Positions 1 to 64,000 of a DNA stretch of 64,000 nucleotides are shown here, in pieces. The notes beneath the pieces are model-generated. The model ran no database searches and was not told the DNA's origin. It was given only the letters and a program-made list of their open reading frames with translations. The position numbers and the translations under genes were made by a program. How positions within the stretch are numbered: position 1 is the first letter of the stretch; every line of letters starts with the position of its first letter. Source of the DNA: Sulfurimonas sp. (lineage in GTDB: Bacteria > Campylobacterota > Campylobacteria > Campylobacterales > Sulfurimonadaceae); NCBI GenBank assembly GCA_028689055.1, contig JAQTWZ010000007.1:1-64000 (forward strand), given 5' to 3'.

Positions 1-174
1 AAATATATTTTTTACCTCATTTTTGAACAGACTCTCCTTTTTTATCTATTTTATTGAATTCTAACTTTTAGCAATTATTAGATTTTCAAATCTACTCATA
101 GATAAAGTTTTATCAAAAAATTGTCACTTATTTATTACTACTTTAAGGTTTGTTCGATACTATTTTCACAATGA
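1..174. other. AT-rich non-coding stretch at window start
   Basis: No credible reading frame is visible in these bases on either strand. The stretch is strongly AT-rich and leads into the hairpin at 175-209. It may be the 3' flank of a gene lying outside the window plus part of the upstream region of the molybdoenzyme operon. Confidence 0.5.
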
Positions 175-209
175 AGATGCCCTATATCAGAAGAATAAGG
201 GCATCTTTT
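175..209 (+). terminator. Rho-independent terminator upstream of the molybdoenzyme operon
   Basis: A perfect 9-bp stem (AGATGCCCT at 175-183 with AGGGCATCT at 198-206) encloses a 14-nt loop and runs into a short T tract. It probably ends a plus-strand transcript that begins before the window and so insulates the operon starting at 279. Confidence 0.7.
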
Positions 210-278
210 AAAACAGATTAGTCGTAGTTATCAATCTTAACAATTTGCCGTTTATGAAAAAAGGCTAAAGGAGAATAT

Positions 279-917
279 ATGCAATTAGGTTTCCTAGTTG
301 ATTTACATCTGTGTATGGGATGTAAAGGATGTGAGATCGCATGTAAAGTGGAAAATGAAGTACCACTTAGTACATGGAGACTTCGTGTAAAATATGTAGA
401 TGTAGGAACTTTTCCTGAAACAAGAAGAACTTTTACACCGTTAAGATGTAATCATTGTGAAAATGCACCTTGTGAGAGAATTTGTCCGGTTTCTGCATTA
501 CATTATCTTGAAAATGGCATTGTAAATATCGATAAAGAGAGATGTATCGGTTGTGCAGGTTGTGTGATGGCTTGTCCTTATGGTGCTATCTATATAGATC
601 CTCAAACGCAAACAGCAGATAAATGTACATACTGTGCGCACCGTGTCGCATCTTCTATGATGCCTGCTTGTGTTGTAGCATGTCCTGTTCAGGCAAATAT
701 TTTTGGCGATTTGGATGATCCAATGTCAAATATTTCAAAGTACATTACAAAAAATCAAGGAAATGTTCAAGTGCGTAAACCTGAAAAAGGTACAAATCCT
801 CATCACTATTATGTAGGCGGCGGTAATGTGACACTGAACCCACTTGCATCTCATAGAATAGAGGGGCATTCACTCTTTAATAATATTACAACACTTCCAG
901 TAGGAGGACACCACTAA
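279..917 (+). CDS. Four-cluster ferredoxin subunit of a molybdopterin oxidoreductase (PsrB/TtrB/NrfC-like)
   Basis: A 212-residue electron-transfer subunit. Four cysteine groups are visible: CMGCKGCEIAC near residue 12, CNHCENAPCERIC near 52, CIGCAGCVMAC near 85 and the CTYC...C...CP group near 110-130. This is the 16-cysteine, four [4Fe-4S] pattern of DmsB/PsrB/TtrB/NrfC proteins. Such subunits pass electrons between a quinone-reactive NrfD protein and a molybdenum subunit; both follow directly (917 and 1835). There is no Tat signal of its own, so it would be exported with the catalytic subunit, as is usual for this family. An AAAGGAG ribosome site lies just upstream of the ATG, and the stop overlaps the next start by one base. 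The substrate of the complex cannot be read from this subunit. Confidence 0.9.
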   Translation: MQLGFLVDLHLCMGCKGCEIACKVENEVPLSTWRLRVKYVDVGTFPETRRTFTPLRCNHCENAPCERICPVSALHYLENGIVNIDKERCIGCAGCVMACPYGAIYIDPQTQTADKCTYCAHRVASSMMPACVVACPVQANIFGDLDDPMSNISKYITKNQGNVQVRKPEKGTNPHHYYVGGGNVTLNPLASHRIEGHSLFNNITTLPVGGHH

Positions 918-1822
918 TGGCTGTACATGAAATATTAGCAGCAACAAACGCTGTAGTTACTTTAGATGTGGCGATTCCAGGTATAGTTTGGCCTTGGTTG
1001 GTTACTATAAATATGTGGGCAAAAAGTATAGGGACAGGTGTGATTTTTATGCTGTTTTTACTGCTTAGAAAACATCCTGAACAAGCAGGTAGCTTACGAT
1101 TTCCTACAACTGTAGTATCAATTATATTTATCCATTTATTTTTACTTTTTACATTGGCGGATCTCCATCAACCATTTAGAATGTGGCATATATTTTTCTA
1201 TCCTCATTTAAACTCAGCGATTACTATCGGTGCGTGGATGGCGACGGTATTTGTTGGTTTATTATTCTTACTTGCATTTCTCTCTTTTATCAAAAAAGAC
1301 AATGCTGCGTTTGATAAAACATTAACATGGGTGACTATTCTAGCTATTCCTGTTACACTTTATACGGCAGCTCTTATGTCTCAGTGTACGGCGCGTGAAC
1401 TATGGCAAATGCCGACAGAATCAGCGCAAATGATTCTTGCAGCACTTCTTTCTGGTTCTGCGTTTATGATTTTACTTGGCGGCTCTAAACTTAACTATGA
1501 AGCGAAAAAAACTTTAGGTGTTGTTTTAGGACTGAGTGCATTTATGTCATTTACACTTTATATGGCAGAGTATATCTTTGGCCCGATGAAAGCAGAAGAA
1601 GTTGCAGCGGTATTAGAATATATCAAAGGTGATGGTCCATATACAGTTATGTTCTGGTTAGGTCAGTGGATAGCGTATCTTTTACCTATGCTATTTATTT
1701 TACTGAGCCGTGCGAGCAAATCTGAATCAATTTTAAAACTTGCAGCGATTCTTGCGTTAGCAGGTCTGTGGTTAGTTAAACATGTTTGGCTGATGATCCC
1801 ACAATTATTACCAATGAGTTAA
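917..1822 (+). CDS. NrfD/PsrC-type membrane quinone-interacting subunit
   Basis: A 301-residue, very hydrophobic protein with about eight predicted membrane segments, typical of the NrfD/PsrC family that exchanges electrons between the quinone pool and a periplasmic ferredoxin subunit. These proteins bind quinone but no haem. A GGAGG ribosome site lies inside the end of the preceding ferredoxin gene and the two genes overlap by one base, so translation is coupled. Twelve bases separate it from the catalytic subunit. The order ferredoxin, NrfD, molybdenum subunit is the BCA order known for tetrathionate (ttrBCA) and some selenate reductases, rather than psrABC; this hints at the type of enzyme but does not prove a substrate. 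Confidence 0.88.
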   Translation: MAVHEILAATNAVVTLDVAIPGIVWPWLVTINMWAKSIGTGVIFMLFLLLRKHPEQAGSLRFPTTVVSIIFIHLFLLFTLADLHQPFRMWHIFFYPHLNSAITIGAWMATVFVGLLFLLAFLSFIKKDNAAFDKTLTWVTILAIPVTLYTAALMSQCTARELWQMPTESAQMILAALLSGSAFMILLGGSKLNYEAKKTLGVVLGLSAFMSFTLYMAEYIFGPMKAEEVAAVLEYIKGDGPYTVMFWLGQWIAYLLPMLFILLSRASKSESILKLAAILALAGLWLVKHVWLMIPQLLPMS

Positions 1823-1834
1823 GGAGAAATATTA

Positions 1835-4800
1835 ATGTATTTACAAAGTAGAAGAACATTTTTAAAAGGCGCTGCGTTTACTGTAGCGGGTGCCGCTATT
1901 GCTAAGGGTGTGTTTACGACAGATGTGCTTGCAGAATCTGTTGAGCAAAGCAAATTTACAAATACTCCGGACTCATTATCATTTTATCCTCCGATGGAAG
2001 AGTGGAATGATTTTAAAGAGCTTGACGGAGATGACTGGAAACGCGGTGGTATTGACCGTAAAGGTGTAAGAAGCGAATCAAATCCTGATGGTATTGAAGT
2101 AAACGACTATATGATTGTTCCTACGGCGTGTTCAAACTGTGAGGCTTCATGTGGTTTGACGGCTTGGATTGATAAAAAAACTTTCACAGTTAAAAAATAT
2201 ATGGGTAACCCATTGCACCCAGCTTCTCGTGGGCGTAACTGTGCAAAAGGTTATGCAGCGCAGTCACAAATGTATGATCCAGATCGTATAGCATTCCCAC
2301 TCAAGCGTGCTCCGGGTTCTGCTCGTGGCGAAGGTAAATGGATCCGTACAACTTGGGATGAAGCGATGACTACCATCGGTAAAAAAATGGGAGATACGAT
2401 TGAAAAAGGTGATGAGCTTTCTAGAAAATCAGTTATGTTCCATGTCGGTCGTCCAAATGAGAACGGATTTGTTCCAAAAATTTGGCATACACTTGGTCTT
2501 GATGCATACAATTCACATACAAATATTTGTTCAGCAAATGGTCGTACACCGACAATCCAATGGGCAAATGATGATAGAACATCACCAGATTGGGCTAATG
2601 CGAAACTTATTTTCCTAAACTCATCTCATGCCGCAGATGCAGGTCACTACTTCCAGCAATCAGCTTCGTTTATCGCTGATGCAAGAGCAAAAGGCGCGAA
2701 GATGGTTGTTATGGATCCTCGTCTCTCAAACTCAGCAGGTATGGCGGATCTTTGGATCGCTGCTTGGCCGGGAACTGAACCGGTTATTTATCTTTATTTA
2801 GCACAAAGAATGTTAAATGAAGACAAAGTAAATAAAGCATTTGTAAAAAAATGGATTAACTGGGAAGTTATGCTTGATAACAAAAAGTATTTAGAGTTTA
2901 TGGTTGAAAAAGGCTATATCTCTAAAGTGCCATCAGGAAATGATTTTAATGCGTTCTTGGATATGATGAAAGAGTTGTACACTCCATATACACTTGAGTA
3001 CGCAGTAAAAGAGACACATGTTCCTGCACACAAACTTGAAGCACTTTATGATATGTTTATCTGGGCTGGTACATCTATCTCTTCATATTTCTGGCGTGCT
3101 GCTGCTGCGGGTAACCGTGGTGGCTGGATGAGTGGTAGAACAGGTTACTTCTCACTTGCACTTCGTGGGGCTATCGGACCAGAAGGTGGAACATTCTTCC
3201 ACCATTGGCATGTTATCTCAGTCGCAGGCAAAGGTGGTTCTGCTACAGTTGGACAAGGTATGCGTGGTGCGGATATTCCTAAAGTTGATGTTTATAACGA
3301 ACTAACTTGGCCGCCGGAATGGCCGCTCTCAACCTATGAGATGTCATACCTTTTACCTCACTTGTTAAGTGATACACAGTGGCAAGATAAATGGAGAGCA
3401 AAAGGTTTGAGCGTACCTCAAAAACTTTCAGTTTATATTCCTCGTATGTACAATCCGGTGTGGATTAATCCAGATGGTTTCAGATGGATTGACACACTCA
3501 AAGATGAGTCTAAGATGGAACTTACTATGAATCTTTCTCCTGTATGGAGTGAGACGAACTGGTATATGGATTATATCCTTCCGGTTGGACTTGCAGGTGA
3601 GAGACATGACCAACACTCTGAGGCTACTATGCCTGCTCGTTGGACATCATTCCGTCAACCGGTTATGAGAGTTGCACTCGAAAAAATGGGCTGGAAACCT
3701 CAAAATCCTAACCGTGCTACACTTGAAGCACACATCAAAGCTGGTCTTGGCGAGGTTTGGGAAGAGAATGAGTTCTGGTTTGATATGTGTGTAAACTACA
3801 TCGATCCAACAGGAAAACTCGGTATCAAAAAAATGTGGGAATCTAAAAAGAACCCAGGTAAACCGGTTACTATTGCAGAGTGGTATGATGCTGCGTTTGG
3901 TGATAACTTGCCAAATCTCAAAGCTACAGCTACTGCGGATGCAAGATACAAAAACGCAGAATATCCTGTATATGAATACTTAAGAGATCATGGTGCATGG
4001 ATGGAAGAGAATAAAATCTATTCTGCACAAGAGCGTGAGATAAAAGACGACGGTGTGAACTATATCTCTCACGGTCACAAATATCCTAAACATGATGTGA
4101 CAACAAATAGCCGTACAGGTGTTATGTCTGTGGAACATCATGGAGTGAAAAAACCTATCGGTATTGAGATAGACGGCAAGAAAATGGAAGGTTTTGCAAC
4201 ACTTGATAAAAAACTTGACTTCTTCTGTGAGTGGATGGCTGATGATTGGAAATGGCCAGAATACGCAATTCCATTCTATCCAAGAAATGATGAAGAGAAA
4301 AAAGCGATGCCACATATCGTGTCGCACGTAAATCACTCGTACATGAGCGAGAAAAACTCTTATGCGCTTAATACTGTTTTCCGTTTGCCGTATAATATTC
4401 ATACGCGTTCTGCAAACTCTAAGCACTTGATGGAGATTTCACAAAACCACGATCCAATTTGGATTTCAACTCCAGATGCTGCGCGTCAAGGTTTCAAACG
4501 CGGTGATGCAATCCGTGTTAGAATCCTCGATAGCGTTACGGGACTTGATTCGGGTTATTTTGTAGCTATGGCTGTTCCGACTGAAGGCGTTCTTCCTGGT
4601 ACACTAGCTTGTTCACACCATGGCGGTAGATGGAAACTTGTAAACTCTGTGACTATTCCAAACGGTGTAACAGATGGCAAAGTAGATTCTCAGCCAGTTG
4701 CACGTAATATGAACGATCCTAAGTTTATGGCTGCAAGTGTTGATAATGTAGGTAAAGAAGGCGCACAAATCAAAATAGAAGATTATGATGGTACTTCAGG

Positions 4801-5227
4801 TCTGAATAGTTTTGGCGTTCCAACTGCTGAACTTCAGATGGATGGAAAAGAAGGAAAACTGAAATATGTTGCCGGTATCAAACCATTCCATACGAAAAGA
4901 TTTGAAGACTATAACAGAGACAGTGGCAATATTTGGTGGGATGGACTCAGTGGCTCATGGCAAAATGCCGTGGCAGCTCCACATCCAGACCCTGTTTCTG
5001 GAATGCACTGTTGGCACCAAAAAGTTGTTTTAGAGCCTGCACAAGCTGGTGATAAAATCGGTGACATCTTCGTAAATTACGATAATAACTTTAAAATCTA
5101 TCAAGGATGGAGAGATCAATTGACTCGTGGATTAGATGCAAATTCTACAATCCGCCGTCCGAAACATATAAAACGTCCATGGGTGCCTTTATCAGATAAA
5201 GCATACGCTGTATCTATCAAAGCCTAA
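1835..5227 (+). CDS. Tat-exported molybdopterin oxidoreductase, large catalytic subunit (about 1130 aa)
   Basis: A 1130-residue catalytic subunit of the DMSO-reductase superfamily. The N-terminus carries a twin-arginine signal (SRRTFLKGAAF, residues 5-15), so the folded enzyme is sent to the periplasm. A [4Fe-4S] site is formed by C99, C102, C106 and C136. C232 in NICSANG sits where these enzymes usually place the molybdenum ligand. At 1130 residues it is much longer than polysulfide/thiosulfate PsrA/PhsA (about 760-800) and nearer TtrA-type or archaeal large forms. Together with the two preceding genes it forms a periplasmic, quinone-linked respiratory complex. Polysulfide, tetrathionate, selenate or arsenic substrates are all possible. 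No dedicated TorD chaperone is adjacent; one lies at 19.5 kb. A perfect hairpin follows the stop. Confidence 0.88.
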   Translation: MYLQSRRTFLKGAAFTVAGAAIAKGVFTTDVLAESVEQSKFTNTPDSLSFYPPMEEWNDFKELDGDDWKRGGIDRKGVRSESNPDGIEVNDYMIVPTACSNCEASCGLTAWIDKKTFTVKKYMGNPLHPASRGRNCAKGYAAQSQMYDPDRIAFPLKRAPGSARGEGKWIRTTWDEAMTTIGKKMGDTIEKGDELSRKSVMFHVGRPNENGFVPKIWHTLGLDAYNSHTNICSANGRTPTIQWANDDRTSPDWANAKLIFLNSSHAADAGHYFQQSASFIADARAKGAKMVVMDPRLSNSAGMADLWIAAWPGTEPVIYLYLAQRMLNEDKVNKAFVKKWINWEVMLDNKKYLEFMVEKGYISKVPSGNDFNAFLDMMKELYTPYTLEYAVKETHVPAHKLEALYDMFIWAGTSISSYFWRAAAAGNRGGWMSGRTGYFSLALRGAIGPEGGTFFHHWHVISVAGKGGSATVGQGMRGADIPKVDVYNELTWPPEWPLSTYEMSYLLPHLLSDTQWQDKWRAKGLSVPQKLSVYIPRMYNPVWINPDGFRWIDTLKDESKMELTMNLSPVWSETNWYMDYILPVGLAGERHDQHSEATMPARWTSFRQPVMRVALEKMGWKPQNPNRATLEAHIKAGLGEVWEENEFWFDMCVNYIDPTGKLGIKKMWESKKNPGKPVTIAEWYDAAFGDNLPNLKATATADARYKNAEYPVYEYLRDHGAWMEENKIYSAQEREIKDDGVNYISHGHKYPKHDVTTNSRTGVMSVEHHGVKKPIGIEIDGKKMEGFATLDKKLDFFCEWMADDWKWPEYAIPFYPRNDEEKKAMPHIVSHVNHSYMSEKNSYALNTVFRLPYNIHTRSANSKHLMEISQNHDPIWISTPDAARQGFKRGDAIRVRILDSVTGLDSGYFVAMAVPTEGVLPGTLACSHHGGRWKLVNSVTIPNGVTDGKVDSQPVARNMNDPKFMAASVDNVGKEGAQIKIEDYDGTSGLNSFGVPTAELQMDGKEGKLKYVAGIKPFHTKRFEDYNRDSGNIWWDGLSGSWQNAVAAPHPDPVSGMHCWHQKVVLEPAQAGDKIGDIFVNYDNNFKIYQGWRDQLTRGLDANSTIRRPKHIKRPWVPLSDKAYAVSIKA

Positions 5228-5233
5228 TACCCT

Positions 5234-5257
5234 TGCTCATGCATCTATGCATGAGCA
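5234..5257. terminator. Bidirectional hairpin between convergent genes
   Basis: A perfect 10-bp stem (TGCTCATGCA at 5234-5243 with TGCATGAGCA at 5248-5257) closes a 4-nt loop. It lies in the 42-bp gap between the molybdoenzyme gene (plus) and the thioredoxin-like gene (minus), so it can end both transcripts. Tails are T-rich but not pure T. Confidence 0.65.
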
Positions 5258-5269
5258 CAATCTCTCTTA

Positions 5270-5767
5270 TTATAAATCAGCCCACCACATTTTTAGATAC
5301 AAACCAAGTGTACTCGTATAACCGACATCAGAAAAAAGCATATTTTTCTCTTTATCATAGATAAATGTAGTTGGAAACGCAGCGATATTAAAGGCTTTGG
5401 ATATTTCTGCATCCTTATCATTTATAACATGAAAATCAAAACCTCTCTCCTGTAGATATCGACTGACTACCTCGTCTGTGCCTGATTTTACGGCAATGGT
5501 AAGCACTTCATAATGCTCTGAGATTCTTTGAATATTATCTGCTTCAAGTTTGCAAGTCGGGCACCATGTTGCCCATATATGAACAAGCAACGGCTTCTCT
5601 TTTGGGAGTGTGTAATTTTTTCCATCTATGAGCATAACGGTATCTAAATGCAACGGTGTTTTGGGAAGATCACTACTCTTATATATACTTATGATATTTG
5701 CAAAAATAGTCATGACTATAATAAATAGTACTATTTCTTTTGTATAGTGAAGAATTTTTTCTTTCAT
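5270..5767 (-). CDS. Membrane-anchored TlpA/DsbE-like thiol-disulfide protein
   Basis: A 165-residue protein with one N-terminal membrane segment (about residues 10-28) followed by a periplasmic thioredoxin-like domain. The redox motif is WCPTC near residue 70, preceded by HIWATW, and a cis-proline region is visible at AFPTTF. TlpA/ResA/DsbE-type proteins reduce or isomerise cysteines of periplasmic proteins, often in cytochrome c or copper-protein maturation; the neighbouring NosL-like copper protein fits a metal-site or thiol maintenance role, but that is inference. It converges on the molybdoenzyme gene and is divergent from the nosL-like gene. Confidence 0.85.
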   Translation of the reverse strand: MKEKILHYTKEIVLFIIVMTIFANIISIYKSSDLPKTPLHLDTVMLIDGKNYTLPKEKPLLVHIWATWCPTCKLEADNIQRISEHYEVLTIAVKSGTDEVVSRYLQERGFDFHVINDKDAEISKAFNIAAFPTTFIYDKEKNMLFSDVGYTSTLGLYLKMWWADL

Positions 5768-5817
5768 TTATGGCTCGCTTGAAGTGAATTTTTATACAAT
5801 TAGAGCGTGACTTAACA

Positions 5818-5834
5818 CAGGTGTAATAGACCTG
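5818..5834. promoter_or_regulatory. Possible operator between tlpA-like and nosL-like genes
   Basis: CAGGT at 5818-5822 and ACCTG at 5830-5834 form an inverted repeat with 7-nt spacing about 35 bases before the nosL-like start. The same stretch contains TTAAC...GTAA, loosely like Crp/Fnr-family half sites. An AT-rich ATTATAAA just downstream could be a -10 element. This is only a candidate regulator site. Confidence 0.3.
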
Positions 5835-5866
5835 AGATACTATTATAAAAATACTAAGGAAATAGA

Positions 5867-6358
5867 ATGATTAAAACATTAGGGTTAGCATTGATGATAG
5901 CATTACTCTCTGGATGCGGTGCAGAAAAAAGCATGACTCCAAAACAAGCGCTTTTTCAGAGTGTGAGTGAAAAGGATGCCGTTTTACTTCAAGATGGCAA
6001 AGAAAAACGCTACTGTGTTCGTTGTGGCATGGATTTAGTGCGTTTTTACAAAACAAGCCATGCCGCGGAGCATGAGGGCAAAGAGTTGCAGTATTGTTCT
6101 ATCCATTGTTTAGAAGAACATTTAGGCGAGGGTGTAACACTTAAAAATCCAAGAGTTGTAGATGTTGCATCACTCAAGTTTATATCCATAGCCGATGCGT
6201 ATTATGTCGTAGGCAGTTCAAAACGCGGCACCATGAGCCGTGTGAGTAAATATGCTTTTGCGGATGCAGAAGAAGCGAAAAAATTTCAGAAACTGTATGG
6301 TGGAGAGATAATGAGATTTGATGGTGCTCAAGCGAAAGCGAAAGAGGATTTTAAATAA
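5867..6358 (+). CDS. nosL: NosL-like copper-binding lipoprotein
   Basis: A 163-residue lipoprotein. The signal peptide ends in the lipobox LSGC (cysteine 17). The mature part carries the NosL hallmarks: a CxxCGMDL motif near residue 50, a CSIHC pair near residue 77, and the later YAFADAEEAKKF...YGGEIM segment. NosL binds Cu(I) and helps assemble the copper centres of nitrous oxide reductase; related proteins serve other periplasmic copper sites. No nosZ or other nos gene is in the window, so its client here is unknown. An AAGGAAA ribosome site precedes the ATG. It faces dnaK convergently with hairpins between. Confidence 0.82.
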   Translation: MIKTLGLALMIALLSGCGAEKSMTPKQALFQSVSEKDAVLLQDGKEKRYCVRCGMDLVRFYKTSHAAEHEGKELQYCSIHCLEEHLGEGVTLKNPRVVDVASLKFISIADAYYVVGSSKRGTMSRVSKYAFADAEEAKKFQKLYGGEIMRFDGAQAKAKEDFK

Positions 6359-6360
6359 TT

Positions 6361-6412
6361 TAGAGTAGAAAAATCTACTCTAAAGGGCAGGAGATAGAGT
6401 TTACTCTATCTC
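6361..6412. terminator. Tandem hairpins between nosL-like gene and dnaK
   Basis: Two perfect stems lie side by side. TAGAGTAGA 6361-6369 pairs with TCTACTCTA 6374-6382. GAGATAGAGT 6391-6400 pairs with ACTCTATCTC 6403-6412 and includes the dnaK stop codon. They separate convergent genes and can stop transcription from both sides. Confidence 0.65.
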
Positions 6413-8287
6413 AGCATCGATGACATCGTCATCTTGTTTTTTCTTTTTGGTATCAGCTTCACCTGCTTCACCGCCTTGTTCTTGTTTGTACATCTGCTCT
6501 GCCATTTTATGAGAAGCTTCTGTCAAAGTTTTTACCTTTGCTTCGATCTGTTCTTTTGTTGCGTTTGTATCTTTGAGAACATCTTTAAGTTCAGTGATGG
6601 CAGATTCGATATTCGCTTTTTCTTGCGCTTCGATTTTTTCACCCATCTCAACCAAAGATTTTTCAGTTTGAGCGATAAGTGCGTCTGCTTGGTTTTTAAG
6701 CTCTACGAGCTCTTTTCTTTTGCCGTCTTCTGCTTTGTGCGCTTCAGCATCTTGAACCATTTTATTGATCTCTTCTTCGCTGAGTCCTGAACTACCAGAG
6801 ATAGTGATAGACTGAGACTTACCTGTACCTTTGTCTGTTGAGCTAACAGTTAAGATACCGTTTGCATCGATGTCAAAAGTTACTTCGATTTGAGGTACAC
6901 CTCTTGGTGCAGCTGCAATATTGCCAAGTTCAAAGAGACCTAGAGACTTGTTGTCTTTTGCAAATTCTCTTTCACCTTGAACAACTGAGATACTTACAGC
7001 CGGTTGGTTGTCTTCAGCAGTTGAGAAGATTTGAGATTTTTTTACAGGGATTGTTGTCCCTTTTTCGATGATTTTTGTAGCAACACCGCCCAAAGTCTCG
7101 ATACCGAGTGAAAGAGGTGTAACGTCAAGAAGAAGTACGTCTTTAACATCCCCACGTAAAACACCACCTTGGATAGCAGCACCGGCAGCTACAACTTCGT
7201 CAGGGTTTACACTTTTGTTGAGTGTTTTTCCACCGAAGTATGCTGAAACCATCTCTTGAGCTTTTGGTACACGGATTGAACCACCAACCATGATGATCTC
7301 TTTGATGTCTTTATTTTCCAAACCAGACTCTTTCATAGCTGTTTTGATATGATCAATTGTTTCTTTAATAAGAGTCTCAATCATTCCTTCAAATTTCGCA
7401 CGAGTTAGTTTAATGACCAAGTGTTGTGGTCCAGCTTCTGTCATAGTGATAAACGGAAGGTTTATCTCAGTTTCAGTTGAGCTTGAAAGCTCTTTCTTTG
7501 CGTTTTCTGCTGCATCTTTGAGACGCTGTAATGCCATCTTGTCATTTTTGAGATCAATACCGTGCGTGTTTTTGAATTCACTGTTTAGATAATCAACGAT
7601 TTTATTGTCAAAGTCGTCACCACCTAAAAATGCGTTTCCGTCAGTTGAGAGAACCTCAAAAGTACCATCAGAAATCTCTAAAACAGTAACGTCAAATGTC
7701 CCGCCTCCCAAGTCGTAAACAAGTACGTTTTCATCTGATTTACTCTCAAGACCATACGCAAGTGCTGAAGCTGTAGGCTCGTTGATGATACGAAGAACAT
7801 TGAGTCCTGCGATCGTTCCTGCATCTTTTGTAGCCTTTCTTTGCGCATCATTGAAGTAAGCAGGAACCGTGATAACAGCGTCTGTTACAGTTGAACCGAT
7901 GTACGCTTCTGCATCTTCTTTGAGTTTGCTGAGGATTTTTGCAGAGATCTCTTGTGGCGTGTATATCTTGCCTGCAACATCAACCGCAGCCATACCATCT
8001 TTATTTACTATATTGTATGTTACTTTGTCATGAGCGGCTTTTGCGTTTTCTTCGCTCATCATAAGACCCATGATTCTCTTGATAGAAGAGATAGTTTTGT
8101 TTGGGTTTGTGATCGCTTGGCGTTTTGCCGGATCTCCTACTAAAACCTCACCTTTATCTGTAAACGCAACTACTGAAGGCGTTGTGTTTTTCCCTTCTTT
8201 GTTAGGGATGATTTTTGCTTCACCACCTTCATACACTGCAACACATGAATTTGTTGTTCCTAAATCTATACCGATTACTTTACTCAT
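6401..8287 (-). CDS. dnaK: Chaperone DnaK (Hsp70)
   Basis: A 628-residue Hsp70. The nucleotide-binding domain (about residues 1-385) starts with the diagnostic [14 protein letters not shown] and includes [10 protein letters not shown] and the [10 protein letters not shown] signature; the substrate-binding domain follows (TPLSLGIET linker region) and the helical lid ends in an acidic tail, VIDAEIE. With GrpE, encoded 28 bp upstream in the same operon, it runs ATP-dependent folding of cytosolic proteins. The length and all main motifs are normal. An AAGGAAA ribosome site precedes the ATG. Expression should follow the heat-shock promoter upstream of grpE. Confidence 0.98.
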
Positions 8288-8315
8288 TATAATTTCCTTA
8301 ATTTTATTTTATTTT

Positions 8316-8876
8316 TTAATTCGCGACGACTACCATTGCTTCACGCAACGGTCTCTCTTTATATTTGTAACCCGTTTGAAAAGTTTGAACGATTTGTCCA
8401 CTTTCTACCGTGTCACTCTCTACGCTTTGGATAGCGTTATGGATATTTGGGTCAAATGGCTCATCATGAGCGACCATAGTCACTCCGTGTTTCTCCAAAG
8501 AGTTGAGTAGTTGTTTGTGTGTTAGTTCTATACCTTCTTTGAGTTTTGCAAAAAGATCTTCAGGATTTGTATCCATCTTTGCAGAGTTCATCGCACCTTG
8601 AAGTGAGTCCATAACTGGAATCATATCTTTGGCAAACTTCTCATTTGCATACTCTACGGCAGTATATTTTTCACGTTCAAGTCTTTTTTTGATATTTTCA
8701 AAGTCAGCATGCACGCGTGCATATTTCTCTTTGAGTTGCGTTAGCTCTTCTTGCAGAAGGTCAAACTCATTTGCAACCGCTTCCGCCTCAGCTTCTGCTT
8801 CGTCACTTTTTGTATCCAAAGGCAGTTCTTCGACCTCTGGAACTTTGTTTTTTAGTTCTTCTTCTTGTGTTGACAT
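8316..8876 (-). CDS. grpE: Nucleotide exchange factor GrpE
   Basis: A 186-residue GrpE. It has an acidic N-terminal tail, a long coiled coil (about residues 35-95, with ENIKKRLEREK), and the C-terminal beta domain with the family signature around the NAIQSVES...VQTFQTGYKYKERPLREAMVVV segment. GrpE releases ADP from DnaK. It is the first gene of a grpE-dnaK operon. In many Campylobacterota hrcA precedes grpE; here the upstream neighbour is an unrelated divergent gene and no hrcA is present in the window. Confidence 0.96.
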   Translation of the reverse strand: MSTQEEELKNKVPEVEELPLDTKSDEAEAEAEAVANEFDLLQEELTQLKEKYARVHADFENIKKRLEREKYTAVEYANEKFAKDMIPVMDSLQGAMNSAKMDTNPEDLFAKLKEGIELTHKQLLNSLEKHGVTMVAHDEPFDPNIHNAIQSVESDTVESGQIVQTFQTGYKYKERPLREAMVVVAN

Positions 8877-8913
8877 AATTGTTCAGTTGCTCCTTCTCTA
8901 AAAAGATGGAATA

Positions 8914-8943
8914 ATTATACATATTGAGTGTAACAATGTCAAG
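8914..8943 (-). promoter_or_regulatory. Consensus sigma-70 promoter of grpE-dnaK with HAIR/HspR-like operator
   Basis: On the minus strand TTGACA (8942-8937) and TATAAT (8919-8914) are separated by exactly 17 bases, a perfect housekeeping promoter. An inverted repeat CTTGACA-N7-ACTCAAT (8943-8923) covers the -35 element and the spacer. It matches the HspR box HAIR, CTTGAGT-N7-ACTCAAG, at 11 of 14 positions. HspR is known to repress chaperone operons in Helicobacter and Campylobacter. No CIRCE (HrcA) element is seen. The promoter is direct observation; repressor identity is inference. Confidence 0.75.
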
Positions 8944-9038
8944 TGTATATTGAATATTTTAACTCAATAAACTTTAGTCAATATCTATCAAGTATGATTT
9001 TTCTTGAAATATTTAAACTTCGTTAAGTAAGAAAGGGT

Positions 9039-11078
9039 ATGATAAGAGGAGAAAATAATACAAAATCGGAGACCCCGCTCATGCGATATACAGCCATTAT
9101 TTCGGGCATTTTTGCCATTATACTTTTTGGTATATATACACTTGCGTTTACACCACTTGGAAATTCTATTGTCGCACCTTTTATAGAATCAAAAATTCGC
9201 CACGAAACAAAAATAGCGAGTAAATTAACTACATTTGTCTTAAATATGAGTAGTTTTGAGATTGTTTTGGAGCTTAGTCCAAGTAATATTGTAAGTGCCA
9301 ATGGAAATTATTCTCTTTTTTCACGTGCTTTTGATATTGCCTATAGGGCAAAACTTGATCAGATGAGTGATTTACATGAGCTTGCCGGAGTTCCCATCAT
9401 TGGAAGAATTTTTACAGAAGGTCATATCAAAGGCGATATGGATTTGATGCAAATAGATGGTTTAAGTGATATTACAAAAAGTGAGACCACTTATCATATC
9501 GAGCTAACACAGCTCCGTCCCACTTCTCTTCTTGCAAAAGTAAAACATGCGGACCTGCTTTCTTTGCTGCAGCTAGGTGGGCAAAAGCCTTATGCCAGTG
9601 CGCAGGTCGATATGGATATTGATTTTAAAAATATTATGCCGCATGCACTTGATGGAGTTTTGCATCTGCAAACGCACAATGGAAAAATTGATACAAAACT
9701 GATGCGAAGTGATTTTAATGTCACAATTCCCGAGATGGCATTTTCTATGAATGTAGACGCAAAACTTGAGCGTGAAAGAATTGATTTTGTCTATGCACTT
9801 CACTCAAACCTCGCAAAAATAGAATCATCGGGAAAAATAATTCCACAGCCTTTTTCTATGAATGTGAAATATAACTTGGATATTGAGGAACTTGCAGTTC
9901 TGAAGCCTTTCACAAATGCTTCGCTTCGTGGGCCACTCAATATTTTGGGAGAAGCAAAGGGGACAAAAGAGCGTTTGAAAATTGATGGCAAAAGTGATAT
10001 TTGTGCTTCTAACACAAACTTTGTGCTGGAGATGAAGGATTTTAAACCCGCAACACTTCAGGCAAAGATGGATAATCTCAAGCTTGAAAAAGTTTTATAT
10101 ATGATACAGCAGCCTCATTATGCAGAGGGGCTTTTGTCGCTTGATGTCGATATCAGCGATGCACGAAGCAAAAGTCTCAAAGGCAATATAAAAACAAATA
10201 TCACAAACGGTTTGCTGGATTCTCAATATATAAGCAAAGCTTTTGCATTTAAAAGTGAGATGCCAAAAACACTCTTTGATCTAAGCGCACAGAGTGTTTT
10301 GGATGCAAATAGTATCCAAACGCAAGTGACACTCAATACAAACCTTGCTACTTTGTCTATGCAAAAATTGCTTTTTGACACAAATGACACGTCGATCAAT
10401 ACAGATTATAAGTTCTCAGCCCAAAATTTGGATGCCTTTTATTTTCTCACGCAAAGACATATGCGGGGTGCACTTGTGGCAGAGGGGAGAGTGAAAAAAT
10501 CAAAAGATTTGGATGTGACGCTTCACTCGAACATCATGAGCGGAACTTTAGAAGCAAAACTTCATAATGATGAGCTCTACGCAGAACTCAAATCACTCCA
10601 AACGCAGAGTATTTTACATACGCTTCTCTACCCTGAGATATTTGAAGCGTCACTGAGTGGAGCTTTTGCTTACAATCTTTTGGCAGATAAAGGAACTTTT
10701 GAAGCAAAATTTGCAGATGGACTCTTTAGCAAAAATGAGATATTTACACTCATCAAACATTACGGCATTTTAGATATGTACGCGGAGAGATTCCACGGGG
10801 ATATCAACGCAAAGATAAACAAAGAGTTCATCGTCGCTTCACTTGAACTTTTGTCCAACAAATCTTCAATCAAAACGCAGCAAACAAAACTCAACTCTAA
10901 AACAAAAGCGATAGATTCAGAACTTGATTTAGTGGTCAATAACAACCCGATTTCTGCATCTATACAAGGGACTACGGATGCTCCAAAAGTCTCTGTTGAT
11001 CTGGAACGGTTTATGAAGTCAAAAGCAGGCGACGCAGTAAAAAAAGAGGTCAATAAATTTTTAAAAGGACTTTTTTAG
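9039..11078 (+). CDS. AsmA-like inner-membrane-anchored protein
   Basis: A 679-residue protein with a single N-terminal membrane anchor (about residues 17-37) and a long periplasmic region of alternating short beta strands, including repeated units in which a strand pair ends in GxxKGDMD/GDINAKI-like turns. This fits the AsmA/TamB-like group of bridge-like envelope proteins involved in lipid transport or outer-membrane homeostasis; I recognise the style and not a specific orthologue. Two starts are possible: 9039, with AAAGGG very close, and an internal ATG at 9081, preceded by GGAG at better spacing and giving MRYTAIISG. It is transcribed divergently from grpE-dnaK and converges on the gene at 11080. 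Confidence 0.6.
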   Translation: MIRGENNTKSETPLMRYTAIISGIFAIILFGIYTLAFTPLGNSIVAPFIESKIRHETKIASKLTTFVLNMSSFEIVLELSPSNIVSANGNYSLFSRAFDIAYRAKLDQMSDLHELAGVPIIGRIFTEGHIKGDMDLMQIDGLSDITKSETTYHIELTQLRPTSLLAKVKHADLLSLLQLGGQKPYASAQVDMDIDFKNIMPHALDGVLHLQTHNGKIDTKLMRSDFNVTIPEMAFSMNVDAKLERERIDFVYALHSNLAKIESSGKIIPQPFSMNVKYNLDIEELAVLKPFTNASLRGPLNILGEAKGTKERLKIDGKSDICASNTNFVLEMKDFKPATLQAKMDNLKLEKVLYMIQQPHYAEGLLSLDVDISDARSKSLKGNIKTNITNGLLDSQYISKAFAFKSEMPKTLFDLSAQSVLDANSIQTQVTLNTNLATLSMQKLLFDTNDTSINTDYKFSAQNLDAFYFLTQRHMRGALVAEGRVKKSKDLDVTLHSNIMSGTLEAKLHNDELYAELKSLQTQSILHTLLYPEIFEASLSGAFAYNLLADKGTFEAKFADGLFSKNEIFTLIKHYGILDMYAERFHGDINAKINKEFIVASLELLSNKSSIKTQQTKLNSKTKAIDSELDLVVNNNPISASIQGTTDAPKVSVDLERFMKSKAGDAVKKEVNKFLKGLF

Positions 11079-11079
11079 C

Positions 11080-11517
11080 CTAATGAAGAAGAATTTCTAG
11101 CGCCTCTTCATCCATCGCAAACTCTATACTTTGTATCTTTGCATCTTTGAGACGTAAAACAGTGACTGCGTTTTCTTTGTAGGGAAGCGTTTGGTTATAG
11201 AGTTCATCATGAGCTAGAAGTATCTCGTGCTTATATCCGCGCATTCTTGGAAGTATAAAGAGGTTGAGGATGCCTGAAGGCACCTGAGATACATCTATGA
11301 GCAGTTGTTCACTTTGTTTCATACCATGTTTTTCAAAATAAATATTGGCCACTTTTGTGGTCTCTTTATCCCAGCCTATCACCCAAACTCCATCTTGCAT
11401 GAGCAGAGTTTTGTGCTCATGTTGGCTATTGAGCGTCACTGCGTTTATTCTCTCTCCAACTTGAAGCATTTGTGCTGAGAGTAAAAATGGTAGAAGCAAA
11501 AGAGAGAATTTTTTCAT
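11080..11517 (-). CDS. Small periplasmic protein of unknown function
   Basis: A 145-residue protein with a clear signal peptide (MKKFSLLLLPFLLSAQ, cleavage near residue 16). I chose the ATG at 11517 because AAGGAAA lies at good spacing; a longer frame from 11556 would put odd residues before the signal. The mature part looks like a compact alpha/beta fold (VWVIGWDKETTKVANIYFEKHG, then ILLIDVSQVP), possibly a degenerate thioredoxin-like fold without cysteines. Similar proteins are found in Campylobacterota, but I do not know a function. It follows the ComFC-like gene by 8 bp and is likely in its operon. Confidence 0.7.
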   Translation of the reverse strand: MKKFSLLLLPFLLSAQMLQVGERINAVTLNSQHEHKTLLMQDGVWVIGWDKETTKVANIYFEKHGMKQSEQLLIDVSQVPSGILNLFILPRMRGYKHEILLAHDELYNQTLPYKENAVTVLRLKDAKIQSIEFAMDEEALEILLH

Positions 11518-11525
11518 AGATTTCC

Positions 11526-12098
11526 TTAAAGAGCCGCATCGGCAAGTGTGAGACAAAAAAGTACCTCTTTGCCTTGCGTTTGAAGAGTTTGTACGGCCTG
11601 TGTGAGTGTTGCACCTGTTGTGATGATATCATCTACGAGAATCACTTCGTTTTGACTCAAGTATCCTAGTTCAAAATTTCTTGGATTAAGAAGTCTAAAC
11701 TCCTTACTTTTGCCTGCATAAGAGACTCTATTTGTCGCTCGCAGTTTGTTGTAGAGCGGTTTGATAAAGTCAGATTTGAGTGATTTGTTCAGTATCGCTG
11801 TATGTGAATAACCGCTCATGGGCATATCATCTATAGGGATGGAAGCCACTTGATTTGTAAATGTGAACTCTTTGGCAAACTCTTTCAAAGCATTTTGAGC
11901 CAAAATCGAATAGATATAAAATCCAAGATCGGAGTGTTTTGTGTGCAGAAGATTTTTTATTTCACTGTACTTATAAAAAGAGAGGACTTCTATGTTTGAA
12001 AGTAGCTTGCGTTTCGTGAGTGTAGGTCTTAGAAAAGTTTTTTGACATGAGCGGCAGATATGAAAGAGAGAAGGATTTTCACAGAGTAAACATTTCAT
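11526..12098 (-). CDS. ComF/GntX-family phosphoribosyltransferase-like protein
   Basis: A 190-residue protein with an N-terminal zinc-ribbon-like pair of motifs (CLLC near residue 3 and CRSC near residue 15) and a C-terminal phosphoribosyltransferase domain with the PRPP-binding signature VILVDDIITTGATL. This is the ComFC/GntX architecture linked to DNA uptake in competent bacteria. The start at 12098 is preferred to 12110 because a strong GGAGGAAA precedes it. It lies between lepA and a small periplasmic gene on the same strand. Confidence 0.85.
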   Translation of the reverse strand: MKCLLCENPSLFHICRSCQKTFLRPTLTKRKLLSNIEVLSFYKYSEIKNLLHTKHSDLGFYIYSILAQNALKEFAKEFTFTNQVASIPIDDMPMSGYSHTAILNKSLKSDFIKPLYNKLRATNRVSYAGKSKEFRLLNPRNFELGYLSQNEVILVDDIITTGATLTQAVQTLQTQGKEVLFCLTLADAAL

Positions 12099-12148
12099 AA
12101 TTTCCTCCATAGATTCTTACTTCATTTGCGCAAAAAAGCAGAGTCTCA

Positions 12149-12167
12149 TCCTGAACTTTATTCAGGA
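12149..12167. repeat. REP-like hairpin (TCCTGAA...TTCAGGA)
   Basis: A perfect 7-bp inverted repeat, TCCTGAA (12149-12155) and TTCAGGA (12161-12167), within a CATCCTGAA...TTCAGGACCTCT context. This resembles the short GATCCTGAA/TTCAGGAT intergenic repeats seen in many bacterial genomes. It lies in the 122-bp gap between lepA and the comF-like gene and could act as a transcript stabiliser or terminator. Only one copy is seen here. Confidence 0.45.
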
Positions 12168-12220
12168 CCTCTCTCATGAAATCTTGCCGCTTTTGTAGTT
12201 TTATGGCTCGTAAGCGAGTT

Positions 12221-14011
12221 TTAGTCCATCTTCAAAACGGACATAAAAGCTTCTTGCGGAAGCTGTACTTTCCCGATAGATTTCATACGCTTTTTACCTG
12301 CTTTTTGTTTGTCGAGAAGCTTGCGTTTGCGGGTAATATCACCTCCGTAACATTTTGCAGTTACGTTTTTACCCATAGATTTGACCGTTTCACGAGCTAT
12401 AATCTGAGAGCCTAAAGAGGCTTGGACAGCTACTTCAAAAAGTTGACGAGGAATTATTTCTTTCATGTTTTTAACTAAAATACGACCGCGAGAGAGAGCC
12501 TGATTTCTAGGCACAACAATACTCAGAGCATCGATAGCCTCTCCAGCTACTTTAATGTCAAGTTTCACAAGGTCGCCGATTCTAAATTCAATCGGCTCAT
12601 AATCAAATGAAGCGTAACCTTTTGAAATTGACTTCAGTGTGTCATAAAAGTCCATGACAATCTCATTCATAGGAACTTCATACTCAAGCATAACTCTCCC
12701 CTCGTTGAGGTAAGTCATTTTTGATTGAGTCCCACGCTTATTGATGAGAAGCGTGATGATATTTCCAAGGTATTCACTTGGTGTAATAACGGTTGCTCTT
12801 ACATAAGGCTCTTCAATTCTATCTATGCGGTTAGTTTCAGGAAGTTCTGATGGGTTGTGAACATTGATTTTCTCACCGTTATTGAGATAAACCTGATAAA
12901 TAACAGATGGTGCAGAAGCAATTAAATCAAGGTCAAACTCGCGTTCAAGTCTCTCTTTAACAACCTCCATATGAAGCATACCAAGAAAGCCTACACGAAA
13001 ACCAAAGCCAAGAGCCAAAGAAGTTTCAGGTTCATACGAGAGAGAACTGTCGTTGAGTCGTAGTTTATTGAGCGCATCACGTAAATTTTCAAAATCATCT
13101 GTGTCAATTGGATAGATGCCGGCAAAAACAAATGGTTTTGCTGGTTCGTAATCAACTACTGGTTCTTTCGTCGGATTTTTTGCATCTGTAATAGTATCGC
13201 CGACATGAATAACATCAACTTCTTTGAGACCTAGAACAACTATTCCTATCTCTCCAGTTTGGATAGAGAGTGTTTTTTGGCGTTTAAGCGGGTGCGGGTA
13301 CATCAAATCTAAAACTTGGTGCTCTTCGTCGTTGCTCATCAGTTTTACAACTTGCCCTTTTTTTATAGAACCATCAAAGACGCGCACAAGTGCTAAAGCC
13401 CCAAGATAAGAGTCAAACCAGCTGTCGTAAATAATTGCTTTTGTTGTCGCATTCGTATCGCCAACAGGAGCAGGAATTCTATCAACAATAGCATCAATGA
13501 GCTCACGAATTCCAACACCAGTTTTAGCAGAAACCAAACATGCATCTGTAGCATCAATACCTATACTTGTTTCAATCTCTTCAGCGACTTTAATCGGATC
13601 TGCTGCAGGAAGGTCGATTTTATTGATAACGGGAATGAGTTCGAGGTTGTTTTCCATCGCAAGATAGACATTTGCGATAGTTTGTGCTTCAACGCCTTGT
13701 GCCGCATCTACAATAAGAAGCGCACCATCACTTGAAGCTAAAGATTTACTCACTTCGTACGAAAAATCGACGTGACCCGGAGTGTCGATCAGGTTGAGAA
13801 TATAGTGCTCCCCATCTTTCACATAATCAAGACGAACACTTTGTGCTTTAATGGTAATACCGCGTTCTTGCTCGATGTCCATAGTGTCCATCATCTGTTT
13901 GGTGAGTTCTCGCTCGCTTACTGCTCCACACTCTTGGATAATACGATCCGCTAAGGTGCTTTTGCCGTGGTCGATATGTGCGATGATAGAAAAGTTTCTA
14001 ATGTTTTTCAA
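12221..14011 (-). CDS. lepA: Elongation factor 4 (LepA), back-translocating GTPase
   Basis: A 596-residue translational GTPase. The G1 motif AHIDHGKST lies near residue 10, the G3 motif DTPGHVDF near 77 and the G4 motif NKID near 131. Domain II and EF-G-like domains follow, and the C-terminus carries the LepA-specific segment ([23 protein letters not shown] region). It is length-typical. The start codon is TTG, with AGAGGA about nine bases upstream. LepA helps stalled ribosomes. It follows prs on the same strand with a hairpin-rich gap of 108 bp. Confidence 0.96.
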
Positions 14012-14047
14012 TAAATGTTTCCTCTGGAAATAAATTGTAAATTCTTC

Positions 14048-14115
14048 GCCTCAAAGAGGCTAGCTTTAGTCGCCACAGCGGCGAAAGCGTAGTAAAAGGG
14101 ATGAGTTCCTTTTAC
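14048..14115. other. Hairpin-rich gap between prs and lepA
   Basis: Three small inverted repeats lie in this gap: GCCTC/GAGGC (14048-14060), CGCC/GGCG around 14071-14083, and GTAAAAGG/CCTTTTAC (14092-14099 with 14108-14115). None has a clean T tail on the minus strand, so they may attenuate or process the prs-lepA transcript rather than end it fully. Confidence 0.4.
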
Positions 14116-14119
14116 GTGA

Positions 14120-15046
14120 CTAAGAAAAAAGTGAATTTACGCTTTCGTTGTGGTAAACACGACGGATAACTTCAGCAAAAAGAGGTGCTACTGTAAGTAC
14201 TTTTATTTTTGGGTGAGGTTTTGTCGCAAGCGTGTTTGTGATGATAAGTTCATCAAGTTCACCATGCTCAAGATTATCATATGCTTTTCCGCTGAGTACC
14301 CCGTGAGTAGCGCAAGCCATAACTGATGTCGCACCATTTTTTTTGAGAGCACTTGCAGCTTTGACCATAGTTCCGGCAGTATCGACCATATCATCGATCA
14401 TGATGACATCATGACCGGCAACATCACCGATAATGTTCATAACTTCGCTTTCATTTGCTTTTTCACGGCGTTTATCCACGATAACCATCTCAAGACCGAG
14501 TCTTTTTGCAAAATAACGCGCACGTGCAACGCCGCCGATATCAGGAGATGCTATGATTGGGTTTGGGAGATTTTTGCTTTTGATGTACTGCTCAAAAGTG
14601 ATAGAACCATAAAGATTATCAACCGGGATATTAAAAAAACCTTGGATTTGACCTGCGTGTAAGTCTATAGTTACAACTCTGTCAATACCTGCTGTTTGGT
14701 ACATATCTGCTACGAGTTTCGCAGTGATAGGTACACGGGGAGCAGCTTTGCGGTCTTGTCGTGCATATCCATAATAAGGCACAACGGCAGTAATACTTGA
14801 AGCTGAAGAGCGGCGAAGCGCGTCTGTCATGATGAGAAGTTCCATCAAGTTGTCATTTGATGGAGCACCCGTTGACTGGATGATAAAAACATCACGTCCA
14901 CGTACGCTTTCAGCGATTTGGATAGAGATTTCTCCATCACTAAATCTTTTAACATCGGCCTTAGCTAATGGAACATCTAAAATCTGGCAAACTTCTTTAC
15001 CGAACTCAACACTAGCAGAACCAGCAAAAATCTTATAACCACGCAT
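14120..15046 (-). CDS. prs: Ribose-phosphate pyrophosphokinase (PRPP synthetase)
   Basis: A 308-residue enzyme making PRPP from ribose 5-phosphate and ATP for nucleotide, histidine, tryptophan and NAD synthesis. The family features are intact: the N-terminal FSDGEISIQI, the flexible loop YARQDRKAAPR, the metal/ribose site DLHAGQIQGFF and the PRPP-binding VIMIDDMVDTAGT. Length is standard. A TATAAT -10 element lies at 15083-15078 and AAAGGA before the ATG, so it appears to be the first gene of its unit. lepA follows on the same strand. Confidence 0.97.
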   Translation of the reverse strand: MRGYKIFAGSASVEFGKEVCQILDVPLAKADVKRFSDGEISIQIAESVRGRDVFIIQSTGAPSNDNLMELLIMTDALRRSSASSITAVVPYYGYARQDRKAAPRVPITAKLVADMYQTAGIDRVVTIDLHAGQIQGFFNIPVDNLYGSITFEQYIKSKNLPNPIIASPDIGGVARARYFAKRLGLEMVIVDKRREKANESEVMNIIGDVAGHDVIMIDDMVDTAGTMVKAASALKKNGATSVMACATHGVLSGKAYDNLEHGELDELIITNTLATKPHPKIKVLTVAPLFAEVIRRVYHNESVNSLFS

Positions 15047-15119
15047 GGAATTCCTTTATGGGAAATTGAATGGGCGAATTATACAAGATTAGTTCTGAGG
15101 TGCTGTTAAAACGAAATAC

Positions 15120-15521
15120 TTAAACGCAGTTTTTGCAAACTCCGGATAAAACTAAATCTGCTTTGGTGATTTCAAAGTTTTTTAAAGTGGATGCGGTATT
15201 GACGATAGCGTCAAGATCTAGGTTAATATCGTTTATTTTTCCACATTTCTCACACATTGTATGTGAGTGAGACTCTTTTGTTAACTCATAAACAGATTTG
15301 AAGTTGGGAAGTTTGACCTCTTGGATAAAAGTATTTTCAAGCATCAAGTTTATATTTTTGTAAATAGTCGCCAAAGATATAGAACTAAACCTTTTAATCA
15401 TCACTTCATAAAGAGCGTCTATGCTCATGTGCCCATGCATATAAAGCATATCAACGATAGCCAAACGCTGTGGCGTAGCTTTTAAATTATGATTTCGTAG
15501 CATTTGTGTGTAATTATTCAT
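15120..15521 (-). CDS. Fur-family metalloregulator, PerR-like
   Basis: A 133-residue Fur-family regulator: an N-terminal winged helix (LKATPQRLAIVDML near 13-26, recognition helix around LATIYKNINLM) and a C-terminal dimer domain with two zinc-binding pairs, C90/C93 (CEKC) and C129/C132 (CKNC). Candidate regulatory-metal ligands by alignment to PerR are H31, E79, H85, H87 and D98. In Bacillus PerR the E79 position is Asp85, so this protein carries a Fur-like glutamate there, leaving peroxide versus iron sensing unsettled. It is a single-gene unit downstream of which prs begins on the same strand. A TATAAT element ends only six bases before the ATG, so the mRNA may be leaderless. Confidence 0.85.
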   Translation of the reverse strand: MNNYTQMLRNHNLKATPQRLAIVDMLYMHGHMSIDALYEVMIKRFSSISLATIYKNINLMLENTFIQEVKLPNFKSVYELTKESHSHTMCEKCGKINDINLDLDAIVNTASTLKNFEITKADLVLSGVCKNCV

Positions 15522-15527
15522 AGCGAA

Positions 15528-15533
15528 ATTATA
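15528..15533 (-). promoter_or_regulatory. -10 element very close to the PerR-like start
   Basis: TATAAT on the minus strand lies six bases before the ATG at 15521, and no Shine-Dalgarno sequence is visible between them. If used, transcription would begin at or next to the start codon. Confidence 0.4.
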
Positions 15534-15660
15534 CAGTAATGGAGTTTAAAGGAGAAAAATTATCTATAATCTTTAATAATACTCTTAGTATCTGATATCG
15601 TACACTCAAACAAAGCTCTTTAAGTTGCAGGAAATTTAGTCTCTGCAACTCAAAACGCAG

Positions 15661-15924
15661 TTATTTTTTAGCAGCTTGACATTTTCCTGCTTGAAGCTCT
15701 TTTTTATTATTCTCTATAAACTTTGGTCCAAGTCCTTTTATTTCACTCAATGCTTCGACATTTTTAAAACAGTTTTGTTTTCTGTACTCTAAAACCGCAT
15801 TCGCCTTTTTTTCGCCTAAACCTTTGAGAGTCATCAACTCCTCTTTGGAAGCATTGTTGATATCCACCGCTGCAAATAAAAATGTAGCACTTAAAACAGC
15901 CGTAGCCAAAACTAATAATTTCAT
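15661..15924 (-). CDS. ComEA-like secreted helix-hairpin-helix protein
   Basis: An 87-residue protein: signal peptide (MKLLVLATAVLSATFLFAA, about 19 residues) and then a tandem helix-hairpin-helix domain with DINNASKEELMTLKGLGEKKA and ALSEIKGLGPKFIENNK, the ComEA pattern for binding DNA in the periplasm. I use the ATG at 15924, which has AAAGG upstream and a proper signal, rather than a longer frame. ComEA-type proteins pull incoming DNA through the outer membrane in competent cells. A ComFC-like gene at 11.5 kb is consistent with natural competence. The lysine-rich tail is short and the protein has two cysteines. Confidence 0.85.
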   Translation of the reverse strand: MKLLVLATAVLSATFLFAAVDINNASKEELMTLKGLGEKKANAVLEYRKQNCFKNVEALSEIKGLGPKFIENNKKELQAGKCQAAKK

Positions 15925-16065
15925 GTGAAACCTTTGTGTTAATTTAGGGAACTTGAGAGATGCCCTTGGAAGCATTCTACATAATATATTATAAATAAAC
16001 AAATAAAATTGTAATTATATATAATATTTTTTGTTATATTGTGTAAAAATAGAATTTTGGGCACT

Positions 16066-16436
16066 ACCCCATCAACTTAAAAGAATTGAACTTGTTTTAG
16101 TGATTTAAAAAATAGAATCAAAGATGCTCTTGCATATGTACTGGCAGTGACGCTTTCGTAAGCTTGTTTAGAAAAATTTACAAGTTTTTCTTTTGAATCA
16201 TTAAGTGTGTTTTGTAATGATTAGCTACTTTTTTTGAACATAATATTGAGGATAGTGACAAAATTGAGTTTTCTGTCTCTTGTAAAACTGTTTTTTTACT
16301 TTATGTGTTTCTTTAAACTTTCTCATCGAAATAAGACTTTTGATAGCATCTTCAGTGTATTTTTTAAATCTTTCATTTCTTGAACTCTATGTTTAAAGTC
16401 ACTAAAGCAAGTTTTATTCTTTTAAGTCAATGGGGT
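16066..16436. mobile_element. Decayed 371-bp element with about 44-bp terminal inverted repeats (MITE-like)
   Basis: The left end (16066-16109, beginning ACCCCATCAACTTAAAAG) is an imperfect inverted copy of the right end (16392-16436, whose complement begins ACCCCATTGACTTAAAAG). Roughly 37 of 44 positions agree. Between them is AT-rich DNA with only a short minus-strand frame that ends in a Lys/Tyr/Gln-rich peptide and could be a transposase remnant. No complete transposase is present, so this is either a non-autonomous element or the deleted core of an insertion sequence. Its right end abuts the bcp stop codon. Together with the flanks, the whole interval 15925-16435 contains no gene. Confidence 0.65.
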
Positions 16437-16912
16437 TAGATGGTAGAGCCCCGTAATCTTGTAAGTTCGGCTTGAACTTTGGCTACGTGCTCTTTTACTC
16501 TTACATTTTCCCAAAGTGCTTTTACAACTCCGGCAGGATCTATGATAAGTGTTGTGCGCACGATGCCCATATACTCTTTCCCGTAGTTTTTCTTCATCTG
16601 CCAAACACCGTATGATTGCATCATACTTGTATCTTCATCACTTAGCAGCGTGATAGTAAGTGCCTGTTTTTCTATGAAATTTCTATGGCGTTTTGTGCTA
16701 TCCGCACTTACACCGATGATGATGGCATCAAGGTCTGAGAAATCAGGTGCCGCTTCGCTAAACTCACACGCTTCTGTCGTACATCCTGGCGTACTGTCTT
16801 TTGGATAAAAATAAAGCACTATCCATTTTCCTTTGAGATCACGTAGGCATATCTCGATATCGTCTTGATTTGGGAGACAAAATTCTGGAGCTTTTGTATC
16901 TATTTGCATCAT
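16436..16912 (-). CDS. bcp: Thiol peroxidase Bcp (thioredoxin-dependent peroxiredoxin)
   Basis: A 158-residue AhpC/TSA-family peroxiredoxin of the Bcp/PrxQ type. The peroxidatic cysteine is C44 in TPGCTTEACEF and the resolving cysteine C49 sits five residues on, the 2-Cys PrxQ spacing. It reduces hydrogen peroxide and organic hydroperoxides using thioredoxin. The C-terminus ends in RGSTI and the TAA stop coincides with the boundary of the inverted-repeat element at 16066-16436, so the last codons may have been changed by that insertion. A dedA gene lies 15 bp upstream on the same strand. Confidence 0.93.
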   Translation of the reverse strand: MMQIDTKAPEFCLPNQDDIEICLRDLKGKWIVLYFYPKDSTPGCTTEACEFSEAAPDFSDLDAIIIGVSADSTKRHRNFIEKQALTITLLSDEDTSMMQSYGVWQMKKNYGKEYMGIVRTTLIIDPAGVVKALWENVRVKEHVAKVQAELTRLRGSTI

Positions 16913-16927
16913 CTTTTATTTTCCTTT

Positions 16928-17533
16928 TTATAACTTATTTCGTTTTGTTTGATATCTATAATAAACAAATCCTAAAATAATTAAAACGCCGACAACTGCT
17001 ATGGTTATCTGTTTGAGGTAAATGTCTATAAGCTCTTTGTTTTCTCCTATAAAATATCCAAGTAAAACGAGTATTGCAGCCCAAATACCTGCACCCAAAC
17101 TAGTATAAAACGTAAATGTTTTCAAATCCATACGTGCAAGCCCTGCAGGAATTGAGATAAGCTGACGGATACCTGGAATAAGTCGACCTATAAATGTTGA
17201 AATATGCCCGTGTTTCATAAAATAAGCGTCCATCTTATCTAAGGCACTCTCTTTGATAAAAAAGTATTTACCATAGCGTTCTAGGAGTTTTCTTCCCAAA
17301 AGAAGGGCAAGATAGTAGTTGACAAATGCCCCAACTAAAGAGCCTCCTAAAGCACTTACCATGATAGCTGCGATATCCATCTCGCCATTTGATGCAAGAT
17401 ACCCTGCGGGAATTAGTACAATCTCACTCGGAAAGGGGATAAATGAGCTCTCTATTGCCATGAGTATAAAAATACCAATATATCCCCAATCAAAGATTAA
17501 ATCAACTATCGTTTGTGCCATCTCTTTTAACAT
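16928..17533 (-). CDS. DedA-family membrane protein
   Basis: A 201-residue inner-membrane protein with about five hydrophobic segments. DedA hallmarks are visible: ESSFIPFPSEIVLIPAGYLAS near residues 28-48, a GxxxG-rich second segment and FIGRLIPGIRQLISIPAGLARM near residues 115-136. DedA/VTT-domain proteins are lipid scramblases or flippases (undecaprenyl phosphate or phosphatidylethanolamine recycling) needed for envelope and proton-motive-force homeostasis. AAAGGA precedes the ATG. It probably shares a transcript with bcp. Confidence 0.9.
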   Translation of the reverse strand: MLKEMAQTIVDLIFDWGYIGIFILMAIESSFIPFPSEIVLIPAGYLASNGEMDIAAIMVSALGGSLVGAFVNYYLALLLGRKLLERYGKYFFIKESALDKMDAYFMKHGHISTFIGRLIPGIRQLISIPAGLARMDLKTFTFYTSLGAGIWAAILVLLGYFIGENKELIDIYLKQITIAVVGVLIILGFVYYRYQTKRNKL

Positions 17534-17786
17534 TTAAATTCCTTTATATAATATATTTATCAACCAAATAGTTACAATATGGTTGTGTGTTCTTAAAGAC
17601 TCATAGTTTTCACAAAGGCTAATAATAAACAGGGTTCTTTCCTTTGTGGAAAATCGTACCAGCACAAAAAACGTCTTGTTTTAGTTTTATCAAATAATCT
17701 ATAGGATGCTAGGGGAAACTGACAATTTCTACCTTTTATAACGCAAAGCTATATGATATAAATAAACTAACTACAAGAAGTGTATT
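17534..17786. other. Non-coding region, possible IS110 left end
   Basis: No gene is seen. An imperfect inverted repeat, CACAAAGG (17611-17618) with CCTTTGTG (17641-17648), lies in it. IS110-family elements of one subgroup carry a long non-coding left end that encodes a bridge RNA just before the transposase, and this stretch occupies that position relative to the pseudogene at 17787. I cannot show that it encodes such an RNA. Confidence 0.3.
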
Positions 17787-18490
17787 GTGTATTATGTTGG
17801 AATTGATGTTACAAAAGAAAAACATTATGTTCGTATCTTGGGTAGTACTAATGAGTTTGCCTTCAAACCATTTTGGATATATTCAGGTCTACTTGGTCTT
17901 AGAGAGTTACTTAAGAGATTAGCTGAATTATTCCTTGATAATGATGATTTTATTATAGGCGTAGAATCAACAGGTGCATTTAGTGGAAATCTCTATGAGT
18001 ATATTACAGATGCTGATTATTAAGTGATACTTTTAAACTCTTGTCAAACTACAAAGAATAGAGACTTTAGCACTATGAGAAAGATTAAAAACGATTCAAT
18101 TGATGCATATGTAATTGCCGAGTTTTTATCTAGCAATAAATATAAAGTGAATCATATTAGCAGTGAGAAGATTCCCATCTGATAAAGCTTTGATTGGCTA
18201 TTTAGGTCTTTATCCTACTCAGTATCAATTAGGAAACTCTTTATCCGTTGGCAGGCTTGCGAAGCGAGGTATTCAATAGCTCTAAGCATGCCCTTTATAT
18301 GGCTACTGTATCTTCTGTGCTCCATAACGATGAACTTAGAAATAAAGTATTATCTGGCAAAAGTACAAAAAAGCAACTATCATGCACTCAATTTTTAAAT
18401 ACAATACACCTCACAATTCAAAAAGAGCTCTGGTCTCTAAATGATATTAATACAGTTAGTTTTAACACTTGTGAAACAATGAGTTTTTAA
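17787..18490 (+). pseudogene. IS110-family transposase, broken
   Basis: The first 79 codons (GTG start) give an IS110 DEDD N-terminus with YVGIDVTKEKHYV and an Asp/Glu-rich IIGVESTGAF segment. A TAA at 18021 interrupts it, but the same frame continues past the stop with the family's QTTKN...RKIKNDSIDAYVIAEFL segment up to about 18178. The central part is missing. The C-terminal domain then appears in other frames: PSDKALIGYLGLYPTQYQLG near 18178-18240 and SSKHALYMATVSSVLHNDELRNKV near 18275-18350. One stop, an internal deletion and at least two frameshifts make it non-functional. Confidence 0.85.
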
Positions 18491-18828
18491 GGAACACGAC
18501 CAAATAATATAACCTCTAAACTATGCGGTTATACCTTAGTATTTGATCATCTGAGTATTCGTAATTTTACAAATACTCAAATAATGAAAGACATTTTCAA
18601 TGTCTATAAAGAATAGCTCCTCGTTTAAGATATTCTTTATAGGATGTTTTTTACATTTTTGTGAGTATATCCTATGCTTTATTTTTTATACCTTATGCTT
18701 ACTTTTTTAAGGTAAGTCCCACCCACAAGATACACTATATTTATCACTTTTTATTTTTTATTGATATTAGGGTAGTTCTAAAACCCCTCCCATAAGGATA
18801 GAGTTTTTAGAAGTCCTCATCAATGCCA
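18491..18828. other. Gene-free interval with hairpins
   Basis: This stretch after the IS110 pseudogene contains several inverted repeats (ATAACC/GGTTAT around 18510-18533; TTCTAAAAC/GTTTTTAGAA at 18776-18812) but no credible gene. It is probably the remains of mobile-element ends. Confidence 0.5.
18604..18655 (+). terminator. Strong hairpin with T-rich tail
   Basis: A perfect 12-bp stem, CTATAAAGAATA (18604-18615) with TATTCTTTATAG (18631-18642), is followed by GATGTTTTTTAC. It looks like a rho-independent terminator downstream of the IS110 remnant. Confidence 0.6.
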
Positions 18829-19054
18829 TTAAGTTAAGCTAATAAAATCATTTGTTTGCATTATATTTTTCTTAATTTTCAATATTTTCTTTTTGAGATG
18901 ATTTACCAAGTTTGTAGCTATTGTAGATTTATGAATATCTCCATCAAGTCTTTGTTTTAATTGTCTATTTTGTTTTATAGTAATTGTATTTGTCAGAAAG
19001 AGTTCCCCCATTTATTCTAGCATATCATCTAATGGTTTATCTGAATAACTGACC

Positions 19055-19290
19055 TTACGCACCTTTTAATTTCCGTAGTTCCAAAAAAGCCATTTGATTG
19101 GCACGAATTAAAAGTTTGGTTCTAAGGGCGAAATGATTTAGTGCATGTTTTATTTTCAATACTTCAAGTTTGAATACTGAATATATAGCCATAAATACAT
19201 GATTGGCTTGGGTTTTAATCGTCTTTGTTGGAGATTTAGCTAAAGCGGCATTAGATTTCAATGATTTATACCGTCTGTATAAAGTTCAAC
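19055..19290 (-). pseudogene. C-terminal scrap of a DDE transposase
   Basis: On the minus strand the peptide YRRYKSLKSNAALAKSPTKT, then HVFMAIYSVFKLEVLKIK and HFALRTKLLIRANQMAFLELRKL, has the look of the conserved C-terminal end of a large DDE transposase family (the HKSLKxNAxLxKSPTKT type). The frame is cut by a stop just upstream near 19290, and the catalytic domain is absent. Further decayed sequence extends to about 18829. It is a relic without function. Confidence 0.7.
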
Positions 19291-19497
19291 GTAATCTGTT
19301 TTCATACTTTGTCAATTTTCCCAAAATGGGAAATAACTATGTTATACTTTACGACTCTTTAATTGGGGTGTAAGCAAAGAGAGTGCTGTTTCTTAGCACT
19401 CTGGATTAAAAAATATTATGACGGGACTCCACTAATCATAGTTTCAGACTTTTTTGATAAAATCATCACAAATAAACCAATACAAAGAAATTTACTT
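19291..19497 (+). promoter_or_regulatory. Upstream region of the torD-like cluster
   Basis: It holds a TTTCCC/GGGAAA hairpin (19317-19333), a TATACT possible -10 at 19343-19348, and a strong AGAGTGCT/AGCACTCT hairpin (19380-19387 with 19395-19402), which may be a leader structure. The orientation of the repeat is opposite to a CIRCE element. Confidence 0.4.
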
Positions 19498-20115
19498 ATG
19501 GAACAAACACAAGCAAGAGCCAATATTTATGCTCTTTTGTCTCGAACACTTATTCAAGAACTTGATGCACAGACATTGCAAATCATCAAAAACGATGCAA
19601 ATATTATGGATTTTTTGCCTACTTTTAAAGAGTGGAAAGCTTTGGATGAATTTTCTGATGCGGTACTTTTGGAAGAGCATATGAACCCGGACTTTGTAAA
19701 TCTTTCTCTTTTGCACCTTATCCCGTATGAAACTTTTTATACGCGTGAAGATCAGATGATAGAAACAGGCGGGGCAAACCCTGTGACGGATATGTATAGC
19801 GCTTATGATTTTATGGTGGATTATGAAGTCTCTCGTACTATCTCAGCAGATCATATCGGCGTAGAATACGAGTTCATGCATCACCTTGCAAAAGCAGAGC
19901 TCAAAGCGCGAGAAGAGGGTGACATGAGCGCCGTTGCAGAACTCCAAAATATTCAAAAAGAGTTCTTAAACAAACATCTTTTGGTTTGGGCACCAATGTA
20001 TCTTATCAGTATGAAATACGAAGCTAGAACGCCGCTTTATTATGATGTAGCGGATATGGCGTTGGAGTTTATCCTCAGCGACAATGAATATCTAAATAAA
20101 GAGCTTTTGGCATAA
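19498..20115 (+). CDS. TorD-family molybdoenzyme chaperone
   Basis: A 205-residue, all-helical protein of the TorD/DmsD family, with acidic helices and the family-typical HLIPYETFYTRED and DHIGVEYEFMHHL segments (the E/D-x-x-x-HxA-like region). These chaperones hold the Tat-targeted catalytic subunit of molybdoenzymes until cofactor is inserted. The start at 19498 is chosen because family homology begins there; a longer frame from 19363 would add an unlikely extension through the upstream hairpin. It overlaps the following ferredoxin gene by one base. The client may be a formate dehydrogenase outside the window or the complex at 0.3-5.2 kb. Confidence 0.85.
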   Translation: MEQTQARANIYALLSRTLIQELDAQTLQIIKNDANIMDFLPTFKEWKALDEFSDAVLLEEHMNPDFVNLSLLHLIPYETFYTREDQMIETGGANPVTDMYSAYDFMVDYEVSRTISADHIGVEYEFMHHLAKAELKAREEGDMSAVAELQNIQKEFLNKHLLVWAPMYLISMKYEARTPLYYDVADMALEFILSDNEYLNKELLA

Positions 20116-21218
20116 TGTCCCTACTGCACTTAGAAGCAAGTAAATGTGTCCGTTCTTTGAGCGTGGATAGTCAATGTAATAAATGTGAAGTAGTCTGTCC
20201 GACTGCGGCGATAGTCGTGGGAGACAATCCCCTTCCTTCTATCAATTTTTCCGCCTGTGTCAGTTGTGGCGCTTGCCATGGAATATGTCCGAGTGAAGCC
20301 CTTGGTTTGGAAAATTTTAACGCTACGGACTTCTTTTTTGATTTTGTAGAAGAGAAAGAGGCGCATCTTATTTCGTGTAGAAAAAATGTTCCCTGTATCG
20401 CAGCTTTGAGCGTTGAGCATCTCATCTCTATTGCCGTACTCAAAAAAGAGCTTGTGCTGGATACGGGATATTGTCATAGTTGTGAGATTGCTACGACCTG
20501 TTATAAGCAGATACTCCAAAACTATGAAGAGGCGAGTTATCTGCTTGAAGCGATGGAAAATGATGCAAATGTGCGACTTGAAGATGTTTCGTATGTCGAT
20601 GATGCAAAACCAAGTGACAGAAGAGATTTTTTAAGTGCTATCAATCTTGCGACCATAGGAAAAGTAAAAAAGAGTTTTGAAGATGAGGTGAAAAAAGCGA
20701 GTGACGAACTCACAGCGCACACCTTACAAAAGACGGATATCGCACTGCTGAAGCAAAAACGCATACCGCAAAAACGCAAGATATTTTTTACAGCCATAAA
20801 AAGAGTGCAGAAGCCTTCACAGTTTCATATCGTAGATGCTTCAGAGGTAAGTTTTACTTCACAGAAAATCATGGATGCGTCATTGTGTACGGCATGTCAG
20901 ATGTGTTACCGCGTTTGCCCCAGCGGCGCGCTGAGTTCTGATATCAAAAACTCAAAGATAGACTTTGATCCTTTTTTATGTATCAAGTGTCACATTTGTC
21001 ATGATGTTTGTGCGACAGATGCACTCACACTCTCAGGTGCATACAATGTCAAAGAGTTTTTTGAACCGACTGTAGTCAACCTGATCTCTTTTAAGGTCAG
21101 AAGATGTGATGAGTGCGATATGATCTTTAGCACAAATTCACCTCAGAGACTCTGCCCAAGATGTAAGGTCGAAGAAGAAGAAGCACGCTCCCTTTGGGGC
21201 ATAACGGAGGATATGTAG
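20115..21218 (+). CDS. Multi-cluster ferredoxin-like protein (formate-dehydrogenase-associated type)
   Basis: A 367-residue cytosolic iron-sulfur protein. The N-terminal half has CxxC...CP groups (CNKCEVVCP, CVSCGACHGICP) and a middle CHSCEIATTC. The C-terminal half has two more ferredoxin clusters (CTACQMCYRVCP, CIKCHICHDVC) and a rubredoxin/zinc-ribbon-like tail (CDEC...CPRC). Lying between a TorD chaperone and an AroE-like gene, it resembles the accessory ferredoxins next to formate dehydrogenase in Campylobacterota. A role in cofactor assembly or electron supply to the enzyme is inferred from context. It starts in the TAATG overlap with torD. Confidence 0.8.
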   Translation: MSLLHLEASKCVRSLSVDSQCNKCEVVCPTAAIVVGDNPLPSINFSACVSCGACHGICPSEALGLENFNATDFFFDFVEEKEAHLISCRKNVPCIAALSVEHLISIAVLKKELVLDTGYCHSCEIATTCYKQILQNYEEASYLLEAMENDANVRLEDVSYVDDAKPSDRRDFLSAINLATIGKVKKSFEDEVKKASDELTAHTLQKTDIALLKQKRIPQKRKIFFTAIKRVQKPSQFHIVDASEVSFTSQKIMDASLCTACQMCYRVCPSGALSSDIKNSKIDFDPFLCIKCHICHDVCATDALTLSGAYNVKEFFEPTVVNLISFKVRRCDECDMIFSTNSPQRLCPRCKVEEEEARSLWGITEDM

Positions 21219-21219
21219 T

Positions 21220-21978
21220 ATGATGAACAATGCAAATGAAATATCACGCCAAACAAAACTCTATGGATATATAGGTGAACATGCCGGCTCATCTAGGTTT
21301 TGTACGGTGATAAACAAAAGTTTTAAAGAAAACGCAGATGATGCGATGATGATACCTATGAATATCCGCGAGGATGATTTGTATTTTACGATATCAAACA
21401 TACGCCAATCACATCTTCATGGAGTGGTCATTTCCAGTGAATACACTCAAAGTGTAGTTGAGATACTTGATGAAGCTTCGCAGCTTGTCAAACGCAGCGA
21501 TATGTGCGATATCATCTATAAAAAAGAGGAAAAACTTCACGGTGATATCTTTAGTTTGCGTGCTCTTAGTGAGCATCTTAAAGATTTGTCCGCCACAAAA
21601 ATAGCGATCATAGGAGTAAACCCTTATGCAAAAGCTTTTTCATTTTTGGCGTGTGGTTTTTCTGTGAGTTATTTTCATGAAAACTTAGAAGAGTTGATGG
21701 CTTTTACCCAAGAGGTAGAAATCCGTGATGCGGATCTCAACCGTCTAGCAGAGGGAATGTCGGTCGATCTCTCAGGATATGACGCAGTTTTGGATTTTTC
21801 GGATATGAGTAGTTTTGAGATGATTAAAAAATTGCCAAAACATAATCTAGATATGAAAAACGACAAGCAGTTTTCTGCTTTGAAACAAAGAGTACATGAG
21901 CTAGGCACAAGCTACACAAGCACAGATATGATAATCGATAAACTTTGTACAACAGCCTACAGAGCAATAAAAAAGTAA
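21220..21978 (+). CDS. Degenerate shikimate-dehydrogenase-like (AroE-like) protein
   Basis: A 252-residue protein whose N-terminal half follows the AroE plan: YGYIGEHAGSSRFCTVINKSFKENADDAMMIP resembles the YGVIGxPxxHSLSPxIHNxxF opening, and a substrate-domain-like region ends near SAR. The catalytic NVTxPYK stretch is replaced by GVVISSEYTQ, so the key lysine is gone, and the glycine-rich dinucleotide loop is weak (KIAIIGVNPYAKAF). It is therefore unlikely to be a shikimate dehydrogenase. Its position between the ferredoxin gene and a conserved unknown gene in a molybdoenzyme-maturation cluster suggests recruitment to another job. One base separates it from the previous stop. Confidence 0.6.
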   Translation: MMNNANEISRQTKLYGYIGEHAGSSRFCTVINKSFKENADDAMMIPMNIREDDLYFTISNIRQSHLHGVVISSEYTQSVVEILDEASQLVKRSDMCDIIYKKEEKLHGDIFSLRALSEHLKDLSATKIAIIGVNPYAKAFSFLACGFSVSYFHENLEELMAFTQEVEIRDADLNRLAEGMSVDLSGYDAVLDFSDMSSFEMIKKLPKHNLDMKNDKQFSALKQRVHELGTSYTSTDMIIDKLCTTAYRAIKK

Positions 21979-21998
21979 ATAAATAAAGGATAATTAGA

Positions 21999-22505
21999 AT
22001 GAATAAAGATGATTTTGGCGATTTGAGAGTTGAGTTTGATAAGTTTGTTCGTGAGAAATGTTCACTAGAGGGAGAAGAGGGTGCGAGTCAAAATCCTGAT
22101 GCCGGAGATAAAGTAGATGAAGAGCCGGTTCCTCAGTTTGTTGATGCACTCACTACAAAGTTATTGGCACCGGCACACAGCGGTATCTATCTTTCGCGTT
22201 TGGATATCAAACGTATAGCTGAAGCAATAGATGAGTCTCTTCCGATCAAAGAACGTCTCAAAATGGTACGCGCACTCTTTAGACATACGACAAAAAAAGA
22301 GTATCTTGAGCGTGCATTTGGCGAGATAAACAAACACATCAACGGGCGTATCTTTATCTATGAAGAACTCTCAGAAGCTTTTCCTGCATCAAAAAGTCAC
22401 TTCGACAATCATATAAATAAAGCAAAAAAAACGATGAAGATGTTTGAAAGTATCGTAGAGGATTTTGAAGAGATAGAACCGACGGATGACCCTTTGATAA
22501 TTTGA
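21999..22505 (+). CDS. Conserved protein of unknown function in the TorD/ferredoxin cluster
   Basis: A 168-residue soluble, acidic protein without signal or membrane segments. The first 45 residues are acidic and low-complexity; the rest (from PQFVDALTTKLL) is predicted helical and ends with an acidic tail. No catalytic motif is recognised. AAAGGA precedes the ATG and it follows the AroE-like gene by 20 bp on the same strand, so it is the last member of this four-gene cluster. I know of no function for it. Confidence 0.75.
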   Translation: MNKDDFGDLRVEFDKFVREKCSLEGEEGASQNPDAGDKVDEEPVPQFVDALTTKLLAPAHSGIYLSRLDIKRIAEAIDESLPIKERLKMVRALFRHTTKKEYLERAFGEINKHINGRIFIYEELSEAFPASKSHFDNHINKAKKTMKMFESIVEDFEEIEPTDDPLII

Positions 22506-22511
22506 GGGTTT

Positions 22512-22532
22512 GCGGGAGAGTTAGATTCCCGC
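22512..22532. terminator. Hairpin between convergent genes
   Basis: GCGGGA (22512-22517) pairs with TCCCGC (22527-22532). It lies between the end of the torD cluster and pgpA and includes the pgpA stop codon, so it can serve both strands. Confidence 0.5.
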
Positions 22533-23024
22533 TATTTGAAGATAGCCCTGCCATAAAACAGCGCTGAGTATTCCCGCGGTAAAACCTGCGATGATATCAT
22601 CGCCCATCACACCTACACCGCCTTTTGCTTCCCGATCGATACGACCGATAATAGAAGGTTTTGTGATGTCAAAATATCTAAAAAGCACAAAAGACAAAAG
22701 CGACTGGATAAGAAAACCATTCTCAAACGCAGTGACTTCTGAAAAACCTACGCTCATGGCGGGTGCGACGCTGAGTGCAAACCACATACCCGCAAGCTCA
22801 TCTATTACGATGCTTTGATGGTCGTGTAAGCCCGTCTGTGCTTCATACTTGTTTATCTCTCTGATGGCAATGATACTAATAAGTGAAGTGGCCAAAAAAA
22901 GTGTATAGGCATCAAAGTAGATGAGAATAAGCATACCAAATGGAAGTGCTACGAGTGTGCCTACTGTTCCCGGTGCTTTGGGCGATAAACCGCTGTAGCC
23001 AAGAGTCAAAAAAAATCTGTTCAT
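22521..23024 (-). CDS. pgpA: Phosphatidylglycerophosphatase A
   Basis: A 167-residue inner-membrane phosphatase of phospholipid synthesis, converting phosphatidylglycerol phosphate to phosphatidylglycerol. It has the PgpA features: an N-terminal GYSGLSPKAPGTVGTL segment, the metal-binding IVIDELAGMW motif near residue 90 and a C-terminal GDDIIAGFTAG segment, with about four membrane helices. It follows the sulfate-adenylyltransferase-like gene on the minus strand, an order known to me from Campylobacter jejuni. Confidence 0.92.
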   Translation of the reverse strand: MNRFFLTLGYSGLSPKAPGTVGTLVALPFGMLILIYFDAYTLFLATSLISIIAIREINKYEAQTGLHDHQSIVIDELAGMWFALSVAPAMSVGFSEVTAFENGFLIQSLLSFVLFRYFDITKPSIIGRIDREAKGGVGVMGDDIIAGFTAGILSAVLWQGYLQIAGI

Positions 23025-23038
23025 TGCGTTTTCCTCTC

Positions 23039-24229
23039 TTATGTCAGCGAAGTTGTCTGATACATTTTCATAAATTCTAAATAAAAATCTTTTTCCGTAT
23101 GCTCTTCCAAAAGTCCTCCCGCAGGAAGCAGGTGGTAGTAGAGTTTTTCGAGATTTTTAAAGCGGTTTGGAATCAGTTTAGAGAGTATAAACGCAGAGAT
23201 CTCTTTTCTGATAAGTACAGCAGGCGGTAAAATACCAAGTTCCAAAAGCTCTAATATCGAGTCTGAATGGTAAGAGATTTGGTGATGTTGTCCGTGCGGG
23301 CAGCTTGATTTTGAGACAAGCGTTCGGCATTTGTCACAGTAAACATATTCGCTGGAAATTTTGATTTCCATATCGATGCCGACTACTTTATCGATGATAG
23401 ATTTGTTGGAGTTACAGTCATAAAACATACCCAGACCTGCATGGTTTCTGCCGACACTCATTCTATTACAGCCATAGTTACTCGCCACAATAGCATCAAT
23501 GATAATTTCGTTGTAACCTGCAAAAATATAGCTGTTCTCAAGAGGAACAATGATGACACGATTTTTTGGGAGATAGTTATTGATAAAAAATTCCAAAGAC
23601 TCTTTGCGTATATCATAACTGAGATTTTGGTTGTTGTAGGGTTTGAGTAAAAAGATGATGAGTAAATCTGTAGCATCAAGCGTTTCACGGATAAGGCGCT
23701 CATGTGCTCTGTGTAGAGGATTTGCCGCCATAAAAAGAGAGCTTATGTGTTTGGCACCCATAAGCTCTTTCGCCTCTTTGATAGCTTTGATATTTTCATT
23801 TTCTTTTGGATCAGCGAGGATGTATTCCCCGCAAATAGCAAGTTTTCCTAGTCGTTTTATAGTGTTCATAACACCCGGATGTCCCAAATCATCTGTTCCA
23901 TAGATATGTTTGGTTCGCTCACTTGGATTTATCTCAAAAACTTCATCTACAATAAGTGTTGCGAAAAGTTCATTGTTGCAAAAGATATCAAGTGTTTCGC
24001 CTTTGTGAAGAGATTTTAGGACTTGGTGGTTCATTTTGCCCGAAGGTGCTAGGATAAACGGGAAAGGGAAAGACTTGCCATCTACGAGTGAAGTCTCAAG
24101 TACGACTTTGGATTCTGCCTCTCCCATCAGTTTTGTGACGGGATACAGAAGTCCACCTTTGACAAGTTCAAGTACCGAAGCTGCCTCTTTGTCGATGAAA
24201 AGTGTTTTATTTTTTCTTGATGATGTCAT
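23039..24229 (-). CDS. Divergent sulfate adenylyltransferase-like protein
   Basis: A 396-residue member of the ATP-sulfurylase fold: an N-terminal PUA-like domain, then an adenylyltransferase domain with NPLHRAHERL near residue 175 and GRNHAGLGMFYD near 275, and a zinc-ribbon-like CDKC...CPHGQHH region near 315. Several catalytic-site positions are changed. The usual QTRNPxHRAHE has become MAANPLHRAHE, losing the Gln and Arg that hold sulfate and ATP, and the later ISGTxIR stretch reads SYHSDS. It may not make APS. The start at 24229 gives MTSSRKNKT, with homology beginning soon after, and overlaps the HP1021-like gene by 23 bp. The ispDF / regulator / Sat-like / pgpA order is conserved in Campylobacter. 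Confidence 0.7.
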   Translation of the reverse strand: MTSSRKNKTLFIDKEAASVLELVKGGLLYPVTKLMGEAESKVVLETSLVDGKSFPFPFILAPSGKMNHQVLKSLHKGETLDIFCNNELFATLIVDEVFEINPSERTKHIYGTDDLGHPGVMNTIKRLGKLAICGEYILADPKENENIKAIKEAKELMGAKHISSLFMAANPLHRAHERLIRETLDATDLLIIFLLKPYNNQNLSYDIRKESLEFFINNYLPKNRVIIVPLENSYIFAGYNEIIIDAIVASNYGCNRMSVGRNHAGLGMFYDCNSNKSIIDKVVGIDMEIKISSEYVYCDKCRTLVSKSSCPHGQHHQISYHSDSILELLELGILPPAVLIRKEISAFILSKLIPNRFKNLEKLYYHLLPAGGLLEEHTEKDFYLEFMKMYQTTSLT

Positions 24230-25094
24230 ACTTTTTTCTCTTTTCCCATAAGCTTTTTCTCGAAATTCCGAGTTTTTTGGAGAGTTCAGTGTCTGGATAT
24301 TTATTTTGGTAGTTGAGAACAATATATCGTACATAGTCCTCTATCGGAAGAATGTCACCCTTATCAAAGATGTTGTTTTCGCTTTTCATTTCTATAATCT
24401 GGTATTTTACATCTTCTATTTTATCACTGCTTGTAACGATAACTTTTTTGTTTGCAATCAAGTCACAAAAGATTTTTTTATCACTTTTTTTGAGCACTTG
24501 ATAATCAATAACATAGATGATGGTATTTTGAGGCAGGGAATCTATCTCACTCATCGCCTTGGGATCGCTCAAACTTACAAAATGGATAGGTTTGTTTTTT
24601 TTGTGCGCATAATTAAAAGCAAAAGCATCTGCATATTTTTGAAAACTTGTTGCAATAAAAAGAGGTAGTTCAATGTGTTCGCTCGTATATTCATTTGAAA
24701 CACTTGAAAATGTATGATTGAGGTATTTTTCATAAGCACTATTGCGTCTTTTGAGCCGCTCATAGTCCTGATAGTGATCAATTTTGCGTATAAGTTCTTC
24801 AATCATAAAAGGCTTGAGGATATAATCTTTTGCGCCTGCGCTGAGAGGTTTTGAGACTGTATCATTGCTGATATAAGAGACCATAAGTATAACGATCGAC
24901 TTTTTAAAAGTTTCTATAACAGGAGTGAAATCCTGTCCATTGATATTTGTCGATAATAAAACGACATCATAATTAGTGCCCTTAATGGCATCTTTTGTTG
25001 ACGTACACATCTCACATGAATGACCCAACTCACCCAATTTTGTAGCGATACTTTGCGCTAGATAGACTTCATTTTCTATAATTAATATTTTCAT
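24207..25094 (-). CDS. HP1021-type atypical orphan response regulator
   Basis: A protein of about 295 residues: an N-terminal receiver-like domain, a middle region of unclear fold and a C-terminal Fis/NtrC-type helix-turn-helix (ELSKKLGISRKSLWEKRKKY). The phosphoacceptor position reads Ser (YDVVLLST near residue 48) rather than Asp, while the LKPF lysine remains, so control by phosphorylation is unlikely. Length, architecture and position beside ispDF match HP1021 of Helicobacter pylori and Cj1608 of Campylobacter jejuni, orphan regulators reported to bind the replication origin and many promoters. I chose the ATG at 25094 because AAAGGG lies at proper spacing. The ispDF stop lies just upstream. 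Confidence 0.82.
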   Translation of the reverse strand: MKILIIENEVYLAQSIATKLGELGHSCEMCTSTKDAIKGTNYDVVLLSTNINGQDFTPVIETFKKSIVILMVSYISNDTVSKPLSAGAKDYILKPFMIEELIRKIDHYQDYERLKRRNSAYEKYLNHTFSSVSNEYTSEHIELPLFIATSFQKYADAFAFNYAHKKNKPIHFVSLSDPKAMSEIDSLPQNTIIYVIDYQVLKKSDKKIFCDLIANKKVIVTSSDKIEDVKYQIIEMKSENNIFDKGDILPIEDYVRYIVLNYQNKYPDTELSKKLGISRKSLWEKRKKYDIIKKK

Positions 25095-25103
25095 CATCAC
25101 CCT

Positions 25104-26222
25104 TTATTTTGTCCAATCAAAATATTTTAAATTTGCATTTGCAAGTACACCGACACCTTCGCCTCTACCAATAAAGCCAAGTTTTTCAGTAGTGGTGGCT
25201 TTAATGTTTACTCTTGAAGAATCGATTTGCAAGATGGACGCTAATGTATGTCGCATCTCTAATTTATATACGCCAAGTTTTGGTTTTTCTGCTGCGATAG
25301 TGATATCTACATTGATGATGCAATATCCAAAATTTGTCAGTTTTTCTACGACTCTTTTGAGAAGTTCTTTTGAATCTATTCCTTTGTATGTAGCATCATT
25401 ATCAGGGAAAAGCATCCCGATATCTCCCATGCCGGCAGCACCTAAAAGTGCGTCGATAAGTGCATGGATAGCAACATCTCCATCGCTATGCGCTTTGAAA
25501 CCAAACGCAGAGTCTATTTTGACTCCGCCTAAAAACATCTCACCGCCATCATCAAAAGCATGGACATCAAAGCCGTTTCCGCTAAGGAGATCCAAAGATG
25601 GACCTTTTAAACAAGGCAGTTTTTTGAGGTCATGCATATAGGTTATCTTATGCGCCGCTTCATCTCCAAGAACAAAACTACGAGAGCCTCCATGAGCTAC
25701 GATGGCACTACTCTCATCTGTATATTCATTATCGTTTTGTAAGGCTTGTTTTAAGATGGCAGTGCGTGAGAGTTGGGGTGTTTGTACCAGTTTTACTTTT
25801 TCTCTATCTATAGTTACATCATCATAAACTATGGTATCGGAGGCTTTGAGATAGGGAACGATACAGTCTGCAGAAGATTTTTGAGAAAGGATGGTCGCTA
25901 AAAATGTTTCGTTTATACAGGCTCTTGCGATATCACTTACAAGAACATACTCCGTTTCTACCTCTGCAAGAGCGTTTTTCAAAGAGCCTTGTCTTGAGTC
26001 TGCGCCTTCTACAAAAGTATAAGCGGCGTAGTGTTTCATAAAGGCAAGATCATCTTTAGATGAGGTGATAATAATCTTTTTAAAAAGATTTGTCTCTTCG
26101 AGTCTTTGTGCTACAAATTGCCACAGAGGTTGATGGTCTATTCGAAGCCATTGCTTTTTGACTTGAAGAGCAAAACGGCTAGAAGTGCCTGCTGCAAGTA
26201 ATACGAGAGTTAAGTCAGACAA
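25104..26222 (-). CDS. ispDF: Bifunctional IspD/IspF isoprenoid enzyme
   Basis: A fused enzyme of the MEP pathway, about 372 residues. The N-terminal IspD half (LVLLAAGTSSRFALQVKKQWL) makes CDP-methylerythritol. The C-terminal IspF half starts at about residue 215 (GNGFDVHAF...GGVKIDSAFGFKAHSDGDV) and holds the zinc ligands (DVH and a later H) and IKATTTEKLGFIGRGEG. The fusion is common in Campylobacterota. The likely start is the TTG at 26222, with AGGAG six bases upstream; a longer frame begins at 26237. The HP1021-like gene follows after a few bases. Confidence 0.93.
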   Translation of the reverse strand: MSDLTLVLLAAGTSSRFALQVKKQWLRIDHQPLWQFVAQRLEETNLFKKIIITSSKDDLAFMKHYAAYTFVEGADSRQGSLKNALAEVETEYVLVSDIARACINETFLATILSQKSSADCIVPYLKASDTIVYDDVTIDREKVKLVQTPQLSRTAILKQALQNDNEYTDESSAIVAHGGSRSFVLGDEAAHKITYMHDLKKLPCLKGPSLDLLSGNGFDVHAFDDGGEMFLGGVKIDSAFGFKAHSDGDVAIHALIDALLGAAGMGDIGMLFPDNDATYKGIDSKELLKRVVEKLTNFGYCIINVDITIAAEKPKLGVYKLEMRHTLASILQIDSSRVNIKATTTEKLGFIGRGEGVGVLANANLKYFDWTK

Positions 26223-26364
26223 TAAGACTCCTGCCAAAAATGTGTTACGAAATTATACACAAAAAATCTGTTTTTCTCCTAAAAGGAAGGAGCTGTGATG
26301 CCTGTATGCAAGAGTATATAAAATATAAATTGAGTTAGATGACTTAATGCTACTTTAACTTTAT

Positions 26365-26393
26365 TTGACTATATTTCCAGTAAAGCATAATAA
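26365..26393 (+). promoter_or_regulatory. Putative promoter of thiC
   Basis: TTGACT (26365-26370) and TAATAA (26388-26393) are separated by 17 bases, about 20 bases before the thiC start codon with AGGAG between. No TPP riboswitch motif was found in the 174-bp upstream gap. Confidence 0.5.
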
Positions 26394-26402
26394 ATTATAT
26401 AG

Positions 26403-27815
<1,413 letters not shown>

Positions 27816-27847
27816 AATTAAATCTTCCTTTAAAGCTCTTGATTGTA

Positions 27848-27872
27848 AAATAAGACAATTTTTGTCTTATTT
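27848..27872 (+). terminator. Rho-independent terminator after thiC
   Basis: An 11-bp stem, AAATAAGACAA (27848-27858) with TTGTCTTATTT (27862-27872), closes a 3-nt loop. It is AT-rich with T residues at its 3' end. Confidence 0.65.
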
Positions 27873-27932
27873 AAATATGATAGAGTACGAAAATCAAAAC
27901 AAGCACAATTTAATTGAATAAAAAGGAATAAA

Positions 27933-29105
27933 ATGACTGAAGAAATCGTAAAATCAGCCCTGAAAAAAGTTTTGTATCCGGGTTTTACAAAAGATATCGT
28001 GACTTTTGGATTTGTCAATAATATAGTAATCCATGGACACGATGTTAGTTTTGCAGTAGATATCACATCAAGCGCTCCAGAAGTTGCACAACAGATACAA
28101 GATGACGCGACTGCAGAACTTAAAGCTGTAGGTGCCGCTCATGTAGTATGCCAGATAAACGCACCAAAAATGCCAAAAGAGAGTTCATCTAAAGGGAAAA
28201 ATATAGCGCCTCAGGTGAAAAACTTCTTGATGGTAAGTTCGGGTAAAGGTGGAGTCGGTAAATCAACTACATCTGTAAATATCGCTATAGCACTTGCAGC
28301 ACAAGGCAAAAAAGTCGGTCTTTTGGATGCGGATATCTATGGACCAAATATCCCTCGTATGATGGGTATCGCTGATATCAAACCTGAAGTAAACGGAAAC
28401 AAAGTTCTTCCAATCAAAGCATACGGTATCGAAGTTATGTCTATGGGTTCGCTCATGGAGCCGGGTCAGTCACTTATCTGGCGTGGAGCGATGATTATGA
28501 AAGCTATCGAGCAGTTCTTACGCGATATCTTATGGTCTGAGCTAGATGTACTTGTTATCGATATGCCTCCGGGAACAGGTGACGCACAGCTTACACTAGC
28601 GCAAAGTGTACCGGTTACCGCAGGTCTTACGGTTACAACACCTCAAGGTGTTTCACTTGATGATTCTCGTCGTTCACTTGATATGTTTAGAAAATTACAT
28701 ATTCCAATTGCGGGTATTATCGAGAACATGAGCGGTTTTATCGCTCCGGATACGGGTGTTGAGTATGATATCTTTGGCAAAGGTACTTCGACACCTATGG
28801 CAAATGAATTTGATACGAAAATCATCGCAGAGATTCCAATCGAGCCTAGTATCAGAACAGGCGGAGATGAAGGGAAACCTATCACTTTTGTAAATCCTAC
28901 TTCTGAGTCAGCGAAACGCTATATGGCTGCAGCTGCTTCTGTATGGGCAACGATAGAAGAGATAAACGCAAACGGTGGTGTTGACAATCAAGCTGTTCAA
29001 CCGACTACACCTCCCGGTGTAAGTGCGTGTTCAACTCCAAAACCACAAGCAGCTCCAGCGCCAAAAAGCGAAGAGAGTTGTGGAACAGGATGTGGCTGTC
29101 ACTAA
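27933..29105 (+). CDS. mrp: Mrp/NBP35-family iron-sulfur carrier ATPase
   Basis: A 390-residue P-loop ATPase. A DUF59/MIP18-like domain (residues 1-75) precedes the deviant Walker A motif SSGKGGVGKST near residue 107, the LLDADIYGPNIP segment and the IDMPPGTGDAQLT signature. Mrp proteins carry [4Fe-4S] clusters to target enzymes. The tail is proline/alanine-rich and ends with a CGTGCGCH cysteine group, which could bind metal. A convergent GGDEF gene follows. The many Fe-S enzymes in this window fit its role. Confidence 0.95.
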   Translation: MTEEIVKSALKKVLYPGFTKDIVTFGFVNNIVIHGHDVSFAVDITSSAPEVAQQIQDDATAELKAVGAAHVVCQINAPKMPKESSSKGKNIAPQVKNFLMVSSGKGGVGKSTTSVNIAIALAAQGKKVGLLDADIYGPNIPRMMGIADIKPEVNGNKVLPIKAYGIEVMSMGSLMEPGQSLIWRGAMIMKAIEQFLRDILWSELDVLVIDMPPGTGDAQLTLAQSVPVTAGLTVTTPQGVSLDDSRRSLDMFRKLHIPIAGIIENMSGFIAPDTGVEYDIFGKGTSTPMANEFDTKIIAEIPIEPSIRTGGDEGKPITFVNPTSESAKRYMAAAASVWATIEEINANGGVDNQAVQPTTPPGVSACSTPKPQAAPAPKSEESCGTGCGCH

Positions 29106-29172
29106 GTGACATCCGCTCCTCTCACGATAAACCTTATATTTTTTTATTGATGAAGCGTAGTTAGTTGAGAGG

Positions 29173-29197
29173 GATAAACGCAGTGTTTGCGTTTATC
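29173..29197. terminator. Bidirectional terminator containing an AAACGCAG copy
   Basis: A perfect 10-bp stem, GATAAACGCA (29173-29182) with TGCGTTTATC (29188-29197). It overlaps the stop of the GGDEF gene (minus) and can also end the mrp transcript. The left arm continues into AAACGCAG, the over-represented octamer of the window, an arrangement seen for uptake sequences in Neisseria and Haemophilus. Confidence 0.6.
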
Positions 29198-31040
29198 TGA
29201 GATTACTGTTGTCCGACATCTCCGCCGCATATTCAACTATTTTGTTGCGTCCTGTAGTTTTGGCAACATAGAGTGCCGTATCTGCAAACTTGATACATTT
29301 CCAGATGCTATCAGCATCTGTAGGATATTTTGAGATACCGATACTCATAGTTTTTTGCATTGTCTCTCCATTGCCCACTTCAAAGATGATATTTGCAAAA
29401 GCGGAGTGGATTTTTTTGGCAACATTAAGAGTGCCTTCATCACTTGCATTATAAAGAAGCACAACAAACTCTTCTCCCCCATAACGTATCGCCAAATCGG
29501 CTTCACGGATACATGCTCTTATCACTTTTCCTATCTCAACGATAACTTTATCGCCCACATCATGCCCGTAGGTGTCATTTACTTTTTTGAAGTAATCCAC
29601 ATCAAGCATCAGTATGTTGTATGTTTCATTGGAACGTTTTGCTTGAGACATAAATTGGTCGATAAATTCTTCTAAAAATCTTCTATTATAAAGACCTGTC
29701 ATTGCATCTTTTAAAGAAGTTTCACGCAGTTTGTCCATCAGTATTCTGCTCTCAATAACTGGTTTTGCAGCTTCAAGATAGTTCTTGATACTTGGTATCT
29801 GAGAGTTTATTTTATTGATATCTTTGAGATCTTTTGCAGTGATTGAGATAATCAAAGAGTGATCATTGTTGATAGTAAATGGCAGGCAGATATATTTAAG
29901 CTCCTCTGCATTGCAGGTTTTGCAGAGATCTATAAACTCAGTAGAGATGACATCTGTTTTTGTTCTGTGTGCACGACAAAGGTTAGAGTCATCGTTTACA
30001 CTAGCAAAACAGATACTCTCTCCAGTAGAAATATAAACAAGTTTTCTGAAACTTGTAATATTGTTGACTTCATAAAATGCAAAGTGTTCAATATTGTATT
30101 TTGTTCTTAGAACATCTATTATCCTGCCATATACAACTGTTTTGGAAGCATCTATTTCTATGGTTTTTTTGAACTTGTAGATATCTGAGAGTTCGCCTAT
30201 GATGGTTTTTGCTTCATAAAGCGGGTCAGAGGAAGTCACACAGCCTTGAGGGATAAAAGTACCTAGATTGTATTTGATATCTCCAAAAGTTGATTGCATT
30301 TTTCTAAAGAGAGTGTTTATTTGGTTGACAATCTCTTTTCCATCTCCAGTGACTGAAGTTTCAAACTCATGAGTAAAATCACCGCTATAAGCTTTTGTGA
30401 TACCGTCTTGAAGATTTTGAAAAAATTGCATATAGGGTGTGACATAATGGTTTATTAGAACAAGGGCAATAATCATAAAAAGAAGATTAATACCAAGAAT
30501 TTTGAGGATAGTATATGTACCGCTATTACGCATGCCTGTTATGTCAAACTCCATACTGATAGCTCCAAGAGTATCGCCGCGTTTGACATCATGGCAGCTT
30601 AAGCAGTTAGGGCTATTTACTTCTGCCGTTGCTTTATAGGGGATAGTAACGCGTAAGAGAATTTTATCTGCTTGTTCTTTTACTTCTTTAAACTCTTCAC
30701 CACTTTGCAAAACTTTTTCATCAATAGCATCGCGAACAGATTCATTGTGCAAACCCTCTCCATACTGGGCAATAACACTTTTTGAGCGAACTACCCACAA
30801 AGCTTTTACATCATCGGTGTTGGATATTTGATTGAGAAAATAGGCACGATTATCCATAACACCATTTATCATATGTGCCGTAAGTCCATCTTTGACGAGG
30901 TTAGCAGTCATTTCTGCTTTTTCTGAAGCACTGTTGAGACTATAGTCTCTGAAGTTCAAAGATACATTGATAATAGTTGCGATGCCAAGAGTAAGCAGCA
31001 TCAAAGCAACTATAATGAGAAGTTTGTTTTTTGTTTGCAT
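29193..31040 (-). CDS. Membrane diguanylate cyclase with a c-type-haem-like periplasmic sensor
   Basis: A 615-residue protein: an N-terminal membrane helix (residues 5-25), a periplasmic domain with a single CLSCH haem c-like motif (C146-H150) followed by LGAISMEFDI, a second membrane helix near 180-200, a HAMP-like stretch, a GAF-like region with several cysteines, and a C-terminal GGDEF domain with RYGGEEF. GGDEF domains make cyclic di-GMP. The periplasmic part fits the Tll0287/DUF3365 haem sensor type, so it probably reports redox state, NO or oxygen. I use the ATG at 31040, with GAGG upstream, over a longer frame at 31070. The hairpin at 29173 contains its stop. Confidence 0.85.
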   Translation of the reverse strand: MQTKNKLLIIVALMLLTLGIATIINVSLNFRDYSLNSASEKAEMTANLVKDGLTAHMINGVMDNRAYFLNQISNTDDVKALWVVRSKSVIAQYGEGLHNESVRDAIDEKVLQSGEEFKEVKEQADKILLRVTIPYKATAEVNSPNCLSCHDVKRGDTLGAISMEFDITGMRNSGTYTILKILGINLLFMIIALVLINHYVTPYMQFFQNLQDGITKAYSGDFTHEFETSVTGDGKEIVNQINTLFRKMQSTFGDIKYNLGTFIPQGCVTSSDPLYEAKTIIGELSDIYKFKKTIEIDASKTVVYGRIIDVLRTKYNIEHFAFYEVNNITSFRKLVYISTGESICFASVNDDSNLCRAHRTKTDVISTEFIDLCKTCNAEELKYICLPFTINNDHSLIISITAKDLKDINKINSQIPSIKNYLEAAKPVIESRILMDKLRETSLKDAMTGLYNRRFLEEFIDQFMSQAKRSNETYNILMLDVDYFKKVNDTYGHDVGDKVIVEIGKVIRACIREADLAIRYGGEEFVVLLYNASDEGTLNVAKKIHSAFANIIFEVGNGETMQKTMSIGISKYPTDADSIWKCIKFADTALYVAKTTGRNKIVEYAAEMSDNSNLR

Positions 31041-31112
31041 GGTGCCTCGATTTGAAAAATTAACACCCATACTATCTAAGTAAAAGTTAATTTTAAGTAA
31101 AATTAAAAAAAC

Positions 31113-32927
31113 TTATTCTACGGTTACACTTTTTGCTAGATTTCTCGGCATATCTACATCGTTTCCAAGTCTCACAGATATCTCAAGAGAGAGAAGTTGC
31201 AGTGCTACCATCATCTCAAAAAACTCTAGCATATAATCTTCATAGGAGTTGATAGGGATAAAATCATCTGCTTTGTCAAACTCAAGGGCACTGATAGTAC
31301 AGATAGTTGCATCTCTTGCGCTTAACTCTTCAACATTACTTTTGGCTTTGTCATAAAGTAGATGCTGTGGTAAAAGCGCGATAGTAAAGAGCTCAGGGTC
31401 TGCCAGAGCGATAGGACCGTGTTTCATCTCACCTGAAGGGTATCCTTCTGCGTGAAGATAGGATATCTCTTTAAGTTTGAGTGCACCCTCAAGAGCCAAA
31501 GGATAAAAGATGTCGCGTCCTATAAAGAAAAAACCATGCCCGTGAAGGTAGCGTTTGGAGAGTCTTTTGATTCGCTCATGCATGGCATCACTGACTTTTA
31601 CACTTCCAGGAACTTGACGCATAAGTGCAATCTGTTTTGCTATTTCAAGAGCATCAAGCGAATTTTTGAGTTTGGCCACATACATACTCAGCATCCAAAA
31701 AACCATAACCTGTGTAGCAAAAGCTTTTGTAGAAGCCACACCTTTTTCAACGCCTGCACGTGTCAATATACAAGCATCCGCTAAACGCACCATCGAAGAG
31801 TTGTCCACATTACAGATGACTAAAGTTTTTAGACCTGCAGCTTTTGCCATTTTGAGGGTTTCGAGTGTATCGGCTGTTTCCCCACTTTGTGAAATCACCA
31901 CAAAAAGTGTATCCCGACTCATGATAGGTGAGCGGTAACGGAACTCACTTGCGACTTCTACGGATGTTTTTATTTTCGCATAGCGCTCAAAGAGATAGGT
32001 TGCAGTGAGTGCTGAGTGATATGATGTCCCACAGGCACAAAGTTTTATCTCGTTGATACCCTCAAAAAGTGAAGCGTCAAGTTCATCAAAGACAATCTCC
32101 TTATCGCTAAGTCTTCCTAGAAGCGTGTCTATAATAACATCACTTTGTTCATAAATTTCTTTTTCCATAAAAAAGCGAAAGCCGTTTTTTTGCGCGGAGA
32201 GTTTGTTTTGTGTGAGTTTTGTAAAGTGGGGATTTTTTTTCTGACCCATTTTGTCAAAAATAACAATTTCATCAGCGGAGATATACCCATAGTCACCATC
32301 ATCAAAATAGTTCACATCACTACAATGACCGATAAGCGGTGTATCGGAGGAAGCAAAATATTTGTCGTTTTGTGCATCAATGCCCACAAGCATTGGTGAG
32401 CCGTGTTTGGCAAAAAAGATAGTCTCATCTTCACCTTTTGTCACAAGCAAGATGGCATAAGCTCCATGAAGTTGCGAAATTGTCTGAGAAAAGGCTTCGA
32501 GTGTATTTTTTGCAGATCTCAGGTTTTTCTCAAAAAGATGTACGATGACTTCCGTATCTGTCTGGCTCAAAAAGTGTATGCCCTCCGCCATGAGTTCTTT
32601 TTTGAGTGTTGCGTAGTTTTCGATAATACCGTTGTGTACGACATAAGAGCTTTCACCCATATGTGGATGGGCATTGAGTTCGGTTGGTTTTCCGTGTGTC
32701 GCCCAGCGAGTGTGTCCGATACCTACGGCAAAATCTTGTGTGATAAAATCTTTTGTTTTTTCTTCGAGATTGACGAGTTTACCTACAGCTTTATAGCTTT
32801 CAAAAGTATCATTTTGTAAAACTGCTATCCCAGCAGAATCATAACCTCGGTATTCAAGTTCTTTTAATCCCTCAAGTAAAATCTCTTTGGTGTTTTTTCT
32901 CCCTATATATCCGACTATTCCACACAT
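31113..32927 (-). CDS. glmS: Glutamine-fructose-6-phosphate aminotransferase
   Basis: A 604-residue enzyme. The N-terminal glutamine amidotransferase domain starts at CGIVGYIGRKN (catalytic Cys after the start Met), and two SIS sugar-isomerase domains follow (CGTSYHSALT and IGRDIFYPLALEGALKLKE). It makes glucosamine-6-phosphate, the first step to UDP-GlcNAc for peptidoglycan and LPS. AAAGGA precedes the ATG. It lies 20 bp downstream of glnD on the same strand, so they are probably co-transcribed. No glmS ribozyme-like feature is visible in so short a gap. Confidence 0.97.
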   Translation of the reverse strand: MCGIVGYIGRKNTKEILLEGLKELEYRGYDSAGIAVLQNDTFESYKAVGKLVNLEEKTKDFITQDFAVGIGHTRWATHGKPTELNAHPHMGESSYVVHNGIIENYATLKKELMAEGIHFLSQTDTEVIVHLFEKNLRSAKNTLEAFSQTISQLHGAYAILLVTKGEDETIFFAKHGSPMLVGIDAQNDKYFASSDTPLIGHCSDVNYFDDGDYGYISADEIVIFDKMGQKKNPHFTKLTQNKLSAQKNGFRFFMEKEIYEQSDVIIDTLLGRLSDKEIVFDELDASLFEGINEIKLCACGTSYHSALTATYLFERYAKIKTSVEVASEFRYRSPIMSRDTLFVVISQSGETADTLETLKMAKAAGLKTLVICNVDNSSMVRLADACILTRAGVEKGVASTKAFATQVMVFWMLSMYVAKLKNSLDALEIAKQIALMRQVPGSVKVSDAMHERIKRLSKRYLHGHGFFFIGRDIFYPLALEGALKLKEISYLHAEGYPSGEMKHGPIALADPELFTIALLPQHLLYDKAKSNVEELSARDATICTISALEFDKADDFIPINSYEDYMLEFFEMMVALQLLSLEISVRLGNDVDMPRNLAKSVTVE

Positions 32928-32947
32928 ATTGTAATCCTTTTGATGTT

Positions 32948-35461
32948 TTATTTTGTTAGAAGTGTATAAATCTTGTCGATATTATTGCATATTTTGTTTT
33001 GTTTTTCCATTAAAAAAGTATCTTTTACTTTATACTTGCCACTATGGATTTTTGCTGTTACTATATTGATATGCAGGGCTTCAAAACAGCTCATGATATA
33101 AGCTAAAAGTCCGCGTTGATTACTTGTTTGCACACTTATCTCTGCGTGTGTGAGAGAGTGTTCGCAGTCGATACTAATCTGCTCTTTTTTGATGGTTATA
33201 TTGAGGTTTTTTATCTCTTTTTGCATATCAAAAGAGTTAGCGATGATATGTTCTACCTCGGCGACTTCTTCTTCTGTGATATTTTTGACAAAGTCTATTT
33301 TGAAGTATTTTACATCATCAAAAAGTGTAAGGATTTCCATAGTGCCTACATCCAAGCGGCTAAGGCTTGCGAGAAGATAGCTGATATTTAGAGGTATTTT
33401 TCTAAATATTTCTATAGTCAAAAACTGTTTGTGTTTGATGTTAAAACTGTAGTTTTGCACCTCTTTGGCTTGAAGTGCTATAGAGATGATATCTTCTGTA
33501 GTATGCGAAAAGAAAAAGAGATTGGACTCTATTTGGAGTATCTTTTTTTGTAAAAGCAGAGGAAGTTCTTTAAACGCAGCAGAGTTTACGAGGCGTTTTT
33601 CGATACTGATGCGTTTGCTTGCATCTGTGATTCTATCTGCGTTTTCTGAAACTTCAAGCGCACTTTTGTAGAGCTCATGGAGAAGTTTGGAGTTAAAAGA
33701 GTTGTAGGTCTCCCCTCCGACTCCGTTGATATCTGCATACGTGAGGATATATAGAAGTTTGAGGTTTTTTGTATCATTGATATAAGACATAAATTTATAG
33801 AGCGTTTTTTCATTATGAATGTTTTCTTTAAACGCAACACTGCTCATGAGAATATGGTGTCTTATCAAAAGAACGATGCGGTTGATGGCATCTTCGCTGA
33901 GATTGAGTTTTTTTGCCAAAGGAGCTACAAGTTTAGCTCCCACTTCACTATGGTCTTGTTTGCGTCCTTTGCCCGTATCATGAAAGAGTACAGCTATTTT
34001 GAGTAAGAGTCGTTCCTCATCACTTAGTTCATTATGCAGCTCTTTGATAAAAGGATTTTCTATGTTTTCAAGATATTTGATACAGTTGATAGAGTGGATA
34101 TCCACCGGATAATGATGGTAACCGTCAAACTGTGGAAGATACATCACTTTTTTGAAATTTAAAAAAAGTTTGTCCAAGATACCTGCGTCATAAAAGAGTT
34201 TCAAGAAGCAGTGCATATTGCGTTTTTTCAAAAGCTCTTTGAGAAGAGTGTAGGTCTTTTTTGTAAGCGGGTGAGCAATTTTGGCATAGGTAAACTGGTT
34301 TAAAAAACCTGCGTCAAACTGGTATGGTTTGTCTTCTAAAGAGACAAGCATCTCTAAAAGTGCATTGATTGATTTGAATTTGACCTTGTAAGAAGCATAA
34401 AGTCTGTCGTCCAAAAGGTAAAAACCTTTACTCAAGCGACTCTCTCTCAGACGAGAGAGAAGGGAGGTATCCACGATATACATTCGCACCATTTTTTTTG
34501 CAAATATTTGCGTGAAGTTGTTGATGCGCCATTGTGCCTGAAGTACCTTTGTGACCATTTTTCTCTCATCTGCAAAACCAAGCAAATGATTTACTTCGGG
34601 AAGATGTTCCAAAAGAAGTCTATCTTCTTGTTTATTGGTCACAAGGTGCAGAGCACTGCGAACACGAAAAAGCAGTTCAAGTGCCATACGATACTCTTTG
34701 TACTCTTCATCGCTAAACAAAACACCGCTCATCTCTCTAAGGTTACTGATGCCGTAGATAGTTTGTGTCAGCCAAAAAAGAAGCTGAGTATCACGAAGAC
34801 CGCCGACACTCTCTTTGATGTTTGGTTGCATTGAAGCGGGATTTTTCTTTCTTCTGAGTTGTGCTTCTTCTATCTTTGCCAAAATAAACTCTTTTGGTTC
34901 ATACAGCCTTATGCGGTTGAGTTCACGCAAGGTTGCATGCCAGGTAAAAGTAGAACCTGTTATAAGACGCGACTCCATGAGCGAGGTACGGATGGTGATA
35001 TCTTCGGTACTGGCTTTAAACAGGTCGTTGACTTTGTGTACTCTGTGCCCGAGTTTGAGTCCTGCGTCAAGTGCCATATAAAAAAGTTTTTCGATGATAA
35101 GTTCAAGGTTGTAGCCACTGACATCTTCATAAACTATAAGCAAGTCGATATCACTATGCACACACAACTGTTCGCGTCCATAACTCCCCAGAGCAACGAT
35201 AGCGATAGGAATATTGCTTCGCATCGGCATATAGTTTCCAAAAGCGCGTCTGAGCACGGTCTTGTACATGAGCTCCAAAATAGAGTCAAGTTTTTTGGTA
35301 TGTTTGACCAAAAAATCTTTACCCTGAGAACTTTGAAAAAGTTCCGGTAGAGAAGCTTTGTATTCGGTTATATACTCTTTGAAAAGTTTAGAGAGCTCAA
35401 AATCCGAACCGTTTTTTTCTATGATGTTTTCTATTTGTAAGACTATATCCATTTGAAACAC
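32948..35461 (-). CDS. glnD: PII uridylyltransferase / uridylyl-removing enzyme GlnD
   Basis: An 837-residue four-domain nitrogen sensor. The nucleotidyltransferase domain has GSYGREQLCVHSDIDLLIV near residue 95; the HD hydrolase domain has LFHDTGKGRKQDH; ACT-like segments close the C-terminus. It uridylylates PII proteins when nitrogen is scarce. The likely start is GTG at 35461 or ATG four codons in (MDIVLQ), with no good ribosome site at either. It lies upstream of glmS on the minus strand and is divergent from the LsrG-like gene. Confidence 0.93.
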   Translation of the reverse strand: MFQMDIVLQIENIIEKNGSDFELSKLFKEYITEYKASLPELFQSSQGKDFLVKHTKKLDSILELMYKTVLRRAFGNYMPMRSNIPIAIVALGSYGREQLCVHSDIDLLIVYEDVSGYNLELIIEKLFYMALDAGLKLGHRVHKVNDLFKASTEDITIRTSLMESRLITGSTFTWHATLRELNRIRLYEPKEFILAKIEEAQLRRKKNPASMQPNIKESVGGLRDTQLLFWLTQTIYGISNLREMSGVLFSDEEYKEYRMALELLFRVRSALHLVTNKQEDRLLLEHLPEVNHLLGFADERKMVTKVLQAQWRINNFTQIFAKKMVRMYIVDTSLLSRLRESRLSKGFYLLDDRLYASYKVKFKSINALLEMLVSLEDKPYQFDAGFLNQFTYAKIAHPLTKKTYTLLKELLKKRNMHCFLKLFYDAGILDKLFLNFKKVMYLPQFDGYHHYPVDIHSINCIKYLENIENPFIKELHNELSDEERLLLKIAVLFHDTGKGRKQDHSEVGAKLVAPLAKKLNLSEDAINRIVLLIRHHILMSSVAFKENIHNEKTLYKFMSYINDTKNLKLLYILTYADINGVGGETYNSFNSKLLHELYKSALEVSENADRITDASKRISIEKRLVNSAAFKELPLLLQKKILQIESNLFFFSHTTEDIISIALQAKEVQNYSFNIKHKQFLTIEIFRKIPLNISYLLASLSRLDVGTMEILTLFDDVKYFKIDFVKNITEEEVAEVEHIIANSFDMQKEIKNLNITIKKEQISIDCEHSLTHAEISVQTSNQRGLLAYIMSCFEALHINIVTAKIHSGKYKVKDTFLMEKQNKICNNIDKIYTLLTK

Positions 35462-35509
35462 TTTGTATAATAATTTTTTCTTAATTATAGTGCACTTACT
35501 TTAATTTGC

Positions 35510-35515
35510 TATAAT
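35510..35515 (+). promoter_or_regulatory. Putative -10 element of the lsr-like operon
   Basis: TATAAT at 35510-35515 lies about 38 bases before the ATG at 35554, with GGAGAA as ribosome site in between. The -35 region is not well conserved. Confidence 0.4.
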
Positions 35516-35553
35516 CCAGCAGATTAAATTATAAACATCTATGGAGAAAAATC

Positions 35554-35841
35554 ATGACGATTACCAAAAGAGTAACATTTATAGCCAAAGAAGGGTGCGA
35601 GGAAAAGATGAAAGAACTTCTGAGTGCTATGGTCAAACCGAGTAAAGCCGAAGATGGCGTTTTATTTTATGAGATATTTCAGTACGAGAACAACAGAAGA
35701 AAATTTATGGCAGTTGAGACTTGGCGCGATGAAGCAGCACTTGATGGGCATAAAACCTCTGAGCATTATAAGATATACAAATCAAGCTTCGAGCCTTTTT
35801 GTGAAGCGAAATATACAGATGAACTTGAAGTTTTAGGATAA
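35554..35841 (+). CDS. LsrG-like antibiotic-biosynthesis-monooxygenase-fold protein
   Basis: A 95-residue ABM-fold protein (ferredoxin-like, dimeric). The typical elements are present: an opening beta strand (RVTFIAKEGCEEKMKELL), EDGVLFYEIFQ, and ETWRDEAALDGHKTSEHYK. LsrG, which degrades phosphorylated autoinducer-2, belongs to this fold family and has similar size. Its place at the head of an operon ending in a kinase strongly resembling LsrK supports that assignment, but the fold is shared by many other small monooxygenases and isomerases. GGAGAA precedes the ATG and the next gene starts after 3 bp. Confidence 0.65.
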   Translation: MTITKRVTFIAKEGCEEKMKELLSAMVKPSKAEDGVLFYEIFQYENNRRKFMAVETWRDEAALDGHKTSEHYKIYKSSFEPFCEAKYTDELEVLG

Positions 35842-35844
35842 AAG

Positions 35845-37020
35845 ATGAAAAATTTATGGAAAGATGAAGAGGCAAAAAATTTTCAAAGTGATTTGGAATT
35901 GCGGGTTTATACATCAAATCTTTTGGGTCAAAACGATGAGCTGGTACTTCACGGAGGCGGGAATACCTCTGTAAAAACAAAAGTTGGCGGCGAAGAGTTG
36001 CTTTTTGTCAAAGGCAGCGGATGGGACTTGGAGAGTATCAAAGCGGAAGGTTTTGCTCCCGTAAAACTCTCTGCTCTTTTAGAGATGGCAAAACTACAAA
36101 AGCTAAGTGATAGTGATATGGTCGCAAGACAAAAAGCAGCGATGACGGATAAAAGCGCACCAAATCCTTCAGTCGAGGCGATACTTCATGCGCTTATTCC
36201 TTATAAATTTGTCGATCATACACACGCAGATGCTGTTGTGAGTATCTCAAACGCAGTGAGCGGCGAAGAAAATATCAAAAAACTCTACCCGAATTTTTTG
36301 ATAGTTCCTTATGTAATGCCGGGATTTGTTTTGGCACACACGATTTATGAGATGACAAAAGAGATGGATTGGTCGTCTATAGAGGGGATAATACTGCACA
36401 ACCACGGTATCTTTACTTTTGATAATGACGCAAAAACATCTTATGAAAAAATGATAAACGCAGTCACTAAGGCGGAAGAGTTTTTAGAAGAAAATGCTCC
36501 TATAAATCTGGAACATGTGCATATTCACAGTGATTGCGATATCATCAAAATCCAGAAGTTTTTCTCCGCACAAAAAGGCTACGAAGTCTCTGTTGTCATC
36601 AACCAAACTCCTCTTGCTACATTTTATGCCGCGCAGCAAAACCTTAGAGAATTTGCATCGCGTGGCGTTTTGACTCCTGAACATATCATACGCACCAAAA
36701 GAGTACCGCTCATCATGGAAGACACCAACCTTGAAGAGGCTGTAAATGCCTATAAAAAAGCCTATTTAGAGTATTTTCACAGATACGCGACAAATGAAAT
36801 AGCGATAGAGCCTTCTCCAAACTATATGGTTATCAAAAACGCAGCGGTCATCTCTTTTGGCAAAAACAAAAAAGAGGCACAGATTGTGAGTGATATCGTT
36901 GCTCATACGATGCTTGCCGTCCTTCGTGCAGACAAACTCGGCGGATACAAAAGTATTAGCGAAGAGGAGAGTTTTGCGATGGAATACTGGGAACTCGAAC
37001 AGGCGAAATTGAAGAGATAA
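35845..37020 (+). CDS. Class II aldolase/adducin-family protein (stand-alone RhaD/YuxG N-terminal type)
   Basis: A 391-residue protein of the class II aldolase family. It shows LRVYTSNLLGQNDELVLHGGGNTSVK, FVKGSGWDLESIK, and the metal-binding DHTHADAV with a later HNHGIFTF. In many bacteria this sequence type is the N-terminal half of a bifunctional aldolase/short-chain dehydrogenase; here it stands alone. Located between an LsrG-like gene and an LsrK-like kinase, it probably cleaves a phosphorylated sugar-like intermediate, perhaps in place of the class I aldolase LsrF. The reading frame holds three copies of the AAACGCAG octamer. Confidence 0.82.
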   Translation: MKNLWKDEEAKNFQSDLELRVYTSNLLGQNDELVLHGGGNTSVKTKVGGEELLFVKGSGWDLESIKAEGFAPVKLSALLEMAKLQKLSDSDMVARQKAAMTDKSAPNPSVEAILHALIPYKFVDHTHADAVVSISNAVSGEENIKKLYPNFLIVPYVMPGFVLAHTIYEMTKEMDWSSIEGIILHNHGIFTFDNDAKTSYEKMINAVTKAEEFLEENAPINLEHVHIHSDCDIIKIQKFFSAQKGYEVSVVINQTPLATFYAAQQNLREFASRGVLTPEHIIRTKRVPLIMEDTNLEEAVNAYKKAYLEYFHRYATNEIAIEPSPNYMVIKNAAVISFGKNKKEAQIVSDIVAHTMLAVLRADKLGGYKSISEEESFAMEYWELEQAKLKR

Positions 37021-37021
37021 T

Positions 37022-38584
37022 ATGAACTATTTACTCTCTATTGATGCAGGGACGGGAAGTGTCCGTGCGGTACTTTTTGACACCCTAGGCAATCAGATAA
37101 GTGTTGCGCAAAAAGAGTGGACACACCTCCAGGAGTCGGGTGTGGCGCATTCCATGTCTTTTGACTTTGAGACAAACTGGAAACTTGTCTGCTCATGTAT
37201 CAATGAAGCGATCCAAAACGCAGGTATAAACGCAGAAGATATTTTGGCTTTGAGTGCTACGAGTATGCGTGAGGGGATAGTTCTTTATGACAAAGAAGGC
37301 AAAGAACTTTGGGCTGTAGCAAATGTCGATGCAAGAGCGTCGGAGGAAGTGAAATACCTCAAAGAGCATTTTGAAGGAGTTGAAGAAGAGTTTTTTGCAC
37401 ACTCAGGTCAAACCTTTGCTTTGGGTGCGCTTCCCCGTCTCCTTTGGCTCAAAAACAATATACCTCAAATGTATGAAAAAGTCGCGTCAATCTCGATGAT
37501 AGGCGATTGGATACTTGCAAAACTCTCAGGTCTTATCGCAACGGATCCCAGTAACGGCGGAACGACGGGGATTTTTTCTCTTGAGAAACGCAAGTGGATG
37601 CCGCAAATGGCGAAACGAGTTGGTATCAAAGATGACATTTTTCCCGCTGTATTTGAAGTTGGGACACTGATGGGAAATGTCACAGCTCATGGGGCAAAAG
37701 AAACAGGACTCTCACAAAAGACAAAAGTGGTCATGGGCGGCGGTGACGTACAACTTGGTTCTGCCGGTTTAGGCGTAGTAAACGCAGGACAAGTCGCAGT
37801 GCTTGGCGGTTCATTTTGGCAACAGGTTGTCAATATCCCATCGCAAACGCAGTGCCCCAAAGATATGGGTATCCGCGTCAATCCTCATGTCATCGAAGGT
37901 CTTTCTCAGGCTGAGGGCATCACTTTTTTTAGCGGTCTTGTGATGCGCTGGTTTCGGGATGCGTTTTGCGATATGGAAAAACAGCAAGCACATGAGCGGG
38001 GGATAGATGTTTATACGCTTTTGGAAGAAAACGCCAAAGATGTGCCGGTAGGTTCGTACGGGATTTTACCTATCTTCTCAGATGCTATGAAATACGGCAA
38101 ATGGTACCACGCGGCTCCGAGTTTTTTGAACCTTTCGCTTGATGCACAGAAGTGTAACAGGGCTTCGATGTTTCGTGCCCTTGAAGAAAACGCAGCCATC
38201 GTCTCAAGTATCAATCTTGAGAAAATTCAAGCTTTTAGCGGTGTTGTGATAGAGGAGATAGTTTTTGCAGGAGGAGCCAGCAAAGGCGCACTTTGGTCGC
38301 AGATACTTGCTGATGTCACTGGATGCAGGGTAAAAATACCACGCGTCACCGAAGCAACAGCCCTAGGCGCGGCAATGGCGGCAGGTGTGGGTTGCGGTCT
38401 CTATCAGAACTTGCAAAACGCAGCACAAACTCTTGTCGTCTGGGAAAAAATCTATCTTCCAAACGCAGAAAATACAAAACTTTATGATGCCATAAAACTA
38501 CAATGGCAAAACGCATATGAAGCCCAACTAAAGTTAGTAGATGCTAACATCACGACTTCAATGTGGAAAGCACCAGGGTTATAA
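37022..38584 (+). CDS. lsrK: Autoinducer-2 kinase LsrK (FGGY family)
   Basis: A 520-residue FGGY carbohydrate kinase that follows Escherichia coli LsrK closely from memory: LLSIDAGTGSVRAVLFD at the start, SMREGIVLY, ANVDARA, DPSNGGTTG, GGGDVQLGSAGLGVV, NPHVIEG, FFSGLVMRWFRDAFC, LPIFSDAMKY, WYHAAPSF, and the terminal TTSMWKAPGL, which is nearly the E. coli ending. LsrK phosphorylates the quorum signal autoinducer-2 (DPD) in the cytosol. No Lsr ABC importer, LsrR or luxS is in the window, so uptake would need another route. It is the third gene of its operon, one base after the aldolase gene, and has seven AAACGCAG copies. Confidence 0.85.
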   Translation: MNYLLSIDAGTGSVRAVLFDTLGNQISVAQKEWTHLQESGVAHSMSFDFETNWKLVCSCINEAIQNAGINAEDILALSATSMREGIVLYDKEGKELWAVANVDARASEEVKYLKEHFEGVEEEFFAHSGQTFALGALPRLLWLKNNIPQMYEKVASISMIGDWILAKLSGLIATDPSNGGTTGIFSLEKRKWMPQMAKRVGIKDDIFPAVFEVGTLMGNVTAHGAKETGLSQKTKVVMGGGDVQLGSAGLGVVNAGQVAVLGGSFWQQVVNIPSQTQCPKDMGIRVNPHVIEGLSQAEGITFFSGLVMRWFRDAFCDMEKQQAHERGIDVYTLLEENAKDVPVGSYGILPIFSDAMKYGKWYHAAPSFLNLSLDAQKCNRASMFRALEENAAIVSSINLEKIQAFSGVVIEEIVFAGGASKGALWSQILADVTGCRVKIPRVTEATALGAAMAAGVGCGLYQNLQNAAQTLVVWEKIYLPNAENTKLYDAIKLQWQNAYEAQLKLVDANITTSMWKAPGL

Positions 38585-38625
38585 AATTAACTTTGTAATA
38601 ATGAAAAATTTAAGAGGTATTTATT

Positions 38626-39576
38626 ATGGATGAACATTTATTACGTGAAATAGAGATTAAAGATTTTAAATGCTTCAAAGATTTTAAAGCGGATGGATTT
38701 AAAAGAGTCAATCTTATTGGTGGGAAAAATAATGTTGGAAAGACGGCTTTTATGGAGGCTTGTTATTTAGGAATAAATACAAAAATTAAAAAAGATTTTT
38801 TTCATTCTCTTTTAGTTTTAGAATTAAATAGAAATCCTTTAAAAGAATTTGAAATATTACAAGACACTAATAATTTTGATTTTAAATTTAGCGATTCAAA
38901 GATTAAAATTAATAATAGTAGTGCCTCAGCATCATTTGTGACAGATGGATTATATGAAAAACCAAAAAAAACATATAACGAAGGAGTAAAAGAATTCTTA
39001 GATTTTTATCAAAGTAAAGAAAAACCATTAAATATAAAAAACAATTCGTTCATTTCTCAAACAAGCATGAGACAAAATTATATTGTTGACTGTATTGATG
39101 AGTTAAAACTTTTACAAAAATGGGATTATTTAAATAGAGCATTATATGATAGTTTTCAAATAAAAAAAATAGATGTGATAAAAAATAAAGTGATGCTACT
39201 TAAAGATGATACATTTCTCGATTTATCGGAATTTGGAGATGGACTAAAACAATTTATAGCAATTTTTTTATCTTTATATTTGAATAAAGATAAAGTAATA
39301 TTTTTAGATGAAATAGAAAATGGGATACATTATTCTTTTTTAGATAAATTATGGGAAATAATCTTAAAAATTTCAAAAGAACAAAATGTCCAAGTATTTG
39401 CTACAACTCACTCAAAAGAGTGTATAGAATCTTATGCAAGAGTTGCTAAAAAACTTGAAGATGAAGATATAACATATATAAAAATGTCAAAACAACAGGA
39501 CGGCTCAATTTACGCAGGTGTTAGAGAGTATGATATTTTAGAAAATAGCATAGCTCAAGACCATGAGGTAAGATAA
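38626..39576 (+). CDS. OLD-like AAA ATPase (possible defence gene)
   Basis: A 316-residue AAA_15/AAA_21-type ABC-like ATPase. Walker A is GGKNNVGKT near residue 32. The DLSEFGDGLKQFIAIFLSL region carries an ABC-signature-like stretch, followed by Walker B VIFLDEIENGIH and the ATTHSKE switch histidine. This is the ATPase of OLD-family nucleases without its fused TOPRIM domain; the TOPRIM partner is the next gene, overlapping by one base. Base composition is clearly more AT-rich than the lsrK and mqnE genes on either side. Two-gene ATPase/TOPRIM pairs of this type (PARIS, Gabija-like, split OLD) act in phage defence. Confidence 0.8.
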   Translation: MDEHLLREIEIKDFKCFKDFKADGFKRVNLIGGKNNVGKTAFMEACYLGINTKIKKDFFHSLLVLELNRNPLKEFEILQDTNNFDFKFSDSKIKINNSSASASFVTDGLYEKPKKTYNEGVKEFLDFYQSKEKPLNIKNNSFISQTSMRQNYIVDCIDELKLLQKWDYLNRALYDSFQIKKIDVIKNKVMLLKDDTFLDLSEFGDGLKQFIAIFLSLYLNKDKVIFLDEIENGIHYSFLDKLWEIILKISKEQNVQVFATTHSKECIESYARVAKKLEDEDITYIKMSKQQDGSIYAGVREYDILENSIAQDHEVR

Positions 39577-40106
39577 TGTATGCCATTTTACATGAGGGAA
39601 AAAGTATAGATAAAAGTTTTTTTGAACTTTTATTGGATAATTTAGCGCTCGATAAAAATTCTGTCAGATTTTATGGAATGGGTACAAAAAGCAATTTTTT
39701 TAACAAAGAACATATTCAGTATAAGACTTTGAATGATGATATTCCTGATACTCCTATTTCAAAAGTATTATTTATAATTGATGCAGATGATAGTTTTGAA
39801 GATACAGAAAACAAATTAAAAAAAATGATTGAAAATTTAAAATTAAATGAAATTAGTGATTTTTATATAGCTTGTAATCAAGAAACAAAAACAGGTTATT
39901 TGGAGTCTTTAATTTTGTCGTCGATACCACAAGAACAAAAAGAGTGTATAGAAAACTTCTTAGATTGCTCTGCATTTAAATCTAAAGAGAATCATAAAAG
40001 TATTTTGAATGAAATATATAAAAAAGCATATCCAAATGCTCCTTATGATTTTACACATGCCAACTTTGACGAGTTAAAAGCAAAACTACAAAATTTATTT
40101 GAATAA
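39576..40106 (+). CDS. TOPRIM/DUF3226-like partner of the OLD-like ATPase
   Basis: A 176-residue protein with a TOPRIM-like fold: an acidic first motif LHEGKSIDKSFFELLL at the N-terminus (the EGxxD pattern), then VLFIIDADDSFED near residue 70 with the DxD pair that binds metal. Such domains cut nucleic acid or act as effector nucleases in OLD, PARIS (AriB, DUF4435) and related systems. It starts in a TAATG overlap with the ATPase gene, so the two proteins are made together. The exact family (DUF3226 or DUF4435) needs a profile search. Confidence 0.7.
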   Translation: MYAILHEGKSIDKSFFELLLDNLALDKNSVRFYGMGTKSNFFNKEHIQYKTLNDDIPDTPISKVLFIIDADDSFEDTENKLKKMIENLKLNEISDFYIACNQETKTGYLESLILSSIPQEQKECIENFLDCSAFKSKENHKSILNEIYKKAYPNAPYDFTHANFDELKAKLQNLFE

Positions 40107-40121
40107 TAATAGAGGAAACAA

Positions 40122-41183
40122 ATGACTATACAAGAAAAAATAGCATCAGGTGGGAGAGTCAGTTTTGAAGAGGGAATGACTCTCTATGAGATGGACTTTT
40201 TTGAGCTTGGCGATTTGGCTAATGCACGACGCAAAGCACTTCACGGCAACAAAACCTACTTCAATATCAACCGCCATATCAATCCGACAAATGTCTGTGC
40301 GGATGTATGTAAATTTTGCGCCTATTCGGCCACGCGAAAAAACCCGAATCAATACACCATGAGCCATGAAGATATTTTGAAAATTGTCGCAGAGATAGAT
40401 GAGAGAGGTGCCAAAGAGGTGCATATCGTCTCCGCGCACAATCCAAATGTCACGCTTGAGTGGTATCTTGGCATCTTTAAAAAGATAAAAACGCAGTATC
40501 CGCATCTGCACATCAAAGCGCTTACAGCTGCTGAGGTGGACTTTCTCTCCCGTCATCACGGGCTTAGTTATGATGAGATATTGGATCTGATGATAGAAAA
40601 CGGTGTGGATTCTATGCCCGGAGGCGGTGCTGAAATCTTTGATGAAAAGGTGAGAGATTTTATCTGCAAAGGTAAAGTAACATCTGATCAATGGTTTGAG
40701 ATTCACAGAAAATGGCATGAGCGAGGCAAAAAATCCAATGTAACAATGCTTTTTGGTCATGTAGAGAGCCGTGAAAACCGCATCGATCATATGATGCGTA
40801 TCCGCGCGCTTCAAGATAAAACGGGCGGTTTTAACTGTTTCATCCCGCTTGTTTATCAGACAGAAAACAATTACCTCAATATAAAAGCGCCAATCACGGC
40901 AAATGAGATACTTAAAACCATGGCAGTCGCACGTTTGGTACTTGATAATGTCCCAAACCTCAAAGCCTACTGGGTCACATCAACCGTCAATCTTGCCCTC
41001 GTAGCGCAAGAGTTTGGTGCAAACGACCTTGATGGAACGATAGAAAAAGAGTCCATCAACTCCGCCGCAGGTGCTGCGAGTGCCAATGGCGTAGTGCTTG
41101 AAGATTTTGTCGCACTTATCAAAAACAGCGGCTTTACTCCGGTAGAGCGAGACAGCGTTTATAACGAAATCAAAGTCTGGTAA
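40122..41183 (+). CDS. mqnE: Aminodeoxyfutalosine synthase MqnE
   Basis: A 353-residue radical SAM enzyme of the futalosine menaquinone pathway. The cluster motif is NPTNVCADVCKFC near residue 50; ALTAAEVDF, MPGGGAE and the GHVESRENRIDHM segment fit MqnE rather than MqnC. It joins 3-(1-carboxyvinyloxy)benzoate to SAM with adenosyl transfer. Campylobacterota make menaquinone this way. It now lies behind the AT-rich ATPase/TOPRIM pair, with which it may share a transcript; pglB follows after 41 bp. Confidence 0.93.
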   Translation: MTIQEKIASGGRVSFEEGMTLYEMDFFELGDLANARRKALHGNKTYFNINRHINPTNVCADVCKFCAYSATRKNPNQYTMSHEDILKIVAEIDERGAKEVHIVSAHNPNVTLEWYLGIFKKIKTQYPHLHIKALTAAEVDFLSRHHGLSYDEILDLMIENGVDSMPGGGAEIFDEKVRDFICKGKVTSDQWFEIHRKWHERGKKSNVTMLFGHVESRENRIDHMMRIRALQDKTGGFNCFIPLVYQTENNYLNIKAPITANEILKTMAVARLVLDNVPNLKAYWVTSTVNLALVAQEFGANDLDGTIEKESINSAAGAASANGVVLEDFVALIKNSGFTPVERDSVYNEIKVW

Positions 41184-41224
41184 AACAGCGGCTCCAAAAG
41201 AATTTTATACAAAAAGGGCGTAAC

Positions 41225-43318
41225 TTGATACAGATAGATAAAGAGACAAAACTTACACTTCTCTACATTCTTCTTGCGTTTGCATTTTCGGTGGCACTGC
41301 GTTTGATATGGGTTTATCAATTTGGTGATTATGAAGCTTTTAAGTTTAACGGTCAGCTCATGATAAACACCAACGACGGCTATTTTTGGGCAGAGGGTGC
41401 GCGCGATATAATCAGTGGCATCTCCCAGCCAAATGATCTCTCACCGACGACTTTGGCCACTTCACAGCTCACTGCGTTTTTTGCAAAGATTTTACCGTTT
41501 TCTTTTGAGAGTATCATCCTTTATATGCCTGTAGTGCTGAGTTCTTTGGTTGTAATCCCTATGATTCTCATAGCCAAAACGCTCCATAATCTCACTCTTG
41601 GATTTATCGCAGCCTTGCTTGGTTCTGTGGCATGGAGTTATTATAACCGTACTATGGTGGGATATTATGATACGGATATGCTCAATATCGTGCTGCCAAT
41701 GTTTTTGCTTTGGTCTATTATCTGGGCGATAAACACCAAAGAGGAGAAATACCTTCTTATCACGGCTATAGATATTCTTATCTACAGATGGTGGTATCCG
41801 CAGAGTTATTCCCTTGAGTTTTCGTTTTTTGCGCTTATTCTTGTATATGCTTTGATTTTTGAGAGAAAAAACCTCTACAACTACAAGCTGCTAGCTATCA
41901 TGCTTTTTGCGATGATGGATGTCGATGGGTTGATTCGTTTGCCTATTGTGATTGGGCTTTATGTTCTTTTTAAGATGCAAAAAGCGGACAAATTTGCTTT
42001 TTATATTTTAGCGCTTGCGACGATTTCATTTTTTGCTTTTGGCGGTTTTAATCCTATCTGGGGATTGCTCAAGATTTATGTCTTCAAAGATGCTCTGCTC
42101 GTCGGACAAGAAGGTATGGGACTTCACTATTTTGCCGTCATGCAGACTGTACGCGAAGCGGGCTCGATACCGTTTTCTGAGTTTGCAAACCGTATCAGCG
42201 GACACGGTGTCACTTTTATCCTCTCTATTGTCGGGTATATTTATCTTTCATACAGATACAAACTCATGTTACTAGCCCTTCCTATGATAGGGCTTGGCTT
42301 TTTGGCAAGTGTCGGAGGACTGCGTTTTACTATCTATGCCGTGCCTATTTTAGCTTTTGGTGTTGCGTTTTTGATAACAGAGCTAGGACGTGTGATGCCG
42401 ACGGAAAAACTCAAATATCTGAGTATGATCGCGTTTACTCTGGCTATTTTGTATCCAAACTATAAGCATATAGAAGAGTATAAAGTGCCTACGGTTATGA
42501 ACGCAGATGAGGTAAAGGTGCTTGATACACTCAAAGCAAAAGCGCAGAGAGAGGATTATGTGGTTGCCTGGTGGGATTATGGCTATCCTATTCGTTACTA
42601 CGGAGATGTCAAAACACTCGTAGATGGGGGCAAACATGATGGAGATGTCAACTTTCCGGTGAGTTTTATTCTCACATCGCCACAAGAAGACGCGGCAAAA
42701 ATGGCAAGATTAGATGTGGAATATACGGAAAAAGGATATGAAACAAACCGTTCTCTTTCTTATATTGAGCAGATGTGCGGTGATTATGGATTTAGTGATG
42801 CAAATGACTTTTTACTTTCGCTGCAAACAGAGATAAAACTACCAAATAAGACAAGAGATATCTATTTTTATCTTCCATTTAATATGCTCAACATATATCC
42901 GACCGTTACAAAGTTTTCGTATATCGACCTCATGAGCGGCAAAGAGAAAAAAGCACCGTTTTATTTTATAAGCAGAAATTTTCGTGATGTAGGTTCTTCT
43001 ATCCAGTTGAGCCAAGAAGTTTTTATGGATAAAGCGACTTTTGCACTCACTCTTGGAACACAAAAAGTGACACCAAAAAGATTTGTAAAAACTTTTTATG
43101 ACAAAGATATGCAACTCCAAAGTAGTGTTCAAAACATAGACCCAAACGCAGGATTAAGCATCATTTATATGTCTAATTACAATACATTTTTAGTGCTTGA
43201 TGAAGCAACATATAACTCACTTTATATTCAATTGATGGTTTTAGAAAGTTATGACACGAACCTCTTTGAAAAAGTGATAACAAATCCTCATGCAAAGGTA
43301 TATAAGCTGAAGATATAA
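41225..43318 (+). CDS. pglB: Oligosaccharyltransferase PglB (STT3 family)
   Basis: A 697-residue membrane enzyme that transfers a lipid-linked glycan to asparagine in periplasmic proteins. About 13 N-terminal membrane segments carry the first acidic motif (NTNDGYFWAEGARD), and the periplasmic domain has the catalytic WWDYG motif at residues 449-453. Size and layout match Campylobacter PglB. The start is TTG at 41225. The usual pgl glycan-assembly genes are not adjacent; mqnE lies upstream and galU downstream, so this is an orphan locus. Glycan identity is unknown. Confidence 0.93.
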   Translation: MIQIDKETKLTLLYILLAFAFSVALRLIWVYQFGDYEAFKFNGQLMINTNDGYFWAEGARDIISGISQPNDLSPTTLATSQLTAFFAKILPFSFESIILYMPVVLSSLVVIPMILIAKTLHNLTLGFIAALLGSVAWSYYNRTMVGYYDTDMLNIVLPMFLLWSIIWAINTKEEKYLLITAIDILIYRWWYPQSYSLEFSFFALILVYALIFERKNLYNYKLLAIMLFAMMDVDGLIRLPIVIGLYVLFKMQKADKFAFYILALATISFFAFGGFNPIWGLLKIYVFKDALLVGQEGMGLHYFAVMQTVREAGSIPFSEFANRISGHGVTFILSIVGYIYLSYRYKLMLLALPMIGLGFLASVGGLRFTIYAVPILAFGVAFLITELGRVMPTEKLKYLSMIAFTLAILYPNYKHIEEYKVPTVMNADEVKVLDTLKAKAQREDYVVAWWDYGYPIRYYGDVKTLVDGGKHDGDVNFPVSFILTSPQEDAAKMARLDVEYTEKGYETNRSLSYIEQMCGDYGFSDANDFLLSLQTEIKLPNKTRDIYFYLPFNMLNIYPTVTKFSYIDLMSGKEKKAPFYFISRNFRDVGSSIQLSQEVFMDKATFALTLGTQKVTPKRFVKTFYDKDMQLQSSVQNIDPNAGLSIIYMSNYNTFLVLDEATYNSLYIQLMVLESYDTNLFEKVITNPHAKVYKLKI

Positions 43319-43386
43319 CTACAACTTTAAGATGCGTTTGTACTCTTTTGTTGTAGAATTTAGCATTAATAATCAAGGATTTTTGT

Positions 43387-44220
43387 ATGAAGACAAGCGT
43401 TAAAAAGTGTTTATTTCCAGCCGCAGGATACGGCACAAGATTTTTACCGGCGACGAAGGCTATCCCTAAAGAGATGTTACCGATTCTTACAAAACCGCTT
43501 TTACAGTATGGCGTAGAGGAAGCAAGAAGTGCGGGTATAGACACGATGGCGATAGTCACAGGACGTGGAAAACGTGCCATTGAAGATCACTTTGACAGAT
43601 CTTATGAGCTTGAGCATCAAATTGACGGAACTTCCAAAGAAGCGCTTATGTTTGAGATTAGGGATATTGTAAAAAACTGTACTATCAGTTATACAAGACA
43701 GGTAGAGATGAAAGGGTTGGGTCATGCCATACTCACAGGAGAAACCCTCATAGGGGATGAGCCGTTTGCGGTTATCCTTGCAGATGATTTATGTGACAAT
43801 GCAGAGAATGAGCCTGTTTTATCACAAATGGTAAAACTTTATGCGCAGTATCAGTGTTCGATTGTAGCTGTAGAAGAAGTACCGACAAAAGATACAAATA
43901 AATACGGAATCGTCGCGGGTGAATTTATCACTCCCGATATCATGCGCGTACAAAATATGGTTGAAAAACCTGAGCCGCAAGACGCACCTTCAAATCTAGC
44001 TATCATCGGACGCTACATCCTTACTCCGGACATTTTTGATATTATCAGAGATGTCAAACCTGGTAAAGGCGGAGAGATTCAGATCACAGACGCACTTTTA
44101 GAGCAGGCAAAACAGGGAAGAGTTATTGCGTATAAGTTTAAGGGCAAGCGTTTTGACTGCGGAAGTGTAGATGGTTTTGTGGAAGCAACCAACTATTTTT
44201 ATGCAAAAAGCAACGCATAG
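43387..44220 (+). CDS. galU: UTP-glucose-1-phosphate uridylyltransferase
   Basis: A 277-residue nucleotidyltransferase that makes UDP-glucose. It has the GalU opening KCLFPAAGYGTRFLPATKAIPKEMLPI, the FAVILADDL metal site and KGKRFDCGSVDGFVEA near the end. UDP-glucose feeds LPS and glycan synthesis, in keeping with pglB upstream and pgi downstream. Length is standard. Confidence 0.95.
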   Translation: MKTSVKKCLFPAAGYGTRFLPATKAIPKEMLPILTKPLLQYGVEEARSAGIDTMAIVTGRGKRAIEDHFDRSYELEHQIDGTSKEALMFEIRDIVKNCTISYTRQVEMKGLGHAILTGETLIGDEPFAVILADDLCDNAENEPVLSQMVKLYAQYQCSIVAVEEVPTKDTNKYGIVAGEFITPDIMRVQNMVEKPEPQDAPSNLAIIGRYILTPDIFDIIRDVKPGKGGEIQITDALLEQAKQGRVIAYKFKGKRFDCGSVDGFVEATNYFYAKSNA

Positions 44221-44255
44221 TTTACATTTATAATTTCAATAGAGAAGGAAGAAGC

Positions 44256-45482
44256 ATGCAATACCAAAACAACTTTACACCCACGATTTCGGATAATGAG
44301 CTCTTTAATGAGATAGTCAAAGAAAAAGAGTATATCGGTTACTACAATCTTGTGAACCAAGATACGACTGCGTTTAAAGCGTATGCCAAAGATGTGAAGC
44401 AAAAAAATATCGTAGTCATCGGTATAGGCGGCAGTACTTTAGGTACATATGCTATTTATAAATTTCTCAAACATTCCAAAAATCTTTCTAAAAATCTCTA
44501 TTTTTTAGAGACGACAGACCCGATAGATATCAAATCAAAAATCGCGACTATCAATCTTGCGGATACACTTTTTGTTATCATCTCAAAATCCGGCACAACA
44601 GTTGAAACAGTCTCTATTTTCAAATACATCAATACATTGGTGCAAGTCGATGCAAGTAACACGGTTGTAATTACTGAAAATGACTCTAAGTTGAATTTTT
44701 ATGCGCAAAGTAATGGAATGCAAACTTTTGAGATACCCAAAAATGTAGGGGGAAGATTTTCAGTACTCAGTGCTGTAGGTCTCCTTCCTCTTGCGATAGT
44801 CGGTATAGATATTGATGAGATTTTAGCTGGGGCGAAGGATGTTTACAACTCCTTTTTTCAGCTCTGTGCACAAGATGAGACGCAGGTTGATTATCATGAG
44901 CGCGTTCTTAAAAAAGCGAGATTTTTTACAGAATATAGAAACAAATTTAATATCAATGTTGTCTTTTCTTACTCATCGCGTTTAGAAGGATTTAACAAAT
45001 GGTATATCCAACTTTGGGGTGAGAGTCTTGGTAAGATGGATAGCAACCAAAGCAGACAAGGTCTCACTCCAATCGGTATCATAGGCCCGATAGACCAACA
45101 CTCATTTTTACAGTTAATTGTCGGCGGTACGCGTGACAAGACCGTCACAGTTGTAAAAGTGGAAGATTTTGATAACCATCTCAAAATCCCGCAGATAACA
45201 CTTGCCGGTCTTGAAGAGTTAGATTATCTTGACAATGTAGAGTTCTCTTCTCTTATCAATATGCAAGCAGATGCGACGATTGAGTCCATAAATAGCTTTG
45301 GTGATATCCCTTGTGATGTTATTACTATTACGGGTGTCAATGAGAGAGCGGTAGCGAGTCTGATGTATGAATATGAGCTTCTCACTTCTGTGTGTGCAAA
45401 ATTTATGTACATCAATGCCTACGATCAACCGGGCGTTGAGAGTGGAAAAATAATTCTTAAAGATAAACTTGCAAATAAATAA
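44256..45482 (+). CDS. pgi: Glucose-6-phosphate isomerase
   Basis: A 408-residue SIS-fold enzyme that interconverts glucose-6-phosphate and fructose-6-phosphate. Motifs include VIGIGGSTLG near residue 55, ISKSGTTVET, NVGGRFSVLS and the closing NAYDQPGVESGK. The short length is the form seen in Campylobacterota. GGAAGAAGC precedes the ATG. The stop lies inside the hairpin at 45464-45495 and the next gene converges. Confidence 0.94.
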   Translation: MQYQNNFTPTISDNELFNEIVKEKEYIGYYNLVNQDTTAFKAYAKDVKQKNIVVIGIGGSTLGTYAIYKFLKHSKNLSKNLYFLETTDPIDIKSKIATINLADTLFVIISKSGTTVETVSIFKYINTLVQVDASNTVVITENDSKLNFYAQSNGMQTFEIPKNVGGRFSVLSAVGLLPLAIVGIDIDEILAGAKDVYNSFFQLCAQDETQVDYHERVLKKARFFTEYRNKFNINVVFSYSSRLEGFNKWYIQLWGESLGKMDSNQSRQGLTPIGIIGPIDQHSFLQLIVGGTRDKTVTVVKVEDFDNHLKIPQITLAGLEELDYLDNVEFSSLINMQADATIESINSFGDIPCDVITITGVNERAVASLMYEYELLTSVCAKFMYINAYDQPGVESGKIILKDKLANK

Positions 45483-45495
45483 TTTTGCAAGTTTA
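45464..45495. terminator. Convergent terminator after pgi
   Basis: A perfect 12-bp stem, TAAACTTGCAAA (45464-45475) with TTTGCAAGTTTA (45484-45495), and an 8-nt loop. It contains the pgi stop codon and lies between convergent genes. Confidence 0.65.
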
Positions 45496-45506
45496 CGGGG
45501 CCGTGT

Positions 45507-46685
45507 TTATTCTATGACATGCCCCACAAATTTACTCATATTGTCTAAAATCTCAGAGCCTTTTCTAAATCCAAGACCGCAGGCTTCATAAGCAAAGAAA
45601 ACTCCTGCTTGATACTTCATTCCCTCTTCATCTTTTGGAAACTCACTATACTCTTGATAGATTTTTTTGTAGTTACCGTAAGGTCCTGCGTTTTGTGTCA
45701 GTAAATTACCCTCAGTATCCATGATTTTTATATTTGCTCCCTCTCTACCAAAAACAGTTTTTTCAACCTGTTTGATGCCTTTGAGTGGTTCAAAGGATGT
45801 TTTGAGGAGATAAGGTGAGTCTGGGAAAAGATCACAAAGTATCTTCATCATTCCTTTTGATTGAAACAAAAGCGTGTAGGCAGGATTTAAGATGATAGCT
45901 TTTTGATTTTGCATGATTGCGGTGAGTATCGTTGCGAGCTCTGGTTCATCTACGGCTATATCTTCCCATGGATAGAGTTTAAACCAATATTCATAAGGAT
46001 TTTCACTGGCATCAAAAATACCCTCTTCATCAAAGTGCGTGTTTTCAAGATACTCAAAACCTGTGTTAAATCCGGCATCTGTCGCCATCTGTTGCAGCAG
46101 TCTCGTTGTAACTTCTTCCTCTGGGTTTTGTGATATACTTGAGAAGAGGATTTTCCAGCCATCATAACGCTCCTCAAACGCCTCTGTATCATCAAAGAGG
46201 GTGATAAGACGTTTGAAATTTTCACTTATTGCCTCATAGATATTGTTAAATTGCATCTGCTCGTTCATTTTGTTATGTTTGAGTATTGCCCACTGCAGTA
46301 GAGCGGTCTCAAAGAGCCCAGTTGGCGTATCTGCGTTAAATTCGATGAGTTTTATAGCTTTTCCGTCAATTCCGCCTGCGAGATCAAAACGTCCATAAAG
46401 ATGCCAATGTACATCATTTTCCCAACTTTTTTTGATAGCATCGACAAGATTAAAAGGGATGCCAAGTTCAAAAAAAAGATCGTTTTGAATGACATATTCG
46501 GCAGCTTCGGCGTACATATCATAGAGTTCATTGACCGCTTCGTAGTAAGCTTCTGCTTCTGCGGAAGTGACGCTAACGAGAGCATCGCTGATATATTTGC
46601 TTCCATCACTATCTGTATGCCAAGAGAAGCCAAGTTCTTCGAGCGTTGCATCATCCAGTGGGCGTACTTTTTGAAGTTTTACCAT
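45507..46685 (-). CDS. Glutathionylspermidine-synthase-family ATP-grasp protein (YgiC-like)
   Basis: A 392-residue ATP-grasp protein of the glutathionylspermidine synthase-like family, YgiC/YjfC type. It has HLYGRFDLAGGIDGKAIKLIEFNADTPTGLFE near residue 95-125 and GIKQVEKTVFGREGANI and GVFFAYEACGLGFRKG towards the end. E. coli YgiC is a homologue without glutathionylspermidine synthase activity shown for it. The gene follows a YgiB-like lipoprotein gene by 3 bp, repeating the E. coli ygiBC pairing. The true substrate is not known. Confidence 0.88.
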   Translation of the reverse strand: MVKLQKVRPLDDATLEELGFSWHTDSDGSKYISDALVSVTSAEAEAYYEAVNELYDMYAEAAEYVIQNDLFFELGIPFNLVDAIKKSWENDVHWHLYGRFDLAGGIDGKAIKLIEFNADTPTGLFETALLQWAILKHNKMNEQMQFNNIYEAISENFKRLITLFDDTEAFEERYDGWKILFSSISQNPEEEVTTRLLQQMATDAGFNTGFEYLENTHFDEEGIFDASENPYEYWFKLYPWEDIAVDEPELATILTAIMQNQKAIILNPAYTLLFQSKGMMKILCDLFPDSPYLLKTSFEPLKGIKQVEKTVFGREGANIKIMDTEGNLLTQNAGPYGNYKKIYQEYSEFPKDEEGMKYQAGVFFAYEACGLGFRKGSEILDNMSKFVGHVIE

Positions 46686-46688
46686 AAT

Positions 46689-47243
46689 TTAGCTCCCAAA
46701 ACTTGTTTTGCTTGCGCTATTACTTGAGCTTGAAGAACCAAAAAAGCTTTTCTTCGCAGAAGATTTTGAAGCGGCAGAGCGTGCGTAAGGACTTTTGTTG
46801 ACATTTGTCGCCCTTTGCGAGAAGTTCTTGTTGTTCATGAGCGCATTTCCTATCATATTTCCAAGGAGTGAACCAGCAGCAACTGCGAGAATAGTTCCCG
46901 CAAGACCCATTCCTCCGCTACTCTCTCCACTTTGTACTGTTTCACTCGTACCGTCTTGCGTTTTGAGATACTCCTGTTCTGCTAGAGTTTTCATCTCTGC
47001 TTCATTCATAAAACGCTCAACCGTGTTGCCATTTGCATCTTTTTCACGAATTACGGCACGGCTAGGTCCATCTGTCGGCACCTCTTCGACGACAAGATAT
47101 TTGCCGTTTGCTTGTTGTTCGATGACTAAAAATTTGTTTGCAGGTGTTTGTTCTTCTTGCGCGCATCCGCTGAGTACGCTCATCATGACTAGGCCTGCAC
47201 CGCCGAGTGCAACGCCGCTTGCCAAACTTGAGAGATGTTTCAT
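46689..47243 (-). CDS. YgiB-like lipoprotein with Ser-rich tail
   Basis: A 184-residue lipoprotein (lipobox LSGC at about residue 27). A short folded part follows, then a glycine-rich hydrophobic stretch (LAGTILAVAAGSLLGNMIGNALM) and a serine-rich tail that ends in SKTSFGS. This pattern is seen in DUF1190/YgiB-type proteins, and the next gene is YgiC-like. It overlaps the upstream membrane gene by 4 bp. Function is not known; the pair may act on an envelope peptide or polyamine. Confidence 0.65.
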   Translation of the reverse strand: MKHLSSLASGVALGGAGLVMMSVLSGCAQEEQTPANKFLVIEQQANGKYLVVEEVPTDGPSRAVIREKDANGNTVERFMNEAEMKTLAEQEYLKTQDGTSETVQSGESSGGMGLAGTILAVAAGSLLGNMIGNALMNNKNFSQRATNVNKSPYARSAASKSSAKKSFFGSSSSSNSASKTSFGS

Positions 47244-47683
47244 TGTATCAGTTCCTCTTTTTTAAGTAAGATTGTTTTTTGAAGGTCATAATCATAAAAT
47301 GTGATATTTTTGCGACCGATGTAATAGACATCGCCCGTGAAAGTATATCTTTTTGATTTAAATGTTTGATTTTTTTGCATAAAAAGTCCTGCACCAAGTG
47401 CGTGACCTACCTGCGGAATCAGGGTAGCAAGTGAAGTTACAAAGAAAAATGCGATGATTGGAAGTTTTATTTTATTTGAGTCAATATACAAAACTAAATA
47501 ACCAAAGAGCACACTAAAGAGAAGATAAATAAAGATATTTTGGTTGTCTGCAAAGAGAATATTGTAATAGAGATCTACATTGTAAACATCTATATAATTT
47601 TTTTGAATGCCTAAAAAAATAAAAAAATCAAAGATAAACGTGATAAACGCACCGGTTAAAAATGCTTGAATTATTTTACTCAT
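47240..47683 (-). CDS. Small membrane protein of unknown function
   Basis: A 147-residue protein with about three membrane segments (residues 5-25, 50-70 and 75-95) and a soluble C-terminal stretch that ends in LLKKEELIQ. I do not recognise the family. It overlaps the tsaC-like gene by 4 bp upstream and the YgiB-like gene by 4 bp downstream, so it belongs to the same operon as both. Confidence 0.65.
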   Translation of the reverse strand: MSKIIQAFLTGAFITFIFDFFIFLGIQKNYIDVYNVDLYYNILFADNQNIFIYLLFSVLFGYLVLYIDSNKIKLPIIAFFFVTSLATLIPQVGHALGAGLFMQKNQTFKSKRYTFTGDVYYIGRKNITFYDYDLQKTILLKKEELIQ

Positions 47684-48111
47684 CGAAGTCTCCTTTTTTT
47701 TCTGCGACCTAGCACCAAGATAGTTGATGCGCTTTTTTCACTCAGACCGCGATTGTCTTCTACTATTATATCAGCTTTTGATTGGCAAAAAGTTCTCTCA
47801 AAGTTTTTGCCCGCTTCGTTTGCGGAAGTGGAATAAGACCAGTGAAGCGCACGAATGATAGAGGAGTGAAGTTGCGCCGGGGCGATGCGAAAAGAGTTTT
47901 GTTTGAGAATAAAAGTCGTTTTTTGAGCGCGTCTGAGTAGGTTTTTATGTTTTTTTGGGACTCTGAGTCCTATGTTTTTGAAAGAGGCAAAACTATCAAA
48001 GACTTTGATAAAAGGTTTGGAGCTTACACGAGACTTTATCTCATAAAGCGCTTGTGCGTTTTGAGATAAAAAACCGACAGTGGTGTCGGTCTGCGCGAGG
48101 ATGATTTCCAC
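47680..48111 (-). CDS. Short Sua5/YciO/YrdC (TsaC-like) protein
   Basis: A 143-residue protein. It starts with IILAQTDTTVGFLSQ (the QTDTVYGL region of TsaC, threonylcarbamoyl-AMP synthase for the t6A tRNA base) and has the KPFIKVF and IRALHWSYSTSANEAG segments that match the KxRP and SAN motifs. Standard TsaC is 180-210 residues, so this is a shortened form. It lies 3 bp after carB on the same strand. It could be a working short TsaC or a paralogue. Confidence 0.72.
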   Translation of the reverse strand: MEIILAQTDTTVGFLSQNAQALYEIKSRVSSKPFIKVFDSFASFKNIGLRVPKKHKNLLRRAQKTTFILKQNSFRIAPAQLHSSIIRALHWSYSTSANEAGKNFERTFCQSKADIIVEDNRGLSEKSASTILVLGRRKKRRLR

Positions 48112-48114
48112 GTT

Positions 48115-51100
48115 TTAAGCGAGGAAATCTTGTAAGGCTTGAGGAGAAGACCAAGAAGGGTCTTTCATCTCTTCAAGAGCCAAGATAAGCGCACGCGCCG
48201 CGCTAAGCGTCGTAAAGTATGGGATGTTGCGTTTGAGAACTTCTTGACGAATTTTTACAGCATCTTTTTTAGAAGTGTTGTTATCTGAAGTGTTGATAGC
48301 CATAGAGATTTCATCATTTTTCATGCTGTCTTCTATATTTGGGCGACCTTCTGAAATTTTTAGAACTCTCTCACACGGTATGCCTGCTTCTTCGATGATA
48401 CTTTGTGTACCTTTTGTAGCTACAAGTTTGAAGCCATTTTTGTGAAGCCCGCTTGCTATCTCAGCTGCATGTTTTTTGTCTGTATCAACAAATGAAAGGA
48501 AACACGTCCCACCTGTTGGAATCTTATTGCCTGCTGCAAGCTGTGCTTTGGCAAAAGAGATACCGAAGTTTGAGCTGATACCCATAACTTCACCCGTTGA
48601 TTTCATCTCAGGAGAGAGGACAAGATCGGCTCCATAGAGTTTGTGGAAAGGGAAAACCGCTTCTTTTACGGAGATATGACCTTTGAGAAGTGGACGAAGC
48701 AGACCGTTTGCTTCTTCGACTATTTTGTATTTGTCATAAAACGCAAGAGCATCTCTGAGGCTCTCACCCATCATGACACGTGTTGCAACTTTTGCAAGTG
48801 GCATACCTGTCGCTTTGGAGACAAAAGGAACTGTTCGTGAAGCTCTAGGATTGACCTCGATAAGATAGATATCACCCTCATAAATAGCATACTGCACGTT
48901 CATGAGCCCTACAACACCCAAGCCAAGTGCGATAGTTTTTGTCTGTTGTTCTACTTTTTCTATTAGTTCTTTGGAGAGATTTACAGGAGGAAGTGAACAT
49001 GCACTGTCTCCTGAGTGGATTCCGGCTTCTTCGATATGCTGCATAACAGAACCGATATAAACCTCATTACCATCACAGATAGCATCTACATCAAGCTCAA
49101 TAGCCTGATCTAAAAATCTATCAATAAGAACCGGTGCGTTGTGCGAAACAGAAACAGCAACATCCATATATAGTTTGAGTTCATCTTCGCTGTAAACGAT
49201 ACGCATACCGCGACCGCCAAGAACAAATGACGGACGCACAAGAACTGGGTAGCCTAGACGCTCAGCAATAGCGTATGACTCTTCTTTTGTGCGTGCAAGA
49301 CCGTTTTCGGGCTGTTTGAGACCGTTTTTGATAACAAAGTTGGAAAACTGTTCTCTATCTTCAGCGAGGTCGATAACCGCAGAAGGAGTTCCTGAGATTT
49401 TAGCACCGATTTTTGTCAGTGAATCTGCAAGTTTTAGTGGTGTTTGTCCACCGAAGTGTACGATGATGCCGTCTGGATTTTCATTTTCTATCACTTCTCG
49501 TACGTGTTCAAAGTCGATAGGCTCAAAATAGAGTACATCAGATGTATCATAATCCGTAGAAACAGTCTCAGGATTACAGTTGTACATGATTGTCTCTATA
49601 CCCATCTCTTTGAGTGCAAACGCAGCGTGAACACAGCAGTAGTCAAACTCGATACCTTGACCGATACGGTTTGGTCCGCCACCGATAATCATCACTTTTT
49701 TCTTGTCGCTTTGGCGTTTTTGTACGTTTGGAAGTTGGGTGATATTTGTAGTTGAATAAAGATAAGGAGTGAGTGCTTCAAACTCTGCTGCACAGGTATC
49801 TACTTCATTGTATTCAAGATGTACGCCAAGTTTTTTTCTTGCATCATATACATCATTTTCACTTACTTCATGAGCACTGTTTTTAGCGATGAGTTGTGCT
49901 ATTTTTTTATCTGAAAAACCGTCCACTTTAGCAGCTCTCATGAGCTGCGCATCCGACAAGATCGTCTTTGTGATAGTTTTCTCATGAGCCAATATCTCTT
50001 CTATTTGGTATAAAAACCAAGGATCGATTTGGCAGGTATCAAACATCTCTTCTACGCTCATGCCGCGACGGAAACCTTCTGCTACATACAAAACGCGGTC
50101 TGCGTTTGGACGGCGAATCTCATGTTTGACGAACTCATCATCAAAAGGCATCTCGTCAAAACCGCAAAGTCCTGTCTCTAATGAACAGAGGGCTTTTTGC
50201 ATAGACTCTTTGAAAGTGCGCCCGATAGCCATAACTTCGCCGACAGATTTCATACTAGTAGAGAGTGTATTTTCTGCTTCAGGGAATTTTTCAAAAGTAA
50301 AACGAGGGATTTTTGTCACAACATAGTCGATAACCGGCTCAAACGCAGCAGGTGTTCCCGTGATATCGTTTGTAATCTCATCAAGCGTAAATCCAACAGC
50401 CAAAAGAGTTGCAACTTTTGCGATAGGATAGCCTGTCGCTTTTGATGCCAGCGCGGATGAACGGGAAACACGAGGATTCATCTCGATTACGATCATACGG
50501 CCTGTTTTTGGGTCGATTGAGAACTGTACATTTGATCCGCCCGTATCAACACCGATTTCTCTAAGAATATCAAAAGAAGCATTACGCATTCTTTGGTACT
50601 CTTTGTCCGTGAGTGTCAGAGCAGGAGCAACCGTGATACTATCACCTGTGTGTACGCCCATCGGGTCGAAGTTTTCGATAGAACAGACGATGATGCAGTT
50701 GTCTGCTTTGTCCCGGATAACTTCCATCTCGTACTCTTTCCAGCCAAGAAGAGACTCTTCTATAAGGATTTCTGTGACCGGCGATTCATCAAGTCCGCGT
50801 CTTGCGAGTTCTTTGAACTCATCCATGTTGTAAGCGACGCCTGAACCACCGCCTGCAAGGGTAAATGAAGCACGGATGATGATAGGAAAACCGATAGTTT
50901 CAGCCGCTTTAAGCGCATCATCCATATCGTATGCGTACATAGAAAACGGCAAATCCATCCCGATTTTGATCATCGCTTCTTTAAACGCAGAACGGTCTTC
51001 ACCTTTGTGGATAGCTGCAGGAGATGCACCTAGAAATTCTACTCCCTCAAGCATCCCTTTTTCATACATTTTTGTAGCGACATTAAGCGCTGTTTGTCCA

Positions 51101-51372
51101 CCCATAGTAGGCAGTACCGCATCAACTTTTTCATCTTTGATGATTCGTGCTATTATCTCTTCTTTGATTGGTTCGATGTACGTTCTATCGGCAAATTCCG
51201 GGTCTGTCATGATGGTCGCAGGATTTGAGTTGATAAGAATAACACGGTAACCTAACTCTTTGAGAGTTTTTACAGCTTGTGTGCCTGAGTAGTCGAACTC
51301 ACAGGCTTGTCCTATGATGATAGGACCAGAACCAATAAGGAGAATTGTTTTGATGTCGGTGCGTTTTGGCAT
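48115..51372 (-). CDS. carB: Carbamoyl-phosphate synthase large subunit
   Basis: A 1085-residue enzyme, with the two ATP-grasp halves expected (first from the [20 protein letters not shown] opening, second from the [20 protein letters not shown] repeat near residue 560) and a C-terminal MGS-like allosteric domain. It makes carbamoyl phosphate for pyrimidines and arginine. carA is not in the window. A TATAAT (51416-51411, minus strand) stands upstream beside a large hairpin. The order mreBC ... carB is as in Campylobacter. Confidence 0.97.
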
Positions 51373-51410
51373 TTGTTACCTCTTAAAAATATGTGCAAAA
51401 AAATTTGTTT

Positions 51411-51459
51411 ATTATAGTCAAGAGGCACTTAAAACTTGATGAGTTTTAAGTGCCTCTTG
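51411..51459. terminator. Very strong hairpin between mipA and carB, overlapping the carB promoter
   Basis: A perfect 18-bp stem (51419-51436 with 51442-51459) has a 5-nt loop. On the minus strand it would end the fabZ-to-mipA transcript. A TATAAT for carB (51416-51411) lies just past it, so the carB -35 region falls inside the hairpin. Confidence 0.75.
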
Positions 51460-51470
51460 AGAGGTTTTTC

Positions 51471-52211
51471 TTAATATTCAAAAGTGTAGATAAGTGAAGC
51501 AAGCCCTGAATAGATATATTCTTCATCAACAAGAGGGCTATTTATTGCTTCTTGTGAGAGTTTGTCGATACGAAGATTGACCAATGCGGAGAGTTCATTT
51601 GTAAGTGGGTATTTAATGTAGGTTTGTGCCCCGATTTGTAATCCCTCAGAAGGTGCATAAGCGGCTCTTTGCGCATTTACTTCATCTGTTTCTACCCCAT
51701 AATAATAGTTTGTAAATTGTGCGGTCTGATAGATAAAAATAAGACTTGGATAAAAAGCAAATTTGCCATATTCAAAGTCATATCCGGCTTCAGTTTTGAA
51801 AATCCATGAGTCATATCTTCCCAAAATATCACTCAAAGCCATAAGCTCGATATATGCTTTGTCTTTTTGAGCACTAAACGCAACTCCGCCTTCAAAAGTA
51901 GTTTCTCTTGTGTGCATTCCCTCTATTTCAGAAGCATCATAACCATAGGTTCTTGGCTGGATAGTGAGAGAAAATCCCCAAGCATAATCCTCTTTTTTTT
52001 CTCCTAAAAAGTAAACCCCTGCGCGACTCCATCTCACATAAAAGAGTCCGTTGTCAAAAAAGATGACGGGGGAGGGAAGTAGTATATCATCGACACCTTT
52101 ATAGGGCTGCGTTTGGATATAGGGACCAGCCCCGATTGTGACTTTTTGTTTTGACTCTTCTGCCATTACATGAGCGGCAAATAGCATCATCAGTAAAAAT
52201 AAATATTTCAT
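51471..52211 (-). CDS. MipA/OmpV-family outer-membrane protein
   Basis: A 246-residue protein with signal peptide (MKYLFLLMMLFAAHVMA) and a beta-barrel body that ends in an aromatic residue (LIYTFEY). The family features are present: KVTIGAGPYIQTQPYKG near the N-terminus and aromatic/charged alternating strands. MipA bridges the transglycosylase MltA and PBP1b in E. coli. The 4-bp overlap with mreC suggests a role at the elongation machinery, but this is inference. Confidence 0.82.
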   Translation of the reverse strand: MKYLFLLMMLFAAHVMAEESKQKVTIGAGPYIQTQPYKGVDDILLPSPVIFFDNGLFYVRWSRAGVYFLGEKKEDYAWGFSLTIQPRTYGYDASEIEGMHTRETTFEGGVAFSAQKDKAYIELMALSDILGRYDSWIFKTEAGYDFEYGKFAFYPSLIFIYQTAQFTNYYYGVETDEVNAQRAAYAPSEGLQIGAQTYIKYPLTNELSALVNLRIDKLSQEAINSPLVDEEYIYSGLASLIYTFEY

Positions 52212-52975
52212 CGAACACTCCTTATCATATGAAAATAGTTTGGATCGTTTTCTTTGTAGTAGGGCACTACTACTGCGTTTTGAAATCCTCCAGAAGAGCT
52301 TGTCGAAACAACCCGGCCAACTTTAAGCCCTTTGAAAAAAATACCATCAAGCCCAGAAGATATCACTTCATCTCCTGCGTTTATTGTGATCCACGTCGGG
52401 ATAAACTTTACGATTAAATTTTCTGTGTTATTACCATGAGCAATTCCCGGAGCAAGTTCACTTCCTATATAAACGGCATAAGAGCTTTTTGGATCTTTAT
52501 TGAGTAAAGCAAGAGCTCCCTCTTTGTGCCCTACAGCTATGCCGGCTACACTATCTTGATAGGTAAGTCCATAAATTTTAGAGCTGTTAAACTCTTTTAT
52601 GTCAAGCCACAGCCTGTTGAAATCACCAAATTTTTCATAAGAAAGAACACGAACGAGTTCAATATCTGGATTGATAGCAAGAGAAGAGTTATTCTCTTTA
52701 AAAAGATCATTCACTTCTTTGGAGAGTTGCACCATCAAGATATGACCTTTTTCGTACATTTGGAGTTTTGCTTTGAGCTGTTCTATTTCTGTAGCTTGAA
52801 AAAAGTGTTTATCAATCGTATTTGAGACATAATCAAGAGAGTTGTGATAAGTTGATTTTATAGAGTTGAGTGTAGAGATAAAAGGATTTTGTATAAGGTT
52901 CGTATAATATAAAGCACCCACGAAGAGTGCGATAAAAAACGAAAAAAAGCCAAGGAGCTCTTTATTCATTTTCAA
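52208..52975 (-). CDS. mreC: Rod-shape-determining protein MreC
   Basis: A 255-residue cell-shape protein: short cytoplasmic tail, one membrane segment (about residues 8-25), a coiled coil (about 60-90) and a beta-rich periplasmic part. It links MreB to the peptidoglycan enzymes. It overlaps mreB by 14 bp and mipA by 4 bp, all in one operon. mreD is not adjacent, as is usual for Campylobacterota. Confidence 0.9.
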   Translation of the reverse strand: MKMNKELLGFFSFFIALFVGALYYTNLIQNPFISTLNSIKSTYHNSLDYVSNTIDKHFFQATEIEQLKAKLQMYEKGHILMVQLSKEVNDLFKENNSSLAINPDIELVRVLSYEKFGDFNRLWLDIKEFNSSKIYGLTYQDSVAGIAVGHKEGALALLNKDPKSSYAVYIGSELAPGIAHGNNTENLIVKFIPTWITINAGDEVISSGLDGIFFKGLKVGRVVSTSSSGGFQNAVVVPYYKENDPNYFHMIRSVR

Positions 52976-53999
52976 AAAGTTCTTGGAGTAGGTCTATCTC
53001 TTCAAGAGCACGTCCTGTTCCTCTTGCAACTGCAAGAAGTGGCTCATCAGCCACAAAAACAGGGATTTTTACGATATCTGAGAGATATTTGTCTAGCTGA
53101 CGGATAAGTGCCCCGCCGCCTGTTAGGATGATGCCGTTGTTGACGATATCTCCAGCCAAATCCGGAGGCATCTGCTCTAAAACGTTACGAAGTGCTTCTG
53201 CTATCTCTTTGAGAGGCTCTTTCATCGCTTCTCTAGCATCTTCACTTGTGAGTTCGATTGAACTTAAAAGTCCCTCGACCTGATCACGACCGTTTACGAC
53301 CATCGTCAACTCTTCAGCTAGAGAAACTGCAGTGCCTATGTTGATTTTGATCTCTTCAGCAACTCTCTCGCCGATAAGAAGATTGTATTTTTTTCTTACA
53401 TAGTTGACGATACCTTGATCTATCTTGTCTCCGGCTGTACGGATAGACTTTGAGAGTACCAAACCACCAAGAGAAACAACCCCTATTTCAGTCGTTCCGC
53501 CACCTATATCTACAACAAGATTGCCCTTAGGTTCACGGATATCTATGCCTGCACCAATAGCTGCCGCCATAGGTTCTTCGATAAGGAAAACTTCACGTGC
53601 ACCGGCGCTTAGCGCTGATTCACGAACTGCTTTACGCTCCACTTGTGTCAGTCCGTAAGGAACACAAATAATGATACGAGGAGAGATAAGTGAACTTCTT
53701 CCATGAGCTTTTTCGATGAACTTACGGATCATTTTTTCCGTCATGTCAAAGTCTGCGATGACCCCATCACGTATAGGGCGGATTGCTTTGATATTGCCCG
53801 GCGTTTTTCCGACCATATCTTTTGCTTCATGCCCTACAGCCAAAACTCTTTGTTGTCCGTATCTCTCAGTTTTTACAGCAACAACAGAAGGTTCGTTGAT
53901 GATGATACCACGACCCTTAGCGATAACGATAGTGTTCGCCGTACCTAAATCTATAGATAAGTCGTTGGAAAAAAGTCCTATTAGTTTATTGAATATCAT
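52962..53999 (-). CDS. mreB: Rod-shape-determining protein MreB
   Basis: A 345-residue bacterial actin. The ATP-binding motifs are present: SIDLGTANTIV near residue 15, VVDIGGGTTEIGVV near 165 and ILTGGGALIRQLDKYL near 290. MreB filaments guide lateral wall synthesis. It is 9 bp downstream of clpX in the fabZ-lpxA-clpX-mreB-mreC operon. Confidence 0.97.
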   Translation of the reverse strand: MIFNKLIGLFSNDLSIDLGTANTIVIAKGRGIIINEPSVVAVKTERYGQQRVLAVGHEAKDMVGKTPGNIKAIRPIRDGVIADFDMTEKMIRKFIEKAHGRSSLISPRIIICVPYGLTQVERKAVRESALSAGAREVFLIEEPMAAAIGAGIDIREPKGNLVVDIGGGTTEIGVVSLGGLVLSKSIRTAGDKIDQGIVNYVRKKYNLLIGERVAEEIKINIGTAVSLAEELTMVVNGRDQVEGLLSSIELTSEDAREAMKEPLKEIAEALRNVLEQMPPDLAGDIVNNGIILTGGGALIRQLDKYLSDIVKIPVFVADEPLLAVARGTGRALEEIDLLQELFENE

Positions 54000-54008
54000 T
54001 TCTTGCCT

Positions 54009-55253
54009 TTATGCTGTTTGTTTTGTAGATTTTTTGATATAGACCGGTTTTTCTGCGTTTTCGATAACTTCTTTTGTTATCAAAACTTCATAGCCGTCAT
54101 ATTCTGGAAGTTCGTACATAATATCTATCATATTTTCTTCCATAATCGCACGAAGACCTCTGGCACCTGTCTTGCGTTTGAGGGCTTTTTTAGCGATTGC
54201 AGCAAGAGCTTCTGTCTCAAAATTAAGTTCTACGCCATCAATTGAAAATAGTTTTTTGTATTGTTTGACGAGTGAATTTTTTGGCTCAGTCAAAATACGG
54301 ACCATATCCGCTTCACTTATTTCGCTGAGAGATGCGATAATAGGCAGACGACCGACAAGCTCAGGAATAAGTCCATAACTCACCAAATCATCCGGTTCAA
54401 CCATATCAAAAGTAGGTTTTTTCTCATCTTTTGTTTTTTTCTCATGTCCAAAACCAAGAACATTTTCACCTTGTTTTTTCTTGAGAATCTCTTCAAGACC
54501 GTCAAACGCACCACCGCAGATAAACAAAATGTTTGTTGTATCAATAACGGTAAAATCTTGATTTGGATGTTTTCTCCCACCTTTTGGCGGGATATTTACG
54601 GCTGAACCTTCGATGATTTTGAGAAGTGCCTGTTGGACACCTTCACCTGAGACATCACGAGTGATAGAACGATTTTCGCTCATGCGGGATACTTTATCTA
54701 CTTCATCGATAAAAACGATACCCTGTTGTGCACGTTCTATGTCTCCATCGGCTGCTTGAAGCAGTTTCGTGAGGATGTTTTCTACGTCTTCGCCGACATA
54801 ACCTGCTTCAGTGAGACTTGTTGCATCTGCTATAGCTATAGGCACATTGAGCACCCTTGCTATCGTCTGTGCCATCAGCGTTTTACCGCTTCCCGTAGGA
54901 CCTATGAGTAAAACATTTGATTTTGCTATTTCTGTGTTGTCATCAGTTATATTTTTTGTTTTAAAAATTCTTTTGTAATGGTTATAAACCGCAACACTTA
55001 AAAGTTTACGCGCTCTTTCTTGACCGATGATATATTCACCTAGAAAACTATCGAGCTCTTTTGGTGTCATAAGTTTGTTTACGGCCTCAAGAAGTTTTTT
55101 TTCTTTGGAGCCATCGACGATTTTTTCGTCTCCGAACATTATTTTGTAAGCACTTACTACACAGTTCTTACAGATATAAACGCTATTACCGGCTATAAGA
55201 GGATTTTCGTCACTCTCTTTGGCATCACAAAAACTACAGTGTCTATGAATCAT
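54009..55253 (-). CDS. clpX: ATP-dependent Clp protease ATP-binding subunit ClpX
   Basis: A 414-residue AAA+ unfoldase. The N-terminal zinc-binding domain (CSFC...CKNC, residues 8-33) precedes the Walker [13 protein letters not shown] near residue 118 and the Walker [14 protein letters not shown] near 183, with a later sensor region ([13 protein letters not shown]). It supplies substrates to ClpP, which is not in the window. Its start overlaps the lpxA stop by 4 bp. Confidence 0.97.
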
Positions 55254-56035
55254 ATATTTTTCCTCTCAAATGGGATTCCGCGTTTTGTCTCTAATACAAA
55301 ATCGCAGAGATTTTTTACATATTTGTTTGTTGTATTTTCTAGTATCTCTTCTGCACTCTCTTTGAGTGGCTGACCTGACTCAAAAAGGTCTCTGTAAGTA
55401 GATTTGAGTGCATTGATATCATCACGATCAAGATGGCGGCGAAGACCGTTGAGATTTAGCCCTCGAAGTGTCGCACGGTTGCCTTCTGCCAAACAGTATG
55501 GCGGCACATCTTGAGAAAGTGCGCTTGCCCCTGCTATCATCGCAAAATCACCGATAGTGACAAACTGATGGATAGGCGTCATACCACCGACAACCGCATG
55601 ATTTCCGATGACGACATGTCCAGCGAGAGTCGCTGCGTTTGCAAAGATACAGTTGTCACCGATGATAACGTCATGCCCGAGATGCACATAACCCATAAAA
55701 AGGTTTTGATTACCTACCACAGTTTTGCTCCCGCCGCCTTTTGTACCGGGGTTGAAAAGCGTGAACTCTCTGATAGTGTTGTTATCGCCGATGATAAGTT
55801 CTACATCTTCTCCTGCAAATTTTAAATCTTGCGGTATAGAACCAAGCACGGCATGTGAAAATATACGGTTGTTTTTACCAATGCTTGTTTTGCCGTAGAT
55901 GCAGGCACCTTGTGCGATAGTCGTTCCATCACCGATAGTTGTTTGTGAAGAGATAAAACAAAAAGGTCCAATCTCCACATTTTCACCGATGAGAGCACCA
56001 TCTTCAATGACTGCTAGGTGTGATATTTTGCTCAT
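55250..56035 (-). CDS. lpxA: UDP-N-acetylglucosamine acyltransferase LpxA
   Basis: A 261-residue left-handed beta-helix acyltransferase with hexapeptide repeats throughout ([18 protein letters not shown] types) and the catalytic His in [14 protein letters not shown]. It makes the first step of lipid A. The C-terminal helical part is intact. It is 10 bp downstream of fabZ. Confidence 0.96.
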
Positions 56036-56045
56036 GCTCTAATCT

Positions 56046-56495
56046 TTATTTATCTACGATCATAGCTTTGAGTTCAGCTTCTGAGACGAGAGCATCATCG
56101 ACATACGCTTTGCCTTCAAGCATCCAGATTGAGCCTTTTCTTTTGATAACGCTTATACGGTATTCAAGTCTGTCCCCCGGTTTTACTGGAGCGCGGAACT
56201 TTGCTTTGTCTATGCTCATGAAATAGACTACTTTGTTGGCAATTTCTTCTTCGCTCATGTCATCCATACTTTTAAACGCCAAGATACCACCAGCTTGAGC
56301 CATACCTTCTAAAATCATAACACCAGGATAGATAGGGTGACCAGGAAAATGGCCTTGAAATACTTGTTCACTGATTGATACGTTTTTGTATGCTGTAAGT
56401 GTTTCATTTTTTACGATATCCATTACACGATCAACGAGTAAAAAAGGATAACGGTGAGGTAAGATCTTTTGAATTTCCATAACGTCCATAGTCAT
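56046..56495 (-). CDS. fabZ: (3R)-hydroxyacyl-ACP dehydratase FabZ
   Basis: A 149-residue hot-dog-fold enzyme of fatty acid synthesis. It has [14 protein letters not shown], the active-site [20 protein letters not shown] and a [11 protein letters not shown] segment. Nearby internal start codons (MDV, MEIQ) exist, but AAGG upstream favours the first ATG. It is the first gene of the conserved fabZ-lpxA-clpX-mreBC operon. queH lies upstream on the same strand. Confidence 0.96.
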
Positions 56496-56542
56496 ATATA
56501 AAAGCCTTCATAATAATTTTGGCAATTTTAGCTAAATTTTTA

Positions 56543-57625
56543 TTATAGAATGATTAGTTTTTCTTTGACGTCTTCGTACGTTTTTGTATCGAGATAGATA
56601 TCGAGTTTCGTATCTAAGAGTGATTTAAGTACGATTATAGGGCTTAAATCGTAGTTTGAGCCTGAGATAATTTCACGTATTTTTAACTCTTTTTCTAAAG
56701 AGGGAGGATTAAAAATAAGCTCATGTATCTCTTGATATTGTGTTTGACACAGCTCATTAAAATAATCTAAACTTATAAACTTAATCTCTTCACGGTTGAA
56801 ATAGTGTACGTTTTGACTCTCAAACTCTATTTTGCCTTGAGCTTTTTTTCGTGGAAGCGTAGAGTAGCTTAATGCATACGCAGGCAGAACTTTATTTTTG
56901 CCCTCTGTGACTTTGAAATTTAGTTGTCGGTAGTTGAGAAATTTTTCTCTTATGATTTTGTATTCTACGCCCGCATCTTCAAGTTCCATCCTGCGTTTAT
57001 ACATCGCAAGTCTCTCTTCTATAGAAGCAGGAAGTGTTGCGTTTGATATCGGAGAGAACATCTCATCCATCAGTTTATCTTGTTGGTCTCTTTGCATCGT
57101 GAGTCCAAAAATACAGCCGCAGTAGTCTTGACGGTAAAGCTGTTCCTCTTTAGTGACACGGCTTTGGTCTTGAGTGCCTCCGCCTGAGCGATAATCCACT
57201 GCGATAAACTCCACGCCATGTTTGGCATGAAACGCATCGCCTACACGTTTGAGCTGTTCTTGGGATTTGAGTGGACTTACGAGTAGGGTTGTGGTGATTT
57301 TATTTTCCCCAATCTCAAGCGCTTTTTTTGCGCTTGTGATAAAACGCTTATCAAAACAGACTTCACAACGCGCCCCTTTTTCGGGTTCGTTTTCAAGCCC
57401 ACGAACGGCTTGAAGCCAGTTTTCATAATCGTATTCACCCTCAAGTAAATCAATGCCGAGTTTTTTACATGAGCGCTCGACGTCAAGTAAACGCAACTGG
57501 TATTCTGAATAAGGATGAATATTGGGATCATAAAAAAATCCGGTGAGTTTTTCATCTGGATAATCATGCTGCAATTTCTCTAAAAAAAAGTGCGAATCAA
57601 CGCTGCAACAGATGTGAACCAACAT
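56543..57625 (-). CDS. queH: Epoxyqueuosine reductase QueH with C-terminal extension
   Basis: A 360-residue QueH (DUF208). The opening LVHICCSVDSHF carries the paired Cys; CEVCFDKR (near residue 87) and the YCGCIFGL motif (near 168) give the other cysteines and metal-site residues. QueH reduces epoxyqueuosine to queuosine in tRNA, as an alternative to QueG. Minimal QueH is about 180-220 residues, so the last ~150 residues (from about 215) form an extension with helix-rich basic character that may bind tRNA. It lies beside the defence operon on the opposite strand. Confidence 0.9.
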   Translation of the reverse strand: MLVHICCSVDSHFFLEKLQHDYPDEKLTGFFYDPNIHPYSEYQLRLLDVERSCKKLGIDLLEGEYDYENWLQAVRGLENEPEKGARCEVCFDKRFITSAKKALEIGENKITTTLLVSPLKSQEQLKRVGDAFHAKHGVEFIAVDYRSGGGTQDQSRVTKEEQLYRQDYCGCIFGLTMQRDQQDKLMDEMFSPISNATLPASIEERLAMYKRRMELEDAGVEYKIIREKFLNYRQLNFKVTEGKNKVLPAYALSYSTLPRKKAQGKIEFESQNVHYFNREEIKFISLDYFNELCQTQYQEIHELIFNPPSLEKELKIREIISGSNYDLSPIIVLKSLLDTKLDIYLDTKTYEDVKEKLIIL

Positions 57626-57848
57626 ATATTTTCCTTGATTTTTTTTTGCAAGTATAGCAAAATAGTTTCTTCTCTTTAGTTTTTAACAGAAGATAAAAAT
57701 ATAAGAAAAAAAGCGGATTTTAAGAGCCAGTATGTTTTTTGGGGAATATGGGAGGATATGCCATATCTTAAGAAGTTTATTATCGGTTTTAATTAAACTC
57801 AATATGAACATTAGGTACACTCACTAAAAAAAGTAAGTATGGATTTAT
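57626..57848. other. Intergenic region before the RADAR-like operon
   Basis: A divergent gap of 223 bp between queH and the DndC-like gene. It is AT-rich and holds a GATATG...CATATC palindrome (near 57752-57764), but no consensus promoter, tRNA or recognised attachment site was found. It marks the left border of the transferred segment. Confidence 0.4.
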
Positions 57849-59333
57849 ATGACAATTAGTCAACAAACACAATTTATAGTAGGTATGCTGCAATACTACG
57901 AAACACAAGCAGTGGATATGTTAATGAATTATTATTTTAATGATTCTCGTTCTTTTTGCGTCGCATATAGCGGAGGCAAAGATAGTAGTGCTGTTGTCTA
58001 TCTAGTAATTAAAATGCTTCAACAAATTAAAAATCCTAAAAAAACAATTTATATTTTAAACTCAAACACATTTGCGGAACTACCACCTGTCTTAGAACAT
58101 CTTCAAAAATCTTTAAAATCAATTCAAGAATTTTCAGTAAAGCATAAATTGCCGATAGAAGTTATTGAAGTTGTTCCTGAAATGAAAAACACTTTAAATG
58201 TTCAACTTTTTGGTGTAGGCATGCCACCTCCAAGTCAAACATTACGTTGGTGTACGGATAAATTAAAAGTGCAACCCATAGATAAAAAAATTAAAGAGCT
58301 ATTCCCCTCTGGAGAGTTTATATCAGTATTAGGTACAAGAAGTGATGAGGGATATAAAAGGCAAGAACGAATTGAACAAAGAACCGTTAAGGGAACAGAT
58401 TTAAAATTAAATGATCGTTATCCAAAAGCTTCAAATCTCATGCCCATAGAAAATTGGTCAACAAAAGAAGTATGGAGCTATCTATTGAGCCAAACAAACG
58501 AGTTGATTGATGTTGATTTTTTATGGAAACTTTATAGCGATGCTAGTGATAAAAATGCATCTGAATGTTCCTTTGTTGGTGCAGGTGGGAAATATATTGA
58601 TGAAGGGAAGCTTGGCTGTGGAACTTCACGATTTGGCTGTTGGCAATGTTATTTAGTAAGAGATAAAGATAAAAGCTTAGACGGATTAATGCAGAGTGGT
58701 TACAAAGATTTGGAACTCTACAATGGATATAGGGATTGGTTTTGGCAGTTTACACAACAAGGTTGGGAAAAGACAAGAGATGTTTATAATCATCGAACAC
58801 AAGTTAGAGATTTTTATGATAAAGGTGGCGAAGATAATATTAAATATGGGATGACTATGCCAAAAGGTCTTACTTTAGATATACGCAAAAAAGCATTTAA
58901 AAAGTTTGTTGAATTACAAAAAAATATTGAAGAACCACTCATTACACAAGAAGAAATAATTTTAATTCAGCAGAGGTGGATACTGGAGGGTGATTTGAAT
59001 TTAACAGCTTTTAAATATACGAAAGAACTAGAATTAAACTTGAATAGTTTCTCTTTACCAAAAGAGATGAGAGAGAAGATTCGACTCGCAAAAGAAATTT
59101 TAAAACTTCTCAAAACAGATAGCGACATTAAAAAATATTATTCTTTAAATACTTTAAAAAGATTTTCAATACAATACACAGCAAACAAAAATAAATGTGC
59201 TACAAAATTTTTTCCTACAAAAGAAGAGGAAAAACATATTCGGACAGAATGGGAAAAGGCACAAAAGTTAGAACAAAGAACACAAGAAGACTTAGATTTA
59301 TACTCTCTAGTACAAGGGCTGACGAATGAATAG
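57849..59333 (+). CDS. DndC-like PP-loop/Fe-S protein, first gene of the RADAR-like operon
   Basis: A 494-residue PAPS-reductase-superfamily protein that follows DndC, the sulfurtransferase of DNA phosphorothioation. The PP-loop is SGGKDSS (residues 41-47). Candidate [4Fe-4S] ligands are C135 (RWCTDKLK) and C257, C264, C267 in KLGCGTSRFGCWQC, closely like the DndC spacing. RDKDKSLDGLM and LMPIENWSTKEVW also fit DndC. No dndB, dndD, dndE or cysteine desulfurase is near. It overlaps the ATPase gene by 8 bp, so it is made together with it. It may sulfurate a nucleic acid or nucleotide, or serve as a sensor; neither is shown. The composition is AT-rich compared with queH. Confidence 0.82.
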   Translation: MTISQQTQFIVGMLQYYETQAVDMLMNYYFNDSRSFCVAYSGGKDSSAVVYLVIKMLQQIKNPKKTIYILNSNTFAELPPVLEHLQKSLKSIQEFSVKHKLPIEVIEVVPEMKNTLNVQLFGVGMPPPSQTLRWCTDKLKVQPIDKKIKELFPSGEFISVLGTRSDEGYKRQERIEQRTVKGTDLKLNDRYPKASNLMPIENWSTKEVWSYLLSQTNELIDVDFLWKLYSDASDKNASECSFVGAGGKYIDEGKLGCGTSRFGCWQCYLVRDKDKSLDGLMQSGYKDLELYNGYRDWFWQFTQQGWEKTRDVYNHRTQVRDFYDKGGEDNIKYGMTMPKGLTLDIRKKAFKKFVELQKNIEEPLITQEEIILIQQRWILEGDLNLTAFKYTKELELNLNSFSLPKEMREKIRLAKEILKLLKTDSDIKKYYSLNTLKRFSIQYTANKNKCATKFFPTKEEEKHIRTEWEKAQKLEQRTQEDLDLYSLVQGLTNE

Positions 59334-61947
59334 TAAAACAATTCAAGAAAATGAACCAATCGTAATCAAAATAGAAGAATCTTTAGATGCTAGCAAAAGG
59401 TTTAAAGCAAATAACTTATTGCAAAAAAAAGCAATAGAAAAAATAAAAAAATTAGTGGGCAGTAGACTTGATAAACTTAATAGTGAAAATTGCAATGATA
59501 GAAAACATGACACTATAACTATTCTTGGCGAAAGAGGAAGTGGAAAAACAAGTTTATTGTTAAATTTAAAAACAATATTAAATGATTTAGAAGGTCATAA
59601 AGATGAACTTGTATTTTTAGACATAATCGATCCAACGCTTTTTGAGACAAAACAAAATATTTTAGTTTCTATTATATCTTTGATAGCTGATACAGTAAAA
59701 AATAAAGCAACGGAAGAGTGGAGTCAATCTTTGGTTGAACTTGGAGATGGTTTAAAACTTCTTGATGGTATTGGAAGTGATATTATGAAAAATGACCTTT
59801 TTGACGATGGAGCTTTGATACTTGAAAAAGGATTAGACCATGCAAGCTCTGGGCTTAATCTTGAAAAGAGTTTGAATGAGTTTATTTCTAAGAGTTTACC
59901 TCTATTAGATAATAAAAAAATGTTTGTATTGGTATTTGATGATATAGATACAAATATAGATAAAGGTTGGATGGTACTTGAAACCATAAGAAAATATTTG
60001 ACTTCATGCCAACTGCAAGTATTTGTTTCTGGTGATTGGGAATTATATTCATCGCTTGTGCGAATGAAGCAGTGGGAAAATTTCGATAGAAAAATTTTAC
60101 CTTACAAGGAATGGCACGATAAAAAAGATTTGGTTAATGATTTAGAGGAACAGTACTTAATAAAAGTTTTAAAGCCTGAAAATCGTATATATTTGGAAAA
60201 CTTTTATCAATTAACTAAAAAAACTGAAGAAATCTATGTGAAAGGTTTTGGTGAAGAAGTACTTATAAAATCAATTTACAAGTATGTAAGTGAAATTTTA
60301 TTTAATTTTCAAAACAAATCACAACAAGAAGAGCTATCTAATCTTATTAAACAACTTCCAATTAGAACAAATATGAAAATATTTTATGTACACTTGATAA
60401 ATCAGAATGATGCAGAAGGACTTATCAACGCTATAAGCAATGTATTTATTACAAATACTGCAAGATTTAAATTTACACATTTAGATTATGAAGATTTATC
60501 TCCTAATGCTGTACTACAAGAAATGGCAAAAAAACTTTTTTTACTTTCAGATAAACAGTTTTCTTTTGAAAAACTAAGTCAATTTCCTATGAATTTACGT
60601 AATAAAGATATTAATTTACTTTTAATGGTAATAGGGTTACATTTAACAACAACAATCAGTTCTAATCTATATACATTCTTTGAATGGCTTACGAGATTTA
60701 CATATTTAGAAATACTAGGAAAAGACAAGCAAACAGAAGATGGGAAAAATGGGCTTTTGCGTAAATTAAAGCATGACTCAACCATTTCCATGGAAGAACA
60801 AATAAATTTAATCTCTCAAGAATATATTCAAGCAAGAAATTCGCTTATAGGCTTTAAATCGATATATACATTCCATAAATATGCTAAGGCTCATGGATAT
60901 ATTGGTGCTGATAAATTTCAAGAATCTGGCAATATAGACGAAAAATTTCTTTTAGATATTTTACTATCAAAGTCAGGTCGAATAGCCCATGCCGAGCAAA
61001 GTAGCATTAGCATAATCAATTTATTTGCTTTCTTGCATGAGTTTTTACAGAAAAACCACGAAGAAGCACAAAGTTATTTAACTTCTATTTTTGAAGAGTT
61101 TCATTATTTTAACGGTAATGACCATTTATTTGTAAGCCAAAAAGCAGATGATGTTTTGAACAATAATTTATATAAAAGCCTATTAGAATGGCATAAGCTG
61201 AGAGACACTGTAGAGATGTTCTCTATTTCACAAATTAATACCATATGGAAAAGTTTTCTTGAAAAAAATGACAATGAAATTCAAAGTAAAAAAATTACTA
61301 CAGTAAAAGATTTTATTTCAACACAAATTATTGTTTTTTTTAATTTACTAATTACAGAAATATTATTTAACAAAGGGATTTACAAATCTTATTCAAGTGT
61401 AACATCTCCTAGTAACTTATATAGAAATATTGAAAATGCTTATGGTGAAACTTATAGTGAAAATTTTTACAATGAATACAAAAAATTAGATTTTTTTAAA
61501 TACATGTACTTATGTCCAATCTTATATTGTTTTGTTGATGATGCAAAATTTGTTATTCCTGATACTAAATATTGGATAACACAAGAAGATAAAAATAGAA
61601 TTATTACATCCTTTGGAACATTAAGATTACAAGCAGGTAGTCAAAAAGAAGTAGTATTAAATGATATTAAGAATAAACAAACTACAGAGATTATTTTAGA
61701 ACCAACCGAAACAGTAGAAAAATACATTAGTAAAAGTGATTTAAAGAAAATCACAAAAAAAGATTCTAAAGATATTGATAATCTTATTACTGAAATAAAA
61801 AATGGAAAAATCAAGACTAGAGATCAACTTTGGGATCATTTGAAAACTGGTAATGAACGAGCTACTGCACCAAGAAAAAGTATTTTAGATCGTTTTCTAA
61901 GAAATATTCAAAATGATATAGAAGCAGATGATTCACAAACTCATTGA
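59326..61947 (+). CDS. rdrA: RdrA-like ATPase of a RADAR-type system
   Basis: An 873-residue P-loop ATPase. Walker A is GERGSGKTS (residues 68-76) and Walker B VLVFDDIDTN (about 201-210). The long C-terminal part is helical with no other motif I recognise. Size, Walker layout and the neighbouring deaminase fit RdrA, which in RADAR forms a ring-shaped ATPase that works with the deaminase RdrB during phage infection. It overlaps the DndC-like gene by 8 bp and the deaminase gene by 20 bp, so translation is coupled on both sides. Identification rests mostly on the pairing, since RdrA sequences vary. Confidence 0.78.
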   Translation: MNSKTIQENEPIVIKIEESLDASKRFKANNLLQKKAIEKIKKLVGSRLDKLNSENCNDRKHDTITILGERGSGKTSLLLNLKTILNDLEGHKDELVFLDIIDPTLFETKQNILVSIISLIADTVKNKATEEWSQSLVELGDGLKLLDGIGSDIMKNDLFDDGALILEKGLDHASSGLNLEKSLNEFISKSLPLLDNKKMFVLVFDDIDTNIDKGWMVLETIRKYLTSCQLQVFVSGDWELYSSLVRMKQWENFDRKILPYKEWHDKKDLVNDLEEQYLIKVLKPENRIYLENFYQLTKKTEEIYVKGFGEEVLIKSIYKYVSEILFNFQNKSQQEELSNLIKQLPIRTNMKIFYVHLINQNDAEGLINAISNVFITNTARFKFTHLDYEDLSPNAVLQEMAKKLFLLSDKQFSFEKLSQFPMNLRNKDINLLLMVIGLHLTTTISSNLYTFFEWLTRFTYLEILGKDKQTEDGKNGLLRKLKHDSTISMEEQINLISQEYIQARNSLIGFKSIYTFHKYAKAHGYIGADKFQESGNIDEKFLLDILLSKSGRIAHAEQSSISIINLFAFLHEFLQKNHEEAQSYLTSIFEEFHYFNGNDHLFVSQKADDVLNNNLYKSLLEWHKLRDTVEMFSISQINTIWKSFLEKNDNEIQSKKITTVKDFISTQIIVFFNLLITEILFNKGIYKSYSSVTSPSNLYRNIENAYGETYSENFYNEYKKLDFFKYMYLCPILYCFVDDAKFVIPDTKYWITQEDKNRIITSFGTLRLQAGSQKEVVLNDIKNKQTTEIILEPTETVEKYISKSDLKKITKKDSKDIDNLITEIKNGKIKTRDQLWDHLKTGNERATAPRKSILDRFLRNIQNDIEADDSQTH

Positions 61948-64000
61948 TATAGATATATTAACACCGTTGACTTTTTTAAGTTCGAAGCGACTTCTAGAGA
62001 GGTATAAACAAGCATCATTTGCCAATATAAAATTAATTAAAGAAGATGTGTTTTTAACTCAAAGAGAGTTGCGATATGATTTTCCAGACCAAATCCATGA
62101 AAACTTGATAGAGCAGTTTTTTGAAGATTTTAAGCAAGACTTTTCATATTATTCAGTTAAATCTATACGACTAATCAATGAAAAATATTTTGATGAAGCA
62201 GGATATATTAAAAAAGATTTATATCTTAATTGGAATAATCTATTAACATTAGTTCCACCTTTGCTTTTTAGTTCTTATCCCATAAAAAACTCAGAACAAA
62301 CTAAGTTTTATCATTCATCACTGCCGATACCAAAAGATAGTGAACAAGAAGCTTTAACCAAATCAAAAATGATAGAAACACATCTGCATATCAACGGTAC
62401 ATCTGAAACAATTTATAATTGGCACTATTTTTTGGATAATCTTGACCAAGCATATTTGGCTTTGAAAGAGTCATTTAAAGATAATGCTATTCTTTTTAAG
62501 CAAAATGGGATAGATAGTATTAAAGATTTTATAGACGTTTTGAAAAAATCAAAATCAATTTTTGAGTATATACTTTATGAAGTGGATTATGACCCGAATG
62601 ATTATAAAGAATGGGAAAAGTATTTGTCCTCAAGTATAGTCTTTGATAAGCACTTACAGATAAGAATAAATGCAAAAAAAAGACAGAAAAAATTTAATAA
62701 TAAAAATATAATTTATAGAGAAGTGAAATTTTATAATTTAATTTTCAACACCATGGCTGATGCTGATACAAAAAAAGATATTTATAGCAGACTGCTTCAC
62801 TATTATATTTTGGCACAATCATTATTCAATAAGCTGTTTGTACAGCAATTAAGTCAATACGGGTTTTCTCAGTTTCAAAGAATTACAGATAGTAAATTAA
62901 GAGATCAATATGAAGATAAGGGCTTTGTAGATAGATATAAACAATTAGAAGGTGTAGGTAAAACTAATATACTAAAACATTTAGAACTTAGATTTGCACC
63001 TAAAAATACAACTTACAATACAACCAAGTTATACTCTAAAATAATCAATGATTATGAGAAATATAAAAAGTTAAATGATAAATTACAAGAACCTTTAGCA
63101 ATACCAACTATTTCAGTAACTACTCATTTTATAAAGCATAAAGAACAAAAAAATCCTAAATATATTTATCTAAGAGATTCCAAAACTAAATCAGAACTAA
63201 ATAAAAGAGTAGTTTCTATTATGGGATTGCTATCACTATCAAAGCCAAAGTATTTACCACAAAACCATCCAAGTTTTAAAAAGTTTGATTTTTTAAATGC
63301 TATTGATGCAGCTGGAAATGAACTCTATGCAAGACCAGAAGCTTTTGCGTCAAGTTTTAGATATATAAGAGAACAAGCGAAAAAAAGATTTGATAAACAT
63401 ATAAATATGACTTTTCATGCAGGTGAAGATTTTGTACATCTTGTTTCTGGGATTCGTTATATTTATGAAGCAGTGATGTGCTTAGATATGAAAGCAAAAG
63501 ATAGAATAGGACATGCCACAGCTTTAGGACTTAACCCTAAAATCTGGAAAGAAAAATTAAACAATACGGTTGTAATGAAACAAGGTGAGCATTTAGATAA
63601 TTTGTTTTTTGTTCTGATGGTTATTAAAAATAACTCAAAATACAATATCGGCTATGAAGTTGCAGAAAAAGAATTTAATAAATATTGTAATAATATTTAT
63701 GGTCTAGAAGTGAATTTTGAAGATTATAAGACTTTTTTTGAAAATAGATGGCGAGAGAAAAAAGAGGCAATTAATCAACCTACTGAAAATCAGTTGGCAA
63801 TTTTTAACAAGTACCATTCTATACAAAGCTATTCTCAATATAATAGGCTTGTTACAATTGATTTAAATGATATTTCAGATTCTATTATAATTTTCCTACA
63901 AAATAAAATTTTAGCTTTATTAAAAGAAAAAGAGATAGCAATTGAATCAATGATTACGAGTAATACAAGGATTAGTTTTTATAATAACTTTAAAGAACAC
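61928..64000 (+). CDS. rdrB: RdrB-like adenosine deaminase (runs off the window)
   Basis: A frame open from ATG 61928 to the window edge, 691 residues so far. Adenosine-deaminase motifs appear in order: ETHLHING (zinc ligands H152 and H154), FHAGED (H497 and E500), GHATALG (H529) and ITSN (T677-N679). The final Asp motif should lie just past the edge. About 340 residues separate the HxH and HAGE motifs, far more than in ordinary ADA, as expected for RdrB (about 800 residues in total). RdrB has been reported to deaminate adenosine in RNA or ATP during infection. It is the third gene of the operon. Confidence 0.82.
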   Translation, partial: MIHKLIDIDILTPLTFLSSKRLLERYKQASFANIKLIKEDVFLTQRELRYDFPDQIHENLIEQFFEDFKQDFSYYSVKSIRLINEKYFDEAGYIKKDLYLNWNNLLTLVPPLLFSSYPIKNSEQTKFYHSSLPIPKDSEQEALTKSKMIETHLHINGTSETIYNWHYFLDNLDQAYLALKESFKDNAILFKQNGIDSIKDFIDVLKKSKSIFEYILYEVDYDPNDYKEWEKYLSSSIVFDKHLQIRINAKKRQKKFNNKNIIYREVKFYNLIFNTMADADTKKDIYSRLLHYYILAQSLFNKLFVQQLSQYGFSQFQRITDSKLRDQYEDKGFVDRYKQLEGVGKTNILKHLELRFAPKNTTYNTTKLYSKIINDYEKYKKLNDKLQEPLAIPTISVTTHFIKHKEQKNPKYIYLRDSKTKSELNKRVVSIMGLLSLSKPKYLPQNHPSFKKFDFLNAIDAAGNELYARPEAFASSFRYIREQAKKRFDKHINMTFHAGEDFVHLVSGIRYIYEAVMCLDMKAKDRIGHATALGLNPKIWKEKLNNTVVMKQGEHLDNLFFVLMVIKNNSKYNIGYEVAEKEFNKYCNNIYGLEVNFEDYKTFFENRWREKKEAINQPTENQLAIFNKYHSIQSYSQYNRLVTIDLNDISDSIIIFLQNKILALLKEKEIAIESMITSNTRISFYNNFKEH

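Follow-up and report, generated by a model that had tools for sequence, protein, structure and literature searches.

A divergent RADAR subclade in Campylobacterota with a DndC-type partner that it shares and has exchanged with Menshen and further effectors

A contig of Sulfurimonas sp. (NCBI GenBank: JAQTWZ010000007.1) carries a member of a divergent RADAR subclade, whose DndC-type partner also occurs beside Menshen and further effectors and, as gene order and trees show, has been exchanged among them. The analysed window comprises the first 64,000 nucleotides of this contig and ends in a DndC-rdrA-rdrB triad. An earlier sequence-only reading had described three overlapping genes, and the ORF listing confirmed its coordinates exactly, with overlaps of 8 bp (dndC-like/rdrA-like) and 20 bp (rdrA-like/rdrB-like). 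The window edge cuts the rdrB-like gene, whose stop lies 249 bp beyond the window; the contig runs on. The features of the locus are as follows.

56543-57625, minus strand: queH, left flank of the insertion
57626-57848, plus strand: AT-rich upstream region of 223 bp between queH and the dndC-like gene, presumed operon promoter
57849-59333, plus strand: dndC-like gene, 494 aa, PP-loop ATP pyrophosphatase/4Fe-4S enzyme of the PAPS-reductase family
59326-61947, plus strand: rdrA-like gene, 873 aa, AAA+ ATPase with the motifs GERGSGKTS and LVFDDID
61928-64249 (L002:5928-8249), plus strand: rdrB-like gene, 773 aa, Zn-dependent ADA-fold deaminase
64257-64829 (window numbering), minus strand: peptidyl-prolyl isomerase (PPIase) gene, right flank

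In 21 of the 24 congeners queH and the PPIase gene lie side by side, mostly no more than 25 bp apart. In the window a distance of 6.6 kb, holding exactly three genes, separates them; the PPIase gene follows the rdrB-like gene after 7 bp, on the opposite strand. The GC content of the cassette is 0.28 (dndC 0.32, rdrA 0.27, rdrB 0.27) versus 0.39-0.41 in the flanks. The cassette has no further gene at the window locus, where SLATT and Csx27-like genes are also absent. Its gene order marks the triad as one precisely inserted defence cassette, apparently a mobile one. The triad of Sulfuricurvum STD1_133 immediately follows genes for TnsA, a TnsB-like transposase, TniB and TniQ and resembles cargo carried by a Tn7-like element. 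A promoter and terminator scan of the window locus gave a promoter signal no higher than shuffled background; an inverted repeat (CTACATACC...GGTATGTAG) overlaps the rdrB stop.

The ATPase and the deaminase had been proposed to be RdrA-like and RdrB-like, and profile searches bore this out with matches far beyond chance for both proteins (RdrA: PADLOC 4.8e-25, NCBIfam 6.5e-44; RdrB: PADLOC 1.5e-21, NCBIfam 1.7e-34). Solved structures were matched by sequence at 8.6e-30 for RdrA and 2.5e-45 for RdrB. The scores lay below the NCBI equivalog cut-offs (RdrA 150 vs 600 bits; RdrB 120 vs 800 bits), which are naming thresholds and no defining property of RADAR; since experimentally confirmed RADARs share a mere 22-28% identity within their conserved parts (PMC9994260), these scores indicate divergence and not exclusion. 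Sequence alignment of the window protein with RdrA covers the ATPase half only, a limit that holds for RADAR in general (PMC9994260). The AlphaFold model of the protein (pLDDT 83), compared by Foldseek with the solved RdrA ring subunit 8hr8, matched over about 880 columns, i.e. its whole length (TM 0.70, E about 1e-23), and profiles and predicted structure revealed Walker A/B and the C-terminal fold of RdrA. The RdrB-like protein contains the catalytic residues H152, H154, H497, E500, H529 and D710/D711 and also the ADA-type SDDP motif; H152, H154, H497, H529 and E500 correspond to H152, H154, H498, H530 and E501 of EcRdrB. The histidine tetrad and the glutamate are invariant in all 96 aligned RdrB sequences. 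The two genes are adjacent on one strand. Because of the profile matches, the invariant deaminase residues and the predicted fold that matches solved RdrA, we conclude that both window proteins are genuine members of RADAR, though divergent ones.

A variant of RADAR led by a DndC-like gene had been suggested, with recurrence of this gene beside RdrAB in other genomes as the expected sign. Such recurrence was found in the window and three further Campylobacterota loci, four in total and all within a single RdrAB clade. A Sulfuricurvum locus (L036/L193; RdrB 67%) and L210 (RdrA and RdrB 29-34% identical to those of the window) have the same gene order as the window, and in genome G106 (L030; RdrB 77%) the DndC gene is convergent to rdrAB. 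Searches anchored on RdrB gave the window, L030 and L036, all three with a DndC-like gene; L210 came from a DndC-anchored search and was excluded from this unbiased association with the RdrB clade. Altogether 91 RdrB loci were compared; in 69 of them the sequence reached 2 kb or more upstream of the rdrAB pair. The RdrB scan of genome contigs contributed the best 80 of 430 relatives. L030 and L036 aside, tight-clade DndC (defined below) was found at none of the other 67 RdrAB loci with this much upstream sequence among the matches listed, and the only DndC among these listed 67 belongs to a canonical-looking dndBCDE set in Shewanella (L074). In maximum-likelihood trees the four DndC-linked RdrA sequences form one clade, as do the four DndC-linked RdrB sequences (each 100/99; RdrB clade 0.997 in the 96-row RdrB tree), separate from about 90 RdrAB pairs without a DndC-like gene among the matches listed. 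A chance neighbourhood of the three genes is ruled out by this recurrence and the precise insertion.

DndC was surveyed in 397 Campylobacterota genomes and by family-wide searches. The matches split sharply into a tight clade at 717 bits or more (12 loci in 11 genomes) and the rest at 283 bits or less, mainly canonical dndC followed by genes for a DndD-like ATPase and a DndE-like protein. Members of the tight clade, all from one phylum (Campylobacterota), share 51-82% identity with each other and about 29% with canonical DndC, and in the DndC tree they fall outside the canonical group (100/100). Their partners are RdrAB at four loci, Menshen at five, an SspE-like DUF262 protein at one and a ParB-like pair at two. 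The five Menshen loci (L150-L153, L194) have a full NsnA-NsnB-NsnC operon, with PADLOC matches in L151 of 3.5e-118, 2.7e-105 and 7.7e-155, respectively. The DUF262 protein (L207) matches the HEC-06, Orf5 and SspE profiles, and the pair (L208, L209) consists of a ParB-like (PD-Lambda-5_A-like) protein and a second protein of no named family. At six of the 12 loci DndC is the same-strand first gene of the effector operon, overlapping the effector or separated from it by no more than 77 bp; at the other six it is convergent, with a tail-to-tail overlap of 10-33 bp with the last effector gene. None of the 12 has DndC alone. As the neighbours are always defence or defence-like modules that abut or overlap dndC, the association of DndC with an effector is real but modular. 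The proposed three-gene variant therefore stands as a recurrent DndC-rdrA-rdrB unit (four loci, one clade, precise insertion), but not with DndC as a RADAR-specific component, as relatives of the gene adjoin Menshen, DUF262 and ParB-like modules; the sequence-only reading had counted an occurrence of the gene beside unrelated genes in relatives as refuting the variant, and that is literally what we observed.

NsnA, NsnB and NsnC are absent from the window locus, and NsnC was not found in the genome it comes from. No DndC neighbour was present at seven Menshen-like plasmid loci of other phyla or at L195, a Campylobacterota Menshen locus. Viral contigs gave no matches to RdrA or to a two-row alignment of DndC, a wider DndC alignment detected only distant DndC relatives there (35% or less), and RdrB had no match in 50,697 phage genomes. 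DndC matches on plasmids were without exception distant (34% for the best one listed), and most of them carry an annotation as canonical DndC.

The gene trees show partner swapping. In the DndC tree the window groups with L036 (100/100) and G106, a RADAR genome, with G322, a Menshen genome (100/99); the G106 sequence thus joins the Menshen-linked and likewise convergent DndC of its own genus. In the RdrA tree the window groups with G106 (98/94). Because the two trees conflict for G106, the effector behind the DndC-like enzyme has been exchanged. One Sulfuricurvum genome (G474) has both the RADAR and the Menshen version. This suggests one control enzyme common to interchangeable antiviral effectors.

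The DndC-like protein matched the PADLOC DndC profile (5.3e-80), TIGR03183 DndC (5.1e-62; 210 bits, under the 290-bit cut-off) and Pfam PAPS_reduct. Its PP-loop SGGKDSS occupies residues 41-47 and is invariant, together with C135, C240, C257, C264 and C267, in the tight clade and in canonical DndC. By our own match of motif and spacing, the counterparts of these cysteines in DndC of E. coli B7A are C146, C262, C273, C280 and C283. Four of the E. coli residues have been assigned to the 4Fe-4S cluster, and the loop before the first cysteine is predicted there to enter the major groove and read DNA (PMC12193691). The loop before C135 is GVGMPPPS in 12 of 12 tight-clade members, whatever the effector; in canonical DndC it is mostly GKGYPSPT or similar. 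If this loop reads sequence, all tight-clade systems would mark the same site. The nearest solved structures to the predicted fold are APS/PAPS reductases and 4Fe-4S tRNA thiolases, including TtuA and NcsA. Two NifS-type cysteine desulfurases above cut-off in the same genome are possible sulfur donors. The window locus has no dndB, dndD or dndE and no SspB or SspC in its neighbourhood. DndD is absent from the genome and gave no match above 29 bits in the 11 genomes with the tight clade; two canonical dnd genomes, as positive controls, scored 231 and 82 bits.

We favour, at not quite an even chance, a DndC-type enzyme that acts by itself as a sulfur-transfer module and is coupled to exchangeable effectors, in this case a divergent RADAR. 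A housekeeping cysteine desulfurase would load sulfur onto the 4Fe-4S/PP-loop enzyme, as the genes and cysteines seen suggest, and the enzyme, using ATP, would put a sulfur modification on a host molecule. The likeliest mark would be phosphorothioate-like (PT) and on DNA, made without DndD/DndE. The adjoining effector may sense the presence or absence of this mark, or the enzyme may regulate the effector. In the RADAR version, the RdrA ring would be the reader; infection would break self-recognition, and RdrA would activate RdrB as in canonical RADAR, where RdrB is established to convert ATP/dATP into ITP/dITP, and phage growth would stop here likewise. The effector might be held off or licensed by the mark. 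Both polarities occur in known PT systems, DndI being toxic without PT and SspE needing it (PMC11662687). A common mark, and not a common effector, would make RADAR, Menshen (NsnABC), the DUF262 protein and the ParB-like pair interchangeable behind the enzyme. Known PT writers do combine with alternative restriction modules (DndFGH, DndI, PbeABCD; PMC11662687, PMC6459918), and SspE and DndI, both DUF262 proteins, are sensors of PT.

The sulfur-mark model is weakened because known routes of PT installation depend on DndD/DndE or SspB/SspC and no DndD match above 29 bits was found in the 11 genomes, because neither RdrA nor RdrB has a recognised reader domain for a sulfur mark, and because canonical RADAR works without a DndC-type enzyme. 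That a single such enzyme without DndD/DndE makes the sulfur mark that controls RADAR, Menshen, DUF262 and ParB-like modules, with RADAR here modification-gated and not a free-standing nucleotide-poisoning system, is conceivable if doubtful. A merger of sulfur chemistry with adenosine deamination, as contemplated in the sequence-only reading, is unlikely, because the same enzyme clade serves effectors without a deaminase; two separate jobs, a common sulfur-transfer module and an exchangeable effector, fit better.

The main rival is that the DndC-like enzyme modifies a tRNA or RNA base or a partner protein and that this modification arms or restrains the adjoining effector. Such a substrate would agree with the lack of DndD matches in the 11 host genomes and with the thiolases TtuA and NcsA among the fold matches. 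There is also precedent in defence operons for a PP-loop enzyme with a partner protein as its substrate: the QueC-family Cap9 modifies one in type IV CBASS, and the same has been proposed for QatC (PMC13279940, PMC11996544). We consider this rather unlikely here; the enzyme resembles DndC more than it does any family of thiolases, it retains the GxGxPxPxxxxRWC loop and every one of the five DndC cysteines, and inspection by eye showed no obvious tail or motif common to the RdrA, RdrB, NsnA-C, DUF262 and ParB partners that might serve as a protein substrate.

It is improbable that the DndC-like gene, as a small defence or modification gene in its own right, just travels beside effectors with no functional coupling and that RADAR and Menshen work without it. 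DndC lies on the opposite strand in half of the loci, and about 90 RdrAB loci, together with Menshen loci checked outside the group, exist without it among the matches listed; against this, it leads the effector operon at six loci and overlaps it tail-to-tail at six, never standing alone, the window cassette consists of exactly three genes, and the RdrAB pairs with DndC form one clade. Very improbably, the enzyme acts on the nucleotides of RdrB, either by deepening ATP depletion through an ATP pyrophosphatase activity or by thiolating inosine nucleotides via adenylation to a thiopurine poison. PP-loop enzymes do activate carbonyl or phosphate groups with ATP. The ITP/dITP made by RdrB (PMC9994260) has an activatable O6; however, since the Menshen, DUF262 and ParB-like partners of the same clade contain no deaminase, inosine is not the general substrate of the enzyme. 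An ordinary canonical Dnd phosphorothioation locus adjoining RADAR, as in Shewanella L074 with canonical dndBCDE-like genes next to rdrA, is scarcely credible and was rejected, as no DndD is encoded in the genome, no dndB, dndD or dndE at the locus, and the enzyme lies outside the canonical DndC group (100/100).

A literature search, which excluded the 2025 Menshen domain study gkaf357, where a prior mention is possible, found no paper that describes DndC together with either RADAR or Menshen. The finding bears on what triggers RADAR and Menshen and on how hosts avoid self-poisoning. That a DndC-type partner can be swapped suggests a control step common to effectors of unrelated mechanism, which can be tested by moving one enzyme between two effectors; if true, it would place DndC chemistry outside the DndDE scaffold. 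Beyond the divergent RADAR subclade itself, the finding gives a testable hint of something broader.

Like known RADAR (PMC9994260), the window has an adjacent RdrA AAA+ ATPase and RdrB Zn deaminase in this order, with all catalytic residues and a full-length predicted RdrA fold; in contrast, the pair is only about 18-30% identical, forms its own clade and has a DndC-like third gene and no SLATT or Csx27 gene. With DndC of DndABCDE the enzyme shares the PP-loop SGGKDS, the five cysteines, the GxGxPxPxxxxRWC loop and a length of about 490 aa, whereas it differs in its identity of about 29%, its separate clade (100/100), its direct pairing with an effector and the lack of DndD in the genome and of adjacent DndE or DndB. 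Menshen (NsnABC; DUF262 + AAA/DUF3696 + NsnC), of which one review names only DUF262 and OLD-type parts (PMC10952713), is led or abutted as a full operon by the same DndC clade in five relatives, but is absent at the window and occurs elsewhere without DndC (seven plasmid loci, L195). Modules of PT writing and restriction (DndBCDE-DndFGH/DndI, DndCDEA-PbeABCD, SspABCD-SspE) resemble the proposed window system in one sulfur writer, alternative effectors and DUF262 readers, although the known writers need DndD/E or SspB/C and RADAR is not among their known effectors. Finally, the QueC-family PP-loop enzyme has a Zn site and lacks the 4Fe-4S/DndC cysteines of the window enzyme, but its defence system offers the same arrangement, in which a PP-loop enzyme is the required partner in a defence operon.

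DndC proteins of the tight clade, found at 12 Campylobacterota loci, stand beside RdrAB and also beside other modules, which were located in the fetched loci (L) as follows.

L194 8979-9728: gene of a 249-aa protein, between NsnC and the convergent DndC
L207 8636-14233: tight-clade DndC, tyrosine integrase, DUF262 gene and 320-aa protein
L208 10743-12843 and L209 6829-8935: ParB-like (PD-Lambda-5_A-related) gene and gene of a 327-aa protein, convergent with DndC

At L207 the integrase adjoins DndC, and the SspE/Orf5/HEC-06-like DUF262 gene and the 320-aa protein, of no named family, are convergent with it. The two-gene module of the ParB-like and 327-aa proteins recurs at L208 and L209 and is a candidate new defence effector; searches of Pfam and PADLOC revealed no match for the 327-aa protein. 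The 249-aa protein of the Sulfuricurvum Menshen locus L194 likewise showed no family match. The sister DndC group (L154, L155, L211, L212; proteins of about 580-630 aa) has apparently plasmid- or phage-like surroundings, with a cytosine methylase near one member (M. mytili plasmid).

The window itself carries a second low-GC insert (GC 0.31), flanked by a xylulokinase-like and an mqnE-like gene.

Window 38626-40106, + strand: AbiLi-like AAA ATPase (PADLOC 6.3e-47) and DUF3226 protein, two genes
Beyond the window, contig C77 73235-73552 (L002:17235-17552): ORF with a DUF772 transposase domain

The insert is probably an AbiL-type defence pair. The DUF772 ORF lies close to the end of the contig to which the window belongs.

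DndC-RdrA-RdrB triads occur elsewhere with further neighbours.

L193 (Sulfuricurvum STD1_133) 3174-7739 and 8221-14513: TnsA, TnsB-like transposase, TniB and TniQ genes, then the triad
L210 2064-3152: HNH-nuclease-like gene (362 aa), immediately 3' of the divergent triad operon

As the Tns/Tni genes immediately precede the triad, L193 looks like a Tn7-like element with RADAR as its cargo.
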